Shown: one piece after another, positions 1 to 64,000 of the stretch
How the letters are laid out: each line of letters opens with the position of its first letter
How positions within the stretch are numbered: position 1 is the first letter of the stretch
NCBI GenBank assembly: GCA_950295325.1
Contig: OX485808.1
Span: 14,448,501-14,512,500 of the forward strand
Direction: 5' to 3'
Source: Polytrichum commune
Taxonomy: Eukaryota > Streptophyta > Polytrichopsida > Polytrichales > Polytrichaceae
DNA length: 64,000 bases
Made by a program: the position numbers and the translations under genes
Notes under the pieces: generated by a model
What the model was told of the DNA's origin: nothing
The model's database searches: none
Seen by the model: only the letters and a program-made list of their open reading frames with translations

Positions 1-1660
1 GGGTCCAAAACACCCATTTATGAACCATATTATTGGACTTGAGATGGGATTTAAGATTGGATCCAAGCTTGCAATTTGGTTTCTCAAATTGGGGAGAGTC
101 GCTATGGGAATTGTGGGGTCCTTCAAGTTTTTAGTGGTTCTTCTCCACTTCCTATACGGTTTGGAATCTATGAATATATGGATTTGATATTTACTAAAAT
201 ACTTTATCATTAATAGAAGTGTTAAGATCATGTGGTGATCCCTGTAGCGAGTGGATTCTTGAGCCATGCTTTGTCAATAAAGTGGCATCCCTTCAACATT
301 ATTGCTTTCTTTCTTGTAATGGACTCAGACCCCGATGTAAACTCTTTGGCCCAATTTTTTTCTCTTGACTAGAAGGATTGCTCAATTTTGTAGTTTCTCT
401 AGTCTTGAACCTTCATGTATAACCCACCCTCAACTTCATAGGAGTGTGTTCCAAGATTCAAAAGTCATGTAAAAGACCAACGTGCAATTTTAAGCATAAT
501 TATAAGAATGCACTATATGTTTAGGGAGGAGGGGGGAAGTAAAAAGAGCTTGCGACTTGACTATTGCTTGGCATTCTATGATCTTATTAAAAAGGACTTT
601 AGTTCTTTGAGATTTGTTTAAAAAATCTTCATAGAAAGGGAATGAGTTCTATAACATTATCAAGCAGTGTGCAAATCCATGTGGGCTCCGAGAATGTGCA
701 AATTGAATATGCACTAGCTACGGCATCTTGTTTTTATATTCTCAAGGCCCACATTAACAAACACACACTGCTTAATAATATTATGTCACAATGCTTAGTA
801 ATATTATTTAAATTGTCAACAAAGCCAAGTGATTGTGATGCATTGTGTTCTTGAACTGCCTTCATTCATTCTCATATCTCAACTAAATATTTGTTAATAC
901 TGCCAAAACTGATAATCAATCGGGATTAATCTCTTTCATTTGCCCCACTAAGGTAGACAAACATGATTCACAGTCCACTAAATTCATGTAGTGTTTAACG
1001 CATGTGTACTACATACCATAGTACATAAAATTTATTTTCCCCTCAGGTTTTGCCATGTGTTAGTCTTGTATTGGTGAAGACCCTCGTGAATACCACGTGG
1101 AAATTACATTCCGGCACTTTGTCTAGTAAAATTGAAATAGACAACCCTCTATGGTAATATGAAAGAAAAAATTTCAATAAAAATCTACAATCTACATGCC
1201 TTGAACATCTTGACTCCAAAACGATTTGTAAGCTCAAAGTTTATCTTCCTCGTTTGAATTTGCTTGTGGGATCATGTAACGTCTACTTCTATCTGAGATC
1301 ATTCTTTGTGATATGTATATGCCAAATGTAAGAACTTGGAAGCAACTGTTATATGTCGAGCCAAAGTAACCTGAACCACACCCAATCTATTGTTGGTTAG
1401 TTTATCTTATTAGTGTGCATTACCATTTAAAGTTACACATTGATATTACATGGGATTGAGAACATCTACCAATCTACTAAAATACTTTGTGGTGATATTA
1501 AATGTTTTCACTGAGTTCTGTGAGACAAACATATACAAAAATGGCAGAACTCACAAATTTGTCATGACCTGGAGAATGTACCAAATGTGCTAACAGACAC
1601 GCCATTTGTTGTCAGAAAATTAATATGCACCAGAAGGTGAAATTGAGGCCACTGAAACGA
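1..1660. other. AT-rich spacer, no gene seen
   Basis: No open frame here is longer than about 70 codons, and none resembles a known protein. I see no RNA gene and no long repeat. The stretch is AT-rich and probably old, degraded repeat sequence. Confidence 0.5.
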
Positions 1661-1663
1661 TAG

Positions 1664-1876
1664 AACCAACTGCTAGTTTACAGATGAACTGGTTGAGTTT
1701 GAGAAGTAACTGGTTGAAATTCAAGACTTCAGGAAAATTACCGATCATTTTGGAGGAATCTAAAGAATATATCTCAGATTAATGAAGAAAAACCGGAAGA
1801 TCACAACATGTAAATAATTGGACTTGAAAACACTAGGATTTTGACCGATTATGCCCAAAAATCTCCATGGACATTG
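1664..1876 (-). mobile_element. MITE-like repeat, family F, reverse copy
   Basis: This roughly 210-bp unit recurs in the window at about 18015, 18565, 20705 (partial), 23578, 24270, 26448 and 50440 (partial), with a fragment near 55255. Read in the minus direction it runs from GGGCATAATCGG through ATGTTGTGATCTTCCGG and CTCCAAAATGATCGGTAAT to the CAACCAGTTACTTCTCAAACTC tract. Better copies end in CCGGGAAG and its complement CTTCCCGG, so it looks like a short non-autonomous DNA transposon. It has no coding potential. Confidence 0.6.
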
Positions 1877-2038
1877 ATTGAGGCTACCGTAAAATCGTTG
1901 TTGACAGAATCTGAATGTTATGTGCAAGTAATGTGGTAACATGTACTAAGATCCACCTGTTTGCCACATTATCTATTTTGGCAATACATAATAACCGGAG
2001 GTGATAAGCAAGTTGTGCAGTAGATTGGTGCTGAAATG

Positions 2039-2269
2039 CTACACTAAATATGATATTTAGTGTCACTTACTAAGTTACTATATAGAATTACGCTATGCTA
2101 TAATTTTTTATTCTACATCTCATTTTTTACCAACAAAGGTCAAATTGGTTGATCAGACATTATAGAACATTAACATCTTTACTTGATTAAAAATTACATT
2201 GATAGTAAAAAGATATAGGAATGTATAGCTTCAAATAGTAAGCAACACTAAATATCATATTAAGTGTAG
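2039..2269. mobile_element. MITE family A with palindromic ends
   Basis: About 230 bp. It starts with CTACACTAAATATGATATTT and ends with the inverted counterpart ATATCATATTAAGTGTAG; the inverted similarity continues through CACTTACTA (inner left) and TAGTAAGC (inner right), about 30 bp in all. Each end is itself a near-palindrome (ACACTAAATA..TATTTAGTGT). A diverged copy is at 34309-34546, and that copy is duplicated again at 62166-62398. The three share an internal CAAAGGTCAAATTGGTTG block. Confidence 0.65.
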
Positions 2270-2399
2270 TTTTTGAGGTAGTAAAGGGTAGTAGAAGAAG
2301 AAGAACTCTCTAGTGTGCAGAAGAATTACAATGGTATTCACTTTTCATGTTGACTCCATATTTGCATTTTGCGATCTTTATCTGCGATCCATCAATATA

Positions 2400-3990
2400 C
2401 AACAATACCTACTCGTTCAAACAAAATCTATATGAATTCCTCTTTCTAACCCTAATGTTGCCACAAGCAAAATAAACTCCTAATCCGTTCCACCAAATTG
2501 CACCACCAAGCACCAACTCCATAATCTCAACAAAATCTCCACCACCAACCATCAACAAGGACCTAAACCAATTTGCATCCTCTCAAACCATAAATAAGCT
2601 CCCAAAGTTGTTCAACAATACTCCTCACATTCATTACGAGGTGCACTGCCCCCAACCACTCATATCCCAAACCCTTATTCAAGAACAAATCCAAATCATC
2701 CCAGCTGTCCCACATCGAACTCCAAAAAAAAACCCACCTTTTACAACCGCAACTTATATAAGCCACCAACAAGAATAGCAACACAAGCCCATACACAAAA
2801 CAAAAATAAAAAAATAAAAATCATGCATCTAAAAAAAAACAATCATAGTGACTATATTAGAAAGAAGCAAAACGCCAATTGATACATACAAAACCAACCC
2901 CACAACCCGGCACACTAGCCTCCTCGCCCCCACCAAAAAGACACTTCACACCTTGCCAAGACACCATTCTTGAACACACACCTACAAATCACCTCATAAT
3001 ACAACAAGACATCCCCCAAAATTGAAAGAAAAAAGAAGAAAAAAACCAAACAAAAAACAACAAATCAGCGCATACACAATACACACACAACCTTAACCCC
3101 TACCTAGCATCAAAATCATCACCCAACATATATGGATTGCCACTCCTTCCACCCACACACCACCACCCTCAATTACATACGAATATCAACAAACTCAACA
3201 ACCCAAACACCATCACCAAGCCTACCAATCTACAACGGCAAGGATCAAGATAGTGATGTGCATTTGTCACTCCCGGCCTCACCATCACCGCAAGCACTAA
3301 GGACTTCTCCGTTCATTACAACCTCAATCACAACTTGTTGGACAACCTGTTGGACGACCCACATGCCCGTAGACATGCATCAAACTACCACAACCCTCCC
3401 CGAAGGCCCCTCCCGCCAGACATCAACTCCCACTAATGAAATATCACAACCAGTAGCATACCGATACTTATCAATCGGGCCCCTCACAACCACGACCCTG
3501 ACAACAACCTCAACATCAGCCCACCTCCCAACCATCCCCACACCGGTATCAACAACCCCAACAAACAACACACCTAAAGACTTGCACCTGCAACTACCAT
3601 CGCAACTACCATCACCATACGAAACCCCACAACAAGAAATGGCCAACTAAGACACATTCAACAAGACTTACGAGAGAAAAGTGTAGAGCGGCCATGTCAA
3701 GGAAGTAGAGCCCCAACAACCAGGAGCAACCAACAACAACACAACATCAAACATGCAGAATGAGCAAGTAGATACTACTAGCCCGACTCCACACCAAGAT
3801 GAAGATATCGACATGCAATTGGAGACATTCACACCCGAACACGGTGACATCTCGCTCCAACTATTGAGCGATTCAATCGAGGCGATTTCGCTTCCGCCTT
3901 TCGAGGAACTTAAGGCCCGCTTAATTATCTCGTACTTGAGCTTCATACGACAAGGAGGAGGGGAGTTGGATGGAGGGAGGGAGGGATGAA
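2400..3990 (+). other. A/C-rich tract with long low-complexity frames
   Basis: The plus strand is strongly A- and C-rich. It keeps an open frame at 3132-3650 (172 residues, Thr/Pro/Ser-rich) and another at 3753-3989 (78 residues, acidic, with an LQLLSDSIEAISLPPFEELKA-like segment). The composition alone suppresses stops (few TAA/TGA), so the first frame may be an artefact. The second has more normal composition and could be an exon or a transposon coding remnant. I recognise no domain in either. Confidence 0.25.
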
Positions 3991-4554
3991 TTTTTGCCTA
4001 TGATGGGGGCGGCGGGGGGATTGGTAGCCGGATGAAGTTGGTGTTGTTTAATAACTTACATTAGTAGCCCACCCACCCTAAGTCGGCTGAGCCTGGCCTC
4101 CTTCAGATCGAGTCTCATGCGCCTGGCCTCCACCATGAATGCTTGGAGTTAGTATGGGATGCTGCTGTCAGTGTAACTTCAAGTGCAGGAGAATGCTGGA
4201 GTGCCCCGTAACCGACTCACTTAAAGGAATCACGACAATCGGTGTTGACCGATCGATCTTCTCTCCTTCCATTTTGCAATGAGCGACTGCATGTGTATAA
4301 GTTGGATAGGATAGGAATACAAAGTTAAGCGATCTAGTATGTCTACGGATTCCTTGAGTGCATGTTGAGTGTATTTGAGTGGAGTCGCCTTTTTTTTAAA
4401 AACTCAACTTAAACACTATATTCGTTAAATTGAGACTTTTTGGGCATTTTGAGACATTCACATAAATAAGAACAAGGATAAATGGAACACATATTGGAGA
4501 AAGTTGTAAGATGCGAACACTTTGAAGCAGGTGTTTAGACCAAGAACCCCATAA

Positions 4555-4840
4555 ATAACTCATATTTGTGATGGTTTAGGGTGGGCAATCCAAATCTTAG
4601 ACCACATTTAAGGGGAAACCTTAAAACATTCATATTATTGCACACAAAATATTAGAGCTTGTATGAATATGGTTTAGGTAGGGCAATCCAAACCATAGAT
4701 CTTATTGAAGGGTTAATATGTTAACCAATATAATATTGCATACAAAATATTCCAAACTCATATTTGTGATGGTTTAGGTAGGGCAATCCAAACCTTAGAC
4801 CATATGGAAGGGGAAATCATGTCTAACTTATATTATTGCA
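4555..4840. repeat. Subterminal tandem repeat, about 100 bp x3
   Basis: Three imperfect units carry the core GGTTTAGG-(GT/TA)-GGGCAATCCAAA at about 4573, 4671 and 4771, each followed by (C/A)TTAGA-like sequence and a TATTATTGCA(T/C)ACAAA stretch. The same three units are in the second element copy near 62575-62850. In CACTA elements, subterminal repeats of this kind bind the element's regulatory protein; that role here is inference. Confidence 0.6.
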
Positions 4841-4975
4841 AAAAAAACATACAAAGTGTGGCATGTAAAATGCATATCATGCTAACACCACACATCCATT
4901 GGATAGTGCGACCCAAAATGTTCTTGCCTATGACCCAAAACCCTACGCCTACTATGGCCTATCTAGCCTCGGATA

Positions 4976-5275
4976 CTACCTCTTTTTCTTTTGCTTCATT
5001 TTCTTTTCTTTTTTTTCTTTTGCCTCTTTTTCTTTTGCTGCAGCTTCTTTTGCTCGCATTGCTTCAATATTCCTGAAAATCTCCGCCCCGCGACTATAGC
5101 CATTCTTGGGGTGAATGCCATCAATAACACATTTTGGATTCCGTCGGCCGCCCGAATTATACGACGAAGAATTCGAATACGATGAAGTGGACTGTCTTGC
5201 ATTTCTGGTCATGGAGTAGAAACGCTCCAACTCGATGGACACACTAGCCCGCATAGGTTTACGGGTGGGAGCAAC
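4976..5275 (-). CDS. Element exon G, Lys/Glu-rich C-terminal exon
   Basis: Exon of 100 codons including the stop. It begins after an acceptor GCAG at 5276-5279 with VAPTRKPMRASVSIELE and ends in a run of Lys, Glu and Ala (KEKEAKEKK...). It joins exon F in phase 0 (F ends at a GTGAAC donor). The N-terminal part is Ser/Arg-rich and the C-terminal part is a charged, probably helical tail. In the second copy (62963-63295) the tail is 11 codons longer and ends in SEAR, so this copy has lost part of the purine run and changed frame at the very end. No known domain. Function unknown. Confidence 0.5.
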   Translation of the reverse strand, partial: VAPTRKPMRASVSIELERFYSMTRNARQSTSSYSNSSSYNSGGRRNPKCVIDGIHPKNGYSRGAEIFRNIEAMRAKEAAAKEKEAKEKKEKKMKQKKKR

Positions 5276-5413
5276 CTGCAACGCGTCAATGCAAGAACAC
5301 ATGTGTTAGTTTAGGGAGGAAGACCCAAACGTGTCACACGTTCATTTTTTAAGTGCAAAATGATTGTAATGCGTGGATAACCATGTTTTTTTTTTTTGGG
5401 GGGGGGGGTTCAC

Positions 5414-5767
5414 CTTGTCACCGGGGGCGTTCCCATCGGAGTTGGCGAGGAGGGGCAAGGCATCCCGCAAAGGAATAGGAAGGGTGCCACTCCTCGTAGG
5501 CCGACCGTCCATCCGCAAACGTCGTTGAGGTGTAATATGGCCACCGGGTCGAGAGGGGGACGTCCGGACACATTTGCGATCTATGCCCTTCAGCGGCGAC
5601 GGGGACACAGATCGCCGGAAGATTTGCTTGGGTGGGGGGCTATCGACGACGCCGGCGTCAAGAGGCTCCTTGGAGTAGTCAATGGTTGACGCGGCGTCGT
5701 AAACGGTCTCGTAGAAGAAGCTCCCCAAGTCTGACTCGCTGACGATGTCAATCGAGGGCTCCAAACG
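5414..5767 (-). CDS. Element exon F, unknown protein
   Basis: Exon of exactly 118 codons, phase 0 at both ends. Acceptor CTCCAG precedes RLEPSIDIVSESDLGSFFYE, and the donor follows GDK (GTGAAC). It encodes an acidic start, then a basic Pro/Ser/Arg-rich segment (FRRSVSPSPLKGIDRK, PSRPGGHITPQRRLR), and is probably disordered. The second copy at 63435-63788 has the same length and frame with only a few substitutions, which suggests coding constraint or recent duplication. Exon E upstream ends in a stop at 5911, so whether F and G belong to the same transcript as E or form a separate gene is unresolved. The 138-bp F-G intron contains a T/G homopolymer run. Confidence 0.5.
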
Positions 5768-5910
5768 CTGGAGCCAAAATTGGAACAAAACAAAACCCAA
5801 GGAAAAGGGGGGAGATAGAGCGCGTGAAAATCAAGATACATATGAAGCGTAAATTACACAAAATGGGCGGGCGCATACACACACACACACATACAAACAC
5901 ACGTACTGTC

Positions 5911-6723
5911 TCAAATGAGCTTGTTAAATTTCGCGTGAGATAACAACTCTCTGTACAAATGGTCTCGTGGATCCAAGTATCTCTCGCCTATGGAATTATT
6001 CCTAACAAAATTGTTTACGGGAAGTCCGCTTCCCCAGAGCGCCTGGAGGTATTTACTAAGGTCTAACAAAAATCGGTCCCGGACCTTCTCGACCGTCCAC
6101 GTAGGGCACACTATGAAGTTGGCCGTCGGGTTCAACATGTTCTTTGCAGCGCTGTCGTCCACCATGAGCGTGTTCTCGCGGGTGGGGCGGACGTCGTAGG
6201 GGACGCCTATCAAGGACGGTCGCTGGTCCCAAAAAATGGGCTTCAAGACCTTAAGGTATTGGGGGGAAGCGGGGTTGTTTGGTTTTTTGATGACTTTGCC
6301 GTCCTGTGTGTACAATATTCTACAGGCTTCATGTGCTAGGACCATGCAGGGGGGCTCGATGCCCTTGAAGATGAATTCCACGACGGCATTGGTGTTCTCG
6401 GCCTTCATGGAGCTCCACACGACCACCCATCATCGTTGTTGGGCGATATGGAGGAAGGTCCGAAGCCACGGGCGGAGGTGAACTAGCTTGCTCTTTATGA
6501 ACGTGGGCGGCCCGTCATAATTAGCGTCCTCGGGCTTGCAAAAGGGCACTGTGGGGGTCCTAGGGCAATGAACGCACTGCACGAGGACACCGTTCAGGTC
6601 TAACACCAGGAATCGTTTCTTCGGCAGCGGGGGCGGGGCGGGTAAAACCGGGGGGGCCGCCGTGCTGCCCTCTGCGCTCCTTGGAGAAGAGCGTCGGGGA
6701 GCCGCTACGCTATGCTCCGAGCC
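5911..6723 (-). pseudogene. FCP1/NIF-like HAD phosphatase domain exon (element exon E)
   Basis: Frame of 271 codons starting after an acceptor CAG at 6724-6726 (GSEHSVAAPRR...). Residues 36-48 read KKRFLVLDLNGVL, the HAD motif I (D-x-N here, D-x-D in active family members). HLRPWLRTFL follows at about 82-91, then VVVWSSMKAENT (motif II region, about 100-111), FWDQRP, and ENTLMVDDSAAKNM (motif IV DD). This order is that of FCP1/NLI-interacting-factor (SCP-like) C-terminal-domain phosphatases. One in-frame TGA at 6430-6432 (codon 98) interrupts it just before motif II, with no frameshift. The second Asp of motif I is replaced by Asn, so catalysis may be lost even without the stop. A phosphatase domain inside a transposon gene is unusual; domain capture is inferred. 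Confidence 0.65.
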
Positions 6724-7186
6724 CTGCTGATACGAGCGAGAGAAAACGGGGGCGACTTATGTCATGCTATGTCCAAACGAAGCATTAAGGAAACGAGTGT
6801 TCTTGGTGCAAACACAAAACCAATTGATTCATTTTGGGGGGGGGTGCAACAAGGGATACAAGAGAGACAAGAGCATACAAAATACATTCAAACACAATAT
6901 ACAAGTATATAGGAGTAAAAAATGGTGATTGTATTGTATACAATGCTCTATGTACATCTTGATTGGGGGGAGCCGCGTTGAACGATGCGTTCAAACTAGC
7001 CTACTTCTAAATCTAGAAAAATTTGAAGAGACGGGCCGCCGTGATGAAGACTTCGTCGCAAGCCGGGGTAGGTGGACGAACGAATGGTCGCTGGGGGTGA
7101 CGAAGGGCACGAGTGCCGGGGGGGGGGCGCGTAAGTTCGTCCTAGCTAGGGGACATGACCAAGGCAAGAAGTCAAAGACCCAGGGA

Positions 7187-7208
7187 GTTTGGGTCGACCG
7201 ACCCAAAC
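7187..7208. repeat. Single TTTGGGTCG palindrome in an intron
   Basis: GTTTGGGTCG-AC-CGACCCAAAC, perfect arms. It lies about 20 bp inside the intron that follows exon C (donor GTAATG at 7224-7229). It is the only copy in this part of the intron. The exon between C and E is uncertain; a possible one lies around 7030-7155, with a CDEVFITAARLFKF-like peptide. Confidence 0.8.
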
Positions 7209-7229
7209 TGAGTGGGGTCAGTGCATTAC

Positions 7230-8765
7230 CTCGCCTTGGTCGTGCCTTGACGACGTTGATGCCGGCATCGCGTGCGCTGCCCCACCTCTGTCACCGCCGC
7301 CTCCGACGACGACGTCAGCCGCAACCTGCTCCTGCAAAGGCTGACTGTCAGGCCTTTGTCCCAACCCAACCTCCGCATGCGCATCATGCATTGGTTCATC
7401 GACTGGGTTAGGAGTAGAGTTATCACTAGGCCCTTGCGGGCCTTCAACGTCTAACATGGGCTCGTCCACCGGGGTCTGGTCAGGGACGGGGTTTGGGTCG
7501 GCCGACCCAAACCCTGCTGCTTGTCGAGCATCGCTCTGGGACACTGCAACGTCGGCACTGTTTGGGTCGGCCGACCCAAACCCTGCTGCTTGGCGAGCAT
7601 CGCTCTGGGACGCTGCAACGTCGGCACTGTTTGGGTCGGACGACCCAAACATGTGGGGGTCGTCCCGCTGGTGGTGTGGGGGCGAGAGGATGGGAGGCCG
7701 GAGCGGCGGGGGCGCCAACGAGCTGGACGCTCCGGGGACGCGCCAAAGGTTGGGGTCGTCCACCTGCTAGACGGGCGCGTAAGGACGGGCGTGCGGCTGC
7801 AGCAACTATGCGAAGCTGAAGGAATGCTGCAGCGTGGGCCGCGGGGCGATATCCTGTGGCGGGAAGCCTGCGGGCAAGTGCGGGAATGAACTCGGGGGAG
7901 CCATCACCAATCCCTGCGCCAGCATGCCCTGGATCACTTGCGTGATGAGCTCCGCTTGGGACGGAGGTTGGGCCATCGCCCTTTGCCGCTCCTGCTCCAA
8001 CAGGAGAGCCCTCAACTCCGCGACTTCGTTGCGGACCGAGGGTTCCTCGGCGGCAGCCCTCTGCAGTCGCACACGCTGCTCCTCGTCTCGGAGCATTTTT
8101 GCGTTCGCCTCCTCCACGGTGAGGACCTCCGGTTTCACCCTCACATTCCCGGCGAACGCTCTGGGGGAGGCAGGATCCGACCTCAGCCTCTTGGCGAGTT
8201 CCATGTCGTCCTCGTCCTCTGAGCTTATTGCGATCGTCTCCTCCACCGCATAGTCGCCGTACAGCTTCTTCCCCTTCATCCTTCTCCGCTCCCTGAAGGT
8301 GGCTGTCGCGTCCCTCGAGTACATGTCTTTCGCGTCGTCCACCGTCAACGCGGGTACCAGCCTGCTCTACGGCGTGGCAGCCCACATGGCCTTCTTCCGC
8401 TGAGGGGCCTCGGATTCTTGAGTGAATCCTGTTGCCCCTTCCTCCACCTCCCCCTCCACTTTCTCTGCTTCCTCCTCCTCCTCCTCCCCCTCCTCCCCAA
8501 CCTCGCCACCTGCTCCCATCGACGGATTGTCCGGATGCAACCCGATGAGCGGCTCTGGCAATTGAACGGGGGCACGCATGGCGAATTCACCCGGGTTGAT
8601 TCGCCTCGCCATATCCAAAGGATTCTCGCCCCCCTCGACTATCTCTTCAACGTAGGATCCGGGTATCCAGTCGAGGATGTCCATTTTCTTGGCCAGTGCC
8701 TTCTGGGTCCTGTAAAATTGAACATCGGCATCCTCCACATAGGAGTAGATGTTCAACCCAGACAT
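7230..8765 (-). pseudogene. Element exon C, coiled-coil/acidic protein with palindrome repeats
   Basis: A single phase-0 frame of 512 codons from ATGTCTGGG (after acceptor GTGCAG) to a GTAATG donor, with three in-frame stops (TAG at 8367-8369, 7806-7808 and 7767-7769) and no frameshift seen. It starts MSGLNIYSYVEDADVQFYR, then has a Glu-rich stretch (EEGEEEEEEAEKVEGE). Next come TVDDAKDMYSRDATATFRE and an EDEDDMELAKRLRS segment, and a likely coiled coil (EEANAKMLRDEEQRVRLQRA to EVAELRALLLEQERQRAMAQ). The C-terminal part contains three 23-residue repeats (GFGSADPNSADVAVSQSDAR), each built on one palindrome copy. I do not recognise the family. Proline- and acid-rich tails like this are common in gag-like or DNA-binding transposon proteins, but that is a guess. 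Confidence 0.5.
7491..7650. repeat. Three palindromes at exact 69-bp period inside exon C
   Basis: Copies at 7491-7512 (centre GC), 7560-7581 (GC) and 7629-7650 (GA). The period is 69 bp, exactly 23 codons, so the array stays in frame. The 47 bp between palindromes is also repeated. The palindrome translates as FGSADPN, VWVGRPK or LGRPTQT depending on frame and never makes a stop. Confidence 0.9.
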
Positions 8766-8848
8766 CTGCACAATCCAAATCAATAGTATTAGTATCAACT
8801 AATGAAGAGTAAGGAAAAATGACATCCAAAACAAAATAAGAATAGTTA

Positions 8849-8941
8849 GTTTGGGTCGAGCGACCTAAACTAGGGGATGCACAGTTTGGGTCGAGCGACC
8901 CAAACTATGTTTGCCCCTAGTTTGGGTCGCTCGACCCAAAC
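8849..8941. repeat. Three palindromes in the exon B-C intron
   Basis: Copies at 8849-8870 (one mismatch), 8884-8905 and 8920-8941, spaced 35-36 bp. Centres are AG, AG and CT. They occupy the middle of the 210-bp intron at 8766-8975 (donor GTAAGC, acceptor GTGCAG). Confidence 0.9.
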
Positions 8942-8975
8942 CGTCCATATAGGGCCTTCAGGGTTCTTTGCTTAC

Positions 8976-10307
8976 CATTACTGCAAAAATTGGTTTGGAT
9001 CCCCCGAAAACGTTGAAGATGCAGTCCCCTCTCTTGGTGAGGGTCCTCATCATCCGCAGGTAGAACTCCATGCGCAGCTCATCCGCGGGGTAGTTGGCGT
9101 ACTTTGCCTCGTCATACAAGCTCCTGCTGGTACCCAACCCTTCTTGGACTTGGAAGAGTTTTTCCATCCTGGCTATAGGATGGTTGGGCACCTTAAGTAG
9201 ATCAGCTTTGTACACGAAGTACAAGCACAACACGTTGACGATCTTCGTCTTCTTGTCTTTCAACGTGCTATACGCCCCCTCCACCGGTGCAGCAACGTAG
9301 TGAGATTTCGAGACGGCATACTCCGGCTGCAATTTGCGCACGATCTCGTAAACCTGCTCTGCCCTCCTGTCCTCGACAATCCAGAGCCAGACGTCGACCT
9401 CCCTGAATTTGGGGCTCGCGTAGTCCACGAACTTCGACAAGAAAGGATCGTAAAAAGGGGTGCTCATAGTCCCCTCGAATGAGGCTCCATGGATATTCCT
9501 GAAGTCTATCATTCCGAAGGGGAAGCGGTCCCCGGCTTTAGTCCTGATCGCCTTCCTGGACTCAGAGCCCGGCCAACCTTGGATCCTGAGAGGCTCGACG
9601 GTGACCATGTTGAATTGCGCATCGCCTTCGAAACTGACGATCTTCTTCTCCTTTATGAAGTTGGAGAAGGCCCGCGCTGAGTGTTCGGGAAGCACCCGGT
9701 TCCTCCCCCCCTTCACGAGCTTGGATCTGAGGAAGTCGTCTCCCGCCTCCCTCATGAGTGCCGCCATGGACGCACTGGTGAATTTATATTCGGCTTTGAA
9801 GGCCCTCCAGTGCGCCTCTTGGACCTCCCCGTCCACGATGAGCTTCTTCTCAGGCACCAGCTTGTGCAGCTCCTGGACGATGGTCGTCTTCTTCTTCCTG
9901 TTCTCCGTCCATTCCTTCATGGTGTAGCATGAAGGGACAAAGATCTTGGGTTTGGTGAAGACGATCTTAGGGTGGACCCAACATCTCTTCGCCGTCGTCT
10001 CCACGTGTATGATGTGGGACGCCGTTTTTCCCATCTCTGTCTCGGAAAGACCTTGAAGCGCTCTGAAGAACTCCCTCACCAGAGGCTTCATTTGCTTGAA
10101 GCGCGTAGTCTGGTTGAAGAGCATGCCGGTGTCGGGGTCCATAAGGTCCCCCGTCTCGTGTTTCTCAAAAACACTCCTCCATTTTCCCCACACGGAGTCG
10201 GACGCGGTGATCAAATATATTTCTCCTCGCAACTCGTTATACTTTTTTTGCTTGTGGCTAGCATTGTCTATCGAGGAGAATTTATTGATCATCTGATATT
10301 TGAAATC
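8976..10307 (-). CDS. Element exon B, large unknown protein
   Basis: An uninterrupted phase-0 exon of 444 codons. It begins DFKYQMINKFSSIDN after acceptor GTGCAG and ends NVFGGSKPIFAVM at a GTAAGC donor. Recognisable blocks include GEIYLITASDSVWGKWRSVF, LVREFFRALQGLSETEMG and VHPKIVFTKPKIFVPSCYTM. The most conserved-looking core is RFPFGMIDFRNIHG...DPFLSKF...EVDVWLWIVEDRRAEQVY followed by AVSKSHYVAAPVEGAYS. Trp/aromatic- and Asp-rich cores like this suggest an enzyme, but I cannot assign a family and do not claim one. It is the best preserved part of the element gene, with no stop, unlike exons A, C and E. Confidence 0.65.
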
Positions 10308-10369
10308 CTGCACACGTAGCCAACAATTCATGTTAGACAACATCTCATGGAATAACAAATGTAACAGCA

Positions 10370-10505
10370 GTTTGGGTCGATCGACCCAAACTATAAACCT
10401 GGTAAAGACAACAAAGCCATGCAAGAGTTTGGGTCGACCGACCCAAACTATGAAATTGTTGAAGACAATAAAACAATGAAAGAGTTTGGGTCGGTCGACC
10501 CAAAC
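10370..10505. repeat. Three palindromes at exact 57-bp period forming an intron
   Basis: Copies at 10370-10391 (centre AT, fully self-complementary), 10427-10448 (AC) and 10484-10505 (GT). The 35 bp between them is repeated with a few changes. The array fills most of the 206-bp intron 10308-10513 (donor GTGAGT next to the third copy, acceptor GTGCAG). The intron length is not a multiple of three and exon A's frame hits a stop inside it, so splicing is needed. Confidence 0.9.
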
Positions 10506-10513
10506 ATACTCAC

Positions 10514-11839
10514 CTCCCATTTGGGGTTCTTATCTTTAGCATTCTCCCTTTCCCTGGGAGGCCTGCCATAAAACTCCCACACCTCCCTCGAGGCCATGAT
10601 GTTTCTGATCCACGATGCCTGATAGGCCCTCTTTTTGTTCCCCATGTTGAAGAACCTGGAGATGTCGCTGAGGACCGTCTCGTTGTCCGACCAAACCACC
10701 AATGCCTTCCAAACTTTTAGTTTCTCCTTCTGGTTGTTCGGGTCGTTCCACTTGGTCATCAACTGGATTTTTTTTTATGCCTCCACACTGTGCTGCCCGT
10801 CAATCAACCAAAAGTCTCCTTTGGAAATTGTCGGCCACATATCAGGCGTCGGCATTCTCTTCAACCCTTGTGGCATGACAACAATCGTCTGCCTGTCGTC
10901 CTTGAACTGCCCGCCCACGATTTGAGCGACCATCCAGTCGACGTAGGCGTCCTCCTTGGCTCGGACACATTTCTCAGGTGGCGCAAGGTGGCACTGCGCA
11001 ATGTTGACCTCGAACTTGAAGTCCCTGCCCATGAAGAAGCAGTGCAGGCATTTTGTTTCGAAGTTGGTGTTTATTTTTTGTATTTCGCCTGAATCCACCT
11101 CCTGGCCAGGCTTCGGCATCCGGAGCACCGGGGAAACAGGCTCGTCAGTCATCACCGATGACTCTCTTCCCCTTTTGAAAGGGGTCGTTTGACGGCTTGT
11201 TGATGGCGTTGGCGTCTCGCTGTCAGCCAGCGTTGTTGTAGTACTTGTCCGTCTCGACTCTACAGGGACCGCCCGCGGTTTCCTCACAGTTTGTGGTCTT
11301 GAGGACCCTGCGCCTTCTTCCGTCGTTGCCTTCCGCCTCACAGGCTGCTGTGTCTTGGGTTTGCTTTGCAACGCCTTGTTTAGAACCGTGATGGCCTGTT
11401 TTAACTTCATGAACCTGCTCGCAACCTTCGTGTTGGTTACACTGCCATCTATGAATATGGCCTCCGGTTGTATGGTTTCAGGGTCGACGCAGGTCTCCTT
11501 GGCGTACAGGGGGTCGAAGGGCTCGGAGAACTGGTGCATGAACATGTGGACGTTCTGCACGGCGGAGTTCTCCAGTATGACGTCTACGTAGTCCCCGAGG
11601 GACTGGACGGACGCAACCTCCCATCCCGTCAGCGTTGCCCAGGTGTGCTGCTCGTGGGTCCCCACCTTCACCACGAATAGCAGCTTGAACATGGATGCCT
11701 TCACCACCTGAACGGACCATGCCAGAACGACGCCATCTTTTCGGACGTAAGAATCGTCCTGTGGAGTTTCATACTCCTGCCAAAGGTGGTCTGGCGCGAG
11801 CATGAACCACCTTTCACCTGGTCTCTTTTTAGGGGCCAT
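10514..11839 (-). pseudogene. Element exon A, unknown protein with a DGQHS motif
   Basis: Phase-0 frame of 442 codons from ATGGCCCCT (11839, directly after a possible acceptor TTGCAG) to a GTGAGT donor, broken by one in-frame TAA at 10775-10777 next to an A9 run. It starts MAPKKRPGERWFMLAPDHLW. A Thr/Ser/Pro-rich linker follows (about residues 180-240). Then comes a region with two Cys and His residues (NFETKCLHCFFMGRDF, NIAQCHLAPPEKCVRAKED), and VVMPQGLKRMPTPDMWPTIS leads into FWLIDGQHSVEA. DGQH(R/S) resembles the signature of ParB/DndB-type folds, but one motif is weak evidence. After the stop the frame continues KKIQLMTKWNDPNNQKEKLK to NPKWE. An upstream non-coding exon is possible, because the ATG sits at an acceptor. 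Confidence 0.5.
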
Positions 11840-11866
11840 CTGCAATCCAAGAAATCGAAACTGTAA

Positions 11867-11929
11867 GTTTCGGTCGATCGACCCAAAGTATTGCAATGTG
11901 CATTTAACATTTGGAGGATTGACCCAAAC
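11867..11929. repeat. Two degenerate palindromes
   Basis: 11867-11888 has one arm change (TTTCGGTCGATCGACCCAAA). 11910-11929 keeps only one good arm (GACCCAAAC). They show that copies decay outside the ordered arrays. Confidence 0.6.
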
Positions 11930-11984
11930 ATTACTTAATTTTCAAAGTCGTTTTAAAAGATCTTTTAGATTTTAAAGTGCGGTT

Positions 11985-12961
11985 TAGGTGGTCACCCTGC
12001 AATGTTTGGGTCGAGCGACCCAAACATGATGAGGCTGCAAATTTAGGTAGTTTAACCCATTCATTTCATACTGCAATGTTTGGGTCGAACGACCCAAACA
12101 TTTACTTAATTTTCAAAGTTCTTTTATATTTTACAATGTGCTTTAGTTCTTCTCCGTGTAATGTTTGGGTCGACCGACCGAAACATGTTAGGCTGTAAAT
12201 TTAGGTAGCTCAACCCAATCATTTCAGACTACAATGTTTGGGTCGAACGACCCAAACATTTACTTAATTTTTAAAGTTCTTTTATATTTTACAATGTGGT
12301 TTGTTCTTCTCCCTGTAATGTTTGGGTCGAGCGACCCAAACATGATGAGGCTGCAAATTTAGGTAGCTCAACCCATTCATTTCAGACTGCAAAGTTTGGG
12401 TCAAACGACCCAAACATGTACTTAATTTTCAATGTTCTTTTATATTTTACAATTTGGTTTAGTTCTTCTCCTTGTAATGTTTGGGTCGAGCGACCCAAAC
12501 ATGTTAGGCTGCAAATTTAGGTAGCTCAACCCAATCATTTCATACTGCAATGTTTGGGTCGAACGACCCAAACATTTACTTAATTTTCAAAGTTCTTTAA
12601 TATTTTACAATGTGGTTTGTTCTTCTCCCTGTAATGTTTGGGTCGAGCGACCCAAACATGATGAGGCTGCAAATTTAGGTAGCTCAACCCATTCATTTCA
12701 GATTGCAATGTTTGGGTCGAACGACCCAAACATTTACTTAATTTTCAAAGTTCTTTTATATTTTACAATGTGGTTTAGTTCTTCTCCCTGTAATGTTTGG
12801 GTCGAGCGACCCAAACATAATGAGGCTCCAATGTTTGGGTCGCTCGACCCAAACAAGAGGCTGCAATGTTTGGGTCGAACGACCCAAACATTTAGTTCAT
12901 TTTAGGCTGCAATTCAAATATTTATTATATTTTAATATGAGTTTGGGTCGTCTCCCCAAAC
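11985..12961. repeat. 158-bp tandem array carrying 13-14 palindromes
   Basis: About six units of 158-159 bp, each with one AG-centred and one AA-centred palindrome 72-74 bp apart. Copies start at 12004, 12078, 12163 (arm mutated), 12236, 12320, 12394 (mutated), 12479, 12552, 12636, 12710, 12795, 12833 (CT), 12868 and 12941 (degenerate). Between them are repeated blocks such as GAGGCTGCAAATTTAGGTAG and CTTAATTTTCAAAGTTCTTT. The array sits immediately upstream of exon A, so it could be the promoter or a first intron of the element gene. Confidence 0.9.
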
Positions 12962-15284
12962 TACTGTGTTTCCATATGCATGTTTAATGCTTCGGCAACA
13001 TATACAATGCTTATGCATTGTATATGTAACAGGAACCTAAAGGGAATGATGCAAATTGTGTGCACTGATGCAAATTGCTTACCTTGTCTTTCAAACTCTT
13101 GAAAGCTGCTCTCACAATCTGCTTCTTAGAACCAGACTCAAAAACTCTGTTGTGGCACTAAAGAACAACTCTCACAAAGACCTCAGAAACACAATGAATC
13201 TCTCAAGCACCCTAAAACTTTCTCACAAACCCCCTGAATCTTGCAAACTCAGGCCTAATTTGAAAGACCTCTACCTTTCTATCACACTTGACCGTGCTCA
13301 CTTCTACTCAATCTAAAATCACTCCATGCATGAAATTTACAAAACAAGTAAGGAGTTCAACACAATAAACCGCTCCGAACTCACTCAAAGCTAACACTCT
13401 GGACCAAGAAGAGAGAATAACAAGAGGAAGACAATAACAAGAGGAATAGAATGAGAGAAGAGGAGGAGAGGAATGAAGGAGAAAGAAGAATGAAGGGAAG
13501 CGGCGCGACCAAGACAAAAGCAAAAGGTGCGAAAGGAAGCGCTTGGCACGGCGCTATGGAAAGCGGCGGCGGCGTTTCCAACAGCGGCGCTTGGCGCGGA
13601 GGAAGAGAGGAAGAAAAAGAGAGAAAAAAAAAAAGAGGAGGGGAGAGAAGGAGAGAGCGGAAGGGGTCACCCTAAACCCTCGAATCCGGGCCATTTGATT
13701 GCGCCGGGCCCATCAACGGCTCAGAAGCCTCGCGGGCCAACACCCTGCCAGGTGTCGACACCTCCTTGGTTTAGGTGGTTGCCCGCGAGGCTTGTGGTGT
13801 TGACACCTGCCACCCTAGGTAGATTGCCTTCCTGGTTGTCCTTGCCCCTAGGTGCAGGACATAGGAGGGCCGGCGCCTCTCTTGGCCGCCCGGCCCCGGC
13901 CTTCTAACCCGCTATTCATTAGCGGCAATTCAATACCACTCAAAAACCTACGTGGACTAAGGTATTCCACAAAATTAACACCATCGCCAACTCATATTTT
14001 AATGGTGTTCAATTGAATGATCACCCGTTGGAATTGATAACATCGTAGAATGTAGCCATTATCGTTTTGGTGTATGAATAATGTAATTTATGGAATCATA
14101 TGAGAGTGTTACAAAGTCTAAGAGGAGTAAGTCATAATTATATTGCAATCCACAAAGGCAATTACACGGTGCAATAATATAAATATGGTAACCATTCACA
14201 TGGTTAACAGTTTAGGATTATGTATTGTAATTTATATGATAGTTGTTGGTAGAGGACAATGCTCTAGTCTATAATGGATACCCTGACAAGTAGCATTAGA
14301 GTGAACATTAATATATGTACTTAGAAGTTCACATTTGAAGTACATGGGAGAAACAAATGATTGCAAATGTATCTACTGCAACCCCATGGAGTTCACATAT
14401 CATATGAAGTCATTTAAACATTCAGTTTGATGTTTGATGATGCCTAAACCCTAAACCCTAAACAACACAAACCATAACTGGATGGCACATAGGTCAAATG
14501 ACATGGGCCTTGGTGCTTGTAGTTTCCAATACAAATGTATATTGTCATCACAACATCCTAATTCAAAAACGTGAAAGATGGATGTGTGGTTTTTCACGAA
14601 TGAACGCACTAAAGGAAATAAAACTTGGTAAGAAGAGCATAAGAACTAGATTATAATAGATAGGATGTTGTTCATGTTAACATGTTATTTGGAATAGTGA
14701 AATATTATATATTAATTTAAGGTAGATTTCATGTTGTGAATGATATGAGGACATACCTTTTGAACTTTGCATGTTTTGCTCACACACATTGCTAGAGTTC
14801 AAGGGACTTCACGATAGGTTCAAACATCCTTGAAAGATTGAACGTGCCAAATGTCATTTGTGGTTTATGGTTCCATTAATGACTTCCACATAGGTACTAG
14901 GTTATTGTCACACTTGGAGCCTTGAGGATGAAGCAATATTGGGTGCACACATTACAACACAACATATGTTCTTTTAATTAGCGGAAATTGAAAGTTGGCC
15001 AAATTATTCAAGTTTGTCATGGCATTAATTATTTGTTTTCAAAATATAAGTCCTCATGTGAGAGTGTAAGTAATTGCATTAACTATTATATTTAGTGACT
15101 TTTAGTATATGAAGTTTTGTAATACATGCACATCTTTTGTCAATATATTGTTTGAAATATACCATAATGTTTGACTACAAGTAGAGTAAAACCCCTTAAT
15201 AGATATAATCTTACATATTGTCATAGGGTTATTGGTATTCAGTGTATGCGTTCATATGTAGTGTATCAAAATCTTTATATCCTT
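12962..15284. other. Spacer with GC-rich repeat and nested palindromes
   Basis: 13450-13920 is GC-rich, with a purine-rich stretch (13440-13670) followed by an inverted repeat: GCCTCGCGGGC at 13727-13737 pairs with GCCCGCGAGGC at 13781-13791, and AGGTGTCGACACCT (13750-13763) is a 14-bp palindrome between them. The frames at 13056-13316 and 13527-13907 are composition-driven and match nothing I recognise. CCTAAACCCTAAACCCTAAA at about 14449-14468 is a short interstitial plant telomere motif. From 14000 to 15280 the DNA is AT-rich with no supported gene. Confidence 0.5.
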
Positions 15285-15600
15285 TTTAGTTATATGATAG
15301 TTAGTGTTTGATACACTTAAAACGAACGCATACACTTCCTATTACTAACCCTATGAGAGTAAGTAACATTAAATGTAAACTCAAACACTAAATATCCACT
15401 ATGGTGATATATGGAAGTTACATATAGGAATTTAGTATTAGTAAGAATGTGAGAAAAAAATACAACAATGATAAAAGGAGAAAGGAGATGGCAATAGGGA
15501 AGGTGGTGGTGTATTCATGTATAAAACTAATTATGAAAGAGTTGAAGAATAGTGTTGACCAAGTTAGGGTGGTAACAACTTTAAATATATGTTGAATTAT
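15285..15600. mobile_element. MITE family B, copy 1
   Basis: About 300 bp, similar along its length to 18225-18535. Shared blocks in order are TTAGTGTTTGATA, ACGAA(C/T)GCA(T/C)ACAC, GAAAGTAAGTAACATTAAATG (GAGAGTAAG here), ACTATGGT(G/A)ATAT(A/G)TGGAAGTTA, GGCAATAGGGAAGGTGGTGG and TAGTGTTGA. It contains ACACTAAATAT motifs like families A, C and D. Confidence 0.55.
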
Positions 15601-15639
15601 TCATTTGATGGTTGGGGCAACGAAGAGCCAAGCTAAATA

Positions 15640-15910
15640 TACATTGTCTATTATTGACAAGAAGCGGGAAATTGAGTCAGAAGGTTTGAATTAACGTCCA
15701 AAGGAGACCAGGCGGGAAAGGCATCCAAAGAGGATGCCCAAAGCGGAGGCGGGTAGTATAAAGAGCCCAACCCCCCCAAATGTTGGTTCTTCCTTTCATG
15801 TCCCAATCCTGAGATTGCTGCAAGCTCTCTAAGTTGGAGCTGTAATACACGGTTTGTGTACGCTTCCATTCATGAGCAGCTAATTACAACAAACATCTAC
15901 GAGTTCAGTT
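15640..15910. other. Possible LTR-like segment
   Basis: GTATAAAGAGCCC near 15750 resembles a TATA box. It is followed about 100 bp later by CTCTCTAAGTTGGAGC and a TACACGGTTTGTGTACGCTT region, a layout seen in Copia LTRs. I find no partner LTR or primer-binding site, so this is tentative. Confidence 0.2.
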
Positions 15911-15977
15911 GTTCCAAATAGGTTATATATAGATTAATAGAGAATCACCCGAATAAATAGGCGGATTTTGCGGAATT

Positions 15978-16135
15978 GTTTGGGTCGGTCGACCCAAACC
16001 CAGCCTTACAGTGTGGGTGCTCTCTGTTGTGAGCCTGAACCCATCCTGCCTCAAGGTTTGGGTCGATCGACCCAAACCCAGCCCCAAAGTGTGGATGCTG
16101 TCTGTAGTGAGCCTGAACTCATCCTGCACCCAAGT
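15978..16135. repeat. Two palindromes on a 78-bp repeat
   Basis: Perfect copies at 15978-15999 (centre GT) and 16056-16077 (centre AT), each followed by a related 56-bp stretch (CCCAGCC..A.AGTGTGG.TGCT.TCTGT..TGAGCCTGAAC.CATCCTGC). This pair lies 3 kb from the main array, in sequence not obviously part of the element gene. Confidence 0.9.
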
Positions 16136-18014
16136 TTGCCATTTTGCTTCTATTCGTTCTTCAAAACACAAATCTAAGGCAAGGGTAGGACAAAAATTGC
16201 AAATTTTGATCTAAAAATTATGGTGTCTTCAGTCGGAAAGCTTTTGAGGGTTGATAGAACCATGATACATATGAGCTTGAATATATGTTCATGTTTGACT
16301 ACGGGAATTGTGGTTCCTTACCACTAGACAGTTCAAATATCTATGAATAACTTTTATTTTTATTTTTTATCATATATCATAAATCCATTCAAGGAAAGAA
16401 TACCAATGCTAAGGAAAACTGCTATTCCCACGTAGTGTTTATCAACATTACAAGAATTGGAGAGAGTTTCAAGCTATGCAAATACATTAGTTAAGGACTT
16501 GCTTGTTGAAGAGACAAGTCAGTGTACTTACAAGCCTTCAACTTAGGTCACTGCTCAATTGAAGGACGCTACTACTGTTACAATTTATTGACAAGATTAT
16601 GGACCGTTTAATACATGAACATCGATTGTTAAGATCTTGATTTGTAGTACCGGTTTTAAGCTCACAACTTTAAAGACCACATTGGGTGATGATGGCTAAC
16701 CTAATCGGACTTCCATACAGTTAATTAAAGCTTCTGGACAAGGGTGTACAAGGAAACATCTCAAAATGCAAGTGACCGATATTTTTAGGGTTTAGAGAAT
16801 GGTGTTATTCTTGGAGTGTAGACTCAACATTGAGCTAATGATTCAGTTGTCATTGATTCAACCCATAATTCAACCACTTTTGAGATCTTGCAAATATAAG
16901 GTGTGCACAATAAGGATTATGTGGTCAAGTGATTGACAAATCGAGCAGTCTAGAAGGTATAAATGATGCATATCATTGGTCTATTTTATAGTGTGGTGCA
17001 GGAATGGACTCACCAAAAAATCATTGGTATTGACAGCAATCAGTCTATGTTAGTGTATCACCCGAGCTTGTCAAGTTTTATGCTTAATATTGCACGTCTT
17101 GGCACATCCCCGCTTTTTCTACAAGGCAAGGTTTTAATTACATAAAATGCAATTAAATGCAATGCATAACATTAAGTAATTGGGTTTAAAAAGGGACCTC
17201 TCATAAGAGCACCAAAGGCCAGCATTACTAGGACGTGTTGTATTTCATTTCAGTAAATCATTGTTCAAGAAAGTCTTGTAGTCCTTGGAAAGAGGAATCC
17301 AAAAATGACACTTTAAAAACTTCATAAGCATATGTAGCTCGCAACATGGCTTTGAACTGAGAGATAGCCAACCCTAGCCCCCGGCTTCTCTCACCAAAAT
17401 TGAGCATGTAGTAAATTGTATAATATTAACATCGTTGCATGGTGGTTGCATGCTTTATGTCCCATGTGGAAACCATGACCTGCTAGGCAAGTTAGCCAAG
17501 AATACCACACAATCCCCCAAAAAATTGTCAGGATTAAATGGTTGAAAATTAATCAGATCTAATAGCCCCTTGTTGTGCACTCCCCATTTGTAAAGGGAGC
17601 GACAATGAGAGGCTTGAGTATGGTTATATGAAAAAATAATTAAGGATTGGTTATGTTGAATTTAACTAGAATTAAATTGGACTTTGAGGTCATACCATAT
17701 GTAACTAGAGTTAGCTTTAACAAAACATAACTTTTGAAAAGACCTTGTTTTCTAACGAGCTTAGCAAAACAACGCGTGAGAAGAAGAGCTAAACTAATGA
17801 ACTTAAGAGTCCGGTTACTTGTCAATGTGACCATGAAACTACTACGTACTACAACCGCTTAAGCTAATTAAGAGTGTATCATATCCCTAGATGGAGTCCT
17901 TGACATTGATGAAGTTAATTGGCAACCAGGACCAATTGTCTTTGCAAACAGTCTGACAATCAAACTTAGATTTGAGTGTTGAGTAATTAGTGGCAAGGCT
18001 TTCCTCGTTGGAAC
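16136..18014. other. AT-rich spacer, no gene seen
   Basis: Only short frames (60-66 codons) that match nothing I recognise. No structural RNA seen. Confidence 0.45.
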
Positions 18015-18228
18015 AAGTGCCCGGGGACATTTTTTGGGCATAATCGGTTGAGATCCTAGGGTTTCCAAGTCCAACCACTTACATGTTGACATCTTTTAGT
18101 TTTCTTTTATCAATCAAAGGCATATGTACATATCCCATATATTCCTCTAAAATGATGGGTACGCTTCTTAATGTCTTGAACTTCAACTGGTTATTTTTCA
18201 AACTCAATCGCTTCATCTGTAACTATAA
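18015..18228 (+). mobile_element. MITE family F copy
   Basis: Begins GCCCGGGGACATTTTTTGGG and runs through TACATGTTGACATC, CCTCTAAAATGATGGGTA and AACTTCAACTGGTTATTTTT to CATCTGTAACTA. Same organisation as the other F copies. Confidence 0.6.
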
Positions 18229-18535
18229 TAAAAATTATATTTAGTGTTTGATATAATAAATACGAATGCACACACTAAATGTCAATAACCCAATGAAAGT
18301 AAGTAACATTAAATGTACACTCAAAAACTAAATACCAACTATGGTAATATGTGGAAGTTATATGTTAGTAAGGATATGAGAAATTTGCAAGCCAATGAAA
18401 TCCATGCTGCACAGGAAAGGAGGTGGCAGTAGGGAAGGTAGTGGCAACACTAATTATCAAGAAATTGAAAAGTAGTGTTGAGCAGGGTAGGATGGTAACA
18501 ACATTAAATATAATGAAACACTAAATATCATTTCT
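18225..18535. mobile_element. MITE family B, copy 2
   Basis: Matches 15285-15600 over most of its length. It ends near AACACTAAATATCATTTC. Confidence 0.55.
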
Positions 18536-18564
18536 AGCGTAGCGGTTGGTTAGCCATATTCTAG

Positions 18565-18790
18565 GTCCCGGGAAGTTTTTGGGCATAGTCAGTCAAGATC
18601 CTAGTGATTCTAAATCCAACCGATTACATGTTGACATCATCTTCTAGTTTTTCTTTCATTCATTTGAGATATATACTATAGATTCCTCTAAAATGATCGG
18701 TAAATTTTCTGAAGTCTTGAACTCAACCGGTTATTTCTCGAACTCAGCCGGTTCATCTGCAACTAACCGCCGGTTCTTCCCGGACATATT
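18565..18790 (+). mobile_element. MITE family F, best-preserved copy
   Basis: Begins TCCCGGGAAGTTTTTGGGCA and ends GCCGGTTCTTCCCGGA, so CCGGGAAG/CTTCCCGG are terminal inverted repeats. About 220 bp, non-coding. Confidence 0.65.
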
Positions 18791-18820
18791 AGCCCCCTTC
18801 ATTGAGTTGGAAGGTGAAAG

Positions 18821-18845
18821 CTAGGCTAGGCTAGGCTAGGCTAAG
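18821..18845. repeat. (CTAGG)n microsatellite
   Basis: Four perfect CTAGG units followed by CTAAG. Confidence 0.9.
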
Positions 18846-19425
18846 CTAATTTTTCTTTGCATAATACCTACAAATATATGCAAACAATGCAGCCGTCACT
18901 GGGGAACTTGCGTTGGAAAACTATAATTTAAAAAAAAGTTAAGAGTCATAACTTTAATTGGGAGCCCTTTGGTAAACGGGCGTCAAAACACACTACCATA
19001 CTTTATTGTCATGATTAAATAACGAGTTTCATAGGTGGAGTACAATTCAAAGCATTCGCGAGTACAATTTGTACACTCCATTGCTCTCAATAACTTTTCC
19101 GCTTGACTTTTGTCGGTCACTTTAAAAGTTGGAGGACTTTGACCTATGGCTTCGTTCCAGATGGGGTTTTTTCCCCAACCCCACCATGTGTGTCAAAGGA
19201 CAACCTACTCTTCCTGCTTTAATGAAAGTGGGTTGTAACTGGAGTACCTTATCTTGATGCTAAGGTGCCACGTGTAATGCAGTGGTTGGTTGGACCTGTG
19301 AAGCATTGAATGTGGCAAGATTCAGAATCGAATTCTAACTTCCCTTGTCAAAGGGGGTCATGGTTTTCATTAAAAGATTACCAAGAACACTACAAGGATC
19401 ACGTGGTGAATTTACTAGCGAATCG

Positions 19426-19797
19426 ACTACACTAAATATGATGTTTAGTATCATATGGTATTTTATGTCACTTTTGGGATGACACTTCTTATGAATAAAT
19501 GAACAAATATTGTCATGGATGATGGATGAGTTCACCCATTGGCCAATACTCTACCTAATCTTGTCAGCAACTTGTGATGAAATGTTGTCATGGATGATTG
19601 GAATTTGGATGAAAAATCACTTGGTAAAGTGATAGTAATTGCAACATTGTAAATCTATAAACCCCCCAAAATTTTACAAAGGAATGACAAATAATGTTGG
19701 GTTAACATTTGGTGTTGGTGACACTACAACCGCGGTTTGAAATTAGTGTTGGGCAAGACAATTAGAATTGGTGACACTAAATATCATATTTAGTGTA
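19426..19797. mobile_element. MITE family C, copy 1
   Basis: Starts CTACACTAAATATGATGTTT and ends GGTGACACTAAATATCATATTTAGTGTAC, so it has inverted, individually palindromic ends. Shared internal blocks with copy 2 (20871-21186) include TCATGGATGATTG(G/A)AATTTGGATGAAAAA and ATTGCAACAT(T/C)GTAAATCTAT. Confidence 0.6.
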
Positions 19798-20375
19798 CTT
19801 TAGAAGGTAGAAACGCTGCATATTATTTACATTGTTTAGTATAATGTACATTATTTGCGAAGGGCCTAAACTAGATGCCTAGGAGTTTCAAAAGCGTTGC
19901 GTCCGCTTATTGTCAACATGATATTATTCGTCAACACAAGTAAAAATTTTGAAGTGAAAATTTATTTACATTATGAAATTTAATGTAGCACATTGGGGTA
20001 CTTGAGATGATAGTTTTGTGTTTTAGTATGCAAGGGGGAGGTATGTTTTAAACATACTTAAAGGTGGCAGGTGTCATGTGTTTACACTTTAGTATGCAAG
20101 TATGGGAAGAAATTCTTGAGCGTATTAACATCAAATGTCATTTGTGTACACCTTTAGTTAATTTATAAACCATTGTGTAACACATGCATACATCTCATAA
20201 CACTATTGAATATACTCATGCCAAGATACTAGCAAACGCACTTGAATGTCAAGTGTCATGTAGTGACACTGATGGCGAAGTTGTTAATCGTTATTATAAC
20301 CTAGCATACGCCTCAAAATAGGGTAAGTGACACTATTACGCTTGTGACCCTAAATATAAAAACCAGTGTAGTTTA
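19773..20375. mobile_element. MITE-like family D, copy 1
   Basis: Begins at the palindrome that also ends family C copy 1, so the two elements abut or share an end. It runs through GAAGGGCCTAAACTAGATGCC and CACTGATGGCGAAGTTGTT to CAAAATAGGGTAAGTGACAC and TGACCCTAAATAT. Copy 2 is at 25255-25715. No open frame. Confidence 0.55.
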
Positions 20376-20704
20376 ATTTTGTAGTATCATGTACTAAACC
20401 CGGTACTAAAGTGTAGTGGGAAGGAACCAATGGTGGCTCCCACCCACAATGCAATATTAACATGGAAAGACTTGCATACAATCATAATAGTTACAATTAT
20501 TAGGTTCACCCAACCAAAGTAAATTCCATTGTTTAGTAGGCTTATAGTTAGGTACATCAAATGGCTATATTTGAGTACCATATGACAACGATTGTAGATA
20601 AGAACATAAACACCAAAAAGACACATGTAACATGCTCAAAATAAGGACGCCATTCTAAATTTAGTATGTAACAAAACGGAGGGCCTATAGTGTTTGGAAT
20701 AGAA

Positions 20705-20862
20705 TAGTGTTCCCAACTCCATCTAGTTACATGTTGTGATCTTTCAATTTTCTTTATTATTTGAGGTAAATTATGTAGATTCCTCTGAGATGGTCGTTAA
20801 TTTTCCTGAAGTCTTGAACTTCATCCAGTTATTCCTCAACCTCGGCCAGTCCATCTATAACT
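20705..20862 (+). mobile_element. MITE family F, 5'-truncated copy
   Basis: Starts within the unit (CATCTAGTTACATGTTG) and continues to CCATCTATAACTA, where family C copy 2 begins directly. Confidence 0.5.
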
Positions 20863-20870
20863 ACACTAAA

Positions 20871-21186
20871 TATTTTATTTAGTGTCATATGGCATTTTAT
20901 GTCACTGTGGTAACTTACCTAATGACCCTTCTTATGAACAAGTCTACAAATATATTGTCACCCCAATTTATTTTTAGGTCATCCACTTTTGGCATTTTTT
21001 GCATCTCAATAATTGTCGTGGATGATTGAAATTTGGATGAAAAAACACTTAGCAAGTGACAATAATTGCAACATCGTAAATCTATATGTTTGCATTTAGT
21101 GTTGGGGACACTACATGGGCGGTTTACAATTAGTATTGAGCAACTAGACGATTAGAATTGGTGACACTAAAGTACAATGTTTAGGG
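20871..21186. mobile_element. MITE family C, copy 2
   Basis: Starts CTACACTAAATATTTTATTT and ends GGTGACACTAAAGTACAATG. Same internal blocks as 19426-19797; its right-end palindrome is partly lost. Confidence 0.55.
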
Positions 21187-21984
21187 GTTGTTTACATCAT
21201 GGATCATGAAGTCGTCCCTTGCTCCTCTAAAACATGCGATTGGCCGTTGAACTCGTCCGGTACCACTTTGGTTTACATCAAGGGAAATAAAATAAAATGT
21301 AAGAGTGACCATGAAACTTGAGGTCTCTAAAAGGCCTATTTTCTAACCCACATTATTCATTGTCATGGTCCAAAGAATTTTGCAATGGGAGAGGCAAAGG
21401 AGGTTTTCTCACTGCAAATGTCAAGGGACCATAGCAAAGAAATGCCACTTTAATCAAATTTAATTAATTCATTCTTTCCATCGTTTCCATAGTTACGAGG
21501 AAAGAAGGGGAGAAGGTCAAACAGGAAGAAAATTCCCAACACTGCCTTGTTTTACATATAAAAATAATTCCGCACATTCATTTTTTGGTGCACGGTCACT
21601 TCTCTTAGTCCACGTTTGGTTTACACCTAGTCAAGGGCCCAACGCCTTTTTAGAAATCAAATCATGGAAGCGTGACCATGGAAAGATGCCCTCTGACATG
21701 GGACAACTTCATGGTCCATGGTGTAAACATCCCTTTAGGGCATGCCTCCTAAAATGTGGCATTCTATTTTAGACGCCACATTTAGATAATATAAGGTTTC
21801 CTGGACGCCAAAAATAAGAAGTGAATGTTTTGTCCGGAAATGTTGTGCAGACGTGTCATCGGAGGTGTTCTCTTTTATGACACTACCGTCGATGACTAGG
21901 TGTTTGTAGAGTTATAGACCCAACCTCATCGTCGACGACGCATAGTGATGTCGCTTGATCTCGCTCCACCTATGATGCCATTCT

Positions 21985-22400
21985 AGCTTGTTGAGATGGC
22001 ACCGTGTGATTTTATTGATTTGGTTCTCGATTCATATCGAAGTCAATTGGCAAAGTTTTGGCCTGATGAGAGGATCCATCTCATGGAATGACATCAATAA
22101 GAACTCTTCAATGCTTAGAAGAGGGAACCCGGCTCCAAGCTCCTCGTTGATAAGCATGATCATACAACGTTCTTCAATACGGGATGGGATGATATGAAGG
22201 GATGCTTTGAGCATTTGCGAATGTTCTGCAGTGGATTGGCAAATGCTTTCGCCAACACAACAAGCGTTGAGTCAGATTTTAACATTCTGAAATGGGAAAA
22301 AAAATGACTTTCAACAGTCAATGATGAACATGACGCTAGAGGGCATCTTTTAGGCCAAGCAACGCCGTGTTGTGATGGGAATCCATGTTCTGACTAGGTT
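21985..22400 (+). pseudogene. Decayed hAT-like transposase fragment
   Basis: 22206-22305 reads FEHLRMFCSGLANAFANTTS, then VESDFNILKWEK. The SVESDF.IL.WEKD pattern is one I associate with a repeated plant transposase-like protein, with the following bases still giving a LEGIFQAKQ-like string after a frame change. Upstream 22000-22205 has stops in all frames but a QLAKFWPDERIH-like string. It has several stops and shifts and is clearly non-functional. The family assignment is moderate at best. Confidence 0.4.
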
Positions 22401-22639
22401 TGATGATGGCGTCGGGGCCCAATAGAACGAGCAACTGACACTTTTACAACTTACGTCACGAAAATTGATTATATTCGAGGCAATTTGCCACTTTTTATAT
22501 ATTGCCGATTTTGATGATTTTTGGACGCCGAATTTAAGATAAAAGCAGTAAAATTGGCGTTTGCCATATCTTAGGAGGCCTGCCTTAGGGCCACTTCACA
22601 CATGAGACTGAGAGCATGTGACCATTACACTTCAAGCAC

Positions 22640-22990
22640 TCTCATTTGTGGACAAGGCGGAGCCGGTCCAAGTTCACTTCACACTATGCTCGAGGCACCA
22701 ACGGAGTATGTGAATGCAAGATGGATGTAAAGTCTACATGGATTCCTACATGGCATCCAATGGATCATGTTCCATGGTCACTTGGACTATTTTCAAAACC
22801 CACCACCTCTTGGAGGTAAGCCTAACACAAAACCAGGAGACCATGGCACTCCGAATGCTCCCAACCGTTGGTTTATTCTATTCGACCACATGTGAGGAGG
22901 ACCTACATGAATAGAAATCCCTTGAAACACCATTCGGTGGAGGGCCCGGACACACACCACCTCACACTACACTCGAGGGTCCGTGACCAC
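22640..22990. repeat. Dispersed repeat family E, copy 1
   Basis: Shares with 29655-29925 the blocks ACATGGATTCCTACATGGC, CAATGGAT(C/G)ATGT, GGAG(G/T)(T/C)AAGCCTAACACAAAACC(A/G)GGAGACCATG, CCTACATGAATAG and CCGTGACCACAC. Flanking text such as GGTGGAGGGCCCGGACACAC is repeat-like. Probably a retroelement or LTR remnant; no coding. Confidence 0.5.
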
Positions 22991-23518
22991 ACTACATGAT
23001 GTGGGCGGTGTGTTAGGACGGCGGCCTTAGGACACTTTTGTTTGGGCTCTCACAATCTCACGGTCACGGCTCCTGGCTCGTGTGTGAAGTGGCCCTTATA
23101 TAGTAGTGTGGCAGTTCGGGTCCTCCCCGTGCACCATCGCTGCCTGAACCCAAAGTGTGGGGGGAGGGTAACTAATAAGTAACTCAAAGGGAGTTAGTTA
23201 AGTTAAAGGGGGTTCACTGCAGGGAGCTGCTGTGCTCACACGCACTGCCAAAGCCTGCCACGTCCACTGTCCCTTGCTTTGGTTGCGTGAATGAAATTAA
23301 TAAGTTACACTCCCCCTGCTGCCTCCTCACACGTGCCGCCCGAGCCCGCCCTTGCTTTATTAGCAATGGCCCGGCCTGACCACCCCCATTACCCCTGGCC
23401 CCTCGGAGCAAGCAACACTTTCATTTCCCATCAATTTTGGCCCCAGTCCCCTTATGGCCGCTGTCCCCCCTTGCCCAGCTCACGCGTTAATTGGCATGCT
23501 TTTGCCGCTGGGGATTCG

Positions 23519-23578
23519 TGGAGAGAGAGAGAGAGAGAGAGAGCCCGGGAACTGTTTTGGCCATATATATATATATAT
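23519..23578. repeat. (GA)n and (TA)n microsatellites
   Basis: GA repeat at 23519-23541 and TA repeat at about 23563-23578, directly before a family F copy. Confidence 0.85.
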
Positions 23579-23790
23579 AGTCGGTCGAGATCCGAGTGAT
23601 TCTAAATCCAACTGGTTGGTTACATGTTGACATCCTCCGGTTTTGTTTTCTTCATTTGAGGTATGTTTGTTCTATAGATTCTTCTGAAATAATCGGTAAT
23701 TCGCCTGAAGTCTCCAACTTCAACCGCTTATTTCTCAAGCTCCACCGGTTTGTTCGCCTGTAACTAACCGCCGGTTGTCCCCGAGCCTTG
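23578..23790 (+). mobile_element. MITE family F copy left of the minisatellite
   Basis: Starts at AGTCGGTCGAGATCC (its left CCGGGAAG end is replaced by the TA repeat) and ends GCCGGTTGTCCCCGAG. The 57-bp array follows within about 30 bp. Confidence 0.55.
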
Positions 23791-23814
23791 GAGAGGGGGA
23801 ATTATCGCATACGA

Positions 23815-24276
23815 GCGCACCTCTCGTTCATCCAACATGAAGGCCTTGAAACGGTATGCAGCCCGGACCAGTGCTCCCTCTCGCTCGTCCAACATAAAGG
23901 CCTTGAAATAGTATGCAGCCTGGACCATTTCCCCTCTCATTCATCCAACATAAAGGCCTTCAAACAATATGCAGCCTCGGACTGGTGCCCCTCTCGTTCA
24001 TCCAACATAAAGGCCTTGAAACAGTATGCAGCCTCGGACTGGTGCCCCTCTCGTTCATCCAACATAAAGGCCTTGAAACAGTATGCAGCCCGGACTGGTG
24101 CCCCTCTCGTTCCTTCAACATAAAGGCCTTGAAATAGTATGCAACCTTGACCAATGCCCCCTCTTGTTCATCCAACATAAAAGCCTTGAAACAGTGTGCA
24201 GCCCAAACCAATGCCCCCTCTCGTTCATCCAACATAAAGGCCTTGAAACAGTATGTAGCCCGGACCAGTGCCCGGG
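23815..24276. repeat. 57-bp minisatellite, 8 units
   Basis: The core TCCAACATAAAGGCCTTGAA recurs at 23831, 23888, 23944, 24001, 24058, 24114, 24171 and 24228, a period of 57 bp (56 twice). Units differ by a few bases. 57 bp is 19 codons, so long repetitive frames appear on both strands (IQHKGLETVCSPDQCPLSF type), but the two 56-bp units shift frame and I do not consider it a gene. A family F copy lies on each side. Confidence 0.9.
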
Positions 24277-24495
24277 AAGTTTTTGGGCATAGTCGGTCGA
24301 GAGCCTTGTGATTCTAAATCCAGCCGGTTGGTTACATGTTGACATCTTCTGGTTTTGCTTCCATTCATTCGAGGTATATTCTATAGATTCCTCTCTGAAA
24401 AGATCAGTAATCCTCTTGAAGTCTCCAACTTCAACCGGTTATTTCTTCTCAAACTCAACCAGTTCATCTGTAACTAACCACTGGTTCTTCCCAAG
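24268..24495 (+). mobile_element. MITE family F copy right of the minisatellite
   Basis: Begins GCCCGGGAAGTTTTTGGGCA immediately at the end of the last 57-bp unit and ends CCACTGGTTCTTCCC. Confidence 0.6.
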
Positions 24496-24614
24496 CAGTG
24501 GCCCGGACGTTATTATTTTTGGTGGATTTGGCACCGGAATTGGTTTCAAAAACCCTGAATTTTTCTGGCCTAAGTCATTTGACATGAATCGGCAACAAGC
24601 TTATAAGGGGGTTC

Positions 24615-24680
24615 AAGGTTTTATGAATGTTGGATGGATGAGAGGTACGCTCGTATGCGATATTTCCCTCTCTCTCTCCG
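24615..24680. repeat. Inverted partner of the minisatellite edge
   Basis: GTTGGATGGATGAGAGGTACGCTCGTATGCGATATTTCCCTC, here given as positions 24629-24670, is the reverse complement, with few changes, of 23795-23840 (GGGGGAATTATCGCATACGAGCGCACCTCTCGTTCATCCAAC region). The array is therefore flanked by a short inverted repeat about 800 bp apart. Confidence 0.55.
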
Positions 24681-25254
24681 GGATTTGTTATGTCTAGGTA
24701 AACTCACCCATTGCAAAGGTGGAAACATTGTGAAACTATTATATAGCTTGTACATGTCTAAGTTTAGAAGATTTGATCGCATTAGAGACCCCAAATTAAG
24801 TCGAGTGGATTTCAGTTGAAATGAATCAACCCACAACCATGTAGGGGACTCTAAATTTACTAGAGCCCGGGCTTCATCCATTTACTTAGCCTTAGCCTTA
24901 GCCTGCTTTCACGATGGGAATTGTGTTACCTTACCAATAATTCCCACGCACTAAATGGATCTATAATTTATAAGGGTTTAGTAGACTCTAGAATCGTCTT
25001 CATAGATGTTGTAATCATCTACCGGTCAAGAATGAGTGGTGAGATTCGCCACTTTAAAATTGATGTTGGAATCGCAAGCTTGAGTATGCAACCCGGGTCT
25101 TCGGGAAGAACACTTCCATTTCCCATCAATTTAGTGTGCAAACACCTTATGATTGTTGTAGAAGTACCTTGCCCTCCCCCGCTCCCACTTTACCCTCGGG
25201 GCCTATGTTAAACGACCACGCTTTCACTATGGTGGGTTGCATGGTCTTACCCTT

Positions 25255-25715
25255 ACACCATTTATGGTATTTAGTGTCACGTACACTATTTGTGAAGGGC
25301 CTAAACTAGATGCCCAGACGTCTTGACGTGTCACGTCCGTTAATTGTCAATATGATATTATGCGTCAATATAAGTAACTTTTTAAGGTGAAATTATATTA
25401 TATTTTGACATTTATTGTGGCATATTGGGATACTTCATATGATAGTTTTGCGTTTTAGTAGGCAAGAGGAAGATATTATTGAGCATACGAATGTTAAGTG
25501 CAACCTCATATACCTAAACATAGGCATATACCTCATATTACTATTGCACATACTCATGCCAACTTGATATTAGTAAGCGCACTTGATCACCAAGTGTCAT
25601 GAGGTGACTCTGATGGCGAAGTTGTTGATCAATAGTGTAACCTAGCACACACCTCAAAATAGGGTAAGTGACAATATTACGTATGTGACACTAAATACCA
25701 TAAACGGTGTAGATG
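25255..25715. mobile_element. MITE-like family D, copy 2
   Basis: Begins TGGTATTTAGTGTCACGTAC and ends GTGACACTAAATACCATAAA, so the ends are inverted repeats. Colinear with 19773-20375. Confidence 0.55.
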
Positions 25716-27075
25716 AATTTGTAGTCTATGTTGGTAGTAGATTATAGATTCGTATAGGTAGATTTTGCAACCATGTGGTGACCAAGAATAAGCGTTTGAG
25801 ATCCGTGGCATTTTCAGTTGTGGTTTCATTACATTCATTGCATTCATTGCTTTCTTGCTCACATTGTGCTGGCATGGGAGGTGTGATTGTGATCACTCAA
25901 GGTACATCTTTACAAGTCTATTCCAAAGCGCACAAATGGGACACTTGCCATTAAGAAATTTATGTTGGAACAACAAGCTTGATGTGGGAGTACTATACAG
26001 GTGGTATGCAGGGCACGTGCTAAACGCTCATCCTCTCACTATGGAATTGCGTGGTCTTAGTCTTACCACTTCATTCATTGACATATGTAGATAAATGGTT
26101 AATTCAAGATTCACTTTCATAGATTTGGAACCATCTCGTTGCCAAGAACAAAAGGTAAGACCATGGCATTTTCATAGAGTTTTAAACAAAAAGACCTTTC
26201 TACCACATCTATTGTTTTCTTGCTACCGATGTGTTTGGATGCGAGAGCTGATTGTGATTGTTTTGAGTTTTGAGATAAATCGTTCCAAATCTACTCCAAA
26301 GAACAGGAATGAGCCACCTGCTTTTTCAAAACTGATGTCGGAGCAACAAGAGTAATACAGTGTACTTTTGTATCATTATATTCTATCCCATAATTGCCTG
26401 CAACTTTCCTGGCCTGGGTTGAAGAACCACAAACCTTTGGTTAACTTCAGTGTCCGGGGAGGTTTTTTGAGCATAACTGGTTGAGATCCTAGGGTTTCCA
26501 AGTCCAACTGGCTACATGTTGACATCTTTCGGTTTTCCTTTATTAATTTGAGGTATGTTCTATAAATTCCTCCAAAATAATTGGTAATTTTCCTGCAGTC
26601 TTGAACTTCAACCGGTTATTTCTCAAACTCAACCAGTTCATCTGTAACTAGCAACCAGTTCTCCACGTTCACTGCTTAGCTTTGTCTCAAGTGCAGAATA
26701 CACTTAAAATAAGAGATAGAAAGTCCTTGAAACTTTTGTGAAAAGCCTCATATTGTGCTTGCATTACAAGGAAAAAGGATTTGTGAGAGGTCTTCAGGAC
26801 CAAGACACTAAGTCCGAGGTGGTGTTCTGTAATATATACTGTCTTGCAAACATAAGTCGAATTCCAGAATAGGTTTCCTCATTTACTAGGTACAACTATT
26901 ATGCCCAGGCAACAAACAATTGCAACATGCACAGGAACTCACCCCTCCAGTGCATTATGTATAAGTTATTTTGCTGGTCATTGAGCAGATAGTGGCAGAA
27001 GCTGCATGCAGCTCATGCGTATAACTGTATACCATACAATTATACGCCTACTACAAGAGGCCATGTTAATTCACC
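25716..27075. other. Spacer downstream of the SDR gene, with one family F copy
   Basis: 25800-26400 contains short frames with no recognised product. A family F copy lies at 26448-26665 (TCCGGGGAGGTTTTTTGAGC to CATCTGTAACTAG). 26680-27075 directly follows the SDR stop codon on the minus strand and probably includes its 3' untranslated region. Confidence 0.45.
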
Positions 27076-30000
27076 TCAAGAGGACTTTTTAAGTAAGGCG
27101 CTCAAGTTGTACCCACTGCCACCCTCCTTGTAGGACCTGAGTCGCTTGGGTCCCATCTGCACACCAGTCTCTTTTGTGTCGGACCACAAGAAGCTCAAAA
27201 GCACAAGGAGGGAAATGTGACACAAGCAGCCATATCGAATAGCAATCATGCTTTTGGAATTTTTGTCTCCCACATGATGTCATCCAGGATGGTACTTCCA
27301 ATTCCAGCAGTATACATTCAACATAAAAAGGCAGGTGGGTTTTTCCAGATGATATTGCAACTCAAAGGAAGTGTTACCTTATTGATGACGAAAAAGCCGA
27401 TGAAGGGACAATACTGCATGAGGTACATGAAAGCGAGGATGGGCTGCAACATCCAAGACAACCAGAAGTTCAACATAAGTGCTCACTATAAGTTTATAAT
27501 ACTATACCTGTAGCTAGTAAGTACAATGACACAACTCAACAATGACAATTTTCCTGACTGTCATTCAGGTTTCGCACACAAGTCACACCTCATTAACGGA
27601 CACCGAGTAGTGGCTCCTGAGATTGCCTCTTTCAGATTGCTCAGGAATTAGGACACAACTGCAGAGAATTTACATTCATTACTAGATGTCAAGAACCCTA
27701 TGAAGTGGTGTACCTGGTTACATAACCAAGCTTCACCCAACTCGTATGCGCCTGCTTTGACAATCAATTCGGCACATCTGGGCACTGGCAGACGCTTCTG
27801 GAAAGACAAATCAAAATGGGTTCAGGTCATGTCCTTCTCTGGATACTGCACAGCAGAAAAAGGACTACTACATTATAGCAATATTGAACCTGCACCAACA
27901 TCTCAAGAATATCAGCCTGCACCAACCTCCAGTTTCTTCTCCCCAGGTTGACTTGGTCTTGGCGTATCAATGGGACCAGGACATGCCACTGTGACCTTAA
28001 TACCCTGTGCAAGGACCTGTCAAGCAACAGACACAGTTCAGATACCCACTTTCAAACAAGCTCCCAACCCTTCTAGGTTGCATTTGAGGGTCATAGACAA
28101 GGCAACCATCAAATCTTGAACAATCGGTTGCCAATCAACTGCAGTAGACAAAGCGGTGTGGGTTTTATTCTCCATGGAACCATGCTACCAACTTTCAACC
28201 ACCCAACTAAGGTGTGTGGCTCTATTGAAATGAAGTGAATTTGATTTTAAAGTTTGGGAAGCCGATAATTGTGGGCACTTCTAACTCCACTGACGATTTT
28301 GGCCCTTGGGTTGGATTGGTAATTGACTCATCCAGTAAGCCATTACGAATCACACAGACTGTCATTTCAAGTTACAGAATTGGAGTTGAGATGCAAAAGC
28401 TTTAGGAGGTCAAAGTGAGGGTACTCTCTTGAATTGAACACTTAGGGCCTCGCATAGAATGGTGTCTATATTTTGAGGACATAGTCCAACCTCGTTGTAA
28501 CAAGTGTCCTTTTGGTGTCCGTTATAGCTACCTCTCCATTATAGGTGTCTGATTAAGAAGAGTGACCATAAGGTCCACATACCTTAATGTTAGCAGGTGG
28601 AATCAACACTGAAAGTGTGGTTGATCTAGGGCCTCAAGAGACAAGGGGGAAAGGACAAAGGACAAATCAGGTTGCCCCTATTATGACTGTAAAAACGAGG
28701 TGGTAGCCCTAATGGATGAAGAGAGCCTCAAATTACATATTGTTTGTGAACACTTCTTTGTCATAATTGGACTAAACGCGTGGATTATAAGCAGAGTTGG
28801 TGTTGAGTGGTCCGTGAGAACCTCAGAACGAAGTGAGTGGAAGTAGCCATTGACAGCATGTTTTGAGGCCGCATAAATTGTTTGACCAGGAGATGGAACT
28901 TTTCCTGCCACACTGCTCACCTACAAGACAATGGCCAAATCATCAGATAACCAATATGAGCAGGGACTCCAAATTATCCAGCTGTACAGAATGCGGTTGC
29001 CTGATTGTCCAGGACCATACATACATTTCACAACAAGTATAGACTGCTCTCAATGATATGTGACAACCAGGATTTCATACCACGACAAATTGGCCTGTCC
29101 CTCTCCGCAGCATTCCTGGAAGAACTTGTTGCGTCAACCGAATTGTGCCCAGAACATTTACATCAAAAGTTTTCTGCAGTTCCACTTATCAATTGTCATG
29201 ATAGGCAAATCAAGCAGTGGAACATATACTTCTCAATGTAGATGCTAATTTTGACAGTACTCAAAACAAAATATCGGTTCCATATTTTCATCTACTTTGG
29301 TTGTCTGATTCCATCGTACAACTCTGCAATGAAACCGAAAAGAGCTTGGTTGAAATTAAGTCTTCACCATGTGGTAGCAACAAAGAATACCTGGAGCATG
29401 TCATCTGGATAGTCAACAGCCGGGCCGACCTGCAGGATTCCAACCAACATGGAAAGGATATAAGTCATGGCCAGAAGAGAGTCACCTGCCATTACAAAGG
29501 TCCTTTCAATTACTTTAGGGGCACTTTACACTAGAGCTTGAAGGTCGGTGACCAGTGAAATCTAAAATCTCACATTGGTGGAAAATGCTAAGACCAACCC
29601 ACTTCACTTTATACTAGAGCTTGAGGGCCTAAGGGACCAAGGAAGTTTAAACACTTGAAAATCCTACATGGATTCCTACATGGCGTGCAATGGATGATGT
29701 GTTAAGGTCTAGCAGATTATGTGAAGCCCACCTCAAAGAGGTCAGTCTAACACAAAACCGGGAGACCATGATGCTTCAAAATTTCACACAAATATAATAA
29801 TTTATAATGACTTATAATAACTTATTGTGTAGAAGGGCCCACATGAATAGGATGGTAATGAAATAGCATTTGGTTGAGAGCCCGATCATGTATGTCTTTC
29901 CACTACAATTGAAAGCCCGTGACCACACAAGCTTCAATTTCAAATCTCATTTGTACAGCCTTCGGATGAGATTCAAGCGCCCTCACACTGTCATGATCAT

Positions 30001-32322
30001 GGCCCTTACAGAGATGATGGTGTATTTAAATATTTCATTGAAAAGGAGAGATAAAGATGGTCATGTTACAGTGTGAGCTCACCGGACGACCAGCAGCAGC
30101 ATTGTGCACCATAATATCAATTCCAGCTCCTCCAAAAGCCGCTTCAGCTTCATCTACAAATTTTCTCAGATCCTTGACCCCTAATGTGATGTCTGCTGGC
30201 AGCACCACCACATCATGTGGTGCATGCTTTCCTGTAACAACAACCCACCCCATAGTCAATAAGACAGCTCTCAAGGTGCATTTACACATAATCCACTGTA
30301 TTGGTGGTTGGTGATTGTGGTTTACATTCTTTGGCTCTGTTTTTGAGGGATAAAGACTATTGATGACAACCACAAGCACAACTACTCTACCTTGCTGAAC
30401 AATGATACAAGGTGTAGTTGGGAGTAGTCGTGATGGTGGTTGTAGTTTTGCTTTCTTTGGTTCTATTTTGTTTGTAGTTACTATGTGACACTGAAAGAGA
30501 ACTTCAAGGCCAAAGCAAGGGAGAAAATTTGTAGGAGGCAACCACTCTTAGACAAACTTTCCACTAGAATCCACAAATTGTTTGTGTCTCATTCCACTAC
30601 GGATTGCACCAAAAGGAGGGATGATGATTGGGGTCAACTTCAAGAGCAGTTTTGTAAATGAAAAAAAATCGGAGTTGTGGTTGAAGGTGGGCTCAAATCC
30701 CAACTCAACTGCCATGGTAGTTGTGTGTAAAAACACCTTCAAGTAACATGAATTTTAAACAACATGCCAACTCAGATGAGCCTAAAATATAGAGATGCCT
30801 TTGATCCTTCAAACCTTGTCCCACTTCCCATGATGCTCTTAATTGATCAAGAACGCAGCAGTTCCTGCTTTGAAAAGAGCTCTTGATACTGGCAACAAAA
30901 TCCTCATCACTCACAACTGCATTCGAAGTTATCTACCACAACAACATGAAAGCACATCCAAAGTAGGTAAGCTCTTAAAACAGGTATTAATCACCTTTCA
31001 AGGAGGCCTTCACCAGCTCCAATTCAGCTCCCCTTCGAGCTGTTATGATAAGCTTTGCACCCAATCTAGCATATTCTTGGGCAAGCGCTTCTCCTAAATC
31101 ATATCCAAGTGTTGGGGTTTTAGAATGCAAACCTTTTGTTTAGATGCAATGACTTGAGATGTAAACAAAGACAGAAAGAGATGAAGAGCGCGGATCCTCT
31201 ATCTTTTTGTGATTTTGTCAATTAATCAGCTGTCCTCACAGAAACTTGTACAGTATGAGCATGCATACAATCTAGGAAAAGTAGGGATAGACTGTAAGAT
31301 TGAAAGCTTGCATAAAATCGGAAATATCATGCTCGCATATTTGATATAGGTAGCATACCAATATTTTGACTAGCCCCGCTAATCCACACCACCTGCACCA
31401 GACATGGATTACAATCACTAAAGGTAAGCGAGCCTTAAACGAACACTTTTAGCTTTGAACCCACTTCTCATAGGATACAAAACATGCAATTAGTGCGCGA
31501 GAATTAGCCACTGCAAATCGTACCTGTCGTCAATTCCCTCATTATTTTCAGAGCTCATGAATATCTTATTCAATATCAAAGTGAAGATTCTTTCATATTA
31601 ACTGATCATATAGGCCCTCCAATCTCGTTGATGACTATTGAGCCTACAATGCTCAACAAATTTTAAGCACGTAGTTCAATCTCTTTTAATTCACAAGAGA
31701 TCTTTTTTGGAGTCCGTTCTTAGGTCCACACCTAACCACACACCACTCAAATATAGGAGTCCATTTAAGATGTCAAGTAACCAAATTAGGCCCGCTTACC
31801 TTACTAAATTGTTCCAGAATCCACATGTAAGAGAATCCATCCAAGTAGTGCTGCTTCCAGAAACCACAACAAATGTGCTCCCTTGGAAGCTCAAAAACTA
31901 ACAAATTGCAGGAAAAGGAACTCTACAAGTTGCAAATCTTGGAGGTGACGAACCATTGAGATTGAAGAAGTTGAAATCCTCCTTACCTTGTCCTCGATTG
32001 CACTTCGTGGAGTCGGAGGCCGCCTACTCAACGCAAAATCCCCTGTAATAATCACAGACCAATTGTAACCTCCAATTCCTACCACGACCGCAACCAAAAT
32101 GCTCCTGAATATTCAGAGAGCTCTCCTAATGAAATTCCTATCCACAAATGGAGCTTGATTTTCGAACCACGAAATCAAAAGTCGACTTGCAATTGCAGAA
32201 CATCGAAAAACCTCGTGAAAGTTACAGATTCAAAAAGAGAACGAACCATCGGTGGTTGCGAAACTGTAGACGAAGAAAAGGAATGCCGGGAGCAGGAACG
32301 CTGCGGCCAGGAGGATCAACAT
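27076..32322 (-). CDS. Short-chain dehydrogenase/reductase, DHRS7-like, 12 exons
   Basis: Intact gene of 321 residues. Exons: 32247-32322, 31987-32042, 31359-31392, 30995-31093, 30083-30231, 29391-29429, 29081-29173, 28822-28920, 27927-28016, 27714-27797, 27378-27443, 27076-27156. All joins keep frame with GT donors and AG acceptors. Residues 1-20 form a hydrophobic anchor (MLILLAAAFLLPAFLFFVYS). SGASQNIG (49-56) is the cofactor-binding turn, HNAAAG (about 131-136) the NAG-type motif, and NVLGTI (157-162) follows. Ser185, Tyr198 and Lys202 (YAASK) are the catalytic residues, and CPGPIDT (227-233) follows. Residues 274-295 are a second hydrophobic stretch and the tail is basic. This matches classical SDRs of the DHRS7 type: membrane-associated, probably ER, NAD(P)H-dependent carbonyl or steroid-type reduction. 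The substrate cannot be read from sequence. The third-position Gly of TGxxxGIG is Asn here. Introns hold family E and other repeats. The 5' half is duplicated at 59456. Confidence 0.88.
29655..29925. repeat. Dispersed repeat family E, copy 2, in an SDR intron
   Basis: Matches 22640-22990 and lies in the intron between SDR exons 5 and 6. A preceding CTAAAATCTCACATTGGTGG is typical of repeat ends in plants. Confidence 0.5.
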
Positions 32323-32359
32323 GGCTGGTGAATGGAGGAAAAACCTAGTTCCGCAATTG

Positions 32360-33510
32360 CATGTGCAGTGCAACAAAGGCAAAAACACAGAGTGTGAGCT
32401 TGACACAACATACAGAGCGAGAGAGACGGCTAAGATATATACCTGTATTAGATTTGAAAACCAGGGGTCAGGCAGGGTATGAGGAAACACAGAGCGCGTG
32501 GGTGGAGGAGGAAATCTACAAGAGAGATAGTTTTAAGAATCCAGGTATGAGAACAGAAGCGAAAGGTTAACATCTACAAATAGCATAGATTTCGGAAGTG
32601 GAAAGGTCACCAGGGCAATAAGGTATGTGGGTGTTATTTGGTTCGTTTTTCATCTTCTCCAACTTCTACCGATCATATTCACACAACAAAAATTGTGATG
32701 CATAATCAAATCTACGATGAAACATCTAGAAAAACCGGGTTGAAAATCGAACGTCCCCCGATTTAGTTATGGTTAATGGACATGCATGTTTGTTGATTTC
32801 TTAACTGAATGCATAGATCCTCCCTATTGAGTTTAGTATTGAGTGTAGAATAATTATCAATATTTGAAGATGTAGTCCAATGTCTTTTAAATACATGTCT
32901 TTATGATGTTTGCTCTTTGATCCTCCCAAACCACATACCGATCAAATAGAGGGGTCCGATTAAGAAAACAAGCCACTTAAGACCCAATCTACCTTTGGGG
33001 GCAACAGGGGAGAGTGGCATAATGCACATGATACAACAGACAGAGCAAGAGAGATGGTTGAGATCTACATAATTTATAGATTTTAGAACCAGGGGCTCGG
33101 CAGGGTAGACGAATCCTGAGCGGGAGGGTAGAATCTATAAAAGAGCATAGATCTGAGAACCAAATCAAGCAGAGAGAACCAGGGCCTGAGTGTGAAAGCA
33201 AAATCCTAATATGTACAAAAGGCGGTGGATTTGGGAATTGGAACGACCAACAGGGGCAACAGGGAAGAGAGGCAAGGTGAGCCTGATGGAACAGACTGAG
33301 CGAGAGAGACAACCCGGATCTACGAATGGCATAGATGTAGTAACCAACGGAGGGGGCAGGGGGAGGACAAACATAGAGTGAGACTGAGGGTGGAGGATCG
33401 AGTCCACGAGTGGGGTAGATTTGAGAACCCGGGCGTGAGAGTGGAAGCCAAATGATGATATGTACCGGGGGAGTAGATTTAGAATCGGAAAAGGCAAGGA
33501 CAATGTGCCA
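32360..33510. repeat. Imperfect tandem repeat of about 250 bp upstream of SDR
   Basis: Three diverged units share ACAGA(G/C)(C/A)GAGAGAGA(C/T)GG, AGATTT(G/T)(A/G)GAACC, GAGTGGAAGC(G/C)AAA and GGAA(T/G)TGGAA(A/C)G(G/A)CCA(A/C)CAGGG blocks. The minus-strand frame at 32989-33699 runs through it, but it is repeat-driven (Pro/Leu/Ser-rich) and I do not call it a gene. Confidence 0.5.
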
Positions 33511-33790
33511 AAATGCATTCATATAAACACCACCGTTAGAGTGGGTCAAAAGTAGTCCAATTGTAGTTGTTGGAGACGAGCTCTCGGTTTCATAATTGGC
33601 CATAACTTTGTCCTTGGATGAATGCAATTGTATGAGTGGATGAGAGCTCCACGAGTGGATAACTTGTGTTGCATTGAATTTGAATGTTGTCATTTTCAAG
33701 TTTATATCATTTTAATCCATGTGCGTTGAAGTCTATGGAGGGTCATACATGAGCAAATAAAAAATAGTAAACTTGTGGGGAGCAAGATTG

Positions 33791-33791
33791 G

Positions 33792-33830
<39 letters not shown>

Positions 33831-33831
33831 G
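33791..33831. repeat. (TC)n(TA)n microsatellite
   Basis: TC repeat followed directly by a TA repeat; absent from the duplicated copy near 61710. Confidence 0.9.
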
Positions 33832-34308
33832 GTAGCTTGTCCTTGTGTTCCACCTATAATTTGGTTAACCCAATATTAACACGTGCTCCTTATTGGAGTA
33901 ACTAGGTATAGAAGTGCAAGTATGTCTTCCTTCCCTTTTGGGATTACTCGGTCAAACCATGTTACATTGGAGAATATTTGATATAGAATCACATTAGTAC
34001 CTACTATCAAACTATCATGTGATCCAAAAGCATGATATCATCACGGGTACAACAATGTCCATCATGAATGACATAAGCTCGTTGGACATAGCATGTGCAA
34101 AGTATGCTTCGCTAGAAACTACTTTATGTCATTGCCCCATCTCCAATTCTTTTATAAGGTAAGAAGGATTCATATATTACGACACACAAAAGGTCCGTTG
34201 CCCAATCATAAATCAATCCGTAAGGTAAAAACCTCATGTGTGTAGCACCTTTGTTGGGTCATGCTTAGCCTTTAGCCTTAACTTAGTATTTCATGACACG
34301 GGGAACTT

Positions 34309-34546
34309 ACTCCACTAAATATTGTATTTAGTATCACTTACTATTTGAAATTAGGCAATGTTATAACTATTTACTGTATTCTCATTCTTGGTTGTCAACA
34401 AAGGTCAAATTGGTTGTTTAAACATTATGGAACATCACCATCTTTACTCGGTAAAGTTTTACATCAATAGTAAAAGAAAGCAATATGTAACTCCAAATAA
34501 TGAGTGACACAAAAAAAGCATGATATTTAGTGTAATTGTTTGAATC
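34309..34546. mobile_element. MITE family A, copy 2
   Basis: CCACTAAATATTGTATTTAGTATCACTTACTA start (34314-34345) and ATGATATTTAGTGTAA end. Same interior as 2039-2269. Confidence 0.6.
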
Positions 34547-34549
34547 TTG

Positions 34550-35660
34550 AGCAATGCTACTATTAGTATACTACCCATTACTTTTGGTTTCGCGGACTTT
34601 TAATTCAATTTCATTTCATTTCACGACCCATAACATACATACATACATACATAGTGGACTTACATGTTCATTCTACCTGGAGGGATAGGCTATTGGCTAG
34701 GTTGCACATGCTGCAATTATTGAATAAGAGTACCTATATTTGCATTCTAACAAAGTCGCTACTTTCAATTGAGTGGTCACATGGTTTGCATCATAAATTG
34801 AAAAGTGAAAGGGACAACCGGAAATCACATCATTGAAGTTGACACATATCCATATCCCAAGTTTAGATGGAAATAAGTTTCAAATGTCAATGTAGCATCT
34901 CCCTTATATTTGTTAGTCAAATGAGGATTTTAAAAGCACCATCCTAATAAACCATCCCACTTCGTACAAATGAAGCACATTGCAGGGCTAACAAAAATAG
35001 GAGACAAGAACTTACGAGAATTTAACAAAGCTTAAATGTGCACCTATTGAGCTCATGTACCATATTATAAAATTTCCAATGGAAAATGAAGAATCCAATA
35101 TCGAAAAAGGACACTTGACAAGAACAAAAGAATCTTAGAGTATCAATTTTTATGTGTCCAATTGCACTTTATGTGCACTAGACTCATCACCCAAGAATAT
35201 TATTATGTCTAGATCAAAACATTATGTTTCAACAATTTTGGGATTGAAAACAAGAGTTCATGAAAAATGAGACATTTAAGTTATTGGCTTTGCCTTGTGG
35301 GAAGTGACCTAGAGGTGGTCTTTGAAATGGGCCAAAGTTTGGGATCTAACCAAAACTGACCACATATGGTTTTAGTAACTTGCTCTTCAAGTGGAGTCCA
35401 ATTGCAAGTGATTGTTGAATCATGTAATGTTCTCTCTAAAATAAACCAAAGTTTGGTCTTGGTTGGACAACCAAACCTAAACTGGCCATGTGTGCAAAAT
35501 AATATTAGGACAGAGCACTCTTGCGACTAACCGCTTGTTAATTATCAATTCGTTTATTTAACAAAATGACAATAACCTCATTAAAGAGGGAAAATACACC
35601 ACACATGCACCCAATGTGACTTAGAGCTCCAAGTCCAAGTCAACCTCACGAGAAAGGTGA
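34550..35660. other. AT-rich spacer
   Basis: A CATA microsatellite at about 34633-34652. No supported gene; the 60-codon frame at 34654 matches nothing I recognise. Confidence 0.45.
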
Positions 35661-36150
35661 GAAAATTTTAGACCTTGGACAACTAACCAACTAATTCAAC
35701 TATTAGTTAACTAGTTGCCTTTCGTAATTATAGTTGTTCGCGATTTGACCTGTCAAAAATGTGATTAACTATAGTTATATCTAGTTAACTAATGTTGAGT
35801 GCAGCCTGTTCACGGAATTATGTTGTAGTGTTGTAGTGTCACTGGTATGTTATTTGTGTTGGTGATACATGGAGGTTGTTCCGGAGCCCAACACTGTGAG
35901 TGATCATATAAAGGCATTTCTTGATGATCCTCACTGGCCCGAGCATATTAAATACCCTCAACTGAAGCAAATCAAGAGGCGAACTTCTTTGAATACATAA
36001 TAATACTTGAAAATTTTCCAGTTTATTCTAATTGTTCTTCAATCTGGTCTTCAATTTTTTTAAGTAACTATAGTTATTCCTTAGAATGTATTGACAAAGA
36101 TCTAGTTAACTATAGTTATTTTGGCAGTTGTCTAAGGTCTGGAAATTTCC
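35661..36150. mobile_element. 490-bp terminal-inverted-repeat element
   Basis: The left end GAAAATTTTAGACCTTGGAC (then AACT) pairs with the right end GTTGTCTAAGGTCTGGAAAT (then TTCC), about 20 of 24 positions. The inside has repeated TAACTATAGTTA-type palindromes near both ends (about 35686-35720, 35763-35795, 36061-36075, 36106-36120). A 43-codon frame occupies the middle (separate entry). Class uncertain; the long degenerate TIRs would suit a Mutator-like or other non-autonomous element. Confidence 0.6.
35869..36000 (+). CDS. Small ORF inside the 490-bp element
   Basis: 43 residues starting MEVVPEPNTVSDHIKAFLDD and continuing PHWPEHIKYPQLKQIKRRTS. The composition looks like real protein, so it may be a captured exon or transposase scrap. 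Not recognised. Confidence 0.25.
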   Translation: MEVVPEPNTVSDHIKAFLDDPHWPEHIKYPQLKQIKRRTSLNT

Positions 36151-36380
36151 CTAGAAGTGCACCTTCGTCCCTCGAGTGGGCTCCAAAAGCAACTTGCTCA
36201 CCATAGCCATCATGGGAATGAAAACATTTATAATAATAGCCATAACCTGCATGCAGTTCAAGAGTAGGTGGCCTCAATAGTGTGCCAGTCAAAAGGAAAG
36301 TGACTGGCAGTCACCAGTAAAGTGGAATATGTGACCTCCACTTGGAGGTCACCATGGAATACCAGGTCCTTCGCTCTCGC

Positions 36381-37610
36381 CTTCCTCCGTGCAAGATTGC
36401 TCTTTGTCTTCCTGCTAATCTCATCGATTCTTTCCTAAATTGCACACGACTGTTGCATCTCAGACTCACTTCTGCTCCCGAATTCGCAAGAATCTCCTTG
36501 AAAATCTGATTTCCTGAGCTCCTGGTTGGCGTAATTTGGTGAGTTTTTCAGCCTCCTCGCAATTGTTTCTGTGTCTATGTTGTCTCTCGCAATTCCGTGT
36601 CTAGCTTTTGCGGTTTGTGCCTGAATATGTATTCTTCAGGTGATTAGGTCTGTGCACATTGAGTTGAAATCCTAGTACTGCTCCTGAACTCAAGGCTTAA
36701 TAATTAGAATTGCGTGCATGTCTGTTCAATTTAAGTGTTAATTGCTGAAGTGTTTGCAAGGCTCGGTGAAACGCTTCCCTTGTCTTTTTTTCTTTTGTTT
36801 TTTTTTAGTAGCCGCTTCGAATGTTGGATTTCTTGAGGTTTTTTTCGTGGCATGTAGAATTTCTGCGGGTGGATCTAGGTCTGAGCTCCATTCGCTCCCG
36901 TGTAGTCTGTCGACATTTTTGTTTTTTTCTCTGGATGGTTGCTTCTCGAGGTCGAGACGGTCACGAAATCGGTGTGTTAGTGAGTCCTTCCTCATACACC
37001 GATTTGCCTTCCTCCTTGCAAGATTTCTCTGTCTCCCTCCTAACTTGAATGCTTCTGCCTATATTTGAAAGGATTCTTTCTTTTCTGCTGCTGAATTCCC
37101 AATCTCTCCAAAAAACAAACGCTGAGTTTCGGAGCCCTTGGTGGCGTAGTAATTTGGTCAGTTCTCAAGCCTGCTTGCACTTGTTTTGTGTCCGTCCCTT
37201 CTGTCGCATAGATTCCGTGTCTTGGTCCCTTCTTCTTTTTTGTGGTTTTTGCCTGAATTTGCTTCAGGTCTTTAGGCCTGTCTACATTGGTGGGCTTAAA
37301 TTCTAGGTTTAAAATTGGGAATCGTATGCATCTGTGTCGAAGATCCATACCGTTTGGAGGTCTGCAGCATTAGAAGTTCACTTGGTCGCATTCTGTTGAA
37401 GGCTCCGAGATCCGAACCTTTTTGAAGCAGCTTCCGAATGATGGGTTTCTGGATTGGTTTTTTGGGCGTATAAAATTCTTTGGGGTCCATTCCCTACCCT
37501 GTAAGTTAGTCTGTCGACACGCCATTCGAAGTTGTCAGCTCCGGATGATTGCTTCGACAGGTCGACGAGACGGTCACGAAATCCGGTGTTTGAGTCTGCA
37601 GGATGAATTT
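36381..37610 (+). repeat. Tandem duplication of the phosphate-carrier leader region, about 620 bp x2
   Basis: Unit 1 (about 36381-36995) and unit 2 (about 37005-37610) share, in order, TTCCTCC(G/T)TGCAAGATT, ATTCCGTGTCT, GTTTTTGCCTGAAT-like text, GCTTCGAATG/GCTTCCGAATG, TAGTCTGTCGACA, GATGGTTGCTTC/GATGATTGCTTC and GACGGTCACGAAATC. Each has a pyrimidine-rich leader followed by a possible donor (GGTGAG/GGTCAG). It probably contains duplicated promoter or 5' untranslated sequence of the carrier gene. Confidence 0.7.
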
Positions 37611-37890
37611 TTTGTATGAAAATGTATGTGGGCAACCCTAGTTCACAGTGCAAATTCTCCAGAGCTAGCTCCCAGTGTAATATGACCACAGCTTGATCCG
37701 CGGTTCTTTGAGGCAGGTTTGCAACAGATTCTGTTGCAATTGATCCCGGTGGCCTTAAAAAACCTCACCCCTGTAGGAGCGGGATGTTCAAGATGGGAAG
37801 AACATCTTGTCTCCGAGGTCTGCACACACAATGAGCTTCACCGAACCCGAGAAATTGTACATCGAAGTCTGACCCAAATTATCTGCAGCG

Positions 37891-39852
37891 ATGGAGGGAG
37901 CTTCGGAGACGATGAGCCCCCAAATCCTTCCCAGCTTTCTCTACAACCCAACTTTCGGTGCAAAGACATCATCCCACAAGCTACTACCATCGCCACCAAC
38001 CCCGACCTCCCACAGCTTTCCCTCGCAATTGCTGCAGAGACTGTACCACCGGCCAAATGCTAACAATTTCGCAAACCCCAAGAACAAATTCATGGCTCCT
38101 GCCCCCGCGGAGTCGAGAATTCAGATGTACTCCACCGACTACTTCATGGCATGTGCACTGGGCGGGATGCTATGTTGCGGTGTGACCCACACAGGTGTCA
38201 CCCCCGTCGACGTCGTGAAATGCAACATGCAGATCGCACCTACAAAGTACACAAGCATCAGTTCCGGATTCACCGTCGCAATCAAGGAAGAGGGGTTCCG
38301 AGGATTGTACCGGGGGTGGGCACCAACGCTGATCGGGTACAGCATCCAAGGTGCGGGCAAATACGGATTCTACGAGTTCTTCAAGTATAAATACTCCGAA
38401 CTCGCAGGTATGAAATCATCGTAGCATCCATCCCCGGTGTTTTAAATGGCGTTTCCTGTGAGAGGTTAATTTAATTACTTACATCCGAGTTGAGTAAACA
38501 GGATTCAAAATCTTCTGAGAAATAAACTAGTCACATTGACCTAAGTCTGGTTTTATGCATGCTTCGTATCTAAGAAAGTTAGCTCAATAGCAGGGCCAAG
38601 TAAATTGTGAGAGGTTGAGGTTGAGGTTGAGTTTATCTACATCTGATCTGAATAATAAATATTCAGTGTCTTTTATAGCAATACTAGTACTTGTATTGAT
38701 CTAAGTCATACTTCGTACTGAACAGAAGTAGCGAACCAATAGTAGAGGTAGAGTAAAATGAGAGGTCGATTTATCTACTTACATCCGATCTGACTAAGTA
38801 TTCAGTCTTTTGAGCAACATTTTAATGGGACTTCAAGTTGGTCGGGAGCTACTCCCCTCTCACGAATTTTCATTGGTCATTTGGCACATAAAATCAATAA
38901 TTTCTTCCACTACCGGTGCATCCTTGAAGGTAGTGTTTGAATTTGAATGAAGAGCGACCTATTTCAGACGGATCAGTGAGGACCAAACTGATTTTAGCAC
39001 CTCTTGGAATGTTAAAACGAGTTTGAGCCTCAATGAACCGATATAGTATATACTTCGTTCAAACCTTGAAGCATGCACCGAAAGCTTACCGAACATAGAA
39101 GGTGGTGTATGCAAAACAACCAACTCCCGACCAAAAGTCATGTTGAGTTAAATGATGGCTCTAATACTTGGAATGATCTACTAAGTCTGGTTTTTATGCA
39201 TGCTTCGTGTTTAACAAAGGTGGTTCAAATGATAACAGGGGCCGAGAACGCTGCGAAATACAAAACATTTTTGTACCTTGGGAGCTCAGCGAGCGCAGAG
39301 ATCATCGCAGACGTCGGTCTGTGCCCCTTTGAAGCTGTCAAAGTGCGAGTCCAAACCCAGCCAGGATTCGCAAAGGGTTTGGCAGACGGGATGCCCAAAC
39401 TGATTGCGTCGGATGGGTTTATGGGTTTATACAAGGGGCTTGTTCCGTTATGGGGACGTCAGATTCCTTACACGATGATGAAGTTTGCGACGTTCGAGAG
39501 CACGGTGGAGGCCCTTTACAAGTACGCGGTGCCGGTGCCGAAATCTGAGTGCAGCCAGGGCACCCAGCTCGGTGTGAGCTTCGCGGCGGGGTACATTGCT
39601 GGGATCGCGTGTGCTGTTATCTCCCATCCTGCGGATAATCTTGTTTCGTTTCTGAACAATTCGCAGACGGCGACTGTGGGGCAGGCAGTCAAGGAGATGG
39701 GGATGATGGCGCTTTTTACCCGGGGGTTGCCTCTAAGGATTTTTATGATCGGTACCTTGACAGCCGCCCAGTGGGTCATCTACGACTCCTTCAAGGTCTT
39801 CTTCGGGTTCCCTACCACCGGTAGCAGCGGCGGTGACGAAGATGGACATTGA
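37891..39852 (+). CDS. Mitochondrial phosphate carrier (PiC), two exons
   Basis: 376 residues. Exon 1 is 37891-38407 (donor GTATGA) and exon 2 is 39239-39852 (acceptor AACAG), joined in phase 1 at Gly173 (SELAG/AEN). It imports inorganic phosphate into the mitochondrial matrix with protons, for ATP synthesis, in the inner membrane. The first 75 or so residues are Ser/Pro/Arg-rich and look like a presequence. Three carrier repeats follow: TPVDVVK at 104-110, CPFEAVK at 201-207 and HPADNLV at 302-308. GFRGLYRGWAPTLIGYSIQG (135-154) and GLVPLWGRQIPYTMMKF (240-254) are PiC hallmarks. Length and motifs are normal for the plant family, apart from an extended N terminus; Met8 or Met68 are alternative starts. 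A GT repeat lies just after the stop. I assign it to the plant MPT/PHT3 type. Confidence 0.93.
38530..39238. repeat. Repeated units in the carrier intron
   Basis: CTAAGTCTGGTTTT(TT)ATGCATGCTTCGT occurs at about 38541-38570 and again at 39181-39212. Both are followed by T..AA.AAAG.T.G.TCAAT-like text and then AGCAGGGCC or AACAGGGGCC. The second occurrence supplies the real acceptor; the first contains a matching decoy (TAGCAGGGCC near 38595). A weaker third unit lies near 38695-38745. Confidence 0.6.
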
Positions 39853-39875
39853 TCACCCTTGTGTTCCCATCCTCA

Positions 39876-39897
39876 CGTGTGTGTGTGTGTGTGTGTA
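39876..39897. repeat. (GT)n microsatellite
   Basis: About nine to ten GT units in the carrier 3' region. Confidence 0.9.
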
Positions 39898-40339
39898 AAC
39901 TCTGTAAGATTTGCAGCGCCATGTCCAGCTCCCAGCATGGGCATTCTCCATAGCCATAATTCCTCACATCAGATTGTGGGGCAAGATTTCAGAACCCATC
40001 TATCGAGCTAGCATCATGTGCGGTCTTCATTCCTCCGACATCTCAGTGGTATTTTAGTGAGATTCTAGCCCCAATTCCACTGTAACATTACCAGCCCGGG
40101 ACTAATTGACCTTCACATTTTCTGCACCAGATTCTTGCGTCGGTATAAGGCTGTTGATTATGTCACTGCCGATGTCCATGGCAAGTTCCCGGAACCATCA
40201 AGCATTTTGTAACTTTTGCTCCAGCCAGGTGATAATAATTAGTGTAATCCGCTTTTGCAACCATTTAAGCAGACAGCTCCTTTTTGTGTCTCAGAGGAGC
40301 TGGACTCTTCATCACTGGATGAACTTTGATGATTTGAGT

Positions 40340-40425
40340 ATGACAGTCACATTAGTGCACTGGTCCATTTATGATTCCTTCGAGGTCTTCTTCGGGTTGC
40401 CCACACTAGAAGGAATGGGGGTCCT
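40340..40425 (+). pseudogene. Fragment of the phosphate-carrier C terminus
   Basis: Reads TVTLVHWSIYDSFEVFFGLP and aligns with the carrier's LTAAQWVIYDSFKVFFGFP (about 345-364). Nothing upstream restores the rest, so it is a partial tandem copy of the last exon's end. Confidence 0.7.
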
Positions 40426-40429
40426 TTCT

Positions 40430-41135
40430 AACATCAAAATGACACATAAATGACAGTGTTTTGCGACCACCACATGTGTCAGAGTCTGCGCCGGTGATCC
40501 AGGCCAGTGTGGATCCAGTGTCATCCTGCACCAGTCCTATTTTTGGTGAAACGTCTGTCCAAAGTGTGTCCACATTTTTTCACCTTTATTGTGTGGAAAG
40601 TGTGTCATGTATTTTTCAAACAACCTTGACCTGAGACATTAATTACAAATAATTAATGCGCACATGAAGCATTTATGAGCATGCATGTTTGCGGGAGCAC
40701 CTAGGTATATGGAGTCGCCCACATTGGTAGCCACACCGTCCGTATTGGCATGGGTGGCCGTATTGAGTATTTTGGTTGTTTGCTTCCATGTCTTGTATTT
40801 TCTACATATCTCATTCGTATTTTAGGTGCAACAATACTATGAAGTATTTGGCCGTTTACATATTGGCCTCTTCTTATGGCCAAAATTAATGTTTTTGGCA
40901 ATTAAACAATAATATCGTATACGATTATTATTTTGACTGTATCGGACCATTCAGGAGCAACAACTGAATTTTGTGTTCCTGCATAGTGGAAACAATGTAT
41001 TCATAAGAAAAAAAATACAATATTTTGCAACATTGTTTGCGGTTGTGGGTGTGTGCTTGGAAAACTGCTCCCTTCACACGAAGGTTGGCATTGCACTAAA
41101 AGTGACACGTCTACATTGAACACCTCAATTAACAA
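40430..41135. other. Spacer, no gene seen
   Basis: AT-rich. Two short tandem-like texts (AAAGTGTGTC) near 40560-40610. No supported coding or RNA gene. Confidence 0.45.
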
Positions 41136-44100
41136 TTATGATATTTGGGAAAAATCGTTGTCTTGTAGGGCTTCGTATCGCCGCATCCTCCCTCTACCTT
41201 TGCCCCCAAAAAAACGCATGCTTGGCGCCCTTATGCTAATAATCAAGCCTCCTCCTCCTTCTCCGCCAAATACTGTGTGGACCACGTGACAAATGTGTTG
41301 GCCGGCGCGCGCGCGGGGGGGGGGGGGGGAGACGTAGTCGTCGAGGTACTTGGAGCCTACATTCTCCTCCGGAAACATTAACTCGGTGTTCTTTTTATGC
41401 ATCTTGGTGACCTTCACCAACTGCTGCCTATCCTCGCATAGTTCCATCAACAAGCTTCGGCCAATGCCCTCTTCTGTGCTCCTCGGACGTGGCGTGTTGC
41501 CGGCAATTCCTTCCGCCACCGGTCTTACTTCATTGCCAAGATGCAACACCCAACACAGTGCTCCGGCTCGGACAAGATCATGCGACCATCGTTGCCATTG
41601 TTCTTGTTTTACGCACTGAAACAACTGCCCTCCAAGCCCGTCCATTTGCATGCATGAAAACATAATAATAAGCATCGGGAAAATGGAAGGGTCTCATGGT
41701 TAAAACACTTGCCGTGGATCTATACCATGGATGAACCATTGGAGGCCACTTCACACGCCCCGTGCCTCGTCTAGATCCTCGACCACCACCTCACCTTTCC
41801 GCCCCCCTTGCAGCAGGTGCTGAATTCTTCCACTGTTCGTGCATGGCGCCGGTTCCGTCAAGCTTCTCGGGCGATAAATTAAGATTCAAATTCCCATGGC
41901 CTGCCAATTCGTCTAACATCATTTGTGCACGATCAACTCCACCAAACTCTGTGGAGGTCCCCCGTCCACGCTTGAAACGTATCCAACCTTCGTCTGAGGA
42001 GCCGCCTCCAAATACAAGTGCTGGCATTTTCCTCACTGCGCTCGAGACCTCTGCCCACATCGATCTTCCTAGCGTTTGAGTTCCGTCTTGAGTGAGCTCC
42101 AACGTCATCTCCATTTGCTGCGATCCAGCCTCCAACGCATCATCCACATCTTGTCTTTACGTTTGCTTTCTTGGGGGTGAGCAAAATTCCAGTGACCTCT
42201 CGCGGTTCCCATGCCACCTTCCATGTCCGGCTTCTTCTACCGAACTTGATATGTTCGTGTGCATGCCCGTGCTCATGTCAAACATCTGGGTCTCCTGGAT
42301 TGCACTCTCAGCATCATGACCTCCATGAATGTGGCTGGGTTCTTCGTCGAATAAGTGAACTCCATCGTTTTCTAGCATTCTTGTTGTGTTTGTCCGAACA
42401 CCATCCTTCGCATGCGCCGCATCTTTCCATGAGCCCCATGCAGACACCTGTATGAACCTTTGCTCGGGCACTCCCTCCACCTCGGCCACTGTGGGGTTAA
42501 GCATGCTTACATGCTCTGCTATTATCTCCAGGATCTCATGCACCACTCCCACGTCCCCACGGACCCACGTCACATCCTCTTGCACTGACGTTACCACCTT
42601 CTCCATCGACTCGAGTTTTTCACAATGACATTCTGTGTGGCATCCAATGCTGATATGCAACACTTTATGTCCTCCAGCTTTTCTATCAAAGCATTGGATG
42701 CAATATTCGCCCAGATATCCAATGCTCCCTCCCACTCTGACTCTCTAGTTCCGTATGATGAACATTCATCCTCTTCGTGCGATGCCATTGACCTTGGCGG
42801 GTCCGCTGCCTGCAAGGACTGATGTCATTTCATTCCAGGAGGAGGTCAGAGACACACAAGCGCACGCAACAAAATTACATGTCCACATAGAAGATTTAAC
42901 TTTTCACTACGTCTAGGAACTAGGCAATCCGTGACAGAATGAGCAGGTCAAATTGCATGCATGCAGAACCAAATTATATTTACAAATCAGATTTTGAGAA
43001 ATAACCAATTGAATTTCTGCGGGAATACGACTACATATTAGGGAAAATGCTTCTCTGGCGGATGATAAAAAAAATACGGTTCTGCACAATCATTTCGGCT
43101 CACCTAGGAATATCGCCAAGGATTTATTCTTCCAGCAAATGTGTGTGACAAAAACTTTCCCTTCTTTTGTAATGGGCAAAAAACATTGAGGTAGGCATTT
43201 ACCTATCCCAGCTGGGGTTCAACCTTCAGTTGAATTTTGAACCCTAACGTATTCTCCATTTAAAGGATGTTTAGGGCCTATACAACTCTTGACCAACTTT
43301 GCCTCACTTGCTCGTCCATTCTGTCAACGAGTCGCTTCCGGCCAGTCTTACTGCTATTCTGTAGTTGTGATCCTCTGCATGCCATCTCCGCGGATTCCTC
43401 CCTGCACGCCTCGGTGGGCCACCACTGTATTAGTTGCTCCCAAGCATCTTTTGGACAATTATGGTGCCAATCCTCGTCCCCATGATTGAGCCAATGTGCT
43501 TTCCACACTACCCTCGAGCTGCACAGGTGCCCGGCCAAATACTTCTCCACGCGTTGGGGATCCAGCGGTGGGTCGAATTTGTATTTTTCATTTAGTTCCT
43601 TGTGGGCCTTTCCCTTATCGTGCAACGAGTAACCCTTCCATCCCTCTTTCCTCATATCAAGAATTTTGTACGCAACCTCCTTTGCGGCAGAATGCCATCG
43701 TGCCTTCATGTGGGTTTCTTGCTCGCTGACATTTATTGAAGGTGGCCTTCCAACCGCCAGTAAGTCCTTCACCTCCCTAGCAAATGATGCATGCGTCTGT
43801 TTGTTCTTACTTCTTGTCTCGTTCCTTTTTTCAGCGACCCTCCGCTTTGCTGCGTCCGCATCTTCCCCCACCATATGCGCTTCAACATCGGGTGGCGTGC
43901 TCAGATCCACCGTGTCCGTCAGGGGCTTGGTGTTCTTGGCAGGAGCGGGGGTGCGAACCACATACGAGTATCCCTTGGGTAGAGCTTCCCCCTCTCGTAG
44001 TGCAAGCAAACTTAAAGGTATTGTCCGAGCCTTGGGTGTTGCCACACGAACTGACAAATATAATACTAGAATACATAACGCATTGCATGGCACACCAGAG

Positions 44101-44138
44101 AAGTCGTACGTGAAGATTTGCATTTGCAATGTCTTCAT
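41136..44138 (-). pseudogene. Ptta/En/Spm-type plant transposase-like gene, broken
   Basis: Pieces in minus-strand order. (1) 44075-43278: VATPKARTI..., a basic Arg/Lys/Glu segment, then RPPSINVSEQETHMKARWHS, KYKFDPPLDPQRVEKYLAGH, WLNHGDEDWHHNCPKDAWEQ and GSQLQNSSKTGRKRLVDRMD. This order matches the plant Ptta/En/Spm transposase domain, where a W-containing repeat precedes an N..K.....TGRKS motif. (2) 42815-42157: acidic start (SMASHEEDECSSYG), a helical region, a one-base frameshift near 42610, then MEKVVTSVQEDVTWVRGDVG. (3) 42147-41791: in frame after a TAA at 42157-42159. (4) 41640-41290: LVRAGALCWVLHLGNEV, GIGRSLLMELCEDRQQLVKV, KYLDDYV. Non-functional. A paralogue lies at 46587-48621. Confidence 0.55.
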
Positions 44139-46586
44139 TCTTGGATCAATACTTGGACGGAGAAAAACTCAAAGAATTGATCTTAGAAAAGGGGAATGTT
44201 TTCGACAATGATATGCCATAAAGGTTCTCACAGATTGATGTGTTCGATGATTTTCCCAAAAAGAACAATAAAAATATTTTTAGATATTTTTGAAATCATT
44301 TTATAATACCACCTCCGACTTCTCATGTGAAAAATGCAACACCACCCAAGGGATTTTACTACTAAATTTTAAAATATCTATCTATAATAGTACATATGCT
44401 TAGGTATTGAACCAATGTCTACCACCTATAATTTCAAATTTTCAAGCAAGCAATCAAACTGCAATCTCATGTGATGATTGTAAGGTACTCCACATGGGCA
44501 CGAGCTAGACACCCACCTCTTTGATTGGGCCCTTGCCATCGTTGCCCAAGGTGAAAACACATGCAATTTCATTTAAGCATGTGGGGTTTTTTTTTGGGGG
44601 GGGGGGGGGGGGGGACAAATAAGCCCCAATAAACATCAAAGACCCGAATTAGTCCCCGAATATGCAAGTGTCTTGACCAAATGTACCTTGTAGTGTTAGA
44701 GTCCACATTTAAAATAATATTGAGATTGATTACTAAGTTATTATGACAAACACTTTGACACGTGCAAAACATGATTATGTTGATGTATGGCAGCCCCCCC
44801 CCCAACCCAAGATTGGCAAGATTGCAAAATTTCATGCCACACTGAGATGTTGCCCATTAAAATCAAGTTTCTCATGCTCCGATGGTGCATCTCCACTAGT
44901 GTGCCCCCTACTTGGGCCAAAAAAAAATACATGGGTGAAAGTGCTCTTAGTGCACGTGACCAATTACATAAGCTTGTGCTTCTGGGTATATATGCCAATG
45001 GACATCCGGGCATTATGAAATTAACCTCTTCATTGTGAGGACTATTTATAAACATAATATATTTAGAATTAAAATGTATATTGTGTGGATGATAACCTCT
45101 TTCCTCCAATAAGTGTGGCAACAACATATAAACTTTGTTGTCTACCAAGCAAAACTCTTGTATGTAGTAAGTTAAACACTTGTAGACCGTGGAACCCATG
45201 ATAATTGCTCTACGTCTCATTTGTCAATGCATGCCCAACAAACTTTTACCATGCTATAAACCGACCGTTTAGGTAAACATTAGTGGGTGTCAAGGTATAG
45301 CGTATTGATAATGCATGAATTGATGGCTAAGATGGGAAGGGTGGGGGGAGTGGTACATATCCGATATGGTTTATCATGCAACCACTCGAGGCTAGTAGAC
45401 AAATGCCCTAGTAATAATACACATTGCAATCTTACCTTAGAGTATTCCATCCAATAGGTAGTGGGTCTTTGGTCCTAAAAGGGAAATGCCTGAACTCACT
45501 GCATCATCTATGGCATTTAGGCGCAAGCCTATGTCACACAAGAAAACAACGTTACATCCATCATAACTTAGGTTACACATTGTATACGCATTCTTAGTTG
45601 ATACTGTATACAAAGATTTTATAGCGCTTAAATCAGAAGCTCGGGGCATAAATATCTGAAGTTCAATAAAATAATGGAAATTTTAATAATTTTAATAATT
45701 TTAATGTAATTGCAATTCAAAAAATAATACAAATATCTATACCAGAATTGTGTTTAATTATTTATGCGCAAAATAATTGACATATATCAATAATATATGT
45801 AGGCCTAGAGTCAACCCAGTGCTACATACTCGTTATAGGCTTCTATGTGAGAGGTACACATGCAGATGATATTTCCCTCTCCCATTCAAAGAACAATTGC
45901 ATATAGCTTTCAGGAACACCTTCATGCAATTTTTGGTATTGCCTCCCTTGATTCTTGAACTTATGAAGCTAGTGTATGCTTTTTGGATTGAAAGAATGAG
46001 AATAAAACGAGTTCTAGTTGAAGAGTCAAGTGTTATTTTCACCAATGACGCTGTATAAAGCGGCCCACACTAGAGGGATGCAAATGGTAAGTGACACTGC
46101 CATATGCCCATATTATTTTGCGTATAATATTAGACTCCGAATAAATGCATACAGTTTGTTTATAAAAAAATGGCCGCATGCTGGTAGGGAGGCCAACCTC
46201 TTGTGCATACGAAACGCCATAGACTGCCCTACCTAAGTTTTACACATACACGGGGTGTGAACGGCACAGGGGCTGTGGAGCATTATGCGACCCTTCGGTT
46301 CAACATAAAGCATTTGACCAAAATATCGTAAATAAGCAGTATGTTTGTGTGTTTGTCACATAGTCCTTACATTGTCAAAGATCAATATTATAGCTAGGTG
46401 TGGCGCACAAAGTACATGATCCATAGAGTAGAGAAAATTCCATATACCATACCAGTCTCTTGTGCTGTAATACTCTCACATTTCCGGGACTGCCTGTGTG
46501 CGGATAAAGGTTAGTATGTATGGGCTAGGAGTAGTTGGCCAAATGAGTCCAAAGTGTGTGTAATTAACAGAGCTACAAACAAAACT
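44139..46586. other. Spacer between the two transposase-like genes
   Basis: Contains a T/G homopolymer run at 44588-44615 and AT-rich DNA. The minus-strand frame at 44741-45220 (159 residues) has ordinary composition (MRRRAIIMGSTVYKCLTYYI...) but matches nothing I know; it may be a remnant. No RNA gene seen. Confidence 0.35.
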
Positions 46587-48621
46587 CTATACGTCGTCCG
46601 GGGGGTCTGCAATGGATTTCTCCCGCAAATACTTGCAAGACCATCTCACCCACTTGTCTAGCTTGCCGGAAGCCCACAACGCAACATCACACATTTTTAG
46701 TGGACCAATATGTGCATTGTCAGGGAAAAACAAAGGTGTGTCATGCCGGTGTATTTTCTTGAACAATATATATTGTTCCCCGTCTTTACACGAAGATACC
46801 AATTCTGGATGACTGCTGCGGGACTTGTTGTTCACGCCCGCTCTAGCCTCACCCACGACTTCGTTGGGGAATCCGGGGTGCAATACCCAGCAATGTGTGC
46901 CATGCCTGAGAGGAATCTGCACCGAGCAAAGGACTGCTTAGATCACCACACAAAATAAAATGTTGAATATAAAAATTGGTTTATGGGTTGGAGACACTCA
47001 CCGAGTTTTTTCTAGGTTGCAGGACCGGGAGTTTGCACTTGGGCTCGGACGAGCACCCAAAGTCCGCCACATCGTCATGACCAGGGGAGTCTTTGTACTT
47101 TGGCGCGTGTGTGGGGGGTCTAGTGGTGGGGCCCACAACTACCTTTGTCGTCGGAATAGGGGGTCAAGCCAACGCCAACCTACCTTGAAGAGGAACCACT
47201 CGTTGTCGCGGATTGGCATGCATGCGTTTGGCGGGTGAGTCCAATGCGATGCTAAGATGTACACCTGTACCATTATTGTCCGCACTACGGCTAGATGCAT
47301 CATCCTGCACTACTAGAGGGTGACTAAATGAGGCACCACGAGCCGTGTCTCCACTTGTCCACAATAGTTTTCCCGAATTGGAATAGGGGTTTTGAGAATT
47401 ACAATGGGTTTTCATACCCGCTGCGCCCTCACCCACATTTTCCGGGGGCCCACGCTCTGGCCATTCTGAGGGAGTGGATGTGGCAACATTGACATGTGCA
47501 CGGGACATCCCTGCGATGTCATTTGTTGTTTGCACTCCGGCATCCCTTGCAAAATGCGTTTTTATGGTACACAATTCCGACATTATGTGGAAAATTCCGC
47601 CCAACGCACTGGCCATTGAAGACTCGACACTAGTAACCTTTTCTTCTAGAATGGCAAGTCGTTTGTCAAGGTGTGCGATGTGGTGTTCGTCTTTAACTTT
47701 GTCATCTGAGAGTTGCATGCCACGAGGAGTGCCAAACCGGAACACCCATGAAAGCGGTTGTTCATTTTCTTCGACCTGTGTGTACATGTGGAACCCATCA
47801 GATCCTATTTACCAATTGCTACAAGCCTTTCTACCCCACCAGTTGTAAATAATGGCCTAACCTCATTGGGCTGCGCATGTGCGGACCTGCTGATGTGGCA
47901 CATAAACGACCTTTACTCATGACTAAATGAACATATTATTATATATAATAACCTATCTAATTAATGTAGCAGAAACCTCACCACCTGCATGCATCCCACG
48001 AGTAAGAAACTGATTATGGTCATATCAAGTAGCATGTTCACTATCCCTGAATCCAACAAATCTAAATAATTTAGCATACATACTAATGATACAAGCAATA
48101 TATTAGATAATTCTGTTGTTGTAGTTTTGCGCATCATGGAGATTTCCTATCGACCATAACATGGGCTAACATCAGAATTTAGGTACACCCATAAATTGAA
48201 CAAGACTAAAATATGTTCAAAAGTGCCACACTGACGAGCTGACCTACTTTTGTTCAAATTGTGCTAAACTTGTGTATTAGAAAGAAAATAATCACTAGAA
48301 AATTGTGGTATGGGCTTATACTTGATGCCATGCTTCTGTGTATGCGACAATACGTTGCGATTTATGATGACCTGCACCCTTGTCGATTCCGGGTGTTGTA
48401 GGCATTGAGCTCGTGGGGGTGGCGCACGCACTGACATCCACACCAACCCCCATGGCGCATTTTTTCTCAACACCCCTGACACACTCCTTGCTGCTACTGG
48501 ACTCGGTGGAGCCTACCGGAGGTGAGCCTGATCGTGAGTGTCGTGTGCGGTTGGATGGTGTACCACGTAGGACCATATTCACCATCCGGATACAAATGCA
48601 GTATTGAGGTTGATGACGCAT
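46587..48621 (-). pseudogene. Second, related transposase-associated gene, broken
   Basis: Parts of the same architecture as 41136-44138. 46922-46587 reads LRHGTHCWVLHPGFPNEVVG, ELVSSCKDGEQYILFKKIHR and HDTPLFFPDN, aligning with piece 4 of the first gene (CWVLHLGNEV, LCEDRQQLVKVTKMHKKNTE). 47787-47164 has a coiled-coil LDKRLAILEEKVTSVESSMA aligning with MEKVVTSVQEDV. 48621-48316 is Ser/Pro/Gly-rich. The Ptta domain exon is not evident. Degenerate; function was presumably transposition-related. Confidence 0.4.
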
Positions 48622-49205
48622 AAGAAGAGTGGGGAGGTGGCACTTAAGAAGATGAGGGGGGTGGTGGGTAGTTATGGTTCAGATGTAGGTACGATGGGGC
48701 ATATGGCTCACGCACATGGACCAAAAACCCACCGCCCAGGCTGCGCCCTCGTCCCGCTGCACACAGTAGCGACGCTTCTTTGGGGGCTCGGGAGAGAGGC
48801 CTCACGCGAGCTGCCTGGGCAGGAGGCGCAGCACATCCACATCCCAGCCTGCGGGCAGCCACGCCGGGTTGTGGGAAAAAAAACAAATTCAACGGGCAGG
48901 TCAAAAACTTTGTGAGCTGCCCCTCTGTACCTCTCTGTACAGACTCCAAAGGCCGGGAGCTACATCATTTGTGCCATTTTCGCAGCCAACTTCAAACGCT
49001 TCCTACAAGGTGAGTTTTCAAGTTTTTTCAATTTCATTTTTTGGATGTGGAAGTTCTCTAGATCTACTTTATGTTTATATGTTCATGATAAAATAGATTG
49101 TACTAATCATGCCTTTTGTCTAGGAAAAAATTTCTTCATATTTTGAGGTTTCAATTTTGTGGATTTTTCAAATCTTAGGGTTCATAGTAAGAGTTTTGTT
49201 GTTAG

Positions 49206-50222
49206 ATGGGGGATGAATTGCCAGGGTCATTCGTGGAGTTTATGATGGGAGGAAGTAGTGCTAATATAGCACACGTGGAGCGCTTCGAACCAGTTCCTCC
49301 AGTGGTTTCAGTGACAACTCCGAAACCACGACGTATACAACCCAATTCTAAACCAAAAAGAGTGCAAAAAAAGGAGGTTGTTGTTGCTTCAACATTGGTA
49401 GATGACGAAGCTACCGTTGGCGGGCGGTGGAGCGATGATGCCATCAACAACATTTTGGATTTGTATTAAAAGGAGTGAATTCGCATAGACAAAGGTAATT
49501 TAAAACCTAAACACTGGACACACATTCGTACTGAGCACCATAGACAAATGCCACTAGTTGTGCATCGTAAGGAAGAGCATATCAAGGGGAAAATTGAGAA
49601 GCTCAAGGTTGAATGGAGAGTTCAAAAAAACTCTCCAGAGGAGGCCACATGTGGAGAAGGATCTTCGTGGCATTGGTTTGAGCAAATGTCCGAGATACTC
49701 ACTGGATCAACAAAAGGAGAAGGAATTCCTGGTGGAGTGGATATGAGAACTAGTGTGTTATTGTCAGAAGATAAGGAGGATACTGTTGTTTTGGAAGAAG
49801 GGGGAATTCCTAAGACGCCAATGTCTACAGCTACTAGAGAGCATTCTTTTAGTACTCCCACAACAGTTGCCTCGGAGAAGATTGTTTCTCCCAAGACCGC
49901 TTCATGCATGAAGCCATGGGTGGATGGGAAACCAAATTCTCGTAAGCGTGCACTCACTGGGTATGCAACATATATGGCAGATGCAATCACTAAATTTGCT
50001 GAAGGTTCTTTCCAAGTATAACGGCACAAGATGGAGGCCCAAGAACGGATGCACAATATGCAGATGGAAACCAATAAAACCATTGTAATGAAGCAGATGG
50101 ACATGGAGATGGAGACAAGGCGACTTGATATGAAGGCTCGGCATGAAGCTGTTGTGATACAACTTAGAATTGTAGAGTTGTTTAGCAACAACCTCCATAG
50201 TGCGCGCAATTTAACACCATGA
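49206..50222 (+). pseudogene. Harbinger-associated Myb/SANT-like protein, broken
   Basis: One reading frame of 339 codons carries internal stops at 49467-49469 (TAA), 49476-49478 (TGA) and 50019-50021 (TAA) but no frameshift. The start MGDELPGSFVEFMMGGSSAN is followed by a basic stretch (KPRRIQPNSKPKRVQKK) and then the Myb/SANT-like (trihelix) domain: GGRWSDDAINNILDLY, GNLKPKHWTHIRTEH and KIEKLKVEWRVQK. The C-terminal part has a Met/Glu-rich helix (METNKTIVMKQMDMEMETRR). PIF/Harbinger elements need such a protein to bind DNA and carry the transposase to the nucleus. The transposase lies convergently at 50593-51912, about 370 bp away. Confidence 0.7.
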
Positions 50223-50439
50223 TAGTTTGGTGTCATTACCAATGTTTCATTTGTATGTTTGTTTTTACATCTATAGTTATTGTTATTCATGATTATATCC
50301 TTATATATATGCTTTATCTTCATACATACTAGTATGATCTGTGGTATTGAGCACTACCAATGATATGTCATTTAAAGAGTTTGTCCAAAATGTTACAAAA
50401 AAATTCTCATAATAATCAAGCAGATAATGTAGGCAGCAG

Positions 50440-50578
50440 TGCTCCGGAAGATTCCTGGACATAACCAGTAAGATCCTAGTGTTTGCAAGTCCAACCGCTG
50501 ACATGTTCACATCCTCCGGATTTCCTTTACTAGATTGGGGTATATTATATAAATTCCTCTAAAATGATCATAACAATC
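50440..50578 (+). mobile_element. MITE family F, partial copy
   Basis: CTCCGGAAGATTCCTGGACA to CCTCTAAAATGATC, lying between the two Harbinger genes. The right third is missing. Confidence 0.5.
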
Positions 50579-50592
50579 AAATTTCAAACAGT

Positions 50593-51912
50593 TCAAGAGG
50601 TTGGTACATTCTCTTGCACATTTAACCAATTTTTGAACAAAACATCACGCATCTCTTCTTCAACCTCTTTAGTTGCACGACCTTCTCTGATAACTGGCCG
50701 TCGGCCTCTCACCATATACAATGGAACCGGATCCGTTCTCAGAAGTGGTTCCTTTATGAGCTGGCAAAAGTTGTGTAGAACACAACAACCTACAACTATA
50801 GACGGTGCAGTATCTACCCTAGAATTTATAGAATTAAGAATGCGCAATCGCATTTTTAATAATCCTAAAGCATTCTCAATGCTTACTCTACCACCGTTTA
50901 TTTGTCTATCAAACCTTATTTTGTTTCCATCTCCATCTGCCGGTTTTTAATTTCGAAGCAAGTAGGTTCTGCTAGGATATCTTGTATCACCTAGTAAAAA
51001 ATGCTTGATATGTGTTCCATCTACAATGACAACTGGTGTAGCCAATATTTCTCTTCGTCGAATCTGCTCATAGATCTGTGAGATCTTAAATTGACCTCCA
51101 TCAGCAGTTCCACCAGATACCGAACAACATACATTCCAAAACACCTTGTCCATGTCACATACAACTTGTAGAACTACGGAGCTAAAACTTTTTCTTCTAC
51201 ACCAGAAATCTGCCACTACAGTTGTTTGACGTTTATCGGGCCTTCGTTGAAGAGAAATGTGGCTTCAATCTATACTCCTGCACATATTTGGTAATCCACA
51301 ACTCTGAACATACCCTACTATAATCCTATCTAAACGAGCACCTGAAGGCACCGAAATGTATTTCCCAAATAACTTGTCTCTAGATACTAAAGCATCCAAA
51401 ATAATTCTCATATACTTACATACTGTTGAAGCACCTACATTAAACCTATCCGCTATAATTTCTACAGTGATTCAATGAGCAAGACGGTATTACACTATAC
51501 CGACAGCTTTTCTAATTTCTAAAGGAGGACGTACAAAGTGAATAGAAGTAGATTGCAAATAAGGCTCGAGCTCGGAGACCAAATACATAAAAGATGCATA
51601 AGACATACGATATGCTTCTAGGTATTTTCTATCTCTCATCTTTGGTGAAGTGTGCCATACCAAACCTTCAATGTTGTCCCATTATGTTGATTGTCGAGGC
51701 TCCTTCCACCACACACGTCCAGGTTGTGGCTCAAACAATGAGAGAATAATTATAATAATTGAGAATACCCTCACCATGAAAGGACGTTCTTCCAAAATTG
51801 AAGAACTTCCCAAAAGAGCTGTCTTTCTTTTCCTTGACATACACCGTAATGTCATTCCATTGAAAAGAAAAAATGACGAAATAAGTGCCCACATCTTGTC
51901 ATGTGTGTCCAT
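50593..51912 (-). pseudogene. PIF/Harbinger DDE transposase, broken by in-frame stops
   Basis: 440 codons in one frame with no indel seen. Blocks in order: WWKEPRQST, WDNIEGLVWHTSPKMRDRKY, SYASFMYLVSELEPYLQSTS, VGASTVCKYMRIILDAL, FGKYISVPSG, GLPNMCRSID (first catalytic Asp), ADFWCRRKSFSSVVLQVVCD, GGTADGGQFKISQIYEQ (likely second Asp), LLGDTRYPSRTYLLRN, GGRVSIENALGLLKMRLRIL (Glu) and VVGCCVLHNFCQLIKE. This is the DDE_Tnp_4 superfamily layout. In-frame stops interrupt it after RQST (51682-51684), after AVGIV, after YRLAH, after RSID and after LLRN (50947-50949). Inactive. The rest of the element's ends were not found. Confidence 0.75.
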
Positions 51913-52142
51913 TCCACTACTCTTACAAGACCCGTTCCCTCTACTACACCCTAAAACACTAAATAATATAACTAAAAATCACCACAACAAAAAATTCCTT
52001 AAAAACATACAAACGCAAGAAATGGTAGCAACTAAACACTCACAAGTATCCTCGCAGCCACCCTCCCAATTAAGCTTACATATTAGGTCTCTAACAGGTT
52101 TAGTTGGGCTGCCCCAAAAGCAGCGGGCACAAGAAAAAAAAA

Positions 52143-53462
52143 CTAAATAAAAAAGCCTCCACTTGGAAAGGCTGCAGCATCCATCCGCTGGTGGATGGGG
52201 TGGATGTAAACTCCACATCCGTCCGGTCTTCTCACAGACCTGGCAGGCTACGTCCCCTGCTCAGGCCGGCCATGTACTCCTGCCAATAGCCAAAGTGAGG
52301 GTAGCTCAGAAATGTCCATTTGTGGGTTACGGCCAAGTCGTGTTACGCATGCCAAACAGAAGCATTAGGATACCAAAATTGATGGATATTAGGATAGGAT
52401 ATTAAGATATGTACATATAGTGATACATAATTTTATATTATCTCAAATTGCAACGCGATATACAGCTAGATGAAAAGTGAGGTGGTGACTCGCCTCAGAC
52501 ATGTGGGTTTTTTTCCGTGGACGATGTCGATCCTGCGATTGGGAAAGACAAGCATTTTTCGTGGTTCGGTTGGAAATGCCGCGAGTGCGCAGTTTGTCCT
52601 CTCCCACTGGTGGTTGTGTCTGAGGGGGCGATTGCTTCAATGCGGAGTCTTTGTCAGCTTCAGATTTCACAAGTGCGTATTCATCTGTCTTGTGCGCTTC
52701 CATATTGTATGTAAGATTGATCAGAATAACTTATGGATGATAGAATTTCATAGGCTGTGGGATTCCATACCCACGACAACAATTACTAATAATTAGAATG
52801 CTGGCAAGAATTTTCATAGCCGGAGAAATAAAATATGGTGCTAAATGTATACATTTAGTCATACTTATATAACTATGACAAAATGGTCAGCAAGAGCATA
52901 GTTAAAGAAGAACAAAGATTAGCAATATTTACCTTGACCATGCCAACATGACATGCAATAAAGATGTGGGCTGAGCTAAATGCACTATACAACTTTATGT
53001 TTTCTTGTAATAAATGCAGAAAATAAAACAACATGACAAAATACAAGTTAGGTACTGAGATACACAAAAAACCACTACCAAATAAATGCATACTACCACA
53101 AGTTGCTTTGCTTTCGTTGAATATATATTGCATAGGCACATGTATGCATGCTAATGGGAATTTGTGACGACCTAAATTGCTTTGGGATAGATTTCATTCA
53201 TAATTCTAGTCATAAGTACATAAAACAATGCACACCTGGATATGGCACTTCACACCCCTTCCCACCACATAGAGATGTGAGCTCGCCAATGAAATATTGC
53301 ATTACACTTGGAAATGGCGCAAATTAAAATTCCAATGAAGCAAGGAAATACAAAAATGCGTACCTGGGTGAATTTCCAGGCAGATGTGAGCGCCTTATGG
53401 AGTTTCTGACACCTGTCTGGACTAACCTTTTGCTCTGTCTCCACCTGGACTCACACTCACTT
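52143..53462. other. Spacer, no gene seen
   Basis: Short frames only; AT-rich from 52700. Possible right end of the Harbinger element lies somewhere before 52450, but I could not pair terminal repeats. Confidence 0.4.
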
Positions 53463-54412
53463 TGTCGCAACCCTTGCTAGCCCCCTTTGACCATCTTGCC
53501 AATTTTCATTCCTAGCAAAGGTTACGAGCGCTAACCCTTCGCATTCCGCCATGCTAATGGTTAGCTCTTCCTACCCCGGACCTTATAGTTCGTAGGAGGG
53601 AACCAACCCTCCTACTTTGCTTTCGGGACTCACCCTTTAATCGGTAACCCATTTCTTGGATGTGGACTTTCATCCATGGAAGTCCAATCCTATGTTGATC
53701 ATCGCATTGCCGGAGCAACACTACAACAACCCAAAGCATACTAGGCAACTATGGCCTCACAATGGGCCAAAGCCCATGGAGGCCGTGCCGTTCCGCCTCG
53801 GGTGGGTGAGGCCACACCACCTCACCCATATGTGCCTCTAGGACTCTACGCGGGGCCCCTACCCCACCGTCAAGAGACCTATTGTCTCTCTACCAAGAGT
53901 TGGTGCCAAATAGACATTTTCCCTTAGCTGCTGAGCCTAGAAGCCTCTAGCAGCTTCAGACCATCATAACTTCTTTGTATGATGTTTGATACTAACAAGC
54001 AACCACTCCATCTTCATCTACGCTTCACGTAGATGCCGATGGACTCCTCACTTGCCCCATTCCGGCAAGTATTAAGGAAGTTATGCCCGTTCGAACCTTG
54101 GCAGTCCCGGGAATCACTCCCAGGCACTGCTGTACCAGGTAGCTGTCCCGGGACAGCGCCCCACTCAAATTGCCATAACTCCTAGCTCACACCTCCAATT
54201 CATGTGTTCTTGAGCATTCTAAAATCACCACGCCATGAGCTACGCATACCTTATGGCCTTACCCTCATGCCTCCTAGTCTCCGTGGGTGGGAGGCGTTCC
54301 CAACGCCCGGGGCCCTCACCCACACTAGGATCACTTGGGCCCTCTCACCAACGGCGCCACAAGTCCCGGGTGTCACTCCGGGGTCCCCTTGTGCCCATGG
54401 TGTTTTGGGCAC
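53463..54412 (+). repeat. Left arm of a 950-bp inverted repeat
   Basis: Starts TGTCGCAACCCTTGCTAG and ends GTGTTTTGGGCAC. The reverse complement is 55975-56924, the same length, nearly identical. TG...CA ends and the TGTCGCAACCC start resemble a plant LTR; CACTT before and CACTC after would be a 4-of-5 target duplication. It carries GCTGTCCCGGGACAGC (54142-54157), a perfect 16-bp palindrome. Either two opposite solo LTRs or the long terminal inverted repeats of one element. Confidence 0.8.
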
Positions 54413-55974
54413 ACTCTTTATTGTCAGGCTGTCTTAATGCATCCTATACGTGCGACAATTTTTGAATTGTTTTTTCCCCCTGAACCAACTGGAATGCACA
54501 AACCATGACAGCTGAAAGAGCCTACAATTTCACGGATTGTGCCATATTTCAATATAGATATCGGCTCCGAAAAGATTTTGTGAAGTTTTAACGTGTTTCT
54601 AACCTGACAGGTTACCCAAATTCTATGGAGAATCCCCAAAGGTGGACTTGGGGTGGACTACAGAGATTACATCCCCCTAGAACCTTGATATAATATTCAG
54701 AATTTGAATATGCCACACTAGGCGAGAAGGAACCACAGGAACATGAGAAGCAAGGTTCCGTTCAAAATTCATCTTTAACAACATGAATTCATGAAAACGT
54801 CCCCGGAGGCCACATTTGATGTGGCTTTCATCTCATCCAAATTTAATTTGAGCAATGCAACCCAAACTCATGAAGAGTTGCAGAACCGAGCTTGTAACTT
54901 ACGTTGACGAAGCAGTAGTGGAAATGCAAACGAATGAGGCTGGTGGCAATGGTTTTGTCCGCAGCAAATGTCGTTGCCACCGTGCTTTTCACCATTGCCT
55001 CAGCAGATGCACACTTGGTAGCATAAAACCCCACGCTAAGAGCCGCACTAGCTAGCTGACAATCACAGCTCAAAACATGCAACAGAACCACTCCCACCAT
55101 TAGTATTGGTGCAGCCGAATGTGCCATCTCCTTCGTAGCTTCGACGGAGCTCCCAGATCAATAATTTTACAATTTCAATTTCACAGAGCCTACAATTTCA
55201 CAGACTGCGCTAGATTTCAATAAACTACGCTATATGTAGTCTGTGAAAGTGGTCAGGTCCATAACCGATCATTTTAGAGAAATCTATGGAATATACTTTT
55301 AACTCGTCATACATGAGTGGGCTGGGGAGGTCATAGCACATACAAAGAGACCCAAGAATGGCTTCAACAAAGGTACATGGAAGAGGGTGCACAAGACGAA
55401 CCAAGCGTGCTTACAAAAGTATTGTGAGCATGGAACTATGAAGGAACCTTGCGGAAATGTATTGAGGAACCTTGAGTAAGATTGAGGATAGTATTCAGGA
55501 ACCTTGAGGAACGTATTGGGTAACCTTCATGAATCTTTTTTAATGTTGGTGCAGCCTCCACGTGCTATTCTTTGCCCTCAATCGCCCAGATTGCCAGAGC
55601 AACAAAACAACCTACATAGCACACAACATGCTGCAGATGGGAATCGCAGGTGCATTTTAGTTCATATGGGAACAAAGATTATAAGTTTTAGTTGTCTTGA
55701 GGGAGAGGCAACAATCTGCTTTGATTTCTGTAAGCCAAGATCACCCCCACCCTTAATTGCGTCATGGTCCAGGTGAGGGATTCCCTGTCCACACTTGTTA
55801 CCAACACTCACAAAAGAGTGTAGCCTCTTCCCACTTCAATAATGAATTGGTGCATTGACACCTTTTCTTTATTAAGTTAGACAACAAATATTCAGAAATA
55901 CTTGAGCCTCACACTCACACAAGTCAAAATCCAATCAAATCCCTATTATGATGTCGCGCACCTCTCCATGAGGA
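54413..55974. other. 1.56-kb spacer enclosed by the inverted arms
   Basis: Contains a peroxidase first exon (separate entry) and a family F fragment near 55255-55300. A plus-strand frame at 55504-55776 is unrecognised. No reverse transcriptase or transposase is visible. Confidence 0.5.
54903..55127 (-). pseudogene. Class III peroxidase, exon 1 only
   Basis: 75 codons from ATG (55127) to a GTAAGT donor. A signal peptide (MAHSAAPILMVGVVLLHVLS) leads to LSVGFYATKCASAEAMVKST and ADKTIATSLIRLHFHYCFVN. RLHFH carries the distal Arg and His. The donor after CFVN is the usual place of intron 1 in plant secretory peroxidases. The calcium-ligand Asp of HFHDCF is Tyr here and the Pro of CPSAE is Ala. 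No GCDAS-starting exon 2 is visible on the minus side before the inverted arm begins, so this is a stranded fragment, probably captured or left by rearrangement. Confidence 0.75.
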
Positions 55975-56924
55975 GTGCCCAAAACACCATGGGCACAAGG
56001 GGGACCCCGGAGTGACACCCGGGACTTGTGGCGCCGTTGGTGAGAGGGCCCAAGTGATCCTAGTGTGGGTGAGGGCCCCGGGCATTGGGAACGCCTCCCA
56101 CCCACGGAGACTAGAAGGCATGAGGGTAAGGCCATGAGGTATGTGTAGCTCATGGCGTGGTGATTTAAGAATGCTCAAGAACACATGAATTGGAGGTGTG
56201 AGCTAGGAGTTATGGCAATTTGAGTGGGGCGCTGTCCCGGGACAGCGCCCTGGTACAGCAGTGCCTGGGAGTGATTCCCGGGACTGCCAAGGTTCGAACG
56301 GGCATAACTTCCTCAATACTTGCCGGAATGGGGCAAGTGAGGAGTCCATTGGCATCTACGTGAAGCGCAGATGAAGATGGAGTGGTCGCTTGTTAGTATT
56401 AGACATCATACAAGGAAGTTATGATGGTCTGAAGCTGCTGGGGGCTTCTAGGCTCAGCAGCTAAAGAAAAATGTCTACTTGGTCCCAACTCTTGGTAGAG
56501 AGACAAAAGGTCTCTTGACGGTGGGGTAGGGGCCCCGCCTAGAATGGTGGAGGCTTATATGGGTGAGGTGGTGTGGCCTCACCCACCCGAGGCCGAATGG
56601 CACGGCCTCTATGGGCTTTGGCCCATTGTGAGGCCATAGTTGCCTAGTATGCTTCGGGTAGTTGTAGTGTTGCTCCGGCAATGCGATGATCAACATAGGA
56701 TTGGACTTCCATGGATGAAAGTCCACATCCAAGAAATGGGTTACCGATTAAAGGGTGAGTCCCGAAAGCAAAGTAGGAGGGTTGGTTCCCTCCTACGAAC
56801 TATAAGGTCCGGGGTAGGAGGAGCTAACCATTAGCATGGTGGAATGCGAAGGGTTAGCGCTCGTAACCTTTGCTAGAAACGTAAATTGGAAAGATTGTTA
56901 AGGGAACTAGCAAGGGTTGCGACA
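55975..56924 (-). repeat. Right arm of the 950-bp inverted repeat
   Basis: Reverse complement of 53463-54412 with scattered substitutions. Its central palindrome is longer than in the left arm: GGGCGCTGTCCC followed by its complement (56227-56250), 24 bp and perfect. Confidence 0.8.
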
Positions 56925-59184
56925 TATGACCTAAAAGAACCCAACATAAATGCCCTAATCACTTGATGCCTCTCACTGAGGTTCACCACTTGATTATTCC
57001 ACACATGAGCCTAGATCCCAACTAAGCCCTAACACCTAATCCCACACCACACTAATTCTAGCATTAATCAATTCTCACCCTTCCCAACTTCTAAGCGCAG
57101 TGAGTTGCCCTCAAACTAGCAGTAGCAATATAGTTCCGACTAACTCTGTTGAGCATCCAGGCACCTCTGCTCCAGTGTAAGCAACCAAGCCATTCGCCCC
57201 TGTTCATTCAAAATTGTGAACCTTGAGAGGCCAGTTGCTCATTACCTCCTGATTTCCCACATTGAATTTGAACAAAGCCTGTGCCGCTCAGTTGCTCGGA
57301 CTCGCAGGCTCCACCCACGACCTTGCTCCGCAAAACCTTCTGAGCCTACACACTGTCAGTATCGACCTCTGCATTGAGTTCAGTCCCCACCTTGCAGACA
57401 GATGTGTCCGCCTTTAACTTGAACTGATGAAGCGAACTCCTGGATCGTAGTTTCACTGCGAATCAACCGACCTATCCCTGGTTCCGTAATGACTCATCTC
57501 GGCAATTGATCCGAATCAGACCACCGCATTCTCACACCTTGCAGAAGAAAACACTAGGATGAACCCTGAAGCCAAACACTTACATTCTCGGCCTGCCTCA
57601 CCGCTCTCACCCAGGAGCAATCTCTCCCAATGACGCTTTGATTCTGCATTCATCTGCCTGCAAGATGTGCTCGACTCAGATCCCAAAATGTGCACCGTCG
57701 CCGCCCATGGCTGAACAGCTACTTCCGACCACAATAATCCCTTCAATTCTGCACTGATGCCCTCGGAAACCTCGTGAATTTCCACCAAAGCACCATCAAC
57801 CTCCGATTTTGAACATACCCGAATGTCTTCCTCTGTGGGGAGCACATTTTTTATTTTATTTTATTTTTTTCGAACGACTTTCTCAATCTTTAACCCACAG
57901 CCTCAACTGCCAGCGCGCCTTCAATCCCTCAAGCAGACTCCCCTAAATTCAGCGCACTCCTCGACCTTCCCACTGTTTGCCGAAAAGGGACTGTTTTGAC
58001 GAAGAATTGCTTGTTGTCCGATTCACTTTCCGATATGCTCGGAGTTATTAGAGACCTGGATTTACCTTGCGAACCAAAATCTCTCGATTCGGGCGCATTT
58101 CCCTCAGTGGGCAGCATTCAAACCCTTCGCCTCCAGGAGTCCCCAGATCCAGCATTCATTCACTGAGGCTCCGACCCCAGCCCACATCATTCTGCTCCAT
58201 TCCTTCGAAATATTGTGCCTGGGCTCAAAGCCTCGCCCAAGCTGCAGTTCTCTTTTTTGCTACCACACCACCCATTGCCACAATCTGACTCCAGACACAA
58301 AGTTTTTCAAACCCGTAGAGCTCTGCTTCCGCCTAGCAGAGCCCTCTCTCTTCTCTCCACTGCGAGCTCCCCTGTTCACTTCGGAGACCCCTCCCAGCCG
58401 GTGCCGGAAATCCAGTGGGTCCTTATCTTAACAGATGGCTAATTTCTCCCACGGCAATATTCCCTATAGTCCCTTGGTCTCAATTTGTGACTTGGCCAAT
58501 GGGCCACTCACTCCAATTCTACCTTTCTTTTTGGCTTTTTATTTTCTTTCCCTTGCTCCTAATGTGCTCTCTAAAAAACTAACTCTATCCCCAGGGAGTG
58601 CACTGTTCAAGTACTGTATTTATACACGTGGGTGCACAAAACGGGTATTATTTAAAACAAGCATGTACAAAATGTACGTACAAGAGACATATTGCTATTA
58701 AGCAAGAAGTAGATATACATGAGGCTATAGAAAAATATATGTAAAGTACGCATTTATGCGTTTACGCGTTCAAGTCAGACCTGGACCAAGAATCATGTGT
58801 TTTTTCATCCACTAAGTAACGACTTTATAACTAAAAATCCATGATTTGATATTATACATATAATAGGGCCATATTTTTGCATTTCCAAACATTTGTACAC
58901 ATGTTATATACAATTTCTGTATTTGTTTTTGGACTCTTGTGTACGTATGGAAATGTATTTTGAAGCAATGAGATTTGTAAGTATATTGCTTGATTTTAGC
59001 AAAAATAAAATGTATACAAGGGTATTTTAATAAGGGGCATGCACGCACATGATGCTTGGTTTTAATGAATAGTGCACTCCCTGAAACTCTATCTAACTTT
59101 TAAAACTCAATTCCTTTCTATTTCTTAAATAGCTCAAAGCAATTACCAATTCTAAGATTTTAGTGTTCCTAAGGTTAAATTAAA
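56925..59184. other. Spacer with CT-rich segment
   Basis: 57000-58450 is C/T-rich on the plus strand with short frames on both strands, resembling a leader or LTR region. 58500-59180 is AT-rich. No product recognised, no RNA gene seen. Confidence 0.4.
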
Positions 59185-59400
59185 ATGTGGGCACGTAATT
59201 GGGCTCACAATTTCGCAAATGAGGGCCTCAACTACTACACTCACTATGGGAAACGATGTCATGCCAAGGCAGTCGACATACTGGCCCATCCGGCAATGGA
59301 CGCGCGGCAGTGGGAAATGAGTATGAGGAAACCAAACATCATTTGCAGCGTTTGCGGTGAAGAGATGATTATCGCCCCATCACTGAGTTGTCACTTCTGA
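59185..59400 (+). CDS. Small ORF with a CxxC motif
   Basis: 71 residues: MWARNWAHNFANEGLNYYTH, then KAVDILAHPAMDARQWEMSM and IICSVCGEEMIIAPSLSCHF. One CSVC pair and a terminal C-H give a zinc-knuckle look. It ends about 50 bp before the duplicated SDR segment. Unrecognised; may be a transposon remnant. Confidence 0.25.
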   Translation: MWARNWAHNFANEGLNYYTHYGKRCHAKAVDILAHPAMDARQWEMSMRKPNIICSVCGEEMIIAPSLSCHF

Positions 59401-59455
59401 TGATTCGCCCTCATGGTGATTGAGGTCACGTCATGGATTACAGACAAATGTGGGA

Positions 59456-62416
59456 TGCTTGCATATTTGATATAGGTAGCATACCAATATTTTGACTAGC
59501 CCCGCTAATCCACACCACTTGCACTAGACATGGATTACAATCACTAAAGGTAAGCGAGCCTTAAACGAACTTTTTAAGCTTTGAACCTAATTCTCGTAGG
59601 ATACAAAACATGCAATTAGTGCGCGAGAATTAGCAACTGCAAATCGTACCTGTCGTCAATTCCCTCATTATTTTCAGAGCTCATGAATACCTTATTCAAT
59701 ATCAAAGTGAAGATTCTTTCATATTAACTGATTATATAGGCCCTCCAATTTTGTTGATGACTATTGAGCCTACAATGCTCAAAAAAATTTAAGCACGTAG
59801 TTCAATCTCTTTAAAATTCACAAGAGATCTTTTTTGGAGTCCGTTCTTAGGTCCACACCTAACCACACACCACTCAAATATAGGAGTCCATTTAAGATGT
59901 CAAGTAACCAAATTAGGCCCTCTTACCTTACTAAATTGTTCCAGAATCATTTTCCACATGTAAGAGAATCCATCCAAGTAGTGCTGCTTCCAGAAACCAC
60001 AACAAATGTGCTCCCTTGGAAGCTCAAAAACTAACAAATTGCAGGAAAAGGAACTCTACAAGTTGCAAATCTTGGAGGTGACGAACCATTGAGATTGAAG
60101 AAGTTGAAATCCTCCTTACCTTGTCCTCGATTGCACTTCGTGGAGTCGGAGGCCGCCTACTCAACGCAAAATCCCCTGTAATAATCACAGACCAATTGTA
60201 ACCTCCAATTCCTACCACAACTGCAACCAAAATGCTCCTCAACATTCAGAGAGCTCTCGTAATGAAATTCCTATCCACAAATGGAGCTTGATTTTCAAAC
60301 CACGAAATCAAAAGTCGACTTGCAATTGCAGAACATCGAAAAACCTTGTGAAAGTTACAGATTCAAAAAGAGAACGAACCATCGGTGGTTGCAAAACTGT
60401 AGACGAAGAAAAGGAATGCCGGGAGCAGGAACGCTGCGGCCAGGAGGATCAACATGGCTGGTGAATGGAGGAAAAACCTAGTTCCGCAATTGCATGTGCA
60501 ATGCAACAAAGGCAAAAACACAGAGTGTGAGCTTGACACAACATACAGAGCGAGAGAGACGGCTAAGATCTATACCTATATTAGATTTGAAAACCAGGGG
60601 TCAGGCAGGGTATGAGGAAACACAGAGCGCGTGGGTGGAGGAGGAAATCTACAAGAGAGATAGTTTTAAGAATCCAGTTATGAGAACAGAAACGAAAGGT
60701 TAATTTCTACAAAATGCATAGATTTCGGAAGTGGAAAGGTCACCAGGGCAACAGGGTATGTGGGTGTTATTTGGTTCGTTTTTCATCTTCTCCAACTTCT
60801 ACCGATCATATTCACACAACAAAAGTCGTGATGCATAATCAAATCTATGATGAAACATCTAGAAAAACCGGGTTCAAAATCAAACGTCCCCTGATTTAGT
60901 TATGGTTATCGGACATGCATGTTTGTTAATTTCTTAATTGAATACATAGATCCCCCAATTGTGTCCATTATTGAGTGTAGAATAGTTATTAATATTTGAA
61001 GACGTAGTCCAACCTCTTTTAAATACATGTCTTTATGATGTTGGCTCTTCGATCCTCCCGAACCACATACCGATCAAATAACTTAGAGGGGTCCGATTAA
61101 GAAAACAAGCTAGTTAATACCCAATCTACCTTTGGGCAACAGGGGAGAGTGGCATAATGAACCTGATACAACAGACAGAGCAAGAGAGATGGTTGAGATC
61201 TACATTCTTTATAGATTTTAGAACCAGGGGCTAGTAAGGGTAGACGAATCCCTAGCGGGAGGGTAAAATCTATAAAACAACATAGATCTGAGAACCAATC
61301 AAGCAGAGAGAACCAGAACCTGAGTGTGAAAGCGAAATCATGATATGTACAGAAACGGTAGATTTGGGAATTGGAACGACCAATAGGGGCAACAAGGAAG
61401 AGAGGCAAGGTGAGCCTGATGGAACAGACTGAGCGAGAGAGACAACCCGGATCTACGAATGGCATAGATCTAGCAACCAGTGGAGGGGGCAGGGGGAGGA
61501 CGAACATAGAGTGAGACTGAGGGTGGAGGATCGAATCCACGAGAGGGGTAGATTTGAGAACCCGGGCGTGAGAGTGGAAGCGAAATGGTGATATGTACTG
61601 GGGGAGTAGATTTAGAGTCAGAAAAGGCAAGGACAATGTGCCAAAATGTGTTCATATAAACACCACTGTTAGAGTGGGTCAAAAGTGGTCCAATTGTAGT
61701 TGTTGGAGGAGCTCTCGGTTAACCCAATATTAACATGCACTCCTTATTGGAGTAACTAGGTATAGAAGTGCAAGTATGTCTTCCTTCCTTTTTGGGATTA
61801 CTCGGTCAAACCATGTTACATTGGAGAATATTTGATATAGAATCACATTAGTACCTACTACCTCTATTAAACTATCATGTGATCCAAAAGCATGATATCA
61901 TCACGGGTACAACAATGTCCATCATGAATGACATAAGCTCGTTGGACATAGCATGTGCAAAGTATGCATCGCTAGAAACTACATGTCATTGCCCCATCTC
62001 CAATCCTTTTACAAGGTAAGAAGGATTCATACATTACGACACACAAAAGGTCCGTTGCCCAATCATAAATCAATCCGTAAGGTAAAAACCTCACGTGTGT
62101 AGCACCTTGTTGGGTCATGCTTAGCCTTTAGCCTTAACTTAGTAAGTTTCATGACACGGGGAACTTACTCCACTAAATATTGTATTTAGTATCACTTACT
62201 ATTTGAAATTAGGCAATGCTATAACTACTTACTGTATTCTCATTCTTGGTTGTCAACAAAGGTCAAATTGGTTGTTTAAACATTATGGAACATCACCATC
62301 TTTACTCGGTAAAGTTTTACATCAATAGTAAAAGAAAGCAATATGTAATTCCAAATAGTGAGTGACACAAAAAAAGCATGATATTTAGTGTAATTGTTTG
62401 AATCTTGAGCAATGAA
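59456..62416 (-). pseudogene. Duplicated 5' half of the SDR gene (exons 1-3)
   Basis: Copy of 31330-34557. Exon 1 is 60380-60455 (start codon and hydrophobic anchor kept), exon 2 is 60120-60175 (intact) and exon 3 is 59485-59518. The acceptor of exon 3 is changed from AG to AA (59519-59521), and exons 4-12 are absent, so the copy cannot make a full enzyme. Left edge is in intron 3; right edge is the start of the second large-element copy at 62415-62417. A family A MITE copy lies at 62166-62398. About 280 bp present in the original at 33590-33866 are missing. Confidence 0.85.
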
Positions 62417-62962
62417 CACTATATTCGTTAAATTGAGACTTTTTGGGCATTTTGAGACATTCACATAAATAAGAACAAGGATAAATGGAACACATATTGG
62501 AGAAAGTTGTAAGATGCGAACACTTTGAAGCAGGTGTTTAGACCAAGAACCCCATAAATAACTCATATTTGTGATGGTTTAGGGTGGGCAATCCAAATCT
62601 TAGACCACATTTAAGGGGAAACCTTAAAACATTCATATTATTGCACACAAAATATTAGAGCTTGTATGAATATGGTTTAGGTAGGGCAATCCAAACCATA
62701 GATCTTATTGAAGGGTAAATATGTTAACCAATATAATATTGCATACAAAATATTCCAAACTCATATTTATGATGGTTTAGGTAGGGCAATCCAAACCTTA
62801 GACCATATGGAAGGGGAAATCATGTCTAACTTATATTATTGCAAAAAAAAACATACAAAGTGTGGCATGTAAAATGCATATCATGCTAACACCACACATC
62901 CATTGGATAGTGCGACCCAAAATGTTCTTGCCTATGGCCCAAAACCCTACGCCTACTATGGC

Positions 62963-63295
62963 CTATCTAGCCTCGGATACTACCTCTTTTTCTTTTGCTT
63001 CATTTTCTTTTGTTTCTTTTTCTTTTTCCTCTTTTTCTTTTGCCTCTTTTTCTTTTGCTGCAGCTTCTTTTGCTCGCATTGCTTCAACATTCCTGAAAAT
63101 CTCCGCCCCGCGACTATAGCCATTCTTGGGGTGAACGCCATCAATAACACATTTTGGATTCCGTCGGCCGCCCGAATTATACGACGAAGAATTCGAATAC
63201 GATGAAGTGGACTGTCTTGCATTTCTGGTCATGGAGTAGAAACGCTCCAACTCGATGGACACACTAGCCCGCATAGGTTTACGGGTGGGAGCAAC
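62963..63295 (-). CDS. Element exon G', longer C-terminal tail
   Basis: 111 codons including the stop, phase-0 start VAPTRKPMRASVSIELE as in exon G. The charged tail is longer (KEKEAKEKEEKEKETKENEA) and ends EVVSEAR. The first copy lost part of this tail through changes in the purine run. This copy is probably closer to the ancestral frame. Confidence 0.5.
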   Translation of the reverse strand, partial: VAPTRKPMRASVSIELERFYSMTRNARQSTSSYSNSSSYNSGGRRNPKCVIDGVHPKNGYSRGAEIFRNVEAMRAKEAAAKEKEAKEKEEKEKETKENEAKEKEVVSEAR

Positions 63296-63434
63296 CTGCA
63301 ACGCGTCAATGCAAGAACACATGTGTTAGTTTAGGGAGGAAGACCCAAACGTGTCACACGTTCATTTTTTAAGTGCAAAATGATTGTAATGCGTGGATAA
63401 CCATGTTTTTTTTTTTGGGGGGGGGGGGGTTCAC

Positions 63435-63788
63435 CTTGTCACCGGGGGCGTTCCCGTTGGAGTTGGCGAGGAGGGGCAAGGCATCCCGCAAAGGAATAGG
63501 AAGGGTGCCACTCCTCGTAGGCCGACCGTCCATCCGCAACCGTCGTTGAGGTGTAATATGGCCACCGGGTCGAGAGGGCGACGTCCGGACGCATTTGCGA
63601 TCTATGCCCTTTAGCGGCGACGGGGACGCAGATCGCCGGAAGATTCGCTTGGGTGGGGGGCTATCGACGACGCCGGCGTCAAGAGGCTCCTTGGAGTAGT
63701 CAATGGTTGACGCGGCGTCGTAAACGGTCTCGTAGAAGAAGCTCCCCAAGTCTGACTCGCTGACGATGTCAATCGAGGGCTCCAAACG
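63435..63788 (-). CDS. Element exon F', second copy
   Basis: 118 codons, same splice sites as exon F, few substitutions (for example PPPKRIFRRSASPSP versus PPPKQIFRRSVSPSP). No stop or frameshift. Confidence 0.5.
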
Positions 63789-64000
63789 CTGGAGCCGAAA
63801 TTGGAACAAAACAAAACCCAAGGAAAAGGGGGGAGATAGAGCGCGTGAAAATCAAGATACATATGAAGTGTAAATTACACAAAATGGGCGGGCGCATACA
63901 CACACACACACACACACATACAAACACACGTACTGTCTCAAATGAGCTTGTTAAATTTCGCGTGAGATAACAACTCTCTGTACAAATGGTCTCGTGGATC

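Follow-up and report, generated by a model that had tools for sequence, protein, structure and literature searches.

A high-copy palindrome with fixed arms

What is a 20-bp palindrome doing that recurs again and again within 9 kb of Polytrichum commune DNA, and what keeps its sequence constant? The locus lies in a stretch of 64,000 nucleotides, which we analysed as a whole and refer to as the window. The motif, TTTGGGTCG-NN-CGACCCAAA (the family-1 palindrome), consists of two fixed 9-nt arms and a variable 2-nt centre. We counted 26 copies between 7188 and 16076, 22 of them exact and 4 with one arm mismatch, slightly fewer than the "about 28" of the initial annotation. The annotation had also confined the copies to 7.2-16.1 kb. 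This was borne out at ≤2 mismatches, a threshold at which the rest of the 64-kb window has no copy; degenerate variants with 3-5 mismatches exist at 4575-5329 and 62578-63349, between good copies of the 158-bp repeat and in a few other places. The combination of fixed arms with two varying central bases likewise holds for the window copies. The palindromes are spaced ~35, 57, 69, 78 or 158 bp apart, depending on the tandem array, and the units of the arrays have little in common beyond the palindrome itself.

By arithmetic, 18 fixed bases are expected to match by chance ~1e-6 times in 64 kb, and 40 random-arm palindromes of the same letter composition gave no match in element C (see below). 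The source genome (408 Mb) contains 9,731 exact palindromes, as compared to 0 for the reversed control. The forward half-site TTTGGGTCG occurs 13,236 times genome-wide (4,916 for its reversed control), and 9,731 of these occurrences (74%) are part of a full palindrome. At this copy number the palindrome is far more than one local tandem cluster, and the claim that it forms a family stood.

The palindrome is carried by a DNA transposon

The palindrome is part of a DNA transposon that measures ~17 kb, has inverted ends and is flanked by 4-bp target duplications. Its arrays recur in the same order at other genomic loci, three of which we fetched (copies A, B and C). B and C are complete, with the ends AACACTATATTCGTTAAATTGAGAC (a few bases are changed in the left end of B) and the 4-bp target duplications AAGG and ATAA, respectively. 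C is 16,952 bp long, and B measures 18,616 bp including an insertion. Counting related families (see below), 4-bp target duplications were found in all four complete elements, which represent families 1, 2 and 3. Alignment to A, B and C delimits a family-1 copy in the window, W, at 4412-16130, which starts with the left end AACACTATATTCGTTAAATTGAGAC (4412-4436). Its right part, which would carry the DUF7869 gene, was not recovered: the window gave neither a DUF7869 match by tblastn nor a right inverted end. A second copy, W2 (L009), is 97-98% identical to W; its start occupies 62415-64000 and it runs past the window. For the left end, at least 40 genomic copies show 100% identity across 129 bp (832 candidates, of which 40 were scored), pointing to recent movement.

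On one strand lies the gene for a DUF7869 protein (PF25273, E 1.3e-41), which we infer to be the transposase. The opposite strand carries gene 1, which has several exons, and after it a part resembling a NIF phosphatase (PF03031). The initial annotation had proposed to check whether all copies lie in or near a "4.4-kb element" family; the carrier that we found is a transposon group of 11-25 kb. A foreign 2.3-kb sequence in copy A (14790-16307) was considered as an element end and rejected, being an insertion. CACTA membership, prompted by the end AACACTA, was rejected on the 4-bp length of the target duplications.

Gene 1 of W lies on the minus strand, with splice sites read from the sequence. 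Exon 1, including the ParB-like region (LIDGQHSVEA), extends over 10514-11839, as assigned by tblastn (95% to copy A), ORFs, hhalign and a match to phrog_1033; its reading frame is interrupted in W. Exon 2 (8976-10307, by tblastn) probably contains in its C-terminal half a fold of the N6/N4 methyltransferase type that lacks the catalytic motifs. Exon 3 (7230-8765) was assigned by tblastn (70% to copy C) and splice sites. The NIF-phosphatase-like part follows at 5914-6744 on the same strand (PF03031, E 2.7e-6; E 1.8e-13 in copy C; tblastn).

The 26 palindromes of W are distributed along and upstream of this gene. One is located in intron 3 (7188-7207; donor at 7229, minus strand), and three at 69-bp spacing lie within coding exon 3 (7492-7649; exon by tblastn). 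Three more are found in intron 2 (8850-8940; intron 8975-8766) and three, at 57-bp spacing, in intron 1 (10371-10504; intron 10513-10308). A one-mismatch copy at 11868-11887 sits just upstream of the gene-1 ATG (11839), followed by 13 copies (11 exact, 2 with one mismatch) in an array of 158-bp period upstream of the gene (12005-12888). The last two, at 78-bp spacing (15979-16076), match an array that is located upstream of the DUF7869 gene in C and has 17 copies in A. Thus, 23 of the 26 palindromes are outside coding exons, and the tandem arrays have periods of 35-158 bp; the 3 in a coding exon count against the explanation that we favour below. Copy C has no palindrome at ≤2 mismatches within 2.6 kb of its left or 3.7 kb of its right end, and one 3-mismatch variant 0.48 kb from the left end.

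Arm sequence is kept while flanks and centre diverge

A sharper test of the palindrome claim is whether the arms mutate as fast as their surroundings. They change far less than the flanks, and the claim withstood this comparison as well. Between two subfamilies that are 77-79% identical, the arms differ by 2-9%, the flanks by 35% and the centre by 56%; the compared sites were picked near the consensus in the first sequence of each pair, a choice that gives an advantage to the arms of that sequence alone. In the comparison of A with C, we found differences at 4 of 171 arm positions (2.3%), 101 of 289 flank positions (35%), 10 of 18 centre positions (56%) and 1,328 of 6,777 other positions (19.6%), with 1 of 10 sites lacking a counterpart. 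A and B differ at 16 of 171 arm positions (9.4%), one site being misaligned or lost. For W and A, the differences amounted to 3/378 in arms, 69/726 in flanks and 11/42 in centres (3 of 24 sites in gaps), and for B and C to 1/157, 19/290 and 1/18, respectively, the last value reflecting one differing centre among 9 sites. No contrast between arms (5/378) and flanks (7/738) was seen for W and W2, as expected for near-identical, very recent copies.

Across five family-1 elements, 119 of 155 sites (≤3 mismatches) are perfect. The centre varies freely, with eight symmetry-reduced types among the 155 sites. None of the 53 changed arm pairs at the sites of these elements is compensated, all 53 being altered on one side only. 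Thus, it is the sequence and not the pairing of the arms that is kept.

Related transposons carry palindromes of their own

A genome search for PF25273, in which 150 of 1,491 candidates were scored, returned several frame-length classes. Loci of the other classes were fetched and repeated palindromes were sought in them without presupposing a sequence. This revealed the motifs CCCACGGGTG-NN-CACCCGTGGG in family 2 (F677, F692, F762), GGGTGRGGCA-NN-TGCCTCACCC in family 3 (F975, F870, F588) and TTTACGGACG-NN-CGTCCGTAAA in family 4 (F539). All four family motifs have arms of 9-10 nt and a 2-nt centre, and families 2-4 lack the family-1 palindrome. Each of the 11 assigned elements, which amount to only four independent families, contains its own motif and no other (20-mers at ≤2 mismatches). 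The own-motif counts are 26 (W), 40 (A), 26 (B) and 36 (C) in family 1; 19 (F677), 13 (F692) and 5 (F762) in family 2; 25 (F975), 29 (F870) and 57 (F588) in family 3; and 19 (F539) in family 4. Of the 13 loci from all families and classes, 7 were seen in part only, among them F692, F762, F870, F588 and F539. Neither F604 nor F244, two further DUF7869 loci, has any of the four motifs, and the 8-8.5 kb examined at each showed no repeated palindrome private to it. Genome-wide, the family-2 motif has 819 and the family-4 motif 1,310 exact copies (controls 0).

The placement of the sites was similar in several respects. In family 4 they occupy the first two introns of gene 1 and the regions preceding gene 1 and the DUF7869 gene; in family 2 they occupy the gene-1 introns, exon 3 and the region upstream of the DUF7869 gene. 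Both placements were judged by where the sites lie between homologous exons. Sites occur near the ends of family 2 as well: an exact copy lies 0.6 kb inside the left end, a near-copy with 3 mismatches is 240 bp from that end, and one with 1 mismatch is 208 bp from the right end. In family 3, two arrays lie between the two divergent genes, and F975 has no copy at ≤3 mismatches within 3.9 kb of either end. The target duplications of families 2 and 3 are TATG and GGAA.

Family 2 has mostly AA/TT as central bases (29 of 32 sites), family 3 has TA or TG, and in family 4 CG predominates (14 of 19). Thus, the freely varying centre is a trait of family 1 only. The inner nine arm bases of the four motifs are somewhat alike, with a distance sum of 32 between families versus a shuffled mean of 38.3 (3.9% of shuffles were as low). 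Families 1 and 4 form the closest motif pair (3 of 9 bases differ), and their proteins are also the most similar.

The gene-1 product weakly resembles ParB and probably has a methyltransferase-like fold

Gene 1 is common to families 1, 2 and 4. Families 1 and 4 share ~35% identity in exon 1 and 36% in exon 2, and for families 1 and 2 exon 2 shows 30% identity along part of its length; the assignment of family-2 exon 1 was based on location and the GQH stretch only. By tblastn, family 3 gave no match to gene 1 or to the NIF part, and its putative gene 1 was assigned by a GQH stretch matched by eye together with position. This conserved GQHxxxA stretch of exon 1 appears as DGQHSVEA, DGQHSVMA, NGQHTLAA and DEQHVEHA.

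Exon 1 matched phrog_1033, a phage ParB-like partition protein, weakly in three of the four families (E 0.012, 0.13 and 0.32). An hhalign comparison of an exon-1 profile from three families with 15 ParB-like sequences gave 85.6% at a score of 40.9, as compared to ≤2.65% and ≤20.6 for 40 column shuffles; the comparison was not blind, because the ParB set includes L030, a phage protein found by a family-4 query, and the family-3 rows L027 and L017 were left out. Single exon-1 sequences against the ParB-like set reached 57, 6, 4.7 and 1.4%. Searching phages by tblastn with exon 1 returned one phage in two records (E 3), annotated as ParB-like in one of them. No Pfam match of gene 1 to the ParB N-terminal domain was obtained. 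A low-confidence AlphaFold model of an exon-1 region (pLDDT 45) gave Foldseek matches only at E > 1, none of them to ParB. ParB proteins bind CTP through an arginine motif, GERRxxA; these arginines are replaced in the GQH stretches of gene 1, which makes CTP-driven loading a matter of speculation.

The exon-2 model was likewise poor (pLDDT 44). Even so, among the 50 Foldseek matches listed, 49 are titled methyltransferase, the best at E 0.01 and none at ≤0.001. With VIA-align, model residues 225-448 matched amino-methyltransferases in 50 of 50 rows, drawn from Foldseek's own list, at Z 6.4-8.4. As these Z values are only middling, we grade an N6/N4 methyltransferase-like fold of the C-terminal half of exon 2 as likely on the basis of the model. 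Amino-methyltransferases contain a catalytic (D/N/S)PP(Y/F/W) motif and an FxGxG motif. Both are absent from all five exon-2 sequences, one of which is partial; DFRN/DFRA and GGSK/GGTK/GGNK occupy possible positions of these motifs. A phmmer search with exon 2 gave no match, NCBIfam returned one weak, unrelated match, and no relative emerged when viral_contigs was scanned with A3 or the DUF7869 protein. PDB profile matches of the queries A3 and A4 were taken for chance; one, at E 0.0003, was to an engineered cytochrome trimer of which the individual repeats score E ~30.

The palindromes as probable family-specific sites of a transposon-encoded protein

We consider it highly probable that a protein binds the palindromes. 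Of the three candidates in the initial annotation, binding sites of an element-encoded protein fitted best. The two-fold symmetry suggests a dimer contacting two half-sites, and the presence of four private motifs in one nucleus argues for readers encoded by the elements rather than one host factor. The binding protein is probably the gene-1 product, and the outcome of binding may, more tentatively, be anti-silencing. Taken as a whole, the reading that we favour is that the palindromes are family-specific sites of an anti-silencing protein encoded by gene 1 of the transposon. Each family would have its own protein-motif pair, the protein probably being a homodimeric, sequence-specific DNA-binding protein. 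Its targets would be the arrays in the introns of its own gene, those preceding that gene and those preceding the gene for the presumed transposase. The bound protein would keep the chromatin of the element open, allowing expression of both genes despite host silencing. The copy number, the conservation of the arms, the mutually exclusive motifs, their similar placement and the parallel closeness of motifs and proteins in families 1 and 4 speak for this reading. Besides the three coding-exon copies, several observations weigh against it: both structure models are poor, the ParB similarity is weak and without the arginine motif, tblastn gave no gene-1 match in family 3, the centre varies freely in family 1 only, family 2 has end-proximal sites, F604 and F244 have no such motif, and three palindrome clusters (see below) gave no match to gene 1 or DUF7869.

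To our knowledge, the main described case in which transposons counter silencing in a sequence-specific way is the VANC system of Arabidopsis, encoded by VANDAL elements. VANDALs are MULEs. VANC is described as binding short, tandemly repeated motifs that lie outside the coding regions of VANDAL21 and VANDAL6; related VANDAL families have different motifs, the arrays expand and contract fast, and VANC expression removes DNA methylation (PMC5735166, PMC10398659). The likeness to the present elements lies in a tandem motif in non-coding parts that differs between related families. As VANC is the best match in logic, we propose by analogy that the gene-1 product acts in anti-silencing or self-activation. 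Unlike VANDALs and other MULEs, the elements described here have ends in AACAC or ATGGGG, 4-bp duplications and a DUF7869 gene, and unlike the VANC motifs, their site is a two-fold palindrome and the candidate protein is ParB-like and methyltransferase-like. The word ParB is absent from PMC10398659. If a second, unrelated group does follow the logic of VANC, this would suggest private self-recognition codes to be a recurring strategy of transposons. Four families with four palindromes in one genome constitute a natural experiment on how the specificities of protein and site change together, and family-specific palindrome readers might yield new tools for locus-specific chromatin editing.

ParB-parS is another system with palindromic sites bound by a dimer. 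It resembles the present case in the palindromes and, tentatively, in the weakly ParB-like region of exon 1, and differs in that we deal with a eukaryotic transposon in which the GERR arginines are replaced. L047, L048 and L051 have the look of ParB-methyltransferase fusions. A fusion of this prokaryotic or phage type may have been turned into a self-recognition system of a eukaryotic transposon, an origin that we regard as unlikely. A ParB-like dimer would then load at family-specific, parS-like palindromes in introns and promoters and spread over the whole element, protecting it from silencing, and each family would have evolved a private protein-palindrome pair, with dozens of sites replaced in step. 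If true, anti-silencing with sequence specificity would have arisen a second time, independently and by a mechanism unlike that of VANC. In the literature that we searched, we found no paper mentioning DUF7869, and nothing on the palindrome system or joining ParB domain, transposable elements and plant genomes.

Other functions of the palindromes

Ordinary enhancers or operators of both genes, recognised by an element or host factor and leaving silencing marks unaffected, would also account for palindromes in introns and ahead of each gene. Simple activation by the gene-1 product would be compatible with such a role. The four different motifs of four related families in one host speak against a version with one host factor, and overall we judge it improbable that the sites function in this way.

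Alternatively, the palindromes might be bound by the DUF7869 protein or an accessory protein in assembling the transposition complex. CACTA elements make 3-bp target duplications, and in En/Spm the TNPA sites are subterminal. As in En/Spm, the sites described here are repeated and family-specific, and the family-1 ends read AACACTA; unlike En/Spm, the elements have 4-bp duplications and a DUF7869 gene, and the sites are internal in families 1 and 3. Subterminal motif repeats of the CACTA type are absent from families 1 and 3 at ≤2 mismatches and occur in family 2 besides the internal sites. The element-specific motifs diverge together with the DUF7869 protein, copies lie near both ends of family 2, and family 1 has the variant at 0.48 kb in C and degenerate variants in the subterminal 98-bp repeats of W. 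Against this, the end regions of C (≤2 mismatches) and F975 (≤3 mismatches) are without copies, and the majority of sites are found in gene-1 introns and upstream of genes. Overall, a role in transposition is doubtful, with the transposase staying a rival binder, the more so because of the end-proximal sites of family 2. As to classification, elements of the Sola superfamily make 4-bp target duplications, as seen here.

The initial annotation had also raised the possibility of RNA hairpins, processed or bound in transcripts. Stems of 12 pairs with 4-nt loops could form, but the arm changes are uncompensated, no Rfam match reached the gathering score between 4400 and 16300, and the motif differs wholesale between families, making this role very unlikely. 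Its remaining candidate, a self-spreading palindromic insertion element, would explain the high copy number but is the least credible, since array copies sit in longer tandem units of 35-158 bp and related families have different palindromes at similar places.

Palindrome clusters without the carrier genes

The initial annotation had proposed to test whether all copies lie in or near one element family. The first 100 listed genomic palindromes form seven clusters; of six inspected, three contain the element and three (L010-L012) gave no match to gene 1 or DUF7869 by tblastn, so that the palindrome is not confined to the carrier. The latter consist of arrays at 31-34-bp spacing, suggesting that the palindrome may serve further element types. 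A large ORF in L010, which we take to resemble a transposase, has no Pfam match and shares a 29%-identical stretch with a family-4 ORF (E 2e-9). L012 contains a DGNHR ORF with very weak similarity to gene 1 (E 0.003). The possible use of the palindrome in L010-L012 resembles the case of AT9TSD1, an unrelated element in which VANC6 motifs are also present, as described in PMC5735166.

Palindrome arrays outside the family-1 transposon

Arrays of the 20-bp palindrome (two conserved 9-nt arms and a variable 2-nt centre), with a spacing of 31-34 bp, were present at three inspected loci of the source genome lying outside recognised family-1 elements: L010 (4249-4458), L011 (3877-3992) and L012 (3308-6028). 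No match to gene 1 (ParB-like region) or DUF7869 (presumed transposase), the two genes on opposite strands of the family-1 transposon, was found in any of these array-bearing loci. Because ORFs adjoin the arrays in L010 (4861-6483, minus strand) and L012 (7512-7997, plus strand, containing DGNHRFLAW), these two loci suggest that the same palindrome is used by another type of element.

The L012 array is interrupted by an inserted 2.28-kb sequence (3450-5726), which is 99.9% identical to L010:742-3017 and of which pieces also occur in L011 and in transposon copy A. This sequence is perhaps a transposon with a preference for palindrome sites.

Degenerate relatives and turnover of the centre

Within family-1 copies W (window 4412-16130) and W2 (starting at 62415), the 98-bp subterminal repeats (4557-4850 and 62560-62850) contain TTTAGGTAGGGCAATCCAAA, a degenerate sequence akin to the palindrome that has 4 mismatches to it. 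Sites like these are interleaved with good palindromes in the 158-bp array.

Comparison of family-1 copies A, B, C and W indicates that the 2-nt centre may be changing faster than its flanks. Centres differed at all 9 aligned sites between A and C (P ~0.007 at the flank rate) and at 8 of 21 sites between W and A (P ~0.025), some differences between copies being reverse complements. The pair B and C showed no fast-centre pattern (1 of 9 sites with a changed centre). Rapid change of the centre could possibly be due to hairpin tips or to palindrome repair.

Other features of the window and assembly

A ~3-kb segment occurs twice in the window (31329-34556 and 59455-62414; 95-96% identity), the second copy stopping at 62414, the exact junction with the start of W2. 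Eight copies of a 57-bp unit form a tandem repeat at 23820-24273. Nearly the whole assembly consists of seven contigs of 42-78 Mb each. A single cluster of 14 light-harvesting (PF00504) matches, all scoring identically, lies at G000:C5:1751760-1846160; the solved chains closest to one of these matches point to a possible moss host, being 9vfj_2, 8htu_U and 7xqp_a, the latter two of Physcomitrium origin.
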